A stretch of 47,072 bases of DNA, taken from NCBI GenBank assembly GCA_013824245.1, contig PNNN01000053.1, positions 1 to 47,072 of the forward strand, read 5' to 3'. Numbering within the stretch: the stretch's first letter is position 1; every line of letters begins with the position of its first letter. A program made the translations under genes and the position numbers. The stretch is from Chlorobiaceae bacterium (lineage in GTDB: Bacteria; Bacteroidota; Ignavibacteria; UBA10030; SZUA-254). Below are positions 1 to 47,072 of the stretch, piece after piece. The notes under the pieces were generated by a model. The model had not been told where the DNA came from and did no database searches. It saw only the letters and a list, made by a program, of their open reading frames with translations.

Positions 1-38
1 GATATTTTAAACATCTCCTCTCCACAGTCTGGAACAAT

Positions 39-77
39 AAAGGGGATAGTAAATACATTTTTCACTATCCCCTTTTT
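39..77. terminator. Hairpin terminator downstream of the T9SS cargo gene
   Basis: A 12-bp perfect inverted repeat (AAAGGGGATAGT at 39-50, ACTATCCCCTTT at 64-75) is followed by a T-run on the plus strand and preceded by A residues. It lies just beyond the stop codon of the minus-strand giant gene and could end transcription from both directions. Nothing else is recognisable in bases 1-38. Confidence 0.7.
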
Positions 78-88
78 CATAAAAGAAA

Positions 89-3000
89 TTACCTAATCAA
101 TAGCATCTTCTTTACTTTGGTGATATTACCTGCTTGGAGTTTGTAGAAGAACATACTGCTTGGTAAAGTACTCGCATCAAAACTCACTGACTTGAACCCT
201 GCATTTTGCGTTTCATTAACAAGCGTTACCACTTCTCGACCAAGTAGATCATAGACTATCAAAACCACATGTGCTTTTTCAGGTAATCCATATCTGATTT
301 CTGTAATTGGATTAAACGGATTGGGATAATTCTGATCCAATGAATATTCTGTCGGTATGATCGAATTGCTTGCATCCTTAATATCCGTGACGAGATCTAT
401 AACGAAATCCCAAGAGATCGGCGCGGATAGACTATTTCCATACAAATCCGACAGTGAATCGATGAAGACGCTCAACGTATCACCTTCGATCAAATCATTA
501 ATATCCTTCGGTGTAATCACCAATTCATCTCCTTTGCATAGGATATTAATATCAACGTTCAGATCTTTAGATACATTGTGCATCTTTATTCTTTGTTTAT
601 TGGCGGTAGCACAATTGATATTTTCACTGAATAAGATTTTAATATCGTCGCCGGCATTCAGGATTCCATCAGACGGTTGCGGATTTCCAAATGCTGCGGG
701 GGCTGTACGATCTACCACACCTGCATACGTGCGTGTAAAGAAAGAATCAACCGTGCAATGTGTTGATGCCCGGAGTTCATATATTCCCTCGGATAATGCC
801 GACATATCCCAAACGTGGAGAATTGAATCAGCAGGTAACGTAGTACGCGGATAATTGAATAATTGTATCCAGTCGTTGGCGCCGTGCAGCCGATACTCGA
901 ATTTAAGTTGCTGCATGCTCATATTTGCTGCATTATAATCTTTTAGAACAATTGCCATCTGATTGTTATCGGTGGCGTTAATGATCCAGTTGGGGGAAGG
1001 TTGAACAATCCGGACATCGCTACATGGCTTAGTAAAATGAACGCTGAACACGACAGTCGTATCAAACTGATCATCGCAGGGAGAATATAAATGCACCATC
1101 AAATTTTCGTAATCGTACACACTTCCCGCCTCACGCATGACGCGTAACGTTGCCCGCTGCGGATCGGCAGCATTGGGCGGCAAGGAAAATTGTAATTGAT
1201 CATCTCCTAATATTGCACCTCCCACCTGAATAATAGCGCCATCAGGATTACTTCCTTGCACCACGGATAATAAGTATGTCCGTGTTTCATCATTTTGGGT
1301 TAGGTTATATAGATAGAGGTCGAACGACGCCGGCATATCCGGGGGTACATTATTTTGCAGATAAGTATTCATCGATAAACCAACACCTTCGCGCGGTAAT
1401 GTTGGATGTTCCCACGGGCAACTGCTTGCACCGCTCAGCAATTTGAATACCGGAGTTCCGTATACCGGATCGCCAAGAATATCAACGGTAAATCCATCGC
1501 CCGGAGAAGACGCATCATCATCAGCCAATTCAAAACCGATTGTATTTGTAACTTCATAAGTAGTGCTTCCCGAAATACCAACATCGAGTTTAGCGAATAT
1601 CTTCACACCGGCTTCAGCTTCATTAAAATCACCCGCCTTAGCTCCGATACTCAAAGCTACTTCGGCATCTATGAATAGGTTTAATCCGATCGATAATGTT
1701 GAAGTTGATGTTATAGTCGCTTCTTCACTCAGATTTGTACCTGCTGAGAAAGAAACATTGCTTGGGAATTCGGGTATTGGTATTGCGTTGTTTTTCAACG
1801 TGGTGTTATAATCGATTACCTGCTGCCATACGTCGATTTGATTGAGCAATACTTTTGCCGAATCTTGTTTGATCTTGACTCCTGAACTATTAAGAATATC
1901 AGCCAAACTCTGCAAGCCCGGTATCACGCTTTCACGGATATAACTCTCAGTGTACAAGTATGTGGTTTTGAAACCGTTTCCATTCCAAACTATTCCCGTA
2001 TCAAGTGCTACGCTACAACTACTTGTATCATAATCAATGATATCCGTTTTAGCATACACGAGGTTCAGCGCTGCACCCATATAAACATCACCCTCTGCCC
2101 CGGTGATAACATCGTTATCGGAGGTTTTCAGAACCTGAGTCGCCGATATCTTTATTTCTTGCGTACCTTCGATAGTATTGCGTAAACCTACTTTTGCCTC
2201 TACTGCCCCACCTACCCATGCACCGGTGGAACCAAGACCGGGTACCTCACCACCTCCACCAACTTTAAACTTCGCAAAAACACCAACACCAATTTCAGTT
2301 TCGAAGGAGAAACCCAGACTCACACTAGTACTTGTTTGGGTTGAGATATAACTATAACTCTGATCGCCGGGAGGATCACGAAGTATCATCAACGGTATCT
2401 CAGGTGATACAGTAGAAAACTGAAATTCACGCGGTTTTTGTCCACGGACGAACACCCAAACTGTATCGTACATAGTGTATTTTTCAACCTCGGTCTTGAC
2501 CACAAATCTTTTTTGATAAGGATGCATGCCGCCACCGGTAATGTTAGGATATCCGGGAGTAAGTGGATAGTATTTACTTCCACCTCCGAGTGAGATAATT
2601 GTATCTCGATTATCATATGCAACATAATCGTAAAGTGTAACCTTACCACTATCGACCTCACATTCTAAGTCTCCATATTTCTCAGTTACATTAATTTTAA
2701 CCGCATATGTGACTTCCTGCTGCATTAACGGTACGTTGTAAACACCGCAACCCGCAGACGGTAAATCGCTGATTTTTGTTGTCGGCGGTGAATGGTAGAT
2801 AAAATTGTGGGTAGTATCGTGTTCAGAAATATCAATTGTATCTGCCGTAAAATAATTAATGATCGTTAAGCTATCAGGATGATCGATATGTACTAATTGC
2901 ACTATATATTTTTGCGCTGGAAGTGTAAGCTGGTATGAACCAACGCTGTCTGTATGAAGTGTGGTTTCGAAACAATTCGAAATCAGACTTTTTATGTTGA

Positions 3001-5458
3001 TATCAGCTACACCCATAAAGTTATCACAGCCACCGGCAATTTTTCCGTTAAGAATTGTCTTCGTTGTATCGGAAAATATCAGATTGGTGACAGGGTCCTG
3101 AATATTGAGGAAAGTTGAGGCAGGTGAAAATTTATGATTCAAGTATTCAACCGAAATTGTATAGTTTCCGGCTTCAGCGACACTAATTGAGTAATGGCCC
3201 GATGGATCGGTATATTCACCCGTTGAATTTCCATTGACTAAAATTTTTACGCCCGGCACAGGACACAATGAGTCAGATCCCAGTAATACCCATCCGCTGA
3301 CCTCAATAGATGTTGCATCTATGAAATTTATGCCAGTATAGATATGATTATCCTGAGTGAAGGGCAAAGCTATAGAATCCTGAGGAAACGTTGATCCCTT
3401 AAATCCATGACCTTTTTTATAAGGCCTTATTGTAAAATCAACATCTTCTTCCCAATTAATTCTTGATATGGTGTATGAACCATTTGTTAGCGTAATTCCA
3501 TAATGCCAAACGGGAGAATTATCATCGACCCAAACCGGATTGCCAGTTAATACGCCATGACGATCTCCATTGGTTGCATAGTCACCTGCCACAGTATCGA
3601 CATTGGGATCGAATCGCCAATACGCAACCAGGCCTGTTTCATTCCCACGCATGATGTGATGTTGGTTAGAAGCTATTTGCTCTGCAGTCCGGGATGTATT
3701 CCAAACACAGATTTCGTCAACCAGTCCGTTAAATGATCGTGATGAAGAAGTTGCATCCCTTCCAATTTCAAAATCGCCATCGAACTCTTCAATGCCATGA
3801 GCAACAGTATTCACAGCCATCGTATCATTCATATAAATTGTTGCTTTATCCGGTTCAACAACAAGGGCGACAAATGTCCATTCATTATCCGGTACGATTA
3901 ATCCAGATGACCAGTCATATGTTGCAGCATCAGCATTCCAGTGATAACGCAATTCACCGCTACTTAGTATACTCAGCCCAGCGACTGTACTATTTGCTCT
4001 GCTAAACAATATTCCTGCCCAGTCATTTTGTGTACCGTAACGTTTAATCCAAGCCGACATTGTAACGGTATTGGAATTTAGATTCAATGATGGAATTGAT
4101 ACGTAATCATCAACACCATCAAAAGATATAGCACGACTTAAATTTTGTGAAGTTGGATAAGCACGCATTTCAACATTTTTTACACCGCCTGATCCTGTAG
4201 GAGTTGTTACGGAACCTTTAACAGAACCGTCAGCAGGTGCAAAACCGTGGTTGTTGATAGTCATTACTATCTGCGTATTCTTAAGAACTTCAAGTTTATA
4301 CTTATGAATTTTCCCCGGCACAACTAATTCATCATTCTTTTCAACCTGATTGGAGAAGACACCATCTATTCTTACACCATCGCGGTAAAGTTTCAGATCA
4401 TCCTCAAAACCATCCGGGAAGTTTGTCCAATTAATATAAACTTTTCCATCATACGCGCTATCCGATGCGTTTATAAATACGGCACGTCCAAATTTAGAAT
4501 CCGAAAATACTGAATAAAGTCCGGATATATTGTTATAGGATCTTACCTGATAAGTGTATCTTTGTCCCGGAACAGCAGAATAATCAAGATAAGATTTCTC
4601 GGCAACCGGTATAGTATTCAACAGAATTCCATCGCGAAATATTTGAAAATGCGTGGCATAATCAGATGTGCAAGTCCATGCTAACCTTACGTATCCAACT
4701 GTTGTATCTTCAGAGACATTAAAATTTTCGGGCCTGATAAATGGTACGGTTGCGGCAACTCGATCTTCGCGCGTTGAAGTATACCAACCAGAATAATACC
4801 CTACTGTTGCTACACCCCAATTTGATGAATTACCCGGAGTTGTATTGACAGTATAATTTGTTGAATACGTTGTGCCAATCTCTACTCCGTCTTCATAAAT
4901 TTTATAGTAATTAGTAAGCGCGCTGCCGTTGGACCAACTCATATTAATATATTTATCGCTGTTGGTGGGATTTGTTACACTGACGCTTATTGGTGGTTGA
5001 ATTGGTTTTGTGGATCCCACATCCGTCCATGTAGACCAATAATCGCATCCCCATGCACCGGTGTAGTGTCCGACTAATTTATAGGTGTATGATTTGCCCG
5101 GTCCAACATAGTCGTAATATCCGTGAGTCCAGCCGTAACCCAAACCGGTATGTCCATAATTATAATAGAATATTTGTACATCATTCCGATATAACCAAAC
5201 CTCAATCGGTCCACCCCAAAAACAAGCTTGTTGGACTGCCCAACTGATATCAAGACGATACTCTGAAACACCATCAGCAGCAACGAGATATTCAGCCAGA
5301 ACCTGTGAAGGGGCTGCTCCTTTGCTTGTATCTATCGGACCAAATGCAACCGGTTTGGAATAGACCTCGGATATTATTTTATCTTGAGCTATCGCTGGAG
5401 TTGAAACTATTAGTAAGATGTACAAAGAAAGAAACAAAAACTTGTAAAGAGTTTTCAT
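89..5458 (-). CDS. Giant multidomain secreted protein with T9SS sorting domain
   Basis: This 1789-residue protein is probably exported by Sec and then through the type IX secretion system. A signal peptide occupies residues 1-25 (hydrophobic core, then AIAQ). Residues about 155-400 look like several fibronectin type III-like beta domains. Residues about 440-600 match a laminin-G/concanavalin-like domain (SFDGVDDYV, then GLVDEICVWN). Two carboxypeptidase-regulatory-like beta domains follow (about 730-880). A glycine-rich, alternating hydrophobic stretch lies at about 1080-1390. A bacterial Ig-like (Big_5) domain lies near 1600-1705. The last 80 residues are a type A sorting domain (NYPNPFNP, VYDLLGREV, ending in KKMLLIR). 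The ATG has a good AGGAG site 7 nt upstream. It is transcribed alone and ends at the hairpin at 39-77. The domain set suggests a surface or released adhesin or binding protein; I see no catalytic motif. Function is unknown. Confidence 0.85.
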   Translation of the reverse strand: MKTLYKFLFLSLYILLIVSTPAIAQDKIISEVYSKPVAFGPIDTSKGAAPSQVLAEYLVAADGVSEYRLDISWAVQQACFWGGPIEVWLYRNDVQIFYYNYGHTGLGYGWTHGYYDYVGPGKSYTYKLVGHYTGAWGCDYWSTWTDVGSTKPIQPPISVSVTNPTNSDKYINMSWSNGSALTNYYKIYEDGVEIGTTYSTNYTVNTTPGNSSNWGVATVGYYSGWYTSTREDRVAATVPFIRPENFNVSEDTTVGYVRLAWTCTSDYATHFQIFRDGILLNTIPVAEKSYLDYSAVPGQRYTYQVRSYNNISGLYSVFSDSKFGRAVFINASDSAYDGKVYINWTNFPDGFEDDLKLYRDGVRIDGVFSNQVEKNDELVVPGKIHKYKLEVLKNTQIVMTINNHGFAPADGSVKGSVTTPTGSGGVKNVEMRAYPTSQNLSRAISFDGVDDYVSIPSLNLNSNTVTMSAWIKRYGTQNDWAGILFSRANSTVAGLSILSSGELRYHWNADAATYDWSSGLIVPDNEWTFVALVVEPDKATIYMNDTMAVNTVAHGIEEFDGDFEIGRDATSSSRSFNGLVDEICVWNTSRTAEQIASNQHHIMRGNETGLVAYWRFDPNVDTVAGDYATNGDRHGVLTGNPVWVDDNSPVWHYGITLTNGSYTISRINWEEDVDFTIRPYKKGHGFKGSTFPQDSIALPFTQDNHIYTGINFIDATSIEVSGWVLLGSDSLCPVPGVKILVNGNSTGEYTDPSGHYSISVAEAGNYTISVEYLNHKFSPASTFLNIQDPVTNLIFSDTTKTILNGKIAGGCDNFMGVADINIKSLISNCFETTLHTDSVGSYQLTLPAQKYIVQLVHIDHPDSLTIINYFTADTIDISEHDTTHNFIYHSPPTTKISDLPSAGCGVYNVPLMQQEVTYAVKINVTEKYGDLECEVDSGKVTLYDYVAYDNRDTIISLGGGSKYYPLTPGYPNITGGGMHPYQKRFVVKTEVEKYTMYDTVWVFVRGQKPREFQFSTVSPEIPLMILRDPPGDQSYSYISTQTSTSVSLGFSFETEIGVGVFAKFKVGGGGEVPGLGSTGAWVGGAVEAKVGLRNTIEGTQEIKISATQVLKTSDNDVITGAEGDVYMGAALNLVYAKTDIIDYDTSSCSVALDTGIVWNGNGFKTTYLYTESYIRESVIPGLQSLADILNSSGVKIKQDSAKVLLNQIDVWQQVIDYNTTLKNNAIPIPEFPSNVSFSAGTNLSEEATITSTSTLSIGLNLFIDAEVALSIGAKAGDFNEAEAGVKIFAKLDVGISGSTTYEVTNTIGFELADDDASSPGDGFTVDILGDPVYGTPVFKLLSGASSCPWEHPTLPREGVGLSMNTYLQNNVPPDMPASFDLYLYNLTQNDETRTYLLSVVQGSNPDGAIIQVGGAILGDDQLQFSLPPNAADPQRATLRVMREAGSVYDYENLMVHLYSPCDDQFDTTVVFSVHFTKPCSDVRIVQPSPNWIINATDNNQMAIVLKDYNAANMSMQQLKFEYRLHGANDWIQLFNYPRTTLPADSILHVWDMSALSEGIYELRASTHCTVDSFFTRTYAGVVDRTAPAAFGNPQPSDGILNAGDDIKILFSENINCATANKQRIKMHNVSKDLNVDINILCKGDELVITPKDINDLIEGDTLSVFIDSLSDLYGNSLSAPISWDFVIDLVTDIKDASNSIIPTEYSLDQNYPNPFNPITEIRYGLPEKAHVVLIVYDLLGREVVTLVNETQNAGFKSVSFDASTLPSSMFFYKLQAGNITKVKKMLLIR

Positions 5459-5509
5459 GCGGGCTCCTTATTTGAATTATTTAATAGAGTTACTAATTGT
5501 TTTATTAAT

Positions 5510-6403
5510 TTATTTAGATGTATATATTTTATCCTGAGCACAAAGCAGTGTGTTTCTTAAAACCATCGCTATCGTCATAGGTCCAACTCCACCGGGGACG
5601 GGCGTGATTGCACTTGCGACTTTTGAAGTCGATTCGAAATGAACATCACCGACAATCCGATAGCCGGATTTAGTAGAAATATCTTCAACTCTGTTTATTC
5701 CAACATCAATAACAACGGCGCCGGATTTAATCATATCACCTGTAATGCACTCCGGCTTTCCCATGGCGGCTATAAGAATATCTGCCTGCCTGCTGTAGTA
5801 AGAAATGTCTTTAGCCCCTGTGTGAGCTATAGTTACTATTGCATTTGCACCTTTCTGTTTTTGAAGAAGAATATTTGCTATCGGCTTCCCGACAATATTA
5901 CTTCTTCCCACAATAACTACATGCTTACCGGCGGGATCGTTTCCACTTCGGATGAGGAGCTCTTGTATTCCTGCCGGCGTACATGGCTTCAAACAAGGTG
6001 AACCTATAACCATCCTTCCGATATTGATTGGGTGAAATCCATCAACATCTTTACGGTAATCGATTGCAGATATTATTATTTCTTCATCGATATGTTTTGG
6101 CAGAGGAAGTTGAACCAATATCCCATGAATCTTCGGATCGTGATTGAATTGATTAATAAGTTGGAGAATTTTTGATTCGGAAGTTTCGGCAGGTAATTTT
6201 TCAGTGATGGAATAAAATCCCATCTCATCGCATCCCTTCCCTTTCATCTTAACGTAAGATTGAGAAGCGGGATTTTCTCCTACAAGTATGAACGCCAATC
6301 CGGGAGTTATTCCCCGCTCAGCTTTGAGCTTATCGGCTTCAAACTTGGTCTCGCTCTTGATATCTTCAGCAATTTTTTTACCGTCGATGATAGTTGCTGG
6401 CAT
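5510..6403 (-). CDS. folD: Bifunctional methylene-THF dehydrogenase / methenyl-THF cyclohydrolase FolD
   Basis: FolD interconverts 5,10-methylene-, methenyl- and 10-formyl-tetrahydrofolate in the cytoplasm, supplying one-carbon units for purines and formyl-methionine. The 297-residue length is normal. Family motifs are present: YVKMKGKGCDEMG with the catalytic lysine near the N terminus, ILVQLPLPKHID, KDVDGFHPINIG, the NADP loop VGRSNIVGKP, and the C-terminal PVPGGVGPMTIAML-type signature (here ending AMVL). The gene is 44 bp from the ymdB-like gene on the same strand and probably shares its transcript. I see no defects. Confidence 0.97.
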   Translation of the reverse strand: MPATIIDGKKIAEDIKSETKFEADKLKAERGITPGLAFILVGENPASQSYVKMKGKGCDEMGFYSITEKLPAETSESKILQLINQFNHDPKIHGILVQLPLPKHIDEEIIISAIDYRKDVDGFHPINIGRMVIGSPCLKPCTPAGIQELLIRSGNDPAGKHVVIVGRSNIVGKPIANILLQKQKGANAIVTIAHTGAKDISYYSRQADILIAAMGKPECITGDMIKSGAVVIDVGINRVEDISTKSGYRIVGDVHFESTSKVASAITPVPGGVGPMTIAMVLRNTLLCAQDKIYTSK

Positions 6404-6447
6404 AAATCAATTATTCAATGATAAAATGAGAAAATGATTCAATTGCC

Positions 6448-7245
6448 TCAAAATTCCGGGAAACAAAATCTTTCCATCTTTATTGCTTTACCGGTTTCCG
6501 CATCAACCTGTACATAGACGCCGCACAATCTCACGTCGAACATCGCCACCTCGTACTTGAATGTTGTTTGAAGTATAAAGCGTTTCAAACCGATCTCTTT
6601 TTTCATTCCTATTATCGAATCGTATGGACCAGTCATGCCGGCATCGGTTATATAGGCAGTGCCTTGCGGTAAAATTCTGGCATCGGATGTTTGAACATGC
6701 GTATGTGTCCCTATTACTGCGCTCACGCGTCCGTCTAAATGCCAGCCGAGCGCCATTTTTTCTGCCGTTGCTTCTGCGTGAAAATCTACAAAAATTACTT
6801 TTGTTTGTTCCCGAATTTTTTCCACCGCCCAATCACCTTTTTTAAAAGGACAATCTATCGCCTGCATATATACTCGTCCTTGCAGGTTGAGAACCCCGAC
6901 CTTTCCTTTCTCTCCCAGATCGTAAATTACAAAACCGTTGCCGGGATTTTCAGATGGATAGTTCAAGGGACGAAGTACATTCCGGTTAGCGGCAAGAAGT
7001 TTACGCGCATTCCAATTATCCCAAAGATGATTACCACCGGTTATGACATTAACTCCGAGCGAGAAAACCTTTTCGGCAGATTTTTCATCAATCCCTTTTC
7101 CTTCGACAAGGTTTTCACCGTTCGCAATACAAAGATCGACGTTATATTTTTGTATGTAGCTTTTTAAAAGCGTCTCGGTAACTTCTAAGCCGGGTTTTCC
7201 GATTATATCACCGATAAAGAGTATATTTATTATTTTCTGATTCAT
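6448..7245 (-). CDS. ymdB: YmdB-family metallophosphoesterase
   Basis: This 265-residue protein belongs to the TIGR00282/YmdB family of dimetal phosphodiesterases; the Bacillus member hydrolyses 2',3'-cyclic nucleotides. Metal-binding motifs are intact: IGDIIGKPG at the N terminus, ANGENLVEGKGI, GGNHLWDN, and the pair GTHTHVQTSD and DAGMTGP near residues 180-210. It has no signal peptide, so it acts in the cytoplasm. It lies directly upstream of folD on the same strand. Its upstream region (7246-7327) is shared with the divergently transcribed E1 dehydrogenase gene. The exact substrate in this organism is not known. Confidence 0.9.
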   Translation of the reverse strand: MNQKIINILFIGDIIGKPGLEVTETLLKSYIQKYNVDLCIANGENLVEGKGIDEKSAEKVFSLGVNVITGGNHLWDNWNARKLLAANRNVLRPLNYPSENPGNGFVIYDLGEKGKVGVLNLQGRVYMQAIDCPFKKGDWAVEKIREQTKVIFVDFHAEATAEKMALGWHLDGRVSAVIGTHTHVQTSDARILPQGTAYITDAGMTGPYDSIIGMKKEIGLKRFILQTTFKYEVAMFDVRLCGVYVQVDAETGKAIKMERFCFPEF

Positions 7246-7327
7246 GGGATGAATATAATGAAATTTGTCTTAACAAAAAATTGTTATATCTTGATAGCAT
7301 AAAATCGACATTTATAGATTAGAAATC

Positions 7328-9421
7328 GTGAAAACAAATACAAAAATTGAAGCCGATAATAATATTATCAAACTTGAACCGTTAAAAGACAGCAACATCA
7401 AGCTTAACAAAAACACACTGAAACAATGGTACACTGTTATCCATTTGGGACGGTCGTTAGATTTAAAAGCGGCAACATATGTTCGAATGGCAAAGGGTTG
7501 GTCGTACCACTCATCGTGTGCGGGGCATGAAGGAATCCAACTCACACTCGGCTTATCCTTCCGGCTGGGAAAAGATTTTCTGTTTCCATATTACCGTGAT
7601 CTTATGACATCACTTGCAGCAGGTTTGTCTGTTGAGGAAATAATCGAGAACGGATTATCGAAACCGAGCGACGTTGCGAGCGGCGGAAGACATATGAGCA
7701 ATCATTTTGCAAAGCCAGAAATCGGAATTCAAAATGTTTCGTCTGCAACAGGCAACCACGCCCTTCACGCAGTTGGTGTTGCGCGGGCGATTAAGAAATA
7801 TCATGGAGATGAAATTGCGTTTGCAAGCTTCGGTGATTCTTCGGTATCGGAAGGATATGTTTACGAAGCAATTAGCGGTGCCGCTCGTGAGATACTGCCG
7901 GTAATATTTGTCATTCAAAATAATAAATATGGAATTTCAGTCCCGAATAAAGATCAAGCCGCGAATATAAATGTTGCGGAAAATTTCATCGGATTTAAAA
8001 ACGTCAAGATAGTTAATGTTGATGGAACAAATGTTTTTGACTCGTGGAAAGGAATGCAGGAAGCGCTCGAATATGTAAAGCGCGGGAAAGGTCCTGCAAT
8101 TGTTCATGCCGATTGTGTGAGAATGAATTCTCACAGCAACTCTGATAAGCAGGAGCTATACAGATCACCCGAAGAAATCGCTAACGCGCAACGATTCGAT
8201 CCGGTTAAGAGATTTCGAGAATATTTGATCACTAAGAAATTATTTACTGATGAAGAATTATCATTGATTGAAAATGAAAATGTTAAAAAGGTGGAAGATG
8301 CCGGAACAAAAGTGGAAAATGAACCTGATACTGATCCGGAAACAGCGGCACGTTTTGTAATTCCACCTTCTATAGAAAACATATCGGAAGATCCCGATGC
8401 TGTGCAACCTAATACGGATATTCCCTCGATTAATTTAAGAGAAGCGATCAATGAAACGCTGAAAGATGAATTCAGACGAAATAAAAATACGTTTTTATGG
8501 GGACAGGATGTTGCCTCGAAAGATAAAGGCGGCGTTTTCAATGTAACCAAAGGAATGCTTCAGGAATTCGGCAACGAAAGAATATTCAACGCGCCGATTG
8601 CAGAAGATTTTATTGTCGGAACGGCGAACGGATTTTGCCGATACCGCGATGATATTTGCGTGGTGATTGAAGGAGCGCAATTTGCCGACTACTTCTGGCC
8701 TGCGATGGAACAATTAATTGAATGCGCGCACGATTATTACAGAACCAATGGAAAATTTACGCCCAACATAGTTATACGACTTGCATCGGGCGGATATATC
8801 GGCGGCGGATTATATCACTCGCAAAGTCTTGATGCAACATTCGCGACAATTCCGGGATTAAGAATTGTTATGCCATCGTTCGCGGATGATGCCGTTGGTT
8901 TGATGAGAACCGCAATGCGGAGCCGCGGTGTAACTATTTACATTGAGAATAAATTTCTTTACAACCAGTTCTTCACAAAAACACAACGACCGAGCGATAA
9001 TCATCTGACACCGTTTGGCAAAGCGCGTATACGAAAAGCCGGAAACGACTTAACAATCGTATCATGGGGAACACCAATTCATTTCGCCATACGCGTTGCA
9101 AGAAAGTTAGAGACCGAACATAAAATTGACGCGGAAGTTATAGACCTCCGTTCCATAAATCCACTCGATGTTGATTCAATATTGCGATCAGTTAAAAAGA
9201 CGGGGCGGCTGCTTGTGGTGCATGAACATCAATTGTTCGGCGGCTTCGGCGGTGAGATCGTATCCATCGTGTCGGAACAAGCATTCCAATATTTAGATGC
9301 GCCGGTAATGCGCGTAGCCTCTAAAAATTCGCCCGTACCGTTTTCAAGAATACTTGAACGCGCAATTCTCGTTCAGGAAGATGATATTATGAATGCGGCG
9401 CTGAAGCTTGCCGCTTTTTAA
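7328..9421 (+). CDS. 2-oxoacid (branched-chain type) dehydrogenase E1, alpha-beta fusion
   Basis: The 697-residue protein is a thiamine-diphosphate E1 component with alpha and beta subunits fused. The alpha half covers residues about 30-345 and has the TPP site with D170 (GDSSVSEG; the family usually has GDG) and the asparagine pair at 198-199 before KYGISVP. The beta half starts near 365 (INLREAINETL) and carries the transketolase pyrimidine-binding and C-terminal domains (EDFIVGTANG, RLASGGYIGGG, VVHEH). E1 decarboxylates a 2-oxoacid and passes the acyl group to lipoyl-E2. Such fusions are usually annotated as 2-oxoisovalerate dehydrogenase, so the product would be branched short-chain acyl-CoA. 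E2 and E3 are not in the window. The start is a GTG; no ATG occurs before residue 54. A terminator follows at 9436. Substrate assignment rests on family likeness only. Confidence 0.85.
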   Translation: MKTNTKIEADNNIIKLEPLKDSNIKLNKNTLKQWYTVIHLGRSLDLKAATYVRMAKGWSYHSSCAGHEGIQLTLGLSFRLGKDFLFPYYRDLMTSLAAGLSVEEIIENGLSKPSDVASGGRHMSNHFAKPEIGIQNVSSATGNHALHAVGVARAIKKYHGDEIAFASFGDSSVSEGYVYEAISGAAREILPVIFVIQNNKYGISVPNKDQAANINVAENFIGFKNVKIVNVDGTNVFDSWKGMQEALEYVKRGKGPAIVHADCVRMNSHSNSDKQELYRSPEEIANAQRFDPVKRFREYLITKKLFTDEELSLIENENVKKVEDAGTKVENEPDTDPETAARFVIPPSIENISEDPDAVQPNTDIPSINLREAINETLKDEFRRNKNTFLWGQDVASKDKGGVFNVTKGMLQEFGNERIFNAPIAEDFIVGTANGFCRYRDDICVVIEGAQFADYFWPAMEQLIECAHDYYRTNGKFTPNIVIRLASGGYIGGGLYHSQSLDATFATIPGLRIVMPSFADDAVGLMRTAMRSRGVTIYIENKFLYNQFFTKTQRPSDNHLTPFGKARIRKAGNDLTIVSWGTPIHFAIRVARKLETEHKIDAEVIDLRSINPLDVDSILRSVKKTGRLLVVHEHQLFGGFGGEIVSIVSEQAFQYLDAPVMRVASKNSPVPFSRILERAILVQEDDIMNAALKLAAF

Positions 9422-9435
9422 ATCGTAAATTATGA

Positions 9436-9490
9436 AACCTCCCTAAGGTTACTGCGGTTTAATCAGGTAAACCTTCGGGAGGTTTTTTTT
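9436..9490 (+). terminator. Rho-independent terminator after the E1 gene
   Basis: A 15-bp stem with one mismatch (AACCTCCCTAAGGTT at 9436-9450 pairing with AACCTTCGGGAGGTT at 9470-9484) is followed by eight T residues. It separates the plus-strand E1 gene from the converging universal stress gene, whose stop codon overlaps the T-run. Confidence 0.9.
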
Positions 9491-10001
9491 ATTCCACCGG
9501 TCTCACTACCAGTACCGGGCATGGCGCTTTGCGAACAACTTTCTCTGCCGTACCGCCGAATAAAATATGTTCAACACCGGTATGTCCGTGCGTTGCAATT
9601 ATTATCAGATCAACTTCTTCTTCCACTGCGACATTTATTATCTCAAGGAATGGTTTGCCCGTACGCACAAATGTTTTTGTGGATAATTTTCCAGCGATCA
9701 TTTTTTCAACAAGTTGTTTTAGTTCTGTTTCACCCCTTTCGCGTAGCTCCTTTTCCATGCTCGGTATTGCAACTTGTCCGAAACTGAAATCGGCGGGGTA
9801 GATCGTCGGCTCTACAACATAAACAATTAACAGCTCGGCGTTGTACTGCTTCGCAAAGGTGATGGCGTATTGAAGAGCATTTTTTGAATGTTCCGAAAAA
9901 TCGATGGGAACAAGTATTTTACGGATGCTCAATGTGCCGTTTGAGGCAAACTGTTTTTTCTGAGCCGGTTTTTCTTTCTTGGTTTTTCTTTTGAGTTTCA
10001 T
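9489..10001 (-). CDS. Universal stress protein (UspA family)
   Basis: This is a 170-residue, single-domain Usp protein. A lysine-rich tail of about 25 residues precedes the fold (IRKILVPIDFSEHSKNAL). The ATP-binding signature is intact: the GxxGxxxxxxxxG(S/T)-type run GHTGVEHILFGGTAEKV followed by PCPVLVVRP. This suggests an ATP-binding type member. Usp proteins are cytoplasmic and generally raised under starvation or redox stress; the partner is unknown. It is transcribed toward the E1 gene and is monocistronic, separated from ilvE by the terminator at 10027-10066. Confidence 0.93.
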   Translation of the reverse strand: MKLKRKTKKEKPAQKKQFASNGTLSIRKILVPIDFSEHSKNALQYAITFAKQYNAELLIVYVVEPTIYPADFSFGQVAIPSMEKELRERGETELKQLVEKMIAGKLSTKTFVRTGKPFLEIINVAVEEEVDLIIIATHGHTGVEHILFGGTAEKVVRKAPCPVLVVRPVE

Positions 10002-10026
10002 AGAATCTCTCCAATTATAAATTCAT

Positions 10027-10066
10027 AAAATAAAAATCCCCAAACCGTTTGAACAATTCGGGGATT
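10027..10066 (-). terminator. Rho-independent terminator of the spt-ilvE operon
   Basis: On the minus strand the arms AATCCCCGAA and TTTGGGGATT form a hairpin followed by TTTATTTT. It lies 28 bp beyond the ilvE stop codon, so it ends the three-gene minus-strand operon. Confidence 0.85.
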
Positions 10067-10093
10067 ATGTTAAAAATAGTTTTCATATTTTCA

Positions 10094-11011
10094 TCATATA
10101 AATCTTAACCATCCGTATTTATCGTTGCCGTTACGGATTATATCGAAAAACAATTCCTGCATTTTTTTCGTTACAGCACCGGGTTTGCCGTCTCCAACCT
10201 GAAGCCGGCTGACTGAACGCACGGGTGTAATTTCGGCGGCAGTGCCGGTAAAAAATATTTCATCCGCAACCGAAAGAAGTTCGCGCGGCACCTGCGTTTC
10301 CCTCACTTCGAAACCGTTTTCTTGAAGCATCGCAATAACGCTTGCCCTTGTAATTCCGCATAAGATACTCGAAGTTGCCGACGGAGTATAAACAATTCCA
10401 TCTTTTACAATAAAAATATTCTCGCCGCTTCCTTCACTGACAAAACCCTGAACATCAAGCGCAATTCCTTCGGAGTATCCCATCTTAAGCGCCTCGATTT
10501 TAATGAGTTGCGCATTAGCATAATTCGCACCTGTTTTTGCAAGTGTCGGCAGTGTATTGGGTGCCGGACGGTTCCACGATGAGACACAAACATCTATGCC
10601 GTTTAGTAGCGAATCGGCACCTAAGTATGTTTCCCACTCCCAAATTGCGATAGCGACGTCAACAGGATTATTCAATGGATTCACACCGACATCGCCGTAT
10701 CCGCGATAAGCAACAGGGCGAATGTAACATGCTTTCATCTTGTTAGCGTGAATAGTATCAACGCACGCTTTTTCTAAGTCCTGGACGGAATAAGGAATTT
10801 CGGCATAATACATTTTTGTCGAATCGAATAATCGTTCGATATGTTTATCAAGACGGAAGATCGCTGAACCCTTCTTTGTATTGTAGCACCTGATACCTTC
10901 AAACCAACTCGAACCGTAATGGACAACGTGCGATAAAACATGTATTTTGGCATCGTTCCAATTTACAAGTTTACCGTTCATCCAAATTTTTTCAACAGGT
11001 TTTACAGGCAT
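10094..11011 (-). CDS. ilvE: Branched-chain amino acid aminotransferase IlvE
   Basis: The 305-residue protein is a PLP fold-type IV aminotransferase that interconverts leucine, isoleucine and valine with their 2-oxoacids. It opens with KIWMNGKLVNWNDAKIHVLSH, has the WFEGIRCY motif, YIRPVAYRGYGDVGV, the PLP lysine in LAKTGANYANAQL, and the signature EGIALDVQGFVSEGSGENIF. Length and motifs are normal for IlvE group I. It is the last gene of a minus-strand operon, 14 bp after the GNAT-like gene and 11 bp further from the SPT-like gene. This placement suggests, without proving, a role in making branched precursors for sphingoid bases or fatty acids beside its usual role in amino acid synthesis. 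Confidence 0.95.
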   Translation of the reverse strand: MPVKPVEKIWMNGKLVNWNDAKIHVLSHVVHYGSSWFEGIRCYNTKKGSAIFRLDKHIERLFDSTKMYYAEIPYSVQDLEKACVDTIHANKMKACYIRPVAYRGYGDVGVNPLNNPVDVAIAIWEWETYLGADSLLNGIDVCVSSWNRPAPNTLPTLAKTGANYANAQLIKIEALKMGYSEGIALDVQGFVSEGSGENIFIVKDGIVYTPSATSSILCGITRASVIAMLQENGFEVRETQVPRELLSVADEIFFTGTAAEITPVRSVSRLQVGDGKPGAVTKKMQELFFDIIRNGNDKYGWLRFI

Positions 11012-11025
11012 AATTTTACTTTTCG

Positions 11026-12144
11026 CTATAGAGATGTTTCATAAAGCCGGTATATTTTCGATCGTTCAGCATTTAAAAATTCTGCCGCGCGATTCATCAT
11101 CGTATTATCTTCTAGCACCCAGCCGGCTTCTCCATCTGGATAACCATTTTCGGTACAGCGTTTCGCGGTTTCGTAAAACAAAACGCTGGCAGCGCCGGTT
11201 TTTAATCGTTCCGGCACAACTCCAAGTACTAAAACTCTTACCCAATTAATTTTCTTTTTGTGCCAGAAGAGTCGGAATATTCCAGGCAAAAAATAACCAC
11301 CCTTGTTATGTTTCAAGGCGATGTTCAAATCGGGAATCGATAACGAAAATCCTATCGGCTCGCCATTATATTCGGCTAATATAACTAATTCAGGAACAAT
11401 TATTTGTTTAAGATCTTTAGCCAGATAATCGAATTCATCATTAGTCATTGGAACAGCTCCCCAATTGTACTGCCACGCTCTATTATATAAACGTTTAATC
11501 GCATCAACTTCTTTATCGAAGTTTTTCATATCGATCGTTCTAAACTTCAATCCCTCTCGCTGTGCCACCCTGCTTGCAATATTGGTGAGCCGTTCGTTGA
11601 GCGACCTCTCCTTAGAAACATGATACGCGTAAAGATCTTTAATCTTTGGAATTCCGGCATTTTCAATCAGTGAATTGTAATATGGCGGATTGTACGGCAT
11701 CAATACAACAGGTTGCTTATCAAAACCATCAATAAGCATACCGTATTCATCGTTGACTGAAGGATTAGCTGGTCCACGCATACCTGTCATGCCCCGCATT
11801 TTCAACCAATCTTTAACTGTTGTGAATAGTGCGTTCGCTACAGTTTGATCGTTAACGCATTCAAAAAAACCAAAGAACCCAATTTTATCTTTATGTTCTT
11901 TATTATGATTATGATTGATTATGGAAGCGATTCTTCCAACGATCTCATTGTTTTTGTAGGCGAGGAAAAATTCAACATCGGCATGTTTGTAGAATGGATT
12001 ATTTTTGCGGTCGATAAGTTTCCTGCGATCCATAAGAAGCGGTGGAACCCAGTTCGGATCGTTTTTATAAATCTTCCAAGGGTACTTGATGAATTTTTTC
12101 AATTCTTTGGAAGTAGTTACCGGTTTAACTTCAACCGAAGCCAT
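11026..12144 (-). CDS. GNAT-fold N-acyltransferase, candidate bacterial ceramide synthase
   Basis: This 372-residue protein has a GNAT-like N-acyltransferase look. An N-terminal segment (about 15-110) contains WKIYKNDPNWVPPLLMDRR and the core FLAYKNNEIVGRIASIIN. The middle has GMRGPANPSVNDEYGMLIDGF and PYYNSLIENAGI. A second acyltransferase-like core (about 255-350) includes ILAEYNGEPIGFSLSIPD and VVPERLKTGAASVLFY. It has no signal peptide. It lies between the SPT-like gene and ilvE with 11- and 14-bp gaps. Known bacterial ceramide synthases (bCerS of Caulobacter) are GNAT-like proteins of similar size encoded near spt and a NAD-dependent ceramide reductase, and that arrangement is matched here. 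The specific role is therefore inferred from context; the plain call is GNAT-like acyltransferase of unknown substrate. Confidence 0.75.
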   Translation of the reverse strand: MASVEVKPVTTSKELKKFIKYPWKIYKNDPNWVPPLLMDRRKLIDRKNNPFYKHADVEFFLAYKNNEIVGRIASIINHNHNKEHKDKIGFFGFFECVNDQTVANALFTTVKDWLKMRGMTGMRGPANPSVNDEYGMLIDGFDKQPVVLMPYNPPYYNSLIENAGIPKIKDLYAYHVSKERSLNERLTNIASRVAQREGLKFRTIDMKNFDKEVDAIKRLYNRAWQYNWGAVPMTNDEFDYLAKDLKQIIVPELVILAEYNGEPIGFSLSIPDLNIALKHNKGGYFLPGIFRLFWHKKKINWVRVLVLGVVPERLKTGAASVLFYETAKRCTENGYPDGEAGWVLEDNTMMNRAAEFLNAERSKIYRLYETSL

Positions 12145-12155
12145 AAAGTTTTTGT

Positions 12156-13391
12156 TTATATGATACCAAGTTTTTTACCGGCGATTTTGAATACCTCTAA
12201 AATCCGGTTGAGATGATAATCTTCGTGAGTAGCCATATAACTTGTGCGCATCATTTGTAAGCCGGGAGGCACGCCGGGACTGATGAATGCATTTACGAAC
12301 ACTCCGTTATCGAACAACTCGCGCCAGAAACGAAATGCAAGCATATCATCGCCAACTATAACCGGTACAACAGCCGATTGGCCCTCGATGATTTTAAATC
12401 CTAATTCTTTGAAACCTCTACGCATCTTATCCGCGTTCTTTATGAGATTAGTGATACGTTCAGGTTCGTTTTCAACAATTTCAAGAGCGGCAAGAGCAGA
12501 TGCCACAGAGGCGGGCGTTGGGCTAGCGCTAAAGATAAGTGCGGGTGAGTGATGCTTTAAAAAGTTTATAATTCTTTCGTTGCCGACAACAAAGCCGCCA
12601 AGCGATGCAAAAGTTTTGCTGAATGTTCCGAATGTTAAATCAACTTCATTTTCCAAACCAAAATGACTCGCTGTGCCGCGTCCCCCCTTCCCTATCACAC
12701 CAATCGAATGCGCATCATCTACCAAAACCCGAGCATTAAATTTCTTTGCAACTGCAACCAACGCAGGAAGATCGGCAATATCTCCGGTTGTGCTGAACAC
12801 ACCATCGGTGACAATCAGTTTCCCCGCTTCTTTCGGTAATCGTGAAATAACACGCTCTAAATCCTGCATGTCATTATGTTTGTACCTGACGAACTCGGCG
12901 AACAATCCTTTTGCCATCATATATCCCGCTACGATGCTCGCATGATTATCCTTGTCCGTTACAATATACTCGCCCCGCTGAACAAGCGTCGGGATAATTC
13001 CTTGCCCTGTTTGATATCCGGTGCTGAACAGTAAACATGCCTCTTTGTTCATAAACTTTGCAAGTCGTGCTTCCAGTTGGTAATGAAGGTCGAGAGTGCC
13101 GGTAAGATAACGAGAACCGGAACATCCTGTACCATAATGCTGAACAGCTTTGATAGCTGCTTCTTTTACTTTGGGATGCGCAGTCAAGCCCAAATAATTA
13201 TTGGAGCCAGCCATAATTATTTTTCGTCCTTCAATTTGGACTACAGGACCCTCGTTTTCTTCGATCGCTCTGAAGTAAGGATAAAAGCCGGCGGCTTTCA
13301 CTTCATCTGCACGTGTAAAATCCCAGCATTTTTGAAAAAGGTCGACTGCTATTTTCGTTTCGGTTGTTTGAGTTTCGATGGATTGATTCAT
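12156..13391 (-). CDS. spt: Serine palmitoyltransferase-like alpha-oxoamine synthase
   Basis: The 411-residue protein is an alpha-oxoamine synthase (PLP fold-type I; SPT, BioF, KBL, HemA group). Key residues are in place: H150 stacking on PLP (KDNHASI), D225 and H228 (VDDAHSIGV), and the PLP lysine K259 in [14 protein letters not shown]. The glycine-rich segment [13 protein letters not shown] is near 87-99. The C-terminal [20 protein letters not shown] resembles serine palmitoyltransferases rather than BioF or KBL, and no biotin genes are nearby. SPT condenses serine with an acyl thioester to 3-ketosphinganine. It is the first gene of the spt-GNAT-ilvE operon, behind the promoter at 13456-13484. 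I am confident of the family and fairly confident of SPT. Confidence 0.82.
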
Positions 13392-13455
13392 AAAATATTA
13401 AAGAATTGAGATAAAATCGGTATGAGTAATGAAATTGCTATCCTAAATTTTTTTT

Positions 13456-13484
13456 AATATACTCTATTGCGAAATAAAAAGCAA
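13456..13484 (-). promoter_or_regulatory. Predicted promoter of the spt operon
   Basis: On the minus strand TTGCTT (13479-13484) and TATATT (13456-13461) are separated by exactly 17 bp, about 65 nt before the spt ATG. The same two hexamers with the same spacing precede the tRNA-fMet gene. Confidence 0.5.
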
Positions 13485-13516
13485 TTTATCGAAATCTCAG
13501 CATATTTAAGAATATT

Positions 13517-14500
13517 ATGAAAATACTGATAACAGGAGCAACCGGCTTCATTGGAAGTCATTTAACCGAACAACTTCACATGTCGGGTTATGAATTGCGT
13601 TGCCTTGTCCGAAAAAATTCAGATCTCCAGTGGATTAAAGATTTACCGATTGAATATGTTGAAGGAGATTATTTTGATCCGTACTCCTTACAGAGAGCAG
13701 TAGGGAATGTAGATGTAATATATCACTCGGCAGGAGTTACAAAATCGAAAACCAAAGAAGGATATTTTCAAGGCAACCATCTTGCGACCAAACATCTTCT
13801 TGATGCAGTGCGTGCTTCGAATAAAAACCTAAAACGATTTGTTCACGTCAGCAGTCAAGCAGCCGTTGGTCCAAGTTTGTTGGACAACCCGATTGATGAG
13901 AGTACACCATTTCATCCGATTACAACTTATGGATTAAGCAAAATGGAAGCCGAAAAAGAATGTCATAAATTCATGAATGATATTCCAATAACTATCGTGC
14001 GGCCACCGGCAGTGTACGGTCCGAGAGATAAGGATGTTTTTGAATTTTTCAATACCATGAACAAGGGCTTACAACCGTTGATTGGCTTCGGTAAGACTTA
14101 TGTGAGTCTTGTTCACGTTAAGGATTTAGTCAAAGGAATAATACTTGCAGGAGAATCTCCACGAGCTGTAAATCAAACTTATTTTATTGCAAGTGAACAA
14201 TACTACAACTGGCATGAGATAGGTGAATTAACTCAAAAACTGATGAACAAAAAGGTATTGCGGGTGCACATTCCAAAGTCTGCTGTATTTGTAATAGCCG
14301 CGATTGCTGAGTTCGGATCACTTTTTAGCTCTAAACCAGCGCTTCTAAATATCGAAAAAGCCAAAGATATAACTCAAGATCATTGGACATGCAGTATCAA
14401 GAAAGCTAAGGAAGAAATCGGTTATTACGAATCGTTCAAGTTGGAGGATGGAATTTTAGACACGCTTGAGTGGTACAAAAAGAATGGATGGCTAAAGTAG
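13517..14500 (+). CDS. NAD-dependent epimerase/dehydratase (extended SDR), candidate ceramide reductase
   Basis: The 327-residue protein is an extended short-chain dehydrogenase. The NAD(P) motif GATGFIGSH is at residues 7-15, the acidic segment VEGDYFDP follows the second strand, and the catalytic YxxxK (YGLSK) is near residue 138 with an upstream VSSQAAVGPS serine. PAVYGPRDKDV is typical of NAD-dependent epimerase/3-beta-HSD relatives. It is divergently transcribed from the SPT-like gene with 125 bp between them. In Caulobacter a similar extended SDR (CerR) next to spt reduces the 3-keto group during ceramide synthesis; the same job here is inference from position. It could equally act on a nucleotide sugar or sterol-like substrate. 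Confidence 0.8.
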   Translation: MKILITGATGFIGSHLTEQLHMSGYELRCLVRKNSDLQWIKDLPIEYVEGDYFDPYSLQRAVGNVDVIYHSAGVTKSKTKEGYFQGNHLATKHLLDAVRASNKNLKRFVHVSSQAAVGPSLLDNPIDESTPFHPITTYGLSKMEAEKECHKFMNDIPITIVRPPAVYGPRDKDVFEFFNTMNKGLQPLIGFGKTYVSLVHVKDLVKGIILAGESPRAVNQTYFIASEQYYNWHEIGELTQKLMNKKVLRVHIPKSAVFVIAAIAEFGSLFSSKPALLNIEKAKDITQDHWTCSIKKAKEEIGYYESFKLEDGILDTLEWYKKNGWLK

Positions 14501-14510
14501 CTTCATTTTT

Positions 14511-14539
14511 TTGCTTTGGCTACCTTTTTTTCGTATATT
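14511..14539 (+). promoter_or_regulatory. Promoter of the tRNA-fMet gene
   Basis: TTGCTT at 14511-14516 and TATATT at 14534-14539 are spaced by 17 bp. The downstream hexamer ends 14 nt before the tRNA 5' end, which fits a short leader to be removed by RNase P. Confidence 0.6.
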
Positions 14540-14553
14540 GAAATGCAAATGAT

Positions 14554-14626
14554 CGCGGGGTGGAGCAATTGGTAGCTCGTTGGGCTCATAACCCAAAGGC
14601 TGTAGGTTCAAGTCCTACCCCCGCTA
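14554..14626 (+). tRNA. Initiator tRNA-fMet (anticodon CAT)
   Basis: A full 73-nt cloverleaf can be drawn. The acceptor stem is CGCGGGG/CCCCGC with a C1-T72 mismatch, the D stem is GAGC/GCTC (A11-T24), the anticodon CAT lies at 14587-14589, and the T arm is GTAGG-TTCAAGT-CCTAC. The unpaired first position and the three consecutive G-C pairs at the base of the anticodon stem (GGG/CCC) are the hallmarks of the initiator tRNA. CCA is not encoded and must be added by the CCA enzyme. It has its own promoter and terminator. Confidence 0.97.
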
Positions 14627-14631
14627 CTCTG

Positions 14632-14665
14632 TGCACTCACATTTTCTGTGGGTGCATTTTTATTT
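14632..14665 (+). terminator. Terminator of the tRNA-fMet gene
   Basis: TGCACTCACA (14632-14641) pairs with TGTGGGTGCA (14647-14656) with one G-T wobble around a 5-nt loop, followed by TTTTTATTT. From here to 14812 I see no gene with a start codon. A coding-like, glutamate-rich reading on the minus strand at about 14640-14810 lacks a start and is broken by stops, so it is at most a gene remnant. Confidence 0.85.
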
Positions 14666-14812
14666 ATAAGCAATTCTTCAATGGTTGGATTTACAGCAGG
14701 TAGTGACCGTACATAGAATTTCACCGTTTCCCTCTCCCCACCTCGCCTCCACCAACTCCTCGTTCGTTTTCTCGGCGTGCGTGAGATTCGTTTCCAACTC
14801 GCATGTTTCTAC

Positions 14813-15976
14813 TCATACATACTGTCCTGCCACAAATCCTGAAGCCCACGCCCATTGAAAATTATATCCACCCAAATGTCCCGTAACATCCATAACCTCG
14901 CCGATTACAAACAAGCCGGGGACGTTTCTTGCTTCCATCGTTTTGGATGAAAGCTCGTTTGTATCAACACCTCCGCAGGTAACTTCCGCCTTTGAGTATC
15001 CTTCAGTACCTATTGGTTCCAGCTTCCAGTCATGAAGTTGAGCGGCAATCGATGTAATCTCTTTGGTTGAGCAGTGATAGAGCGGCTTCAACCATCCGTA
15101 TCGTTCACACAATTGTTTTGCCAATCGTCTCGGTAGAATTTCTGAAAGCACCGTTGAAAGCTCCATGCCGGACTGATGTTTATCTGTGAGAAACTTCAGA
15201 AGATCAACGTCAGGTGACAGATTGATCGAAATCGTATCTCCACGGTTCCAGTAGGATGATATCTGGAGTATCGCGGGCCCGCTGAGACCGCGATGAGTGA
15301 ACAGGATATTCTCCCTGAATGCCTGACCATTGCAACTGACTATGGCTTCAAGTGAAACGCCACTAAGCCCGCTGAAAAACGACACATCTTCTTTACTAAA
15401 CGTTAGCGGGACAAGCCCCGGCGTCATTTGCGTGATCTTCAAGCCAAACTGCCGTGCGAGCCGGTAACCGAAATCCGTCGCCCCAAGCTTCGGGATGGAC
15501 AGTCCGCCCGTAGCGATGACCATCGAATCGGATTCAAACTCCCCTTTGTTTGTTGTGATGACGAACCGGTCTTCCTTGCGCACATCCGATATCTGACAAT
15601 CCAGTACAACTCTTACGCCGGCATCGTCACATTCCTTCTGCAACATGGCGATGATCTGACCCGAAGACTGATCGCAGAATAACTGACCGAGTGTTTTTTC
15701 GTGATAACTGATCCCGTGCATTTTGATCATTGAGATGAAATCATCGGGGGTAAACCGTGCCAGCGCCGACTTGCAGAAATGGGGATTCTCAGAGATGTAA
15801 TGTTCGTGTTCGGTCACCATATTCGTGAAGTTACACCTGCCGCCGCCTGAGACGCGTATCTTCTCACCAATTTTTTGATTCCGTTCGAGAACACAAATCG
15901 ACCTGCCCCGCTTCCCCGCTTCGATGGCACACATGAGTCCTGCTGCACCGGCGCCGATTATGATGACGTCATACAT
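14813..15976 (-). CDS. FAD-dependent oxidoreductase, BaiN/HI0933 family
   Basis: The 387-residue flavoprotein opens with the FAD dinucleotide motif IIGAGAAGLMCA (residues 5-16), followed by the family signature GEKIRVSGGGRCNFTNM. TGGLSIPKLGATDFGYRLA in the middle and TAEV-type and GEVMDVTGHLGGYNFQWAWASG motifs at the C terminus are also diagnostic of the HI0933/YhiN/BaiN group. Length is normal. Members bind FAD and are called aminoacetone oxidase-like or NAD(P)/FAD oxidoreductases; the physiological substrate is uncertain. It stands alone on the minus strand between the tRNA and the defence operon. Confidence 0.92.
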   Translation of the reverse strand: MYDVIIIGAGAAGLMCAIEAGKRGRSICVLERNQKIGEKIRVSGGGRCNFTNMVTEHEHYISENPHFCKSALARFTPDDFISMIKMHGISYHEKTLGQLFCDQSSGQIIAMLQKECDDAGVRVVLDCQISDVRKEDRFVITTNKGEFESDSMVIATGGLSIPKLGATDFGYRLARQFGLKITQMTPGLVPLTFSKEDVSFFSGLSGVSLEAIVSCNGQAFRENILFTHRGLSGPAILQISSYWNRGDTISINLSPDVDLLKFLTDKHQSGMELSTVLSEILPRRLAKQLCERYGWLKPLYHCSTKEITSIAAQLHDWKLEPIGTEGYSKAEVTCGGVDTNELSSKTMEARNVPGLFVIGEVMDVTGHLGGYNFQWAWASGFVAGQYV

Positions 15977-16054
15977 GGGGGCTTATCATGATAAGATGTC
16001 TTCTTTGCTTATCTGGAGTGGGTACATAATGTTCCCGAAACTGCATCAAACTAT

Positions 16055-16261
16055 TTAACAACATAATTCATCATCGGGAATACTGTGAAGTGGAACAGTC
16101 ATTCGCATAAATACTTGACCTGATGCTGAATCGACTAACCGAATCGGTTCCTTTGTTTCAAAATCTATGAATTTACCATCTTTGTAAATTGCATCGATGT
16201 GTGCTGTTGCTACATCACCAAAATAATTGATTTGAGGAATATCTTGTTTACTTTTTTCCAT
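16055..16261 (-). CDS. Small uncharacterised protein
   Basis: This 68-residue soluble protein is not one I recognise. It is acidic in the middle (DAIYKDGKFIDFETKEP), with a C-terminal IPDDELCC. It follows the broken glycosylase-like gene by 14 bp and is probably the last gene of the defence operon. Its amino acid content looks like a real small beta-rich protein. No function can be inferred beyond the association. Confidence 0.5.
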   Translation of the reverse strand: MEKSKQDIPQINYFGDVATAHIDAIYKDGKFIDFETKEPIRLVDSASGQVFMRMTVPLHSIPDDELCC

Positions 16262-16275
16262 AAAAATAACCTAAG

Positions 16276-16905
16276 TTATGAAGGGAATAATTGCCTAACC
16301 ATATTTTTATACTCATCCCATTTACCGGTATAAAGTACATAAGCGCGATGCCTGTAAAACGGAATGAGGGGCCTATTAAGTTGATTATCCTTCGCTGGTA
16401 TAGGTATTATTGCTTTATATTTGGGGTCATAAAATTCAATTGCTTTTCTTCTCGGAACGGTCTCATTAAGCAATACTTAATACAGGGATTCCGCTGTAAG
16501 CAATACCGGAACTGTCTTCGCAAATTTTTCATCAAGTTCTTTTTTCAAAACCGGTATCCACAATTTCGCTGCTTCTTCCCATATTGAGTTCTTTGATGTC
16601 TCATCCTTAAAGTAGTTCCGACAAAGGTTCTGGCAGTAAACCATTTCCAAGGATAATCCCACAGCATCCAGTTGATTCTTGATACTCTCTACAATGCTAT
16701 TAAAAATATTGTGGCTCGATTTGATAGCAAAAACAAACGGCAAATCTTGACAATGTCTATTTGAAGGATCGCAACCAAGTAAAATTGCTCTCGTGTTGAT
16801 TGGATTTTCTGGATATGGTTTAGGATAAGAATAGTCTAATACCTTTTTCTTATCAGACTTGTTTAAGTAAGCTATTATATCGTAAATAGATAGAGTAATG
16901 TCCAT
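16276..16905 (-). pseudogene. Uracil-DNA-glycosylase-like gene interrupted by an in-frame TAA
   Basis: Two open stretches in the same frame, 16477-16905 (142 codons) and 16276-16476, are separated only by a TAA at 16477-16479. Joined, they give about 209 residues with a pattern reminiscent of the uracil-DNA-glycosylase superfamily: ILLGCDPSNRH near residue 42, DLPFVFAI, then PVLLTAESLY, and IPIPA...PFYRHRAYVLY in the C-terminal half. The second half has no ATG (its first possible start is TTG), so it is unlikely to be an independent gene. The gene follows the RecF-like ATPase by 24 bp in the defence operon. The family call is tentative. The in-frame continuity is direct. It may be a true nonsense mutation, programmed readthrough or an assembly error. 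Confidence 0.65.
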
Positions 16906-16929
16906 ATATATTTATCCTCATTTCTATTT

Positions 16930-18783
16930 TTACATTAACAAATCTCTTAATGTACCCAACCGACCAACTGTTACCGAATTTAATAGATCAATAGGTGGGG
17001 AGCCACCAATTTCCCTATGAATACCTTGGAATATTTCATCAAGGTCTCTAACTTGGGAAATTATTTCATCTATTTTTAATTGAGGCAAAGGATTAATATT
17101 TCCGTTATTACCCTTTCCAAATTCTATATTGTGATTTGACCATTTCTTAATTCGATACTTTACGACTGACCCGTGTTTTTGGTTATTATACTCAGTTATA
17201 AAATAATTCCCGACAAGCTCAATTTCCATTATATAATCATGCTCTGGATAGTTAATTGTCAATATACGACCTGATTTCAGGACCAATCTTCTCTCGATTT
17301 TAGGAAGGTTTTGAAGCTTCTCAGCCAATTCAAACGTTGTACGAATTTCATTTCTATAAAGTGGGCTCTTGAAATCGTTGTGTGAACTTGGATTTAGAAC
17401 TAACTTTTTGAATATTCGAATCAAATCAATTAAATCTGGTGGTTTAGGAATATTAGATTCTTCATATAACTTTACCAATTGATTCATTAAGCCATCTAAT
17501 TCAGTCAATACTTGTCCATCAGTTGTAACCTTGTATACATCTGGCAGTAAATTCTTAACTATGCTTTCACATGCTTTGCGTAAACAATATCCGGCTTCAG
17601 GATAACGTTTCGCCTTAAAATATTCATTTGCTTTAGTAATATTATCTACAGGTAGGATAATTACAGGGTAATCTGGTGTTGTTGGGTCAATATTATCTTC
17701 GATATACATTTCTAAATATTTAAATTGACATTTTTCTACTTCAAACCAATTTCGTGCCACCTCAAACCATTCGCGATCATAAGTAGAGATAAATATTTGA
17801 AATCCATTTGCCATAAATTCTTGTTTTAATATTTTTAGCAATGGAACTCTGTTGCTGGTGTCAAGTCCTATAAAAATATCATCTAAAAAAAGAACCCTTA
17901 ACTCGGACGCAGCTATTGGATATGTTTTTAATGCTGCTAAATAGATGCTTATTGCCAATGCCGATAAGCGTGCTTCATTAATAAATGTTTGGTAAGATGG
18001 TATTGCTTTACCGGCATATTTCACATCCAAATATAATTCTTTAATAATTTTTCTTGTATTCCAATCAAATTTTATCTCTGATAATCTGACATCGATTTCC
18101 AACTTCGGATCGAAGTATTGCTGAATGATTCGTCTTAATTCCGAAAACACTTTCGTCAAAAGTTCTTTTAAAGAACTTTCGAAGTCTGGCATATTGTTTC
18201 GAGCGATTTTGAATGATCTTTTACGAGCATCATTTTCATTCATTGGGATTTCTATTTTTTTCCATTCGCTAAGTAATTCTGAAGTAGATACACCGCTATA
18301 CCCTTTGATATTTACCAGATGATCTGCAAGAATATCTTCGACGATTAAAGAAAAAAGATTTGGACTCTGATTGGGGAGAGTTTGAATGAAATGCGTTTGC
18401 AACATCCTTTTATAATCCAAAAATCCTTTTACTTTGTTGGCTAATTTGATTGATTGAATTCTGTGTGTACTTTGTGTGTCGGGTTTGCCAAAAACAAAAG
18501 GATTTTCAGCTGTCACATTTTTGTTTGCATCTAATTCTGCAATTTTCAACGCAATTGTTCCAGTATCATTCCCTTCAATTTGAGAAAAGTAATTTACATC
18601 AAATTGTTTTGAAGTATCGGCAGATGAATTGAAAAAATCTTTTATGGCGCTGTAGATAGAAGATTTACCACTACCGTTTTCCCCATAAATAAGGAAATGG
18701 TTCCCCGCAGGAATCTCAATAGTAGAATATGAGCTTTTAAAAGCTCTGTAATTGTTTAAAGTTATCCCCGTGATCCAATGCAT
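16930..18783 (-). CDS. RecF/SMC-like AAA ATPase of a defence operon
   Basis: The 617-residue protein starts with a RecF/SMC-type P-loop domain: LNNYRAFKSSYSTIEI, Walker A YGENGSGKSS at about 34-43. A signature-like helix FINEARLSALAISIYLAAL is near residue 265. Walker B LRVLFLDDIFIGLD follows near 290, and STYDREW after it. There is only a short region between the halves, so no long coiled coil is present. The C-terminal half is helical (YFKAKRYPEAGYCLRKACESI, later NPSSHND), reminiscent of effector-type helical domains such as HEPN, but I cannot assign it firmly. The gene starts 3 bp after the methylase stop, so it is translationally linked. Likely roles are sensing or signalling in the defence system, by analogy with other ATPases in such operons. 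Confidence 0.8.
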   Translation of the reverse strand: MHWITGITLNNYRAFKSSYSTIEIPAGNHFLIYGENGSGKSSIYSAIKDFFNSSADTSKQFDVNYFSQIEGNDTGTIALKIAELDANKNVTAENPFVFGKPDTQSTHRIQSIKLANKVKGFLDYKRMLQTHFIQTLPNQSPNLFSLIVEDILADHLVNIKGYSGVSTSELLSEWKKIEIPMNENDARKRSFKIARNNMPDFESSLKELLTKVFSELRRIIQQYFDPKLEIDVRLSEIKFDWNTRKIIKELYLDVKYAGKAIPSYQTFINEARLSALAISIYLAALKTYPIAASELRVLFLDDIFIGLDTSNRVPLLKILKQEFMANGFQIFISTYDREWFEVARNWFEVEKCQFKYLEMYIEDNIDPTTPDYPVIILPVDNITKANEYFKAKRYPEAGYCLRKACESIVKNLLPDVYKVTTDGQVLTELDGLMNQLVKLYEESNIPKPPDLIDLIRIFKKLVLNPSSHNDFKSPLYRNEIRTTFELAEKLQNLPKIERRLVLKSGRILTINYPEHDYIMEIELVGNYFITEYNNQKHGSVVKYRIKKWSNHNIEFGKGNNGNINPLPQLKIDEIISQVRDLDEIFQGIHREIGGSPPIDLLNSVTVGRLGTLRDLLM

Positions 18784-18786
18784 GCT

Positions 18787-21700
18787 TTACTTCTTGCCTT
18801 CAATGATCGCTATTTCTTCAATGGTGTCCATCTTAAACATGGCAACATTCACCGGATGCTTGGGGTCTGATAATTCTTTGTAAACCTTTTCAATCGTTTT
18901 CAGATTCTTTTCATCCTCGCCTTCTTTTAACTCCGGCAAATTGTTTAAGTGCTTTAGCACTTCTGCTCCAGCTGCTTTAATGGAATCAGGTAAATACAAT
19001 TCATAAACCATTGCATCTATGAGGCGTTCGATGAATGTACTATCCACCTTTTTTCTTTTCAACAAGAGTATATAGTCTACCAATACAATGAAAGGCGATT
19101 GCTTTTGAAGTTCTAATATGGGAGTAGGCAAGTTTTCTACATTTCCAGATTTCATTATTGGAAATGTCTCTCTATAGTCAGTAAATACATTGGAAAAATA
19201 ATAATTTAACAAGTAAGAATTTAACACTGCTAATAAATACTTTATGTTAACATCGTTCGAATTAATTTCCGTTACACATCCTGAATTTAGTATGTAAAAC
19301 TGTCTATCGTCATATGTAAAAGTCAATTTAGTGCCAACAAATTTTGATACTAATTTTTCTTTAAGTAAAAATATTCTTTCATCCCTTGATCTATCTAATA
19401 ATTCAGGTGTGTATTGAACATATTTTTGGGGAGTAAGGCAACCATATCTTTCAATATCGCTTCCAGTTATTAAAGGTTTATGCGCTTTTGAGATTTTTGA
19501 ACTTGCAATAAATTTTTTGTCGTCACCTGTTGTCAATCCTCTCCAAACTTTTGCAAAGGTTTTCAATTTAGGGAAGCTATTTAATTTTTGTATTAATAAT
19601 AGGCTCTTTTCATTCAGTTTAATTAATAATTTCTTATCATCGGTTAGTGAGATTATATCTTTTGTTTTAAGAATAACAAACTTATCACCTTTTCGAATTT
19701 TCAAATACTCACATTTTGTATTTCCGAAACCAAGAACAATTGTCTCTACAGTTGCAGCTTCAAACGCTAGTCCTGTAGCAAATAATTCATGAATATTGAC
19801 ATCCTTTGTCAAGAATTCTCTTAATCTTAAAGAATATTCGTTTGCTAAAAATGTATTTGGAACTATATAATATGAAATACCATTCTTTGATAAAACATCT
19901 TTAGTAAATTCAATGAAAAGAGTATAAGTGTTAAATTGCTGTTCTGCTGTTCTATATCGAGATTTAAAATAGTTAATTATTTCTTTACTAAACTCTCCTC
20001 CCGTATAGCGTCCGCCCTTTGAGACTATATAAGGCGGATTCCCAATTACTACATCGAATCCTTTCGATAGCTCTTTGCCGAACATCCATTCAGGCTCGAA
20101 CCAATTCGCTGAAGCATTTTGGTCATAAATATCAAACTGTGCTACTTTATCGGCATCATTATTCCCAAACCCTAACCGCTTTAGTTCCTCTGCAATATTT
20201 TTCCGTATTGCCTTATCTTCTCTTTGGCATCTGAGTTTATCCTGTCTTGATTTTGCTTCAAAGTGTCTATGTCTGACTTGTTGCAATTTTTGCTGCAATG
20301 GCTCAATAACTTGATAACCCATCGGCAACTGAGCAGGTTTCTCTAGACCGATCAAAGTATTAGCAGCAACGAATTTCGTTTCGAGGTTAGGCAATGGTCT
20401 TATGCCCCGGTTGTCTGCTCCCTTTTTCTCTCGTTGGTCTACAACAAGCGAAATAAAGAATCGAAGCTTAGATATTTGAACAGCAATTGGTTGTATATCT
20501 ACTCCAAAGATGCAATTTTCAATGAGGTAGAGTTTACGCCCATAGTTGCTGGCATTATCTTCAAAACTTTCATTGATATCAATCAGCTTCCTTTCGCGTT
20601 CTTTTTTGTCACTTTCATTCAAGGCATTATCGATTTCAACCTGAGCTTTGCGTTTTTGCAATTCTCGCCATCGTACATTATCCTTATCCAACTTCCCGAG
20701 CACATAGACAAATTTATGCAGAATACCCATCGCAAAAGCGCCGCTACCGCATGCAGGATCAAGAATTTTGCTATGGTCAATTGCATAGATTAATTCTTGA
20801 ACATCTTTTTCGTCGGTGAACAATTGCTTTTCATCAGTGTAAGAAATCAGCTGTCTTAAGTTCGATTCAAGTTCGGCTTCTTTGTCTTTCCATCCGCTTC
20901 GGCCTATTTCTTGCTCTATTGGAAGTTGTCCCTTTCGGCTGGTATTCCCGAACATATCTGATTGTAGATTACCTAACTGTAACCAGACGGGATTCTCTTC
21001 AAGCATCTGTGTCTTTAGGTAGGAAATAAGACTCTCATCTACCATATACTCCACAATTTCACGAGGAGTATAAAAACTACCGGTCTGTTTACGCGCGGTT
21101 GTCTCAGTTTCGGGCGTGTAGTATGCTAAAAGATTCTCGAATACTTTCCCGAGTAGTTCGGGATCGAGAGCGATTTCTTCTTCAATTGGCGTGTTTTCTT
21201 CTATCGTAAACTTATAGTCATTGAAGATTTCCAAAAGACCTCGGCAGTTTTCCTTAGTGCGCTTGTATCCATATCCTTCACTGAGGTCAAGCACACGAGA
21301 TTTACCAAAGAAGAGCATATCAGGAATTTTCGCAGTCTTTTTCTCTTCACGGCTGAAACCATCTATATACTCGTGTTTGCCGGTTTCATCGTTATCTTTA
21401 TCGAGGCAATCAAACAGTCCGCCGTTTAAGAATGGAATTTCCTTAAAGAGCTCAATGACTTCTTTTTCCGAAATGGCAAATTGCTTTGCATAGCGATATT
21501 TGTTTTTAATTCCATGTTGTTCCCGGTTTGTATTGAAATTTCCATCCTTAACAAATTCTCTTTCATTCATCTTTTGATTGAGTGTAGCAAAGAACAAATT
21601 CTGCAGGATGGCGGTATAATACGTTTTTGCCTTATCCCCTTCAGGGTCAAAGCTTTTCAGTTTCGATTTAATGAATGATTTATTAAAAAGATTTTCCAAC

Positions 21701-22530
21701 ACTAACTGTTTTTCTTTCAGGAACCATACAAAAATGATGCGAGTAATCAATCTGATAAGGTTGATTTGAAGATTCTTTTCTTTATCCAGTTTTCTGTCAT
21801 TCGGGAATTCAACGTGCTGCAAAGCCCAAAAATACCAATTCGCTAAATCCTGAAAGAACCGTTTATTGAGTTCTTTGATATTCAGTGTTTCCTGCCAAGC
21901 ATTGTGTAATTCAACAAAGTTTGTGAATTGAAACTTTTTTTTCAATTCGTCAAACGTAAGGTCATGAAGGATTTCAATGTGTGCCCGGTGGGGGTTCGCA
22001 ATGTTGATGTCTTTAATCAGCGTTACTTTCTCCAACACATCTTTGCTTTCGTCACGCTTGTGCAACCTGCGGTTGATTACAGACAGTGTAAGTGTGCTTC
22101 CGTGCCTGAACAATATCATTGCAGGCATAGGGAACAGGCGGTTCACTTCACGGGTGATGAGTGAAAGTTCTGTCCGGCCGTATTGTTCGCGGCTTAATTC
22201 AATGGCAAAAAATAAGTAGGTTTCAATTATTGTGCTGTCAACTTTTTTGGTGTCAAACAATACAGTTTGTTTCAGCACCTCTTCTTTTGATATCTGGAAC
22301 AGTAAGTCAACATGCTTCCATTGCTTTACTAGTGCCTTCTCTTCATCGAAATGCGAATCCACAGAGATAAAGGATTCTTTGAACTGTGTAAAGGTTGGTT
22401 TCTCTAATGGCGACTGCCGGTCAGTTGTATAACCCAAAACATTAAACAGATTCAACGCCTTCCGGCTCAGATCTCCTTCTTTAAACGCGTTTATTGTTTG
22501 TTTGATTTTCTCTTTAACGTCGGTGCTCAT
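18787..22530 (-). CDS. Eco57I-like DNA adenine methylase (large, defence-associated)
   Basis: This 1247-residue protein has the Eco57I/type IIG methylase core: SAM motif I ILDPACGSGAFAMG near residue 590 and the catalytic N6-adenine motif VVIGNPPYIVSKG near residue 825. A TaqI-like target-recognition C terminus follows (LRGLTTGDDKKF-like, here VWRGLTTGDDKKF). The first 550 residues are a helical region with LAYYTPETETTARKQTGSFYTPREIV just before the methylase domain. I do not see a clear PD-(D/E)xK motif in its N terminus, so cleavage may depend on partners. Its start codon overlaps the DUF1016 stop (ATGA), and the ATPase gene follows after 3 bp. It probably methylates adenines at a specific site to mark self DNA. 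Confidence 0.88.
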   Translation of the reverse strand: MSTDVKEKIKQTINAFKEGDLSRKALNLFNVLGYTTDRQSPLEKPTFTQFKESFISVDSHFDEEKALVKQWKHVDLLFQISKEEVLKQTVLFDTKKVDSTIIETYLFFAIELSREQYGRTELSLITREVNRLFPMPAMILFRHGSTLTLSVINRRLHKRDESKDVLEKVTLIKDINIANPHRAHIEILHDLTFDELKKKFQFTNFVELHNAWQETLNIKELNKRFFQDLANWYFWALQHVEFPNDRKLDKEKNLQINLIRLITRIIFVWFLKEKQLVLENLFNKSFIKSKLKSFDPEGDKAKTYYTAILQNLFFATLNQKMNEREFVKDGNFNTNREQHGIKNKYRYAKQFAISEKEVIELFKEIPFLNGGLFDCLDKDNDETGKHEYIDGFSREEKKTAKIPDMLFFGKSRVLDLSEGYGYKRTKENCRGLLEIFNDYKFTIEENTPIEEEIALDPELLGKVFENLLAYYTPETETTARKQTGSFYTPREIVEYMVDESLISYLKTQMLEENPVWLQLGNLQSDMFGNTSRKGQLPIEQEIGRSGWKDKEAELESNLRQLISYTDEKQLFTDEKDVQELIYAIDHSKILDPACGSGAFAMGILHKFVYVLGKLDKDNVRWRELQKRKAQVEIDNALNESDKKERERKLIDINESFEDNASNYGRKLYLIENCIFGVDIQPIAVQISKLRFFISLVVDQREKKGADNRGIRPLPNLETKFVAANTLIGLEKPAQLPMGYQVIEPLQQKLQQVRHRHFEAKSRQDKLRCQREDKAIRKNIAEELKRLGFGNNDADKVAQFDIYDQNASANWFEPEWMFGKELSKGFDVVIGNPPYIVSKGGRYTGGEFSKEIINYFKSRYRTAEQQFNTYTLFIEFTKDVLSKNGISYYIVPNTFLANEYSLRLREFLTKDVNIHELFATGLAFEAATVETIVLGFGNTKCEYLKIRKGDKFVILKTKDIISLTDDKKLLIKLNEKSLLLIQKLNSFPKLKTFAKVWRGLTTGDDKKFIASSKISKAHKPLITGSDIERYGCLTPQKYVQYTPELLDRSRDERIFLLKEKLVSKFVGTKLTFTYDDRQFYILNSGCVTEINSNDVNIKYLLAVLNSYLLNYYFSNVFTDYRETFPIMKSGNVENLPTPILELQKQSPFIVLVDYILLLKRKKVDSTFIERLIDAMVYELYLPDSIKAAGAEVLKHLNNLPELKEGEDEKNLKTIEKVYKELSDPKHPVNVAMFKMDTIEEIAIIEGKK

Positions 22531-23675
22531 AATTTTTTCAGTTCTTCTTTAACAAAATTCTCCAAATCTTTTTTTGCCGGCAATTGGAGTTTGTATTTAC
22601 TGACAAACATCTTATTATCAACGCCTCCAAGAGCATATTCCACGAGCGGTTTGTTGCGGTCGGCAACTAGCAAAATACCTATGGGCGGAGTATCGTTCGG
22701 TTCACACACATTCTTTTTATAATAGTTCAGGTAGGTATTGAGCTGAGCAATATGAGCATGATTGAAAGCATCGACCTTCAGTTCCACCAGCACATGACAT
22801 TTCAAAATTCGGTGGTACAACACTAAATCGATGAAGAAATACTCGTCGCCAATGAGAATTTTCTTCTGTCTGTCCTCGATGCAAAAACCCATACCCAGTT
22901 CAAGAATAAATTCCTGAAAATGATTGAGCAATGCCTGTTCTATATCGCTTTCCTCAACGACCTCCTTGTGCGGTAATTTCAAAAACTCAAAAAAATAGAG
23001 ATCTTTTACAGCATCATGTGGTTCCTGCGGTTTTATTTTTTGTTCTAACCGTGCTAAAGCTTTCTTCTTATCGGTCGAAAGACCAAGACGTTCATAACTG
23101 AGCGTATCGATTTGCCGCCGGAGTTCGCGCACCGACAAAGTTTGGCGCGTCGCAAGCATTTCATAATATTGTCTTTTTACCGGGTCATCGATCTTGATCA
23201 ATTCCGTGAAATGTGAAAACGATACACTGTGCAGCAATTGTTGAGTATGGCGGAGATCCGCATCGGTGAATTGTTGGGACACCGTCCCAAGATTTTGCGT
23301 GGGATTTTTTGAAGAACTTTTCTTTTCGGTTGTCAAATAGAGTTTCAATTGGTCGGACAGTGTCTGACCAATTGCAGGAAGCATCTTCAATTCTTGGGAC
23401 ACTGTCCCAAGAATTTGAGGATACGAAACATAAAACTGCCTGCAACGCGAAAGCTCAGGAGCGGATAATCCTTTTATATTGATGGTTTTGGCAAGTTTTA
23501 AAAGCAACTGCGCTCCATACTTGGCTCGATCTTTACCGTTTTGTTCATACTGAACAATACAAAACCCGAACAACCAGTTGCGGAGTGTAAGCCGGGAATT
23601 GACCGCTTTGACCGCATCGGTATAGAGTGCGTCATTTGTTGCAACAACAATATCTGCAAGCTGCTTAAAATTCAT
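22527..23675 (-). CDS. DUF1016/YhcG-family PD-(D/E)xK nuclease
   Basis: The 382-residue protein has the two-part DUF1016 architecture. The N-terminal helical part contains LRNWLFGFCIVQYEQNG (about 31-47), SAPELSRCRQFYVSYPQI and FSHFTELIKI. The C-terminal nuclease contains EYFFIDLVLYHRILKCHVLVELK (catalytic D and E-x-K) and AQLNTYLNYY. Such proteins are predicted PD-(D/E)xK nucleases often found beside restriction-modification genes. Between the parts, the peptides ILGTVSQ (88-94), IGQTLSDQ (102-109) and NLGTVSQ (128-134) are each encoded by a DNA palindrome. The gene lies 6 bp after the helicase and overlaps the methylase start by 4 bp. It probably supplies a nuclease activity of the complex. 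Confidence 0.88.
   Translation of the reverse strand: MNFKQLADIVVATNDALYTDAVKAVNSRLTLRNWLFGFCIVQYEQNGKDRAKYGAQLLLKLAKTINIKGLSAPELSRCRQFYVSYPQILGTVSQELKMLPAIGQTLSDQLKLYLTTEKKSSSKNPTQNLGTVSQQFTDADLRHTQQLLHSVSFSHFTELIKIDDPVKRQYYEMLATRQTLSVRELRRQIDTLSYERLGLSTDKKKALARLEQKIKPQEPHDAVKDLYFFEFLKLPHKEVVEESDIEQALLNHFQEFILELGMGFCIEDRQKKILIGDEYFFIDLVLYHRILKCHVLVELKVDAFNHAHIAQLNTYLNYYKKNVCEPNDTPPIGILLVADRNKPLVEYALGGVDNKMFVSKYKLQLPAKKDLENFVKEELKKL
23274..23415. repeat. Three palindromes inside the DUF1016 coding sequence
   Basis: Three inverted repeats lie in frame. At 23389-23415 a perfect 13-bp palindrome has arms AATTCTTGGGACA and TGTCCCAAGAATT with a 1-nt centre. At 23347-23373 arms AATTGGTCGGACA and TGTCTGACCAATT have one wobble and a 1-nt centre. 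At 23274-23290 TTGGGAC and GTCCCAA flank a 3-nt centre. The first two units are 27 nt, a multiple of three. All share the core GGACA/TGTC and encode near-identical peptides of the type (L/Q)(G/T)(T/L)(V/S)SxQ. Confidence 0.9.
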
Positions 23676-23681
23676 AGTATG

Positions 23682-26600
23682 CTATTGGATCACCAACCAG
23701 GTGACGAGTTCAAAATTATTCATCTCTTTTACTTGTTTCTCAAGAGGAATTAACAGTCCGCCTCTATCGGTTGTCAATTTCTGGTTCTGTCTTTTGTGGA
23801 ACACGCGGACAATTTCATCGACAGCTTTTTTCAATTGTTCCGTGTAATTATCCATTTTCTCTCCAAGATGTGTTTCTTTATTAAATTTATTACAGAGTTC
23901 AATGAACGGCTCTGCTCTACCTTGGCACAGCAATCTATAAATTTCTAAAATCTGCTTTGCATTAGTATAATTGAACCGTACTTGTCCATCTTCCCAAATA
24001 TACACAAGGAAATACGGCTGCAATGGATTCGCCTCTTCATTTCCATCCGTATCTCCTTTTTGTTTCAGACAATATACAACTCCGGGTTTGATGATCTTCC
24101 TTTCCATTTCAGAAAATTTATTTATATCCAGATATTTAGCGTGAGCGCCTGATGGCGATGGCACAACTGCATATAAGCCAAACGGTGCATCATTTAATTT
24201 CTTGCGGTTATTTTCTAAGTAATTCGAGAGTTCAATGCGGAAGTCGTCTAATGTAAAATCTGTTAGCGAAATGCTTTCATTCATATCCTCCAGATCAAGA
24301 ACTTCATCGCGCAAACGTTTCAGTTGTTGGTTTCTATATTTTAAATCTTCTTCAATCAAGTCTTCTAATTGTTCGGTATTCAAAATATTATCTTCGCCTG
24401 TAGCCGTAACGTCAACCAAAGCCATTCGTGCTTCAACACGTTCTTTCAGGTTAATATAATTATCGAGATCCTTGGTGGGCCAGAAATTAACCAATTGAAT
24501 TTTAGCGTTCTTGCTTCCTAACCGATCAATACGGCCAAATCGCTGAATGATGCGGACGGGATTCCAGTGGATATCATAATTTATCAGGTAATCACAGTCC
24601 TGCAAATTTTGCCCCTCGCTTATACAGTCTGTAGCGATTAGAATATCGATCTCCTCATCCTGTGGCATTTTCTCCAGTTTATTTCTATTCTTAGCTATCG
24701 GGGAGAAGTTAGTAAGTATATTCGAGTAATCGTTTTTGCCCAAAGTTGTTTTTGTGAAGTCGCCGGAAACTAGCGCACAATGTAAACCAAGATCTTTTCT
24801 AATCCATTGTTCAAGATTTGAGTATAAATATTCAGCTGTATCGGCAAAAGCTGTAAAAATAATTACCTTCTTATTATCACCATTTATCGGTTGTTTAATC
24901 TTTTTGAGTATCTGTTCTTTTAATTCTTTTATCTTAGCATCTCTATCGGGTGTTACCGCAACAGCATTATTATAAATATCTGAAAGAGCTTCTTTATCTT
25001 GCTTTAAGTCGGCAAGCCATTCATCTAATTTTAGATCTGCTAAATCGTATTTTAATTTTTTACCAACCTGCCACTGTTCAAGATCATCTGCATTTTCCTC
25101 GATTTCATCTTCATCCGGCTGGACAGAAGTTAAATCTGTTTCAAATGTTTTCGTTTTAAGTTTTTTAAATTCTATTATTTTACCCTCAAGGTGTTCTATT
25201 TTCTTAATCGTCCGATCCAATGAGATCTCAAAAGATTCAACCGAGCTCTCCAACCGTTTGAGATAATTTACTTTCATCATCCCGATAAGGAAATTCTCAC
25301 GATCACTCTGGGTAAAGTTCAATGTTTCCTTATTGGCTCTATCCGCATACTTACTTAATATTTCAGGATCATCTTTCAGATATGCCGAAGGATTGTATAC
25401 CGAGAGTTTATATTCCAGAATTTTTTTATTCAGCGTATCGTAGTTGAAAAATCTATTTTTGATATCAATGTTAGGATAAATTGAATGCGGTTTTAATCTT
25501 TCGGAAAATTGACCGATTGATTTAATATCATAAAAACTCTTAATATGTTTCCTGCTTCTGGCGATCGTTAATTCATCCAGTAGTTTAAAAAAAGAAGAAT
25601 CTAATCGTTCCAACAATTGTTTTACTGTCCTGTCAGGGTTTTTCCTTCTGTCCGCCCAATTAGTAAACTGGGTCTGTGCATTCTTGAGGGACAATTCAAT
25701 ATCTTTAATTCGGGTATCTGCAAATAGAGCGTCTTTTTTCCCTTCAGTTATTAGCAATATTTGGTTTCTTAAATCGCGCAAATTATTATTTACGGGCGTG
25801 GCAGAGAGTAGCAGCACTTTAGTCTTAACACCAGACTTAATAATTTTTTCCATTAGCCATTTTGCCCGATTCATCCTTATCTCACCGTTATCCTTAATTT
25901 TATCCATAGGATTACCACGGAAATTATGGCTTTCGTCTATCACTACTAAATCGTACGCGCCCCAATTAAATTTATCTTCAGATAGATCGTGCCCATCGGC
26001 ATCTGAAATACCATATGTTCTTCCCATGTCGGTATGATAAAGGATATGATAATTATATCTATCTCTTTTAAAAGGATTCAAGTTGTTATTTTTACTCGCT
26101 TGGTATACTGTCCAATTGTCTTTCAATTTTTTAGGACATAATACGAGCGTTCTAAAGTTAAGCTTTTCAAAATAATGAATTACAGCAAGAGCTTCATAGG
26201 TTTTACCAAGACCAACGCTGTCTGCAATTATACATCCATTATGTTTTAATATCTTATTTATTGCACCCTTCACACCGTCTTTTTGAAAATCATACAGCAT
26301 ATTCCAGATTTCACTTTCGAAAAATCCGGTCTGCTTATTCAACAATCCGCCTTTTTCCTGTTCATCCAGAAATTTTTCAAAAATATGATAAAGCGTCTTG
26401 TAATATATGAACTCCGGCTCATTCTCCACATAGAATTGATCTAAATACTTGAGTACCTCTTCTTTTACATCTTCAACTAAACCGGTTTTATCATTCCAGA
26501 GATCATCAAACCATTGTTCAAGTTCGTCAGAATCTCTCCGATCTTGAATAACCATATTGAGTTCGATATTGTGGCTACCACTTAAGCCCAAACCGTTTAC

Positions 26601-27026
26601 TGTAAAGTTTGAGCTCCCCATTACAGATTCCTTCACCCCGTTGGGATTTTCAATTAAATAAAGTTTTCCATGAAGGAAGTTTGGCTTTACCATCGACTTA
26701 ATATCAACTTTTTTCTTTATCCATTCCGCACAATCTCTTGCTATGGATTTCTGAGATATTCGATTTTCAATCGGTATTACGATTTGATCATCTTCAATTT
26801 TAAATTCTCTTTTATTAGTCTTTGAAGGATCTATGGATTTTATGAAGGTTGGCTCACCAAAAAGAAATCGAAGCTTCTCAATGGAATTCAATTGAGGTTT
26901 TAGTTGATTGTACGCGTAAATAGTGAAGTACGCAGAAACAATCGAAAGCTTTGAATTAGTAGAGATCTTATCACGCAAAAAATCTCCAACATTGCCATTT
27001 TTATTATTATCTTTGATAGAACTCAT
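23682..27026 (-). CDS. SNF2/DEAD-type helicase with N-terminal phospholipase D-like domain
   Basis: The 1114-residue protein joins a PLD-like domain to a superfamily 2 helicase. The PLD half-motif is H119-x-K121 (LHGKLYL), followed by GSSNFTVNG (137-145). The helicase has motif I DSVGLGKT (269-276), motif II DESH (364-367) and motif III SAT (408-410). Its second RecA domain has KVIIFTAF, LIATDCISEGQNLQ and motif VI QRFGRIDR, near residue 850. PLD domains in this position can be nucleases, but only one HKD motif is seen, so dimerisation would be needed. It is the first gene of the operon that continues with DUF1016, methylase and ATPase. It resembles the restriction/translocation module of restriction-modification-like systems. 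Confidence 0.88.
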   Translation of the reverse strand: MSSIKDNNKNGNVGDFLRDKISTNSKLSIVSAYFTIYAYNQLKPQLNSIEKLRFLFGEPTFIKSIDPSKTNKREFKIEDDQIVIPIENRISQKSIARDCAEWIKKKVDIKSMVKPNFLHGKLYLIENPNGVKESVMGSSNFTVNGLGLSGSHNIELNMVIQDRRDSDELEQWFDDLWNDKTGLVEDVKEEVLKYLDQFYVENEPEFIYYKTLYHIFEKFLDEQEKGGLLNKQTGFFESEIWNMLYDFQKDGVKGAINKILKHNGCIIADSVGLGKTYEALAVIHYFEKLNFRTLVLCPKKLKDNWTVYQASKNNNLNPFKRDRYNYHILYHTDMGRTYGISDADGHDLSEDKFNWGAYDLVVIDESHNFRGNPMDKIKDNGEIRMNRAKWLMEKIIKSGVKTKVLLLSATPVNNNLRDLRNQILLITEGKKDALFADTRIKDIELSLKNAQTQFTNWADRRKNPDRTVKQLLERLDSSFFKLLDELTIARSRKHIKSFYDIKSIGQFSERLKPHSIYPNIDIKNRFFNYDTLNKKILEYKLSVYNPSAYLKDDPEILSKYADRANKETLNFTQSDRENFLIGMMKVNYLKRLESSVESFEISLDRTIKKIEHLEGKIIEFKKLKTKTFETDLTSVQPDEDEIEENADDLEQWQVGKKLKYDLADLKLDEWLADLKQDKEALSDIYNNAVAVTPDRDAKIKELKEQILKKIKQPINGDNKKVIIFTAFADTAEYLYSNLEQWIRKDLGLHCALVSGDFTKTTLGKNDYSNILTNFSPIAKNRNKLEKMPQDEEIDILIATDCISEGQNLQDCDYLINYDIHWNPVRIIQRFGRIDRLGSKNAKIQLVNFWPTKDLDNYINLKERVEARMALVDVTATGEDNILNTEQLEDLIEEDLKYRNQQLKRLRDEVLDLEDMNESISLTDFTLDDFRIELSNYLENNRKKLNDAPFGLYAVVPSPSGAHAKYLDINKFSEMERKIIKPGVVYCLKQKGDTDGNEEANPLQPYFLVYIWEDGQVRFNYTNAKQILEIYRLLCQGRAEPFIELCNKFNKETHLGEKMDNYTEQLKKAVDEIVRVFHKRQNQKLTTDRGGLLIPLEKQVKEMNNFELVTWLVIQ

Positions 27027-27510
27027 GTTGTTTTCTAGTAAATTTAAACAGAAAATCTAGCGATCAGACTCTTGGTATCAGCGAGCTCAATAGAACTCTT
27101 TTGTTGACAGATTTTCCATACCCCAGAATTGTAACCATGACTTAAAACATACCAAAATTTGTATAGAGTAGCAAGAATTTTGAGATGAAAAGAGATTGGA
27201 AACAAGAATATAATTCGGAGTCAATGCTATGAATTGTTACCCTAAAAGCAGTGTAACCTCAATTAAACTTGAATCTCCCAATTAATGAGACAACGATGGT
27301 AAATTCTATTAATTTAAACTTAATCAATTACCATCCATACATCATCGGCAATGCAGAACCAAGGAACAAAATACACGCATAGAAAAGCATTTTCAAGCTT
27401 GAGCGCTTCCATCGCGTTACTTTGCTCATCACAGGAGGTGCTAATACCCTGCCCACCAAGCTCTCAAGAATCTTGTAAGTGATATCGTTTGTACAATCAT
27501 AATTAAATTC
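27027..27510 (-). other. Intergenic region upstream of the defence operon with an open in-frame tail
   Basis: Nearly 480 bp without a convincing gene. The promoter of the helicase operon should lie in its left part, but I could not identify it. The right part (27329-27510) stays open on the minus strand in the same frame as the DUF4153 gene after that gene's TAG stop. It would encode about 60 residues ending in a hydrophobic segment (KMLFYACILFLGSALPMMYG). This could be a remnant, a readthrough extension or chance. Confidence 0.4.
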
Positions 27511-29340
27511 CTACTGAACACTTATGTCCGTCGTCGGCAAATAAAGAATAATAATTCCATACGTCGTGAATTTTAAAACACCATCCTGCCTGCGGGCACT
27601 AACATGCTGCAAGTACAGTTTCACTTTCATCCGATCGTTCATGAGAGCGATTGACATTTTTTCAGGTGGTATGTTCGCCGCATTCGCATTCTTGTAATCT
27701 ACCAGAAGCTTTTCTATAAACTGCTTCATATCAACATGGATGGAATCCATCGCTTTTCCATCTTTCATCGAGAGTAAAGTGAACGTATCAAGTCCCGCGC
27801 TGACTCCATAGCCGAAACCTCCCCCGTGGATCTCTTTTCTCTTCGGACTGGAGGTGGAGATCTGCCCTCTCCATAGTCGATCATACCCTTCGACGTCTAT
27901 TGCCCGTTCGCCATCCATCCTCAGATTAATTTCATTTGAGGTCGTCCCTTCCCAGATTTTCACATATTCAATCCCCATCATTTTGGTAATAAGGGATGGA
28001 TCTTTGCGTGCCGATCTCCCTCCGGTAGAGTCATCTCTAAGACTTTCCCGGAACCATGGTTGGATACGGTCATAGCCGTGAATATCGTGAAGATATTCAA
28101 TAATTGAACTGATCTCTTTTGTCTGCTCGAATGGAATTGATTTATCCGCCGTACGAACTGTTCCATCAACAAGTATGGAAGAGTTCGTCAACAATTCTTT
28201 TAGCCGGGCAACCTGGCTTGATTCAGAAACATTGAATGTACCCCATGGCCCAAAACAAATTAGCAGCGATAAGATTCCAAGTGAGCCCGGAATAACTTTG
28301 ATACTTTTCCCTCTGCTAAAAATGAAGTAGAGTACGATCAACGCAAGCCATACTCCAGTAGCCACGGCGATATACCTTCCTTCCGTCACACCATATTCAG
28401 AAACTCTGCGCCAGACTGCGAGAAGAAGCATGATGACCAATGGGACCATAACAAGATAGAACCAACGCAAAGCAGATTTGACCCAGATATTTTCGACATG
28501 ATCGCGGATCGGATAGAATAACAAATGCATGAGCATACCAACAGTCGAAAATCCAAGAATTAACCTGCTGACCCATCCTTGCGGCCAGTCCCACGCGATA
28601 AGTATTTTCCCCATGTATGTGTACAGGATGATTAGGTAAACAATTACCAGCGGCAACAAAATGTATTGAGCAAATATCTTAATACCCTTTGGATATTCGG
28701 TGGATCCCTCCAGATCATCAAGCTGTTCAGGTATACCTCCAAGAAAGAACCATGTTGTGAAAATTCCATTGATGAGAATCCAAAGTTCGGCATATCGTTT
28801 TCCAGGAATATCTATTCCAAACAAATGATCAAGTGCCGCAAGGGCGATTGCAAGTCCGGCGTTGAGAGCCATCGAGTAGAGAATAGCAGTGATTGAACGC
28901 AACAAGAGCGTCTTATTGTAGTTCCAGAATCCGTTTGTATCTCCGGCTCCCACATACGGGGCAACCGCGACAAAGAGATGGAGGCTGATTGCTATCATGA
29001 GAAGCCGTAATAAATGAATGTTGGGGGCATCCATAAGATCCGAGGGAACTGACCAAGCGTACGCAATGAGCGCGAGCAGTCCGATGATCTGGGCGACAAC
29101 AGACATCGACAGTTTCCATTTCCTTTTTTCGGCTGTCAGAGCAATAGCTATCAGGAGTGGAATCCCGATAATCGCCGCAAAGAGAATGTTGAAAAGTATT
29201 GTGGACTGCGCAGGACCCTCATGGTCTACAAGAATTAACGCTGCAATTGTACCGATTCCGGCATCGATCACAACGAACGGAAAACGGCGGAACGTACGTG
29301 TGGAATTATTGACGACTTGTTGAATCGATGGTAGTTTCAT
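27511..29340 (-). CDS. DUF4153-family integral membrane protein
   Basis: The 609-residue protein has about ten predicted membrane helices in residues 20-385 followed by a soluble domain (about 400-609). Features of DUF4153 proteins are visible: the N-terminal RTFRRFPFVVIDA segment, GDTNGFWNYNKTLLLR near residue 133, and LNAGLAIALAALDHLFGI. The C-terminal soluble part begins IIEYLHDIHGYDRIQPWF and includes regular beta-type segments. Function is unknown for this family. Transcription is toward the defence operon, but the 480-bp gap argues against a common transcript. It ends with TAG, and the frame stays open after it. Confidence 0.85.
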   Translation of the reverse strand: MKLPSIQQVVNNSTRTFRRFPFVVIDAGIGTIAALILVDHEGPAQSTILFNILFAAIIGIPLLIAIALTAEKRKWKLSMSVVAQIIGLLALIAYAWSVPSDLMDAPNIHLLRLLMIAISLHLFVAVAPYVGAGDTNGFWNYNKTLLLRSITAILYSMALNAGLAIALAALDHLFGIDIPGKRYAELWILINGIFTTWFFLGGIPEQLDDLEGSTEYPKGIKIFAQYILLPLVIVYLIILYTYMGKILIAWDWPQGWVSRLILGFSTVGMLMHLLFYPIRDHVENIWVKSALRWFYLVMVPLVIMLLLAVWRRVSEYGVTEGRYIAVATGVWLALIVLYFIFSRGKSIKVIPGSLGILSLLICFGPWGTFNVSESSQVARLKELLTNSSILVDGTVRTADKSIPFEQTKEISSIIEYLHDIHGYDRIQPWFRESLRDDSTGGRSARKDPSLITKMMGIEYVKIWEGTTSNEINLRMDGERAIDVEGYDRLWRGQISTSSPKRKEIHGGGFGYGVSAGLDTFTLLSMKDGKAMDSIHVDMKQFIEKLLVDYKNANAANIPPEKMSIALMNDRMKVKLYLQHVSARRQDGVLKFTTYGIIILYLPTTDISVQ

Positions 29341-29858
29341 TCAAACCTCGAATTAGTGGCGATGATTGTACTGACTTCTTGATGTTGTAGTTTGAGCATA
29401 TTTTTAGTTTACTCAGCTTTCTGACACTGAGAGATGAAATGGGAGAAATTTGAGTGCGAAATTGTTTGACCTATCATTTGTCCAATCCTATTTTCTTTAC
29501 CAGAGCTGTATACTGACCAGCTTCCATATTATGTACCGATTGGAATAATAGTTAAATCCTTGTTCAGATACAATTGGTTTATCTAAAAAGAAAGGCATGT
29601 CAGTGTTCCAAAATCGATAACCTAATGCAAAACTTCTCCAAAGAATTCTTAAAATCTAAGCTCACCAAGCACAATAATCTCATTCAGAAATTGTGTAGGT
29701 GCAAAACATCTTTCGCCCCCGCTACACTAACTACAGAAGAATCCTAATCATCAAAAGATGGTTAGGATTTTTTTGTTATACGGATTAATTCTATTGTATT
29801 AATTTAGCGAATTATTGTGGGGACAGGTCAGTTGTATTGCATAAGAATAATGAATTCA
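29341..29858. other. Intergenic region with tRNA-3'-end-like repeat
   Basis: About 500 bp with no gene seen. The notable part is 29716-29725, CCCCCGCTAC, identical to 14618-14627 at the 3' end of the tRNA-fMet gene. A plus-strand terminator follows 15 bp later, the same order (tRNA end, then terminator) as at the real tRNA. I read it as a possible attachment-site remnant; ten bases is short and chance cannot be excluded. Confidence 0.45.
29741..29774 (+). terminator. Orphan rho-independent terminator
   Basis: ATCCTAATCATC (29741-29752) pairs fully with GATGGTTAGGAT (29757-29768; one wobble) around AAAA, and is followed by a run of T. Its T-run faces plus, although no plus-strand gene precedes it apart from the tRNA-end-like sequence. 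Confidence 0.8.
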
Positions 29859-31163
29859 TTATTTCTCCAATTCGTCCGTTCTAAGTTTAACTCCGATAAG
29901 TTTTAAAAATTCTGAGGGCAACTCTCCACCTGCAAAAACAAATACAAAATCGTTCATAATTACTTTCTGCTCATGGTTTGCTTCCTGTAAAACAACACTA
30001 TCTGTCTGAATTTGATCGACATGCGATTGAAATATCACGCTAAGTTTCCCCTCCTTTTTCATTTCCAGAATGTTTTTTTCATTACGCTCCTTCAAACGGA
30101 AAAATTCTTCTTTACGATAACTTATTATCACTTTATTGCCGGGTTGACGCGCAAGTCCAACTGCCGCCTCGATCGCACTATCGCCGCCACCCACAACTAA
30201 AATATGCTTACCGGTAAAAGATTCCGCATCAAAGAGTCGATAAAATACTTTGGGCAGATTTTCTCCTGGTACATTTAGTTTGCGCGGAGTCCCGCGTCTT
30301 CCCATTGCCAGGACTACACTGGATGCGGTACACTGCCCGCTATTAGCCGATATCTGAAACTTATCTCCATCTTTCTGTATTGAAAGAACTCTGTCTCCGG
30401 TACGAACGTCAAGTTGATACTTTTGAACAAGTCCATTAAAAAGATCGAGTAATTTTTCCTTACTGATTTCTGAAATCTGCAATTTTCCAAAGAGAGGCAA
30501 CTCTACAGGGGAAGTTAGAACGAGCTTCTGTCTTGGATAATGAAGTATCGATCCGCCTAGATCATCCTGTTCAAAAATTATAGAGCGGAGTTGGTGGTGC
30601 TTAGCACTAAGACCGGCAGAAATACCCGCTGGTCCGGCACCGATGATAGCGATATCGGTATCAACTATTTTGTTCGGTTGAATACTTGCTGCGATATGTT
30701 TAACTGCTTTTATGCCATGTGAGAAAGCATTTCTGATTAGGCCCACACCGCCGAGTTCACCAACTATATAGAGACCTTCTATATTCGACTGGTAATGTTC
30801 ATCATAGAATGGAATTTCCATTCCCTGCTTTGGTTTGCCAAAACCCATCGTAATACCCCCGACCGGACAAGCATCCGCACATAAAGCATGGCCAATGCAC
30901 CTTGCACCATTAATAATTGCCGGCTTGCCGTTGATCATGCCGAGCACATCCTCAGGACAGGCTTTTACGCATCCACCACATCCAATACATGATAACATGT
31001 CTATCCGGGGATGAAGAGTTGCAGGTTCTGTCATACCGGCATTAACATTTTTTTCATGCATCTTTCTTATCAGCTTCTTCTTTTTCTCCGCGATCAACCA
31101 GTACGGTACGGCTATAACAAAAACGAGAAAAATAAATATGAGTAGGGAGAATACAGTTTCCAT
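29859..31163 (-). CDS. Membrane-anchored 4Fe-4S / FAD-NAD(P) oxidoreductase
   Basis: The 434-residue protein has an N-terminal membrane helix (about 4-24) followed by KKKK, placing the rest in the cytoplasm. A two-cluster ferredoxin domain follows: cluster one C59-C62-C65-C69, cluster two C89-H92-C95-C99, where one ligand position is histidine. The rest is a thioredoxin-reductase-like (YpdA-type) flavoprotein with FAD motif IAIIGAGPAGISAG and NAD(P) motif VVGGGDSAIEAA, but without a redox CxxC. It probably moves electrons between NAD(P)H, flavin and Fe-S centres. It is the last gene of the cytochrome operon, its ATG overlapping the porin stop (TGATG), so it is likely the cytoplasmic entry or exit point for electrons. 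The partner is not known. Confidence 0.85.
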   Translation of the reverse strand: METVFSLLIFIFLVFVIAVPYWLIAEKKKKLIRKMHEKNVNAGMTEPATLHPRIDMLSCIGCGGCVKACPEDVLGMINGKPAIINGARCIGHALCADACPVGGITMGFGKPKQGMEIPFYDEHYQSNIEGLYIVGELGGVGLIRNAFSHGIKAVKHIAASIQPNKIVDTDIAIIGAGPAGISAGLSAKHHQLRSIIFEQDDLGGSILHYPRQKLVLTSPVELPLFGKLQISEISKEKLLDLFNGLVQKYQLDVRTGDRVLSIQKDGDKFQISANSGQCTASSVVLAMGRRGTPRKLNVPGENLPKVFYRLFDAESFTGKHILVVGGGDSAIEAAVGLARQPGNKVIISYRKEEFFRLKERNEKNILEMKKEGKLSVIFQSHVDQIQTDSVVLQEANHEQKVIMNDFVFVFAGGELPSEFLKLIGVKLRTDELEK

Positions 31164-32767
31164 CAGAACTTCTTGCGGACTTCAGCGAGAAAAGTATAAC
31201 CATCAGAGGCATGCCCAACAAAACGTTCTACACTTCCCCACAAGGTTACGGACTTGAATATGTTTGTAAAGATATCGAGTGAATAAGAGGTATAGACTAA
31301 TAGATCACCCGTTCGTGAAATTGTATTCCTATTCACCTGATAATGTAGTGATGCATCGAGCATATTGAAAATATTTTTCTGCACACTTAATCCATAGATT
31401 TTTGACTTAGCGTATTCGGTCGAGTTCAATGACACGGAAAACCGTGATATGAACCCAGAATTAAAAGCATTAGAAAAATTGACTGAAGAATAATTTAGAT
31501 ATTCTTTACCAAGTTGACCGGAGATCAGGCGTGGCGAGTAATTGTTATAGATTGATATGCCATAAGATAACCAGATGTTAATATTGAGATTCGGTGTAGT
31601 ACGAATTCTTAAATCGAGAAGAGAATCTGGGATTGTTCGGATTGAAGCGAATGAATAAGATGGTCTCCACATAACTAAACCTGCACCGACAGCAACTGTG
31701 GATGGAAAGCGATAATCAACATTCGCATTGAAAAGAGCGGGTTTTGGTGATAGAATGTATTTAGTTTCTGATTTCATTCGCAAATCAAGATCGCACAGCG
31801 CGCTAATGCTCAATCGTTCAAGAAGAAATATTCTGAAGGATCCACTTAAAGACTCACGATTAAGAAGTGAACCGTAATAAGATCGAACATAAGAAATATT
31901 TAACGATGGATGCAGAATACTGTTTGTGGAATATGATCCAAATATCGCCGCTTTTTTGATGTTTGATGAAAATGTTCGCTGTGTATAACCCGGTTCAAAT
32001 CCGGCGACTAAACCAAACGTCAAACCATCAAAAGTTCTGAGAGCCATTAAACCGTCAATGTATCCGATCCCTGGAGAATATGTTGGTACAATTCGTCCTA
32101 TGGAGATAATATTTGTCCCATCATTGAATGAAAGTGAAAATCTATAAATCCTCGAACGGTCAACACCCTTAGAAGAAAAAAGATTTAGATTACCTTGGTA
32201 TAAACGTCTTAGATTAGCATAGATTTCAAAACTAACCGGTATCCCGGTCAACTTGCCGTTGAGGTTGATGATTCCACCAGATTGTGAATATTTAAAATTT
32301 GTCAATGAGGAGGTAGTCCCATGATATTGCAATCCGACTGAGCCATGGATTAATAACCAGCTATGAGATGATGATTGGATGCTGTCTTTACCAACAGAGT
32401 CCGTTGCAACAATTATTGGTATGGAATCAATTACGGTTTCCATGGTATGATCGATTGACGAACTTTTGGTTTCACTGATGAGCGGAATAAAAATCAATGC
32501 ATCTCCAACTTTCAAGTCTCTTTTCTTATCAAGAATATTGCAGACTGATGTTTTTGAACTCGTGGCAAAAACTTTCAGAACTGCAATAGTATCATCACCT
32601 GAAAGAGCAATAATTAAGCTCGAGTCACTAACACCGGCATCTCTTCCCAAAGATGTATATACAGCACCAGATGAAATGTATGTAATGCGACCAGTGACAA
32701 CGGATTTCTGCCCGTATGCAGATAATGCGAAAACAAAAAGGATGAATATGAATGTAATACTTTTCAT
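31163..32767 (-). CDS. Outer-membrane beta-barrel protein of the cytochrome operon
   Basis: The 534-residue protein has a signal peptide (about 1-19, ending AYGQ), then a small SH3-like beta domain (about 22-98; VTGRITYISSGAVYTSLG, later LKVGDALIFIP). From about 140 it is a long run of alternating beta strands rich in aromatic and serine residues, ending in a C-terminal phenylalanine (EVRKKF), the usual outer-membrane barrel signature. Its ATG overlaps the stop of the 19-heme cytochrome. In known porin-cytochrome conduits the barrel holds a multiheme cytochrome through the outer membrane; the same role is inferred here. The barrel sequence itself does not look like MtrB or another named family to me. 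Confidence 0.8.
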   Translation of the reverse strand: MKSITFIFILFVFALSAYGQKSVVTGRITYISSGAVYTSLGRDAGVSDSSLIIALSGDDTIAVLKVFATSSKTSVCNILDKKRDLKVGDALIFIPLISETKSSSIDHTMETVIDSIPIIVATDSVGKDSIQSSSHSWLLIHGSVGLQYHGTTSSLTNFKYSQSGGIINLNGKLTGIPVSFEIYANLRRLYQGNLNLFSSKGVDRSRIYRFSLSFNDGTNIISIGRIVPTYSPGIGYIDGLMALRTFDGLTFGLVAGFEPGYTQRTFSSNIKKAAIFGSYSTNSILHPSLNISYVRSYYGSLLNRESLSGSFRIFLLERLSISALCDLDLRMKSETKYILSPKPALFNANVDYRFPSTVAVGAGLVMWRPSYSFASIRTIPDSLLDLRIRTTPNLNINIWLSYGISIYNNYSPRLISGQLGKEYLNYSSVNFSNAFNSGFISRFSVSLNSTEYAKSKIYGLSVQKNIFNMLDASLHYQVNRNTISRTGDLLVYTSYSLDIFTNIFKSVTLWGSVERFVGHASDGYTFLAEVRKKF

Positions 32768-34215
32768 TTTACGTTTTCATGGCATCTAAAACAATCGGAA
32801 CTCAAGTAAACATAATTTCCGACATCCGTATGTTTTGCATTCATGTCTGTTTGATTGTGCTCATGACAATCAACGCATGAGAACTGTTTATAATCAGACT
32901 GAGTAGTATGGCAATCAGTACATAGTGTCCATTTCCCCTGATGCGCACCTGAATAAATTCTGAAATATTGCTGGTCATGATTAAAGGTTGAAGGAGACCA
33001 AGCAGAAGTTGTATGACAGGGTGAACAATCGTGCGGGAAATTGGCAACTGCATGATTAGGATCCGTCGGTCGAATGTAATCATCCTGATGACAAGCATAA
33101 CAGTCAGAGTACGTGAGCTGATAATTACCACCTATGTGGCAGGACAGACATTGCGTAGTGATATGCTGACCGGTTAATGGAAATTTCGTTATCGAATGAT
33201 CAAAGGTTGCAGGCGCCCAGGAATCTGTAGAGTGACACTGGGAACAATCGGTACTGAATCCACCTGTAACATGGTTCGGATTGTCCGAATTCTGATAATC
33301 AGTTTGATGGCATGTATAACAGCCGCTATAAACAAGCTGATAATTGCTATTAACGTGACAAGATTGACATGAAATTGTTCTATGTTTGCCCGTTAAATTG
33401 AATTTTGTTGAAGCATGATTAAACGTTGATGGAGTCCAAGCAGCGGTTGAATGACATATCTGGCACGCATGGCTCACTCCAGCAGAAACATGATCTAATA
33501 AAACAGCAGTTGTGAAATCTGCTGAGTGGCAGTTGTAGCACTCACTTGAAAGATTTCTGAATTGATTGTTCTTATGGCATTGAATACAGATTATTGCACG
33601 ATGAGCACCGGTCAAAGGAAAAGCAGTCAGCGAATGATCGAAACTTCCACCCCAACTTGAAGCTGTAAAATTATGGCAATTCCGGCAGTCAACGGGAAAT
33701 AGTTCGCTGACATGACTTGGATTTAAAGTCGCTCTGTAATCAGGCTCATGACAACCGATACAAGTTAAAGGTGTTCCCGCGAAGCGATAAGTTGATGCAC
33801 GTTCATGGCAAGTACCGCAGTCTAATTGAGCATGTCTGCCAAGAAGTGGAAATCTTGTTTGCTGGTGCTTCTGTTTCATATCCGTGATAATCCATGAATT
33901 CATGTCATGGCAACGTTTACAATCATTACCGAGTTCCGATCTGTGAACATCAACATGACAAGCAGTACATTCGGAATTTTGTCCTACGAACTTTAAATCA
34001 TTGTGGCAAGATTTGCATGAAACATTCTTGTGGTAACCTACGAGAGAAAAACCGGTCGAATTATGTTTGAATATTGTACTATCGCTCAGCTTCCAGGAGA
34101 CAGTTGAATGGCATTCTCCGCAAGGTCGATTTAGTTTCCCGTGAGGAGATTGCGACTTTTGTGCGTTGAGGTTTGTAACGCTTAATAATATGGCGAAAAT
34201 AATAAATCGTATCAT
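32764..34215 (-). CDS. 19-heme c-type cytochrome
   Basis: I count 19 CxxCH heme-binding motifs in about 483 residues, one per 25 residues. The start is placed at 34215 because the peptide MIRFIIFAILLSVTNLNAQ is a clean signal peptide and its ATG overlaps the upstream stop (ATGA). A 27-nt-longer start at 34239 is possible but would run into the preceding gene. The C-terminal half is made of tandem tri-heme modules of about 70 residues: FNH...TKFNLTGKH...CxxCH...CYTCH..DY...PNH...CxxCH...W. The conserved FxH and GxH histidines are probable distal heme ligands. It is periplasmic or on the outer membrane. Such arrays carry electrons over long distance, so extracellular electron transfer is plausible. 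Confidence 0.93.
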   Translation of the reverse strand: MIRFIIFAILLSVTNLNAQKSQSPHGKLNRPCGECHSTVSWKLSDSTIFKHNSTGFSLVGYHKNVSCKSCHNDLKFVGQNSECTACHVDVHRSELGNDCKRCHDMNSWIITDMKQKHQQTRFPLLGRHAQLDCGTCHERASTYRFAGTPLTCIGCHEPDYRATLNPSHVSELFPVDCRNCHNFTASSWGGSFDHSLTAFPLTGAHRAIICIQCHKNNQFRNLSSECYNCHSADFTTAVLLDHVSAGVSHACQICHSTAAWTPSTFNHASTKFNLTGKHRTISCQSCHVNSNYQLVYSGCYTCHQTDYQNSDNPNHVTGGFSTDCSQCHSTDSWAPATFDHSITKFPLTGQHITTQCLSCHIGGNYQLTYSDCYACHQDDYIRPTDPNHAVANFPHDCSPCHTTSAWSPSTFNHDQQYFRIYSGAHQGKWTLCTDCHTTQSDYKQFSCVDCHEHNQTDMNAKHTDVGNYVYLSSDCFRCHENVK

Positions 34216-35882
34216 TGCATGATTCCTTTTTGATGACATGATTCACATGAAATTTCCAAAGGTTTAAATTGAATAAATTGTGATTCCCCCTTTTTTCCTA
34301 TTGTATGACAGGACAAACATGAAACATTTTTATGTTTCCCCGTTAGTTTAAATCTACTCTGTGTTTCGTGATTGAAGATAAGTGATCTCCAACCTTCAGC
34401 CGTATGGCATCTGAAGCAGTTTGTTTTACCATACTCGCTAAACTGCCCTACATGCGGATCAGTATGGCACGATTCACAATCGGATGGTATTTTTCTAAAA
34501 ACAACTTTACCCGATATAGTATCGGAATCTTTATGGCATTTAGCACATCCGACATTATTGTGACGACCAGCAAGAGGGAATGTGGTGATTGAATGATCAA
34601 ACGATGCATCCTTCCATCCTGTTGTGACATGACAATTCCCACAACTTTTTTCTTTCATCATCGAAATGAAAGCACCTCCATGAATATCCTTATGGCATGT
34701 TTCACATGATATATCCGGGAAGTGGAAGACCGGAGATTTCGATTCGATTTTACGATGGCAATCATTGCACGGTACCGCAGTATGTGCTCCTTTGAGAGGG
34801 AAGCGTGTAGAAGCATGTTTTTCCAAGGAATACGCGCTTGGTTTATATCCATTTGTCGAATGACATACTGAGCAATCGCTTTTATACGATTGCAGAAATA
34901 CTCCTTTATGCTCATCAGAGTGGCAATCTGTACAATTATTATGATCTCGGTGAAACCGCGATTTGAAATCTTGTTTAATAGTCGGAGGATGGCATTGTTC
35001 ACATTTTATTTCTTTATGCTTTCCGGTAAGTTTATATCGGGTTAAATCATGATCGAAAAATTTATTAGATACTTCTGCCCATCCAACAGGCGAATGGCAT
35101 CGAGAACAATTGCCTTGATTCATCAACGATTTATGTGGAGATTGGTGGCATGATTTGCAATCCGTAAAATCATTTTTTACCAAACTAACATTGCCGTTTT
35201 TGTTATTCTCATTCATTGATGGATGACATTCACTGCATTTGGTTTGCAGATGCTTTCCAATTAATGGAAATTTTGTGCGAGCATGATCGAAGCGGTTTAC
35301 ATTTTTCCATCCGTCTGGAGTGTGGCAAGAAGAACACTCCTGACCGAATTTGTCTTTATGAGGATCGGGATGACAAGATGCACAAGCTTGAGTTAAGCCG
35401 AGATATGTTTTGCGTTTACTTTTTTCCAAAATTTTCTTAATAGCCACATCTTTGCGGTATGTTGCTGAATGGCACTTCTCACACCCGACAGAGGAATGTT
35501 TTCCCGATAGATTAAATCCGGTTTTGATGTGATCAAATTTATTCTCTTCGAAAAGGACTGTTTTCGATTCACGACCTAAATGTTCTTTATGGCATTCGAC
35601 GCAAAACCCCGTGGCTGTTACGGCGTGATACCCGTGTTTTTCTTTCCTAAGAATTTGAATTTCCAAATGGCAGGCGAGACATTTCGCTCCACTGATTTCC
35701 GTACCCACTTCATGACAGTTTATGCAATTTTGTGAACCCTCAAGATGCTGATGAGAATTCGAAAGGTCACCGGGAGAAAACTGAGCAAACAGATTTGCCG
35801 TAATGAATCCCAAGAAAAATAGTTGATAAAAAAATAGAGAACAAGTTATCCTTGAGAAAAACATTTTATTCATTTGTAACAT
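34212..35882 (-). CDS. 20-heme c-type cytochrome
   Basis: I count 20 CxxCH motifs in about 556 residues. The open frame reaches up to 35981, but the upstream gene ends at 35882, and the ATG at 35880-35882 overlaps its TGA (TGATG). The next ATG, at 35873, is an alternative. A signal peptide follows (hydrophobic stretch ending ANLFAQ). Repeat units resemble those of the neighbouring 19-heme protein (FDH...TRYKLTGKH...CEQCH; HDLTRYKL; FPLAGRHNNVGCAKCH), and the two probably arose by duplication. Lysine content is higher than in the sister protein. It is the second gene of the operon, and its stop overlaps the 19-heme gene start. The likely role is a periplasmic electron carrier between the inner-membrane quinol oxidase and the outer membrane. 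Confidence 0.92.
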   Translation of the reverse strand: MLQMNKMFFSRITCSLFFYQLFFLGFITANLFAQFSPGDLSNSHQHLEGSQNCINCHEVGTEISGAKCLACHLEIQILRKEKHGYHAVTATGFCVECHKEHLGRESKTVLFEENKFDHIKTGFNLSGKHSSVGCEKCHSATYRKDVAIKKILEKSKRKTYLGLTQACASCHPDPHKDKFGQECSSCHTPDGWKNVNRFDHARTKFPLIGKHLQTKCSECHPSMNENNKNGNVSLVKNDFTDCKSCHQSPHKSLMNQGNCSRCHSPVGWAEVSNKFFDHDLTRYKLTGKHKEIKCEQCHPPTIKQDFKSRFHRDHNNCTDCHSDEHKGVFLQSYKSDCSVCHSTNGYKPSAYSLEKHASTRFPLKGAHTAVPCNDCHRKIESKSPVFHFPDISCETCHKDIHGGAFISMMKEKSCGNCHVTTGWKDASFDHSITTFPLAGRHNNVGCAKCHKDSDTISGKVVFRKIPSDCESCHTDPHVGQFSEYGKTNCFRCHTAEGWRSLIFNHETQSRFKLTGKHKNVSCLSCHTIGKKGESQFIQFKPLEISCESCHQKGIMQ

Positions 35883-36751
35883 CAAAATATCCATCTGTAC
35901 CCAAGTAAAATTACAACAACAACATGAGCGATGAGCGTGATAAACATAATAATAGTAAACGGTAAATGAATAAGATGCCAATTATGAAAGAACCGCTCGA
36001 CCTGCCCTAGCACAAACGTTTTTTGAGTCAAAGCTGCCCTCTCCAGAGCAGCATGTTTAAGAGGCAGGGCGGCTTCGGGTGCAATTTTATTCCATGATAA
36101 TATTTCCCGAATTTTATTACGCGCTTGGATCTTTGATATCTCAAGTTGAATAATAGTTACTATTGTTTGCCAAAAAGTTTGTGGTGGTTGGAATCGGGCA
36201 AAAGTTATATCAATTGTTTGACTTAAAAGAATTCCAACAGGATATCCCTGCAGAACTTCAGAAATATTTTTCATTTCCGATTCAATCTCTTCCATTGTCA
36301 GTTGTGTGCCATTGAGATTACGGGGGATAAGAACATACAAAAACCGACCGATAATTCCACTGGCTGCAACAGAAAGCATAGTCCAAAGAGTAATCGCCGC
36401 AATGCCTCCTGATTTAAATGTAGTATGATAAATTATAAATATCGGACCAAGTAAACATAATATGATATGAAAATGCAACCAGTTGGCTAACACACCAAAA
36501 GAGCGAAGTCTGTTAATCCGCTTGCGAAATGAATAAGAACTTACACCGATAATTATCATGAGCGAACCCGCTATTCCAAACCCATGACTAAAAACACCCG
36601 AAGGTTTCATTGTTTGATAATCTGACCGAAATGCCCTTAACGCAATTGGTGTATCGTAATAATTCCAGCCATTAAATGTCAAGAGAACTATTACAAAACC
36701 ACATAAGACAAGAAGAATAATTGGAAAATAGTTTCCTATAGTTCGCTTCAT
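35882..36751 (-). CDS. Diheme cytochrome b-like inner-membrane protein
   Basis: The 289-residue protein has about five membrane helices (9-27, 52-72, 90-110, 116-137, 263-285). Helix 3 carries H95 and H109, and helix 5 carries H262 and H276. Both pairs are 14 residues apart, the spacing used to hold two stacked b hemes in a four-helix bundle. H56 and H93 are also in or at helices. A soluble loop of about 120 residues separates helices 4 and 5. It is the first gene of the operon, ahead of the two multiheme cytochromes, so it probably oxidises quinol (or reduces quinone) and exchanges electrons with the 20-heme protein. The assignment is inferred from histidine spacing and context rather than recognised family membership. 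Confidence 0.7.
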   Translation of the reverse strand: MKRTIGNYFPIILLVLCGFVIVLLTFNGWNYYDTPIALRAFRSDYQTMKPSGVFSHGFGIAGSLMIIIGVSSYSFRKRINRLRSFGVLANWLHFHIILCLLGPIFIIYHTTFKSGGIAAITLWTMLSVAASGIIGRFLYVLIPRNLNGTQLTMEEIESEMKNISEVLQGYPVGILLSQTIDITFARFQPPQTFWQTIVTIIQLEISKIQARNKIREILSWNKIAPEAALPLKHAALERAALTQKTFVLGQVERFFHNWHLIHLPFTIIMFITLIAHVVVVILLGYRWIF

Positions 36752-37318
36752 CGTCCGTTTACATAATCGATATTAAACAACTTAAATATGACCTATTTGA
36801 ATTAAATGAGTTTATTCCATTTAAAATATGAATTTTTATTGATTCATCAAACGGTTTTGTGATAGAATTCTCTAATGCATTGAAATTGATATTTTTGAAA
36901 GATATTAAATGTGCTATAGGAACCAGTGACAGCTTGTAAAGCTGAAGATAAATAATCATCAAACTATTACAACATTTCTTGCGAGAATGAGTGGCAAGTT
37001 AAAAGCACAGACCTCTTATCTATAGTACCACAAGTTTAATATACCAACAAGTATAAAATCAGGATTTATGTCTGTAGATACATACTTAAGCGTGCACATG
37101 CTACAGACGATAGGTAATATACTGCTAATAGATTGGTCAATCGGAGTTTTCGAAAATCATCACACCTGCAACAAATCTTCACAGCAATTGCTTTTGTTGT
37201 ACCGGTGAACTATTATAAAATTCACTTTGAAAATTCATTATTATCCTTGAGATTTCCTCAGCCATAATTTTTAGACCGCCTATGGTAAACATATTATTTT
37301 TCTTTCATTTCGCATGAT
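36752..37318. other. AT-rich intergenic region upstream of the cytochrome operon
   Basis: About 570 bp between the pdxB stop and the cytochrome operon start. An open frame of 67 codons at 36759-36962 shows no protein-like composition and is probably chance. The operon promoter should lie here, but I see no convincing hexamer pair. No hairpin terminator was found after pdxB. Confidence 0.6.
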
Positions 37319-38437
37319 TTATTTGAATCCAATATGTTTTACAATATTTTCGATCTCTTTATTCACGTTTAAGAGATTAACTTTAAAAGTCCCGAACTCG
37401 CGCCTCAACGGATATTCTCCTCTTTGCTTTTCGAATGTACCGGGAGACAAACGCAATGAGTGATCATCTTCAAGAATATCGTATGTGCTTTGTATAAGTT
37501 TACCCATTATTTCTTGATGATTAAGGTTTTTGCAATCCATTTCAGTCGTAGTAACCTGTGGTATCGGTATATCATCCGGATACCAATCTTTTAGATCAAA
37601 ACCGAAATGCCTGCAAAAAGAATTGACGCTCATAGCGGTACCGTTCGCTTTTCCATCGGCAGAATAACCTGCTATATGGGGTGTTCCAATATCTACCAAA
37701 TCTAAAAGTTCGAGATCAATATATGGCTCATTCTCCCACACATCTAATACACAACCTTTCAATTTCTTTTTCTGAAGGACTTCTTTAATCGATTCCGTTT
37801 TAACAACTTCACCTCTTGATGTATTGATTAGAATTTGATTTTCATTTAATCCCGATAAAAATTTATCATCAACCAGATGATATGTTTTATCCTGTCCCTC
37901 ATAATTTAAAGGTACGTGAATCGTTATAATATCAGATTTGGATATGATAGTTTCCAACGATACGAAAGATTTAGAACCCTCCAATCGTTCGCGCGGCGGA
38001 TCATTCAATAAAACCTTCATGCCAAGAGTTTCACATAGAGCGGCAACCTTCCTTCCAACGTATCCAACTCCAACAACACCAATAGTTACATTAGGTAAAG
38101 AAAGTTTAAATTTCTCTATCTGGAAAAACAGAGCAGATGCTAAATATTGTTGCACAGAAGAAGAGTTACACCCTTCGGCATTTGTCCAGGTTATTTTGCC
38201 TGAACGGCAGTACTCTGTATCGATATGATCGAAACCGATTGTGGCGGTTGCAATAAATTTTACTTTTGTTCCCTCCAGTAAATTCGCGTTGCATTTGGTT
38301 CGGGTTCGGACGATGAGCGCATCGGCATCCAATATATCTTTTCTGGAAATTTTACTTCCTTCTAGATATACCACCTCGGCATACTTCTCAAGCACACCTT
38401 TGATAAACGGAATTTTATCGTCTACTACAACCTTCAT
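37319..38437 (-). CDS. pdxB: 4-phosphoerythronate dehydrogenase PdxB
   Basis: The 372-residue D-isomer-specific 2-hydroxyacid dehydrogenase oxidises 4-phospho-D-erythronate in pyridoxal phosphate synthesis (DXP-dependent route). PdxB-type features are present: the N-terminal VVDDKIPFIKGV, the catalytic-domain start VRTRTKCN, FIATATIGFDHID, and AEGCNSSSVQQYLASAL. The NAD motif is GVVGVGYVGRKV, the catalytic arginine lies in NTSRGEVV, the acid in LDVWENEP, and the histidine in GTPHIAGYS. A C-terminal dimerisation tail follows the core, as in PdxB. Length fits the family. It is monocistronic; the gene to its right is separated by a terminator. Confidence 0.92.
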   Translation of the reverse strand: MKVVVDDKIPFIKGVLEKYAEVVYLEGSKISRKDILDADALIVRTRTKCNANLLEGTKVKFIATATIGFDHIDTEYCRSGKITWTNAEGCNSSSVQQYLASALFFQIEKFKLSLPNVTIGVVGVGYVGRKVAALCETLGMKVLLNDPPRERLEGSKSFVSLETIISKSDIITIHVPLNYEGQDKTYHLVDDKFLSGLNENQILINTSRGEVVKTESIKEVLQKKKLKGCVLDVWENEPYIDLELLDLVDIGTPHIAGYSADGKANGTAMSVNSFCRHFGFDLKDWYPDDIPIPQVTTTEMDCKNLNHQEIMGKLIQSTYDILEDDHSLRLSPGTFEKQRGEYPLRREFGTFKVNLLNVNKEIENIVKHIGFK

Positions 38438-38540
38438 ATCACTATTAAGAAACTTCGAGGATGATAATTAATTTTTTTCTGATCAGCCCACATATTACTT
38501 TCCACACGGAATAATAGTTAATTTTTCATTGAGATTCAAC

Positions 38541-38570
38541 AAATAAAAACACCCGCATATTCTGCGGGTG
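38541..38570 (-). terminator. Rho-independent terminator
   Basis: CACCCGCA and TGCGGGTG form an 8-bp stem (38550-38557 and 38563-38570) with a T-rich run on the minus strand after it. It ends transcription from the hypothetical gene 38606-39397. Confidence 0.85.
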
Positions 38571-38605
38571 ATTCGTATGTTACCGGTATATTTTCTTCCT
38601 AAATC

Positions 38606-39397
38606 TTACTGCGCAAATTTCCACCAATCGTAGTATTGATTTTCCAATTGGTCGATCGGCGGCATCGGATAAAAAACCAGTTCGGAACCGCTGGCAAACC
38701 AAAAGCCGTGACGGATCAACGCATAGGAGGCAACCGATAAAGTTGTATTCAGATTCAAGGTCTTTGTTTTTTTGTTAAGATTCTTTTTTAATTCCGATAT
38801 ATATTCGAACAACCGAGTTGGATTATTTTCGGGTATCGGTGAATACATCATCTCTCGATTCTTGTTCATCTCAAGAAATTCATCAACGAAAAACTCATAT
38901 TGTGTAAAGCAGATTTTCGGCGCACCCTTCGATTTTGTCTCGGTCGTAATATATTTTCCGAATGCCCTTTGGTCTAATGTTGATGCCACCAAATTTGAGA
39001 GTGGCGTAATTTCCTGATATATTCGCACTAAACCGGGTTCGTTTACAGCGGTGTATGGTTTCGATTCTATTTCAAGCGTTTTACCGTTGGCTGTAACAAG
39101 GTATAAGTTTTTGAGCGCTTTAAGATCAACATGTTCTAACACACTGTATGAAGATATGAATTTTGTTTTCTTTGGAGTGCCGTTGGGGTGTGCTACGGTT
39201 TCAGCCAAATAACGATCAATCTCGAAATATGGATTTCGGAAATTAATGTCAATTTCAACAAATATAACTTTCCCCCTGAAATGTTTCGTGCTGCCGATAG
39301 TGTAATGTTGCGCAAACTCAACCGGTTTTAATTCGGAAGCAACTAACGCATTCACAGGAAAAACAATCATATAAAGATGTTTCTCGTATTTTTCCAT
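38606..39397 (-). CDS. Uncharacterised 263-residue protein
   Basis: I do not recognise this protein. It has no signal peptide or membrane helix. It opens MEKYEKHLYMIVFPVNALVASELKP-like (N-terminal residues variable), contains GKVIFVEIDINFRNPYFEID, a KKTKFISSYSVLEHVDL segment, and ends with LENQYYDWWKFAQ, rich in aromatics. Composition is that of a soluble protein with mixed alpha/beta structure. It is transcribed alone between pdxB and the ABC transporter and has its own terminator. No function can be inferred. Confidence 0.75.
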   Translation of the reverse strand: MEKYEKHLYMIVFPVNALVASELKPVEFAQHYTIGSTKHFRGKVIFVEIDINFRNPYFEIDRYLAETVAHPNGTPKKTKFISSYSVLEHVDLKALKNLYLVTANGKTLEIESKPYTAVNEPGLVRIYQEITPLSNLVASTLDQRAFGKYITTETKSKGAPKICFTQYEFFVDEFLEMNKNREMMYSPIPENNPTRLFEYISELKKNLNKKTKTLNLNTTLSVASYALIRHGFWFASGSELVFYPMPPIDQLENQYYDWWKFAQ

Positions 39398-39610
39398 TTA
39401 TTGATATTCCTTTTATTATTCTGATAAACTCAAATATTTAATAAATCGTACACAGAGAATTTAAGCATCGTTATAAAAATAAGATGCTCTCAATATTAAT
39501 AACATAATATTAACGGATTTGGTTACCGATTGTGCCGGACTTTCACTGATAAGTAAAATATGCAGAATTACTGAAAATGCAAAATTGAAACGTTTTAGAG
39601 ATTCAATATA

Positions 39611-41074
39611 TCAATCGTTTCTTAGCGCCTCAACAGGATCGATTCGCGAAGCGCGGGCAGCCGGATAAAATCCGGCAAGAACACTAACACCAATCCCGAC
39701 TGCCAAAGATATCAGAATTAACCATACAGGCAACGCGAATAATTGCATATCAGGTATTCCCTGATCGCGCATATAAGATTGCGCAACCATCGAAATAATT
39801 CTCGTGATTGTCCATCCCACAAATATACCCAAGGTTGTTCCGATCAGACCGATCATCCCTGATTCGAAAAGAAATAAAATGCCGATATCCCGTTCATACG
39901 CCCCCAACGATTTTAATATTCCTATTTCACGTTTCCGTTCTATAATCGACATGACCATCGTGTTCACAATTCCGAGCGAGGCAGTGATAAGAGCGATCAA
40001 ACCGATAATGCCGAGACCGATATCAAAATAAAAGAAGAATTTTTGAATTTCTTTGAACTGTTCTGCAAAGCTGAAGGTTTTATATCCAAGATGTTCTATT
40101 GTGTCTTTTATACTTTGATAAGGGGTATGCGAATCCAAATCAAGTGTAACCTGCGAATATGAGAACCCGTTAATGTCGTCCGATTCTTTTAAAAATGTCC
40201 CGCTGCTCATGGCGCTAAATATTTCCACTGGGTTTTGACTGAAGCCATTCGACCGAAAGCGTTCTGCCGTTGCTATGGGGATAATCACAGGTTCAATCTT
40301 CATTCGCCCCGACCGCACAACATCCCTAACTCCGCACACAACCAGAGTATCGGTTAGCTTTTCCTGAGCGTTCATGAAACCATTTAAGAACCGACGGATT
40401 ACACTATTTACCTCGGAACGAATCACCTTTGCACGATAGCGGCTATTCAACAATGAATCGAAATGGATTTTCTTAATACGATCTAAAAGAGATTCACCTT
40501 TGTCCACTAATATATGCGCCAATCCACTATCGATCTGAGATACATGCACATAGGCAATCACCTTTTTACCGATAACTGAATCCGGAACAGCAATACCCAA
40601 CTGCTTAACTACCTCCGATGAAATAATAATTTGTTTTGAACTATCGGAATCAAATGTTTTTCCAGTGTTAATGCGGGAATATAATTTTGTTTGAATAGCT
40701 TCTGAAGATATAGACTGCGCCCGCGAGGTAATAATCGAATCGCCGAATTTAATTTTTATTGAAAAAGCATCATAGGGATAAACGAGATTAACACCGGAGA
40801 TTTTTGCAAATCGGGTAAGCGCTTGTTTATCGAGTTTAGGATGTACAATTGTATCGACGCCGTTCGATTTATCTTTCGGATACACATACATTGTTGTGAA
40901 TAATCCGAGATCGTTATATTGCCGCTCTATATTTTGTTGATTGCCGGCGCCAAACGAAATCATGGAAACAAAGGCGGCAATTGCAATCGTAACTCCCGCT
41001 ACGGTTAATGAAGCCCGCAATTTCATTCGCCACATATTCCCAAGCGAAATTCTAAGCATATCGGGAACAGTCAT
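39611..41074 (-). CDS. ABC transporter permease, MacB/FtsX type
   Basis: The 487-residue permease has an N-terminal membrane helix (about 16-42, RASLTVAGVTIAIAAFVSMISF), a large periplasmic domain (about 43-345) and three C-terminal helices of the FtsX type (about 355-385, 402-430, 450-470). ASLGIVNTMVMSIIERKREIGILKSLGA in the first C-terminal helix region and the ending ASRIDPVEALR are diagnostic of this group. Unlike MacB itself the ATPase is a separate gene, directly upstream with a 4-bp overlap. Such pairs move lipoproteins, lipids or small molecules from the inner membrane; the substrate is unknown here. Confidence 0.9.
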   Translation of the reverse strand: MTVPDMLRISLGNMWRMKLRASLTVAGVTIAIAAFVSMISFGAGNQQNIERQYNDLGLFTTMYVYPKDKSNGVDTIVHPKLDKQALTRFAKISGVNLVYPYDAFSIKIKFGDSIITSRAQSISSEAIQTKLYSRINTGKTFDSDSSKQIIISSEVVKQLGIAVPDSVIGKKVIAYVHVSQIDSGLAHILVDKGESLLDRIKKIHFDSLLNSRYRAKVIRSEVNSVIRRFLNGFMNAQEKLTDTLVVCGVRDVVRSGRMKIEPVIIPIATAERFRSNGFSQNPVEIFSAMSSGTFLKESDDINGFSYSQVTLDLDSHTPYQSIKDTIEHLGYKTFSFAEQFKEIQKFFFYFDIGLGIIGLIALITASLGIVNTMVMSIIERKREIGILKSLGAYERDIGILFLFESGMIGLIGTTLGIFVGWTITRIISMVAQSYMRDQGIPDMQLFALPVWLILISLAVGIGVSVLAGFYPAARASRIDPVEALRND

Positions 41075-41793
41075 ATTTGCATACTCCCTTCCCCTTTGGC
41101 GCCATCACCCTCTGCTATCTTGCCATACTGCATTTTAATTATTCTATTGGAATTCTTTTTCGCCAATTCAATATTGTGTGTGACCAGAATAATAGTATAA
41201 TTTTCTTTATTGAGATTATTGATTAGCGAGGCAATTTGCTGAGCGTTCTCGTAATCTAAATTTCCGGTCGGTTCATCTGCAAAAAGAATTTCGGGTTTTT
41301 TCACAATCGCACGTGCTAATGCAACCCGTTGTTGTTCACCTCCCGACAAATCTGCAGGTTTGTGCGTTACGCGGTCCGATAAACCCAACTGTTCTAAAAT
41401 TGCCTGCGATTGCCTGCGCCGCTCTTTTGCATTGGTTCCATTGAAGTATAGGGCAATCTCAACATTCTGTAAAGCGGTGAATTGCGGTATCAAGTTGAAT
41501 GATTGAAATACCATACCTACTTTCTTTGCACGATACAATGCAAGCTCACGCTTTGTCATGAGCTGCAGGGCTGTCCCCTGAAATTCAACTGTACCGGATG
41601 TGGGAGAATCTAAACCGGACAACAAATTTAACAATGTAGTTTTGCCTGAACCGGAAGAACCAACGATGCTGATATATTCACCGCGTTCGACAGAAACTGA
41701 GACATCATCAAGCGCGCGTACTTCACTCGACCCACGACGATAACTTCGCGATAGGTTTCGTGCCTTGAGCCAACTTGTTGATTTCATTTCCAT
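41071..41793 (-). CDS. ABC transporter ATP-binding protein, LolD/MacB type
   Basis: The 240-residue ATPase has every ABC motif: Walker A GSSGSGKTT, Q loop region FQSFNLIPQF, signature LSGGEQQRVALARAI, Walker B EILFADEPTGNLD and the switch histidine in LVTHN. Sequence type matches the LolD/MacB/FtsE export class. The start was placed at the first ATG (41793); a second ATG two codons later is possible. It overlaps the permease start by 4 bp and forms the transporter with it. Confidence 0.93.
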   Translation of the reverse strand: MEMKSTSWLKARNLSRSYRRGSSEVRALDDVSVSVERGEYISIVGSSGSGKTTLLNLLSGLDSPTSGTVEFQGTALQLMTKRELALYRAKKVGMVFQSFNLIPQFTALQNVEIALYFNGTNAKERRRQSQAILEQLGLSDRVTHKPADLSGGEQQRVALARAIVKKPEILFADEPTGNLDYENAQQIASLINNLNKENYTIILVTHNIELAKKNSNRIIKMQYGKIAEGDGAKGEGSMQI

Positions 41794-42453
41794 GCAGTAT
41801 GATAATTCATAATAATTTGATAGAGTAAATTAAAAGTACAACATCGGTACGATATACCTGCCCGACTCTGTCGTTCGAGCGTGCGTCAGTCAGGATTTAG
41901 TATCTAAACTTCACTTTGTGTCTTAGCGCCTTTGTGCATCTATTTTTTCTCGCCACTAAGTTACGAAGGCACGAAGTTAAACAATAAATCAAGACATTTG
42001 AAATATTAGAGACTTCTGAAAAATCTCTCCGACTGTCACCCTGATCCCGTCAGAAAACGGGAGAAGGGTCTCAAATCCTTTAAAATCGAGATGTTTCGCT
42101 CCGCTCAACATGACAAAAAGAATAATTCAGAAGTCCCTATTATTAAATAGCCGAATCTAAAACTGTTGAAACAGTTGATATCCTTCCCTTTTTATCAGTA
42201 ACCCACGACTTAAGTCGTGGGTTAACCAAAAAACCATTTTATCATTTAACCGTTTCAACGGTTTATAAACAATTTTTTCAGAAGTCTCAAATCTTTTCTC
42301 GTAAATATGTGGCTAAAGCCGCCTATCTTTTCTTTTCCTTAATCAGTTCACTGAAGTGAGCTGCCATAAATATACTTAAATATTTACTTCAATTGCTCAT
42401 ACAATTTATTGGAAAAATGGCTTTAGCCGCATCAGTTATTTCTATGCTCATTT
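41794..42453. other. Repeat-rich intergenic region with no gene
   Basis: About 660 bp with no coding potential. It contains an inverted pair GAGACTTCTGAAAAAT (42009-42024) and ATTTTTTCAGAAGTCTC (42272-42288), plus six short palindromes: 42161-42176, 42200-42223, 42248-42263, 42311-42320, 42345-42362 and 42419-42428. A TTTCGCTCCGCTCAACATGA-type segment at about 42090-42110 is similar to dispersed repeats seen in relatives. The left part (41794-42000) holds nothing I recognise. Confidence 0.75.
42009..42288. repeat. Possible MITE-like element with inverted ends
   Basis: Ends of 16-17 bp are inverted copies, differing by one T. The internal sequence has no gene but holds three of the palindromes. 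A partial third copy, ATTCAGAAGTC, lies at 42125-42135. No target-site duplication was identified, so mobility is unproven. Confidence 0.4.
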
Positions 42454-43017
42454 TTATTTCTTTCGATGAATTTTATAATTTGCTCTCGGCTCTTCAACAC
42501 CAAAACCGATCCGTCTTTTTGGCTTTTCCGGTGGTTGAAGTAGTTGCCGGATTGCTTCAAAGATAGCTTGTATTTGTGTGTCATGTTTTTCAATTTTGTG
42601 CTCAAGTTCTGAAAGCTTCTGGGCAAGTTCTTTATTAGTAGAGAGTAGATCCCGAATTTTTACAAATACACGCATAATACCGATGTTTACCTGGACAGCA
42701 TTTTTGCTTCTTAAAACACTCGAGAGCATTGCAACACCTTGTTCGGTAAATACATACGGGTAATACCTACGTCCACCTTTACCTATCTTTGAGGTTTCAA
42801 TTTGAAACCTCAAAAGTACCTGACGATATTCCTCATCCGTTAGTTGGAACATAAAGTCTTCAGGAAATCTGTCTCTGTTTCGTTTTACTGCAAGGTTTAG
42901 TGACTTCGTTGGTACACCATAAAGTTACGCCAGATGACTGTCAAGCATTACTTTATGACCACGAATGAGATAAATCCGATGTTCTATAATTTCAGATGGT
43001 ATTATTTTAGTGTTCAT
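42454..43017 (-). pseudogene. ORF6N domain gene with an in-frame stop
   Basis: Reading from the ATG at 43017, the frame has the ORF6N domain start (PSEIIEHRIYLIRGHKVMLDS). Codon 31 is TAA (42925-42927), where the family has a glutamate (LAELYGV becomes LA-stop-LYGV). The frame then continues intact to 42454: VPTKSLNLAVKRNRDRFPED, GGRRYYPYVFTEQGVAMLSSV and a coiled C terminus (LSELEHKIEKHD). ORF6N proteins are DNA-binding, KilA-N/ANT-linked, often in phages or beside restriction-modification genes. A shorter product from 42852 would lack the N-terminal part. This is most simply a recent nonsense pseudogene. Confidence 0.85.
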
Positions 43018-43139
43018 AAAATATCCTTCCCGATATTTTTGTTTCCCTCAATTATATTTTGTTCTTCGCCGGTAATGTTATACAGTTTGTACACAAGCTC
43101 ATCAATCTCCCTATCTGTCGCTTTTATTTGATGCTCGAA
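43014..43139 (-). pseudogene. Duplicated C-terminal fragment of the methylase gene
   Basis: The minus strand encodes about 41 residues starting FEHQIKATDREIDELV and ending with a TGA that overlaps the ORF6N ATG. The first 16 residues are identical to the C terminus of the type IIG enzyme ending at 44070, and the rest is related. A stop codon precedes it, so it is only a remnant. It suggests that a methylase gene once ran into the ORF6N gene. Confidence 0.85.
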
Positions 43140-43161
43140 TCACGAAGTGATGGCTTTGCCA
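43139..43161. repeat. Two abutting short palindromes at a pseudogene breakpoint
   Basis: ATCAC-GAA-GTGAT (43139-43151) is followed at once by TGGC-TTT-GCCA (43151-43161). They mark the point where similarity between the methylase tail fragment and its parent stops, suggesting the palindrome took part in the rearrangement. Confidence 0.7.
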
Positions 43162-43205
43162 CAATTCCTTTTCGCCCCTTTTAACCATCCCTAAAGACTT
43201 AATGG

Positions 43206-43505
43206 TTATTTTTTATCTGTATTTGCAGCTTGCTCACCGCTTGAAGTGTTTTGACCACCCCCAGAGGATTGAGTTGGTTGTTGAACAGGTTGTTCTAATG
43301 GAATTTTTGGTAAAGCTTGTGGAACCATTCCTTTTATCCCATCTGCTATATTTGTTGATGGTGGTACATTACCACCTACAATTACCTCACCCGCCAAATT
43401 TAACTTAGGTGGGACCTCACCGAACTCAATTACTTTATTCACTTGTGGGGGAACTTGACCCTCGGTTAATTTTACCTGCTTACTTTCACTTTTTTCTTCT
43501 GCCAT
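43206..43505 (-). CDS. Small proline-rich repeat protein
   Basis: The 99-residue protein has three VPP repeats: GQVPPQVNKV, GEVPPKLNLA and GNVPPSTNIA, about 15 residues apart. The C terminus is low-complexity, rich in Q, P, S and G. It has no signal peptide or membrane helix. A good AGGAG site precedes the ATG. It follows the 144-residue membrane protein by 15 bp, at the end of the type IIG operon. It looks like a disordered adaptor or scaffold; I do not recognise its family. Confidence 0.65.
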   Translation of the reverse strand: MAEEKSESKQVKLTEGQVPPQVNKVIEFGEVPPKLNLAGEVIVGGNVPPSTNIADGIKGMVPQALPKIPLEQPVQQPTQSSGGGQNTSSGEQAANTDKK

Positions 43506-43520
43506 TTTATTTCTCCTAGT

Positions 43521-43955
43521 TTATTTATTTATAAAGTTTATTGATACAAAATATACTGTTGTTAACACGGCCAAGACAAAAAAAATTGCTGAGCAAATGT
43601 TTAGAACTTTAGTTGTTGTCGCCCACCCGTTTTTTGCCTGAAGCGCCTCTGTTTTCTCTCTAATATAATAGTCTTCAGTTATATTCAATTGTCGTGTATA
43701 AGCCTGTTGGCTTGCAAGGAATGACAAAAGGGTGATGAGAATCGAAGCTGAAAAAAAAATCCAAGACGTTATCAAGATTCCTTTATGTATTATCTCTGTT
43801 TGAGGAAAGATATCTTTTAAAAAAGTTACAGATAGACTTAAGAAACCTGTTGAAAGTGTTAGCACGTATTTATCAAATTGCTGGTAGCTTACCTGTTGGG
43901 CTTCAACAAGAAGTTTTCTTTCATCAAGATATATTTCTACTTTATCTTTGCTCAT
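43521..43955 (-). CDS. Three-helix membrane protein of the type IIG operon
   Basis: The 144-residue protein has an acidic N terminus, then three hydrophobic segments (about 30-49, 59-81, 117-141). A charged loop lies between segments two and three (SQQAYTRQLNITEDYYIREK). I do not recognise the family. Its ATG overlaps the stop of the 32-residue ORF upstream (ATGA). Small membrane proteins beside defence genes can be effectors, but nothing in the sequence proves it. Confidence 0.7.
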   Translation of the reverse strand: MSKDKVEIYLDERKLLVEAQQVSYQQFDKYVLTLSTGFLSLSVTFLKDIFPQTEIIHKGILITSWIFFSASILITLLSFLASQQAYTRQLNITEDYYIREKTEALQAKNGWATTTKVLNICSAIFFVLAVLTTVYFVSINFINK

Positions 43956-44050
43956 CGTTTAACCAAAAGATACAAAATTTTGAATCCTACAGCAAGTTCA
44001 GCTAAGAATAAAGGTATCTGTTCGACAAGTAATTCGTTTATGACTGCCAT
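43952..44050 (-). CDS. 32-residue hydrophobic peptide
   Basis: An ATG at 44050 opens a 32-codon frame with hydrophobic residues and the segment LLVEQIPLFLAELAVGFK, ending KR. Its TGA overlaps the ATG of the next gene, and it starts 20 bp after the methylase stop. The size is below usual annotation limits; the ATGA junction is the main support that it is real. Confidence 0.5.
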   Translation of the reverse strand: MAVINELLVEQIPLFLAELAVGFKILYLLVKR

Positions 44051-44069
44051 ACTTATTCTCTCTTTAATT

Positions 44070-47000
44070 TTATTTATCTTTTCCCTCTACCAACTTAATC
44101 TCTTCCTCCGTCAGTCCATACAATCTAAATACAAGCTCATCAATCTCCCTATCCGTGGCTTTGATTTGGTGTTCGAATAATTCCTTCTCGCTCTCTGCTT
44201 TGGATTGGTGTTTCTTTTTGTGTAGGTCTAACATTCTCTCGACAAGCTGTACCATCCTGTCGTGCATTGATTTTTCTTCGGGATTGTTAAAGTCGATAGC
44301 GTGGATGGGAAGCTGCTCGATGTATTGACGATTTAGAGCAATATATCCACCACGAAATGTTGTACTAATTCTCTTTAAAAAACTATTTAGAAGATCAGAA
44401 TTTAATATTCCCAACAAATACAAATAGCTCATTTTAATATCAGGATTTAATGTGATGGCATATCCGCCACCACCGCCGCCACCACTTCCAACAAAGTAAT
44501 ATATACCTTCGACATCAATTGAAAAACAACTTCCAGTTGCTAACGAGGGTACAAGAAGTTTTTGTACCCCAAATCTTGTATGGTTTTTCTTGTACACATA
44601 CCCGTACCATTCATTACCCATTCGACCTTTATTTCTTGCTGAAAGTCTTTTTCGATTTTCTATCAAATACTCCCAAGTATAAGGGAATCTTCTCTCATAG
44701 GCTTGTTTGCTAATCAAAACAGACTTTCCGTCCTGTATTTCGTATGGAAAAATTAAGAGTTTGTTTACATCTGTCAGTGCATAACGTCGAATATTTAAAG
44801 AGCCTTTTAAAAAGGGTTTGGGATGTTCTAACTCAAACCAATGTTCTTTACTTGTTGCTTTCGAATAACAGAGAATCCGCTTCCCTTCTTCTCTAATTTT
44901 TTCGACTATAAATACATCATCTGCATCTGTTTGAAGACCTACAAACAAATGAGCAATGTCATTTAGTCTAGTCGGATACTTTTTCAACTTCTCAAACAAC
45001 TTCGCTCCTTCACCAACGGCAAAGTTCCACTCGCTTGAGTTCACACCTTCTGACTTGTTAAGTGCTTCGGTCGCTTTTCCGCTGATTTGCCACCTTCGAA
45101 GATCATCAACCTTTGTGAAAGTGAACTCATCATTTTCAGCTTTGTCTAAGAATAGCAAACAAGTGTAAGTTGTTGCACCCTCAAAAATTTGTTGGTCGCC
45201 AAAGTGAACGATATAGCTCAGATGCTTGCCTTTCGAAATCAAATTCCTTAATGGCTCGCCGTATTGTGCATTGAAGAACTTGTGCGGCAGGATGTATCCA
45301 AGCTTCCCATTCTTATTCAGAAGTGAAAGAGCACGCTCAACAAACACAACATAGATATCATAATTTCCTTTGCTTGCCGATTTGTAACGACTCTTAAAAT
45401 ACTCGACCTGTAATGGTGTCCACTCTTTCATCGTTTGTATACGAATATACGGCGGATTCCCAACAATGGCGTCAAATCCGACCCCCTCTCGGTAAGGGGG
45501 AGATGTCCGCAGGACAGAGGTGGTAAAAACTTGTGGAAACGCAGTCTCCCAGTCAAACGGACGAATCCGCAGCTCCTCTTCAAGTGTAAGATTGTTGCCG
45601 AGTCCTTTTACGTCCATACCCACAAGCGAGTTGCCGCACTTGATATTGTTAGAAAGTGTCGGCAGTATTGTTTCTTTAAGTTCAAGCGTTAATTGCTTAT
45701 CGAACGATTCGGCATTTTCACCCTCCAAAAGTTTCAGGTACAAACTCATCTGTGTTACCTCAACCGCCTGAGGATCAATGTCAACACCGTAAATGTTATT
45801 GAGTAAAATATCTTTTTTCTTTCTTGTGGAAAGATGCCACAAACCCAGCGCATCCTGATAAGCATCGGGAATGCCGTCAATAGTTTTTATCGCGTCGGGA
45901 TTTGAAGAGTAATAGTCGATGTGGTAGCGAATCAAATAATCGAACATCTCAAGCAGGAACGAGCCGCTGCCGCAGGCAATATCGGCAAACTTTAGCTTTG
46001 AGATTTGCTCCGGCGATAAACCTTGCGAAGGTTCTGAACCTTCGCAAGGTTCCAGCAGTTTACCAATCGTATTCTTCACAATGTACGATGTAATAAACTG
46101 CGGCGTATAGAACACACCGCCTGCCTTGCGAACTTCCGGTTTCACATCAACCTTTGCTCTGTGCGTTGGCGTAAGCGTTATAACCTTGCCAAGGTATTGC
46201 TCGTATATGGTGCCGAGTATTTCAATCGGAATCTCGTTGAAACGGTACGGCGAGTAAGGCAAGTAAAGATTTTTGATGATATCCTTTAGCAGCTTATCAT
46301 CTATTGCGAGATTTTCGGTGAGCTTATGTTCATTGAATATCAAACCATTGTACTTTGCCCGCAAGCGCGCGAATTCTTTCAACAGCTTTTTGTAAATATC
46401 TTCTTTATCCTTATAGCTGAGCAGGATTTCGCTCTCTTCGATTTGCCTGTCTTCGCAGATACGCAAGAAAATCATACGATCAAGTATTCGCTGGACAGCT
46501 TCGTTTATTTCACCGACTGATAACGTGGAATTACGCAAGGCGATATTCTTTGCAAGCTCTTCCTGCCACGCAGATAGATCGACAAGAAATTCCTTATCGA
46601 CAGTTTTCGATGCTTCTTTTTTATCTACTGGAATATGTTTCTCCAACGCACCGCTGCCAACTGCCTCACGAGAAAAAATATCGTGGAGAGTATCGAATTC
46701 ATCTACATACCGCTCATAAGTGAAATCAAATTCTTTAATCAACCCATCGAGCGGACGGTCGAATTTCGGGCGGGCAAGAGTTCTAAACGGACGGAACTCT
46801 TCAAAGTCGGTGAGGATTACTATCGGAACCTTCGAGCTAAAACCATATGACTTCGCCTGAAAGATGGGCGCGGGGTCTGTGAGTTTTACAGACGGTTTCT
46901 TTGCCTCGACAAAGAATTTTGTTTTTCCATCGATAAGGAAACGGTAATCGGGTCGTGTTGAATCGGAACGTGCAAGCATGGATTCAATACGCACCTCTTT

Positions 47001-47072
47001 TGGATTTCTGATTTCCCAGCCCAACGCTTCGAAGAAAGGGTCGATGAAACGGAGGCGGGTTTCTGCCTCGTT
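44070..47072 (-). CDS. Type IIG restriction endonuclease-methylase, 5' end beyond window
   Basis: The frame stays open to the window edge (first residues EAETRLRFIDPFFEALGWE), so the N terminus lies outside; at least 1000 residues are seen. A nuclease domain with PDYRFLIDG...FFVEAKKP (PD-(D/E)xK, E-A-K) precedes a helical linker. The methylase domain has motif I FADIACGSGSF (about 45963-45990) and the adenine motif AIVGNPPYIRIQ (about 45440-45470). The C terminus is a TaqI-type target-recognition domain. It cuts and methylates DNA in one chain. Two palindromic insertions fall in the coding sequence (46019-46051 and 45482-45516), both in frame. The 32-, 144- and 99-residue genes follow. Confidence 0.9.
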   Translation of the reverse strand, partial: NEAETRLRFIDPFFEALGWEIRNPKEVRIESMLARSDSTRPDYRFLIDGKTKFFVEAKKPSVKLTDPAPIFQAKSYGFSSKVPIVILTDFEEFRPFRTLARPKFDRPLDGLIKEFDFTYERYVDEFDTLHDIFSREAVGSGALEKHIPVDKKEASKTVDKEFLVDLSAWQEELAKNIALRNSTLSVGEINEAVQRILDRMIFLRICEDRQIEESEILLSYKDKEDIYKKLLKEFARLRAKYNGLIFNEHKLTENLAIDDKLLKDIIKNLYLPYSPYRFNEIPIEILGTIYEQYLGKVITLTPTHRAKVDVKPEVRKAGGVFYTPQFITSYIVKNTIGKLLEPCEGSEPSQGLSPEQISKLKFADIACGSGSFLLEMFDYLIRYHIDYYSSNPDAIKTIDGIPDAYQDALGLWHLSTRKKKDILLNNIYGVDIDPQAVEVTQMSLYLKLLEGENAESFDKQLTLELKETILPTLSNNIKCGNSLVGMDVKGLGNNLTLEEELRIRPFDWETAFPQVFTTSVLRTSPPYREGVGFDAIVGNPPYIRIQTMKEWTPLQVEYFKSRYKSASKGNYDIYVVFVERALSLLNKNGKLGYILPHKFFNAQYGEPLRNLISKGKHLSYIVHFGDQQIFEGATTYTCLLFLDKAENDEFTFTKVDDLRRWQISGKATEALNKSEGVNSSEWNFAVGEGAKLFEKLKKYPTRLNDIAHLFVGLQTDADDVFIVEKIREEGKRILCYSKATSKEHWFELEHPKPFLKGSLNIRRYALTDVNKLLIFPYEIQDGKSVLISKQAYERRFPYTWEYLIENRKRLSARNKGRMGNEWYGYVYKKNHTRFGVQKLLVPSLATGSCFSIDVEGIYYFVGSGGGGGGGYAITLNPDIKMSYLYLLGILNSDLLNSFLKRISTTFRGGYIALNRQYIEQLPIHAIDFNNPEEKSMHDRMVQLVERMLDLHKKKHQSKAESEKELFEHQIKATDREIDELVFRLYGLTEEEIKLVEGKDK
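45482..45516. repeat. In-frame hairpin insertion before the NPPY motif
   Basis: A CCCCCT / AAGGGGG hairpin (45482-45500) abuts TGTCC-GCA-GGACA (45504-45516). Together they encode a loop, TTSVLRTSPPYREGV, immediately before the GFDAIVGNPPY catalytic segment. Similar palindromes are typical of non-coding repeats, so the coding use is unusual. Confidence 0.75.
46019..46051. repeat. In-frame 33-bp palindrome in the methylase gene
   Basis: Perfect 15-bp arms (AACCTTGCGAAGGTT and AACCTTCGCAAGGTT) flank CTG. The length is exactly 11 codons, and the peptide produced, EPCEGSEPSQG, is itself an imperfect repeat. It lies between LLEP and LSPEQ, just before motif I. Confidence 0.9.

Follow-up and report, generated by a model that had tools for sequence, protein, structure and literature searches.

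A PCC3-like porin-cytochrome operon with a membrane-anchored Fe-S/FAD subunit and a proposed NAD(P)H-fed electron path in Bacteroidota

What is encoded at positions 29859..36751 of the window? The window, the whole 47,072-nucleotide stretch of DNA analysed here, comes from an uncultured Bacteroidota bacterium, and at these positions it carries a five-gene operon. All five open reading frames listed lie on the minus strand and encode, in order, an inner-membrane diheme cytochrome b-like protein, a 20-heme c-type cytochrome, a 19-heme c-type cytochrome, an outer-membrane beta-barrel, and a membrane-anchored Fe-S/FAD oxidoreductase. Each gene overlaps the next, as the original prediction had it; read from the sequence, the four junctions are TGATG (cytochrome b and 20-heme genes), ATGA (20-heme and second cytochrome genes, given an internal start at 34215), ATGA (second cytochrome and barrel genes), and TGATG (barrel and oxidoreductase genes). 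A scan of the operon found no tandem repeats in the DNA; its repeats sit at the protein level. Promoter and terminator sites were no more numerous in a scan than in shuffled sequence.

The first gene (35882..36751) encodes a 289-residue protein with five hydrophobic segments, predicted to be helices, the histidine pairs H95/H109 and H262/H276, and SGxxG at residue 131. Both x3Hx13H motifs and SGxxG are present in all 51 of the 51 homologs compared; the first Trp of WX3HX13H is Phe, Tyr, Val or Leu in some of them, and both Trp residues are found in the window's protein. This combination, SGxxG with two x3Hx13H motifs, has been published as characteristic of the PCC3/PCC4 membrane protein, which has been likened to the ferric-reductase/NOX domain (PMC5566968). 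PCC3 is a porin-cytochrome type proposed from Proteobacteria by He et al. 2017, and its membrane protein is described as having about 300 residues and five helices, with SGxxG on helix 4 and WX3HX13H on helices 3 and 5 (PMC5566968). The protein in the window likewise carries two HX13H heme-ligand pairs on two helices, a NOX/FRD trait, and it has no match to the Pfam ferric-reductase (FRD) domain at E 0.1. Its structure model is weak (pLDDT 73.5), and a fold search with this model, in which the top matches were unrelated helical bundles and NOX, STEAP and other cytochromes b were absent among the matches listed, is uninformative either way. Methylophaga carries a relative on a plasmid, where its partners are a multiheme cytochrome and an NAD(P)H flavoprotein of a different type; viral contigs scanned with the cytochrome b yielded nothing.

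Two multiheme cytochromes follow, both with c7/c3-type heme domains (Pfam) and neither with a match in a PDB sequence search. The first (34212..35882; 556 residues, start ATG at 35882) has a Sec signal, an N-terminus of the form QFSPGDLS...LEG, and exactly 20 CxxCH motifs. The second (32764..34239), a member of the 'SPHG' family, has 19 and probably starts at 34215, which yields a cleaner signal peptide. Both counts are those originally predicted. The accompanying description of the pair as a doublet of about 20-heme proteins needs correction, as the two are not symmetric: of 52 loci, 45 have a first cytochrome with 20 hemes and the remainder one with 18-23, whereas the second contains anywhere from 10 to 66 across relatives. 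We propose that the 20-heme cytochrome, whose signal peptide points to the periplasm, is a periplasm-spanning wire and that the SPHG cytochrome is a wire that would cross the outer membrane and extend beyond the cell.

The barrel gene (31163..32767) encodes 534 residues comprising a small N-terminal beta domain and 22 strands. The barrel had been predicted from the start, and the AlphaFold2 model (23 homologs; mean pLDDT 81.5) bears this out, with 22 consecutive strands that begin at residue 138 and end with the C-terminal Phe. Its structural matches are general transport barrels; MtrB is absent among the matches listed, which is evidence neither for nor against a relationship. The barrel is 92% identical to its counterpart in genome G006, of another genus, versus 79% to that of a genome from the window's own genus, which suggested recent transfer between the two genera. 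This idea was dropped because a neighbouring dehydrogenase gene, unlinked in G006, follows the same trend (84% versus 76%).

The last gene (29859..31163) encodes a 434-residue oxidoreductase with an N-terminal helix, two 4Fe-4S motifs (C59/62/65/69 and C89/H92/C95/C99), and an FAD/NAD(P) domain (Pfam Pyr_redox_3, E 1e-46). This domain has the two-dinucleotide fold and is kin to YpdA and to ferredoxin-NADP reductases; the score against TIGR04018 is 172 bits, under the 340-bit cut-off. Comparison of homologs revealed no conserved redox-active Cys of the YpdA/thioredoxin reductase type in the FAD/NAD domain, and with no cysteine pair a thiol reductase is ruled out. Invariant Cys residues occur only within the Fe-S motifs, and electrons therefore probably exit the flavoprotein through Fe-S rather than through a disulfide.

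How consistently are these genes kept together? A neighbourhood survey of 27 loci, selected by the membrane cytochrome b alone, found the 20-heme protein in 26 and the flavoprotein in 25; the position of the latter varies by clade, yet it remains in the cluster. The barrel is present in 23 of the 24 loci not cut by a contig end, with the second cytochrome adjoining it, and barrel and cytochromes stay together in homologous neighbourhoods across order, class and phylum, the opposite of the outcome that the original prediction named as refuting it. Could the cytochromes nonetheless remain in the periplasm, for electron storage or as a periplasmic reductase, with the barrel serving another purpose? 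The window's cytochromes lack a lipobox, and general transport barrels as the barrel's matches would suit such a scheme. We regard it as very improbable, however, in view of the near-constant company of barrel and cytochromes, and growth to 66 hemes is hard to account for within the periplasm.

The conservation of the flavoprotein bears on how electrons enter. He et al. suggested that membrane proteins of this type are linked to quinone (PMC5566968), and the PCC3 of Proteobacteria is described as a four-gene set that lacks a flavoprotein, so a conduit can exist without one; moreover, in two of the loci surveyed (L063 and L068) the cytochrome b has no flavoprotein nearby. The operon might thus encode a PCC3-like conduit on the quinone pool, with electrons moving between cytochrome b and menaquinone and the FAD/Fe-S protein acting as a side input, as a sensor, or in the assembly or repair of the cytochromes. 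We consider this unlikely, though worth keeping in view, since the flavoprotein accompanies nearly all of the loci, is translationally coupled in the window, and contains Fe-S clusters while lacking a thiol pair. Furthermore, NOX-type HX13H proteins receive electrons from flavins, not quinols. With the flavoprotein in the set, a NOX-like feed from NAD(P)H that does not depend on quinones becomes plausible.

We propose, as the more probable reading, a PCC3-type electron conduit across the cell envelope that brings its own input module on the cytoplasmic side. The conduit and the assignment of its parts to compartments were anticipated in the original prediction; conserved gene content supports them, as do the motifs for heme b, the modelled barrel, and the Fe-S/FAD domains. 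The stoichiometric complex and the mineral reduction that it also suggested, and activity at the cell surface, are possibilities beyond that support. From the gene set, its co-conservation, the heme and Fe-S motifs and the barrel, all established by computation, we infer the protein contacts, the order of electron transfer, NAD(P)H as donor, an outward direction, and the acceptor. Electrons would pass from NAD(P)H to the FAD of the membrane-anchored oxidoreductase, to its Fe-S clusters, and then to heme b on the cytoplasmic side of the five-helix protein (H95/H262). The next step, to a heme b on the periplasmic side (H109/H276), would be like that of NAD(P)H oxidases and ferric reductases, and the 20-heme cytochrome would carry the electrons on over the periplasm. 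Held in the 22-strand barrel, the variable SPHG cytochrome would then cross the outer membrane and deliver them to an external acceptor. This route would bypass the quinone pool, and its likely role would be to get rid of reductant or to reduce external acceptors such as metal oxides, humics, oxygen or partner cells.

Might the chain run inward instead, taking electrons from Fe(II), minerals or a partner cell and handing them to NAD(P)+ or the respiratory chain? PCC3 is found in the genomes of Fe(II) oxidisers (Sideroxydans, Leptothrix, Gallionellaceae; PMC5566968), the iron-oxidising Sideroxydans CL21 up-regulates the membrane-protein gene in one of its PCC3 copies, and the host of the window encodes oxygen reductases. 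Yet electrons at the potential of Fe(II) would have to be driven uphill to NAD(P)+ against the membrane potential, and no source of energy for this is apparent; in strain ES-1, moreover, growth on Fe(II) lowers the expression of PCC3. Electron uptake therefore seems improbable to us.

Beyond the window, and with less assurance than we attach to the conduit itself, the operon may represent a widespread, horizontally moving Bacteroidota system: quinone-free oxidation of NAD(P)H by an Fe-S/FAD protein, feeding a NOX-like diheme cytochrome b and a two-wire conduit, one wire fixed at 20 hemes and periplasm-sized, the other expandable from 10 to 66 hemes and crossing and leaving the outer membrane. 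Among the multiheme conduits of Gram-negative bacteria, the well-studied ones draw on the quinol pool. Since electrons would leave without protons, the proposed route would be an electron export that spends membrane potential rather than making it, unlike quinol-fed Mtr or Omc respiration, and its own NAD(P)H input would couple extracellular electron transfer directly to the redox state of the cytoplasm. Since 2017 PCC3 has stood as a candidate only, and the flavoprotein supplies a candidate electron donor that can be checked. The whole cluster, with a 40-heme protein in it, is present on plasmid pEMTOL02 of Emticicia oligotrophica DSM 17448 (EMTOL_RS21090 to RS21110), which offers a cultured strain for testing, while the pairing of a wire of constant length with one that varies freely is a natural test of what sets wire length.

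Finally, how does this system compare with those already known? With Shewanella MtrCAB it shares the general idea of a wire enclosed by an outer-membrane barrel; MtrCAB, however, is quinol-fed via CymA and has decaheme partners. The MtrB/PioB model (TIGR03509) matched neither the barrel at E 0.1 nor anything in the genome, by which we reject MtrCAB membership, in agreement with the earlier view that the set is unlike MtrABC. Geobacter Pcc (OmbB-OmaB-OmcB) and the pcc clusters of Ignavibacterium and other Ignavibacteria likewise combine a barrel with periplasmic and outer cytochromes. The Geobacter proteins have 8 (OmaB) and 12 (OmcB) hemes versus 20 and 19 here, and no diheme cytochrome b or FAD/Fe-S subunit is described as belonging to these clusters in the texts consulted (PMC4245776, PMC7399161); the Ignavibacteria pcc clusters may include relatives of the window's cluster. 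NAD(P)H oxidases and ferric reductases resemble the inner-membrane part in their two HX13H pairs on two helices, a cytoplasmic FAD/NAD(P) donor and a probable outward flow, but here there is no Pfam FRD match, the donor would be a separate YpdA/TrxR-type Fe-S/FAD protein, and the acceptor would be a multiheme wire.

The closest likeness is to PCC3, which four of the five parts appear to match when compared by published description, motifs and heme counts. Common to both are a five-helix membrane protein (about 290 residues here) with SGxxG and two x3Hx13H motifs, a periplasmic cytochrome of about 20 hemes (18-23 in our loci versus 21-27 in PCC3), a second cytochrome of widely varying heme number (10-66 here versus 10-35 in the extracellular cytochrome of PCC3), a barrel in the cluster, and repeat-rich sequences with few residues per heme. 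The differences are the Bacteroidota host, a smaller barrel (22 strands modelled, versus up to 42 predicted segments reported for PCC3 porins), and the fifth coupled gene. Of the original reading of a distinct system, then, the FAD/Fe-S subunit stands as distinctive and the novelty of the conduit type does not: the conduit itself is not new, and the membrane-anchored Fe-S/FAD/NAD(P) subunit is an addition to the known PCC3 type.

How constant is the set of genes that makes up this predicted conduit? In the window the original prediction places five coupled reading frames correctly, all on the minus strand: a cytochrome b-like membrane protein (35882-36751), a first cytochrome (34212-35882), a second cytochrome (32764-34239), an outer-membrane barrel (31163-32767) and an FAD/Fe-S flavoprotein (29859-31163). 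Heme-motif counts give the predicted 20 and 19 for the two cytochromes, and every junction overlaps by 1 or 4 bases (TGATG, ATGA, ATGA and TGATG) when the second cytochrome starts at 34215, a start that also yields a cleaner signal peptide. Upstream, a 567-base gap is followed by a dehydrogenase gene with PF02826 and DUF3410 domains; downstream, a gap of about 0.5 kb is followed by a DUF4153 membrane protein gene. Defence-like islands lie near the operon (window 16477-27026 and 42454-47072), where local G+C falls to 0.32-0.34; they hold an AriA/GajA-like ATPase, two type IIG restriction-methylase-like genes, a PDC-S02 protein and an HKD+Snf2 helicase (C3a139, E 5e-126).

With the barrel as the only query, 26 of 60 related genomes gave homologs, and the genes around them were the same. 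To avoid selecting for the barrel, a cytochrome b profile was used as the query through the class and phylum; it matched 50 of 197 class genomes and 69 of 395 phylum genomes, 28 of these 69 being weak partial matches to short proteins of one family, f34. Among the 27 full-length loci from the cytochrome b searches that reach far enough for judgement, the 20-heme gene is present at 26 and the FAD/Fe-S gene at 25, and the barrel gene is present at 23 of the 24 uncut by a contig end; barrel and cytochromes are thus kept together, as the predicted conduit implied. The exceptions are L063, with cytochrome b alone, and L068, with no flavoprotein nearby. The flavoprotein gene follows the barrel in the window and some clades, and cytochrome b immediately in other clades; one small clade has it divergently oriented. 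A few changes on the cytochrome b tree suffice to account for these arrangements. A gene that shifts within the cluster without leaving it very likely contributes to the cluster's function. Among four of the protein families, distances correlate at 0.85-0.90, which fits common inheritance and also shared species history. Other arrangements occur. In many distant versions cytochrome b is followed by an additional TPR protein (about 195-210 aa), possibly an assembly factor, which the window lacks (L031 4507-5100, L060 4603-5202 and others); one locus (L069, genome G202, 3128-12474) adds a 34-heme cytochrome, a short second cytochrome b and a 10-heme protein to a normal cluster; and in f34 (genomes of about 2-3 Mb) a short (~195-210 aa) cytochrome b relative adjoins a 16-heme cytochrome with no barrel (L079 5111-7018, L080 5324-7181), perhaps a conduit-free cousin.

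The cytochrome b tree bears on how the cluster spread. Genomes of family f12 fall in two well separated clades, and both Emticicia (Cytophagia, plasmid) and the out-of-class family f38 nest within a clade of the window's class; on this basis the cluster was probably transferred as one unit. Emticicia plasmid pEMTOL02 (NC_018749.1) carries consecutive cytochrome b, flavoprotein, 23-heme, 40-heme and barrel genes, adjoined by a cytochrome c biogenesis gene.

What would feed the conduit? The flavoprotein has an N-terminal helix and then a lysine-rich segment; it carries two Fe-S motifs, and its FAD/NAD(P) domain most resembles YpdA and ferredoxin-NADP reductases. Outside the Fe-S motifs it has no invariant cysteine, so Fe-S rather than a disulfide should be the electrons' way out. 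The cluster 2 motif, CxxHxxCxxxCP (C89/H92/C95/C99), has His at the second ligand position in 49/49 homologs, where ferredoxins have Cys; the corresponding cluster 1 position is Cys in 31/49 and Ser, Thr or Ala in 18/49, mostly in the clade whose flavoprotein gene follows cytochrome b. In the membrane protein, which has five hydrophobic regions by hydropathy, H95, H109, H259, H262 and H276 are common to 20 aligned homologs, and two x3Hx13H motifs plus SGxxG occur in 51/51 full-length rows (two from the same genome); the second motif always opens with W, whereas the first may open with W, F, Y, V or L. By the positive-inside rule, the RKRINRLR loop would be cytoplasmic, H95/H262 are predicted to form the inner heme site and H109/H276 the outer, and helical stretch 153-252, where an otherwise poor model is at its best, is probably cytoplasmic and could be a flavoprotein docking site. 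On a Methylophaga pinxianii plasmid (L086 12073-15427), a distant cytochrome b relative adjoins a multiheme cytochrome and a flavoprotein (FAD_binding_6, NAD_binding_1, Fer2), an NAD(P)H flavoprotein of a different kind from that of the window; this pairing supports the idea of cytoplasmic flavoproteins as electron donors to the cytochrome b family. The pair sits within a mercury/heavy-metal and cytochrome-maturation region.

We propose that electrons would pass from NAD(P)H through FAD, Fe-S and two b hemes to the 20-heme wire, the barrel-held wire and the outside. He et al. (PMC5566968) propose a quinone-linked feed, which may apply here instead. The host's 3.23-Mb draft genome, of which the window is one contig, encodes two heme-copper oxidases, near which the genes for a 5-heme protein and, next, a 1022-aa protein look, from their sizes, like alternative complex III; clusters on other contigs (L087, L088, L089, L090) encode 19-, 13-, 12-, 11- and 8-heme proteins. 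The operon is not the genome's sole multiheme system, and quinol oxidation would have these other outlets. Under the flavoprotein-fed route, electrons would exit without protons and spend membrane potential, as in NOX; this points to a role in balancing redox state or in reducing something outside, and less to respiration that conserves energy.

The first cytochrome has exactly 20 hemes in 45/52 loci and 18, 19 or 23 in the rest. The second family begins with SPHG after the signal peptide and ranges from 10 to 66 hemes; the window has 19 versus 22 in its two closest relatives (L021 7207-8901, L013 12513-14207), which amounts to the gain or loss of a single unit of 73 residues and three hemes. 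In several genomes a 10-heme version, placed before the barrel, is the only one; in MtrA about 10 hemes are enough for crossing a barrel. Gallionellaceae PCC3, a porin-cytochrome type, has 21-27 hemes in the periplasmic cytochrome and 10-35 in the extracellular one (PMC10734462), a parallel that argues for roles split in the same way: a fixed-length periplasmic wire and a variable-length wire through and beyond the outer membrane.

The predicted barrel is borne out by an AlphaFold2 model (mean pLDDT 81.5, pTM 0.62) with a small N-terminal beta domain, 22 strands and a terminal Phe. Its best structural matches are SusC/TonB-dependent barrels (Z up to 19.1, 365 residues, rmsd 3.6), likewise 22-stranded, and the MtrB/PioB model does not match it, in keeping with the claim that the system is unlike MtrABC. 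The nearest named record is 'Bacteroidetes bacterium' genome DeMMO2_4, from the Deep Mine Microbial Observatory, where Ignavibacteriales are the majority of putative iron-cycling taxa (PMC8478452). An in-frame TAG breaks its barrel gene (L013 14204-15808, also L020) into frames of 148 and 362 aa, which makes the gene a pseudogene or reflects a sequencing error; the other four genes are intact.

Porin-cytochrome clusters of Ignavibacteria have been published as OmbB- or MtrB-like, in passages that describe neither cytochrome b nor flavoprotein (PMC4245776, PMC7399161), and relatives of the window cluster may appear in those papers' figures. The membrane protein motifs are those described by He et al. 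for PCC3 (PMC5566968). Sideroxydans PCC3 is described with four genes (PMC12442390; Slit_0867-0870, PMC8788666), and the passages describing it mention no flavoprotein, in contrast to the cluster here; in strain ES-1 the putative conduit PCC3 is down-regulated on Fe(II) (PMC8788666). The original suggestion of a distinct system would hold for the proposed flavoprotein donor but not for the conduit, and what makes the cluster interesting is that donor, together with a cultured host in which it can be tested, rather than a new kind of conduit. Set beside the reference PCC3 proteins by description, the window cluster would work like PCC3 and is probably a variant of it.
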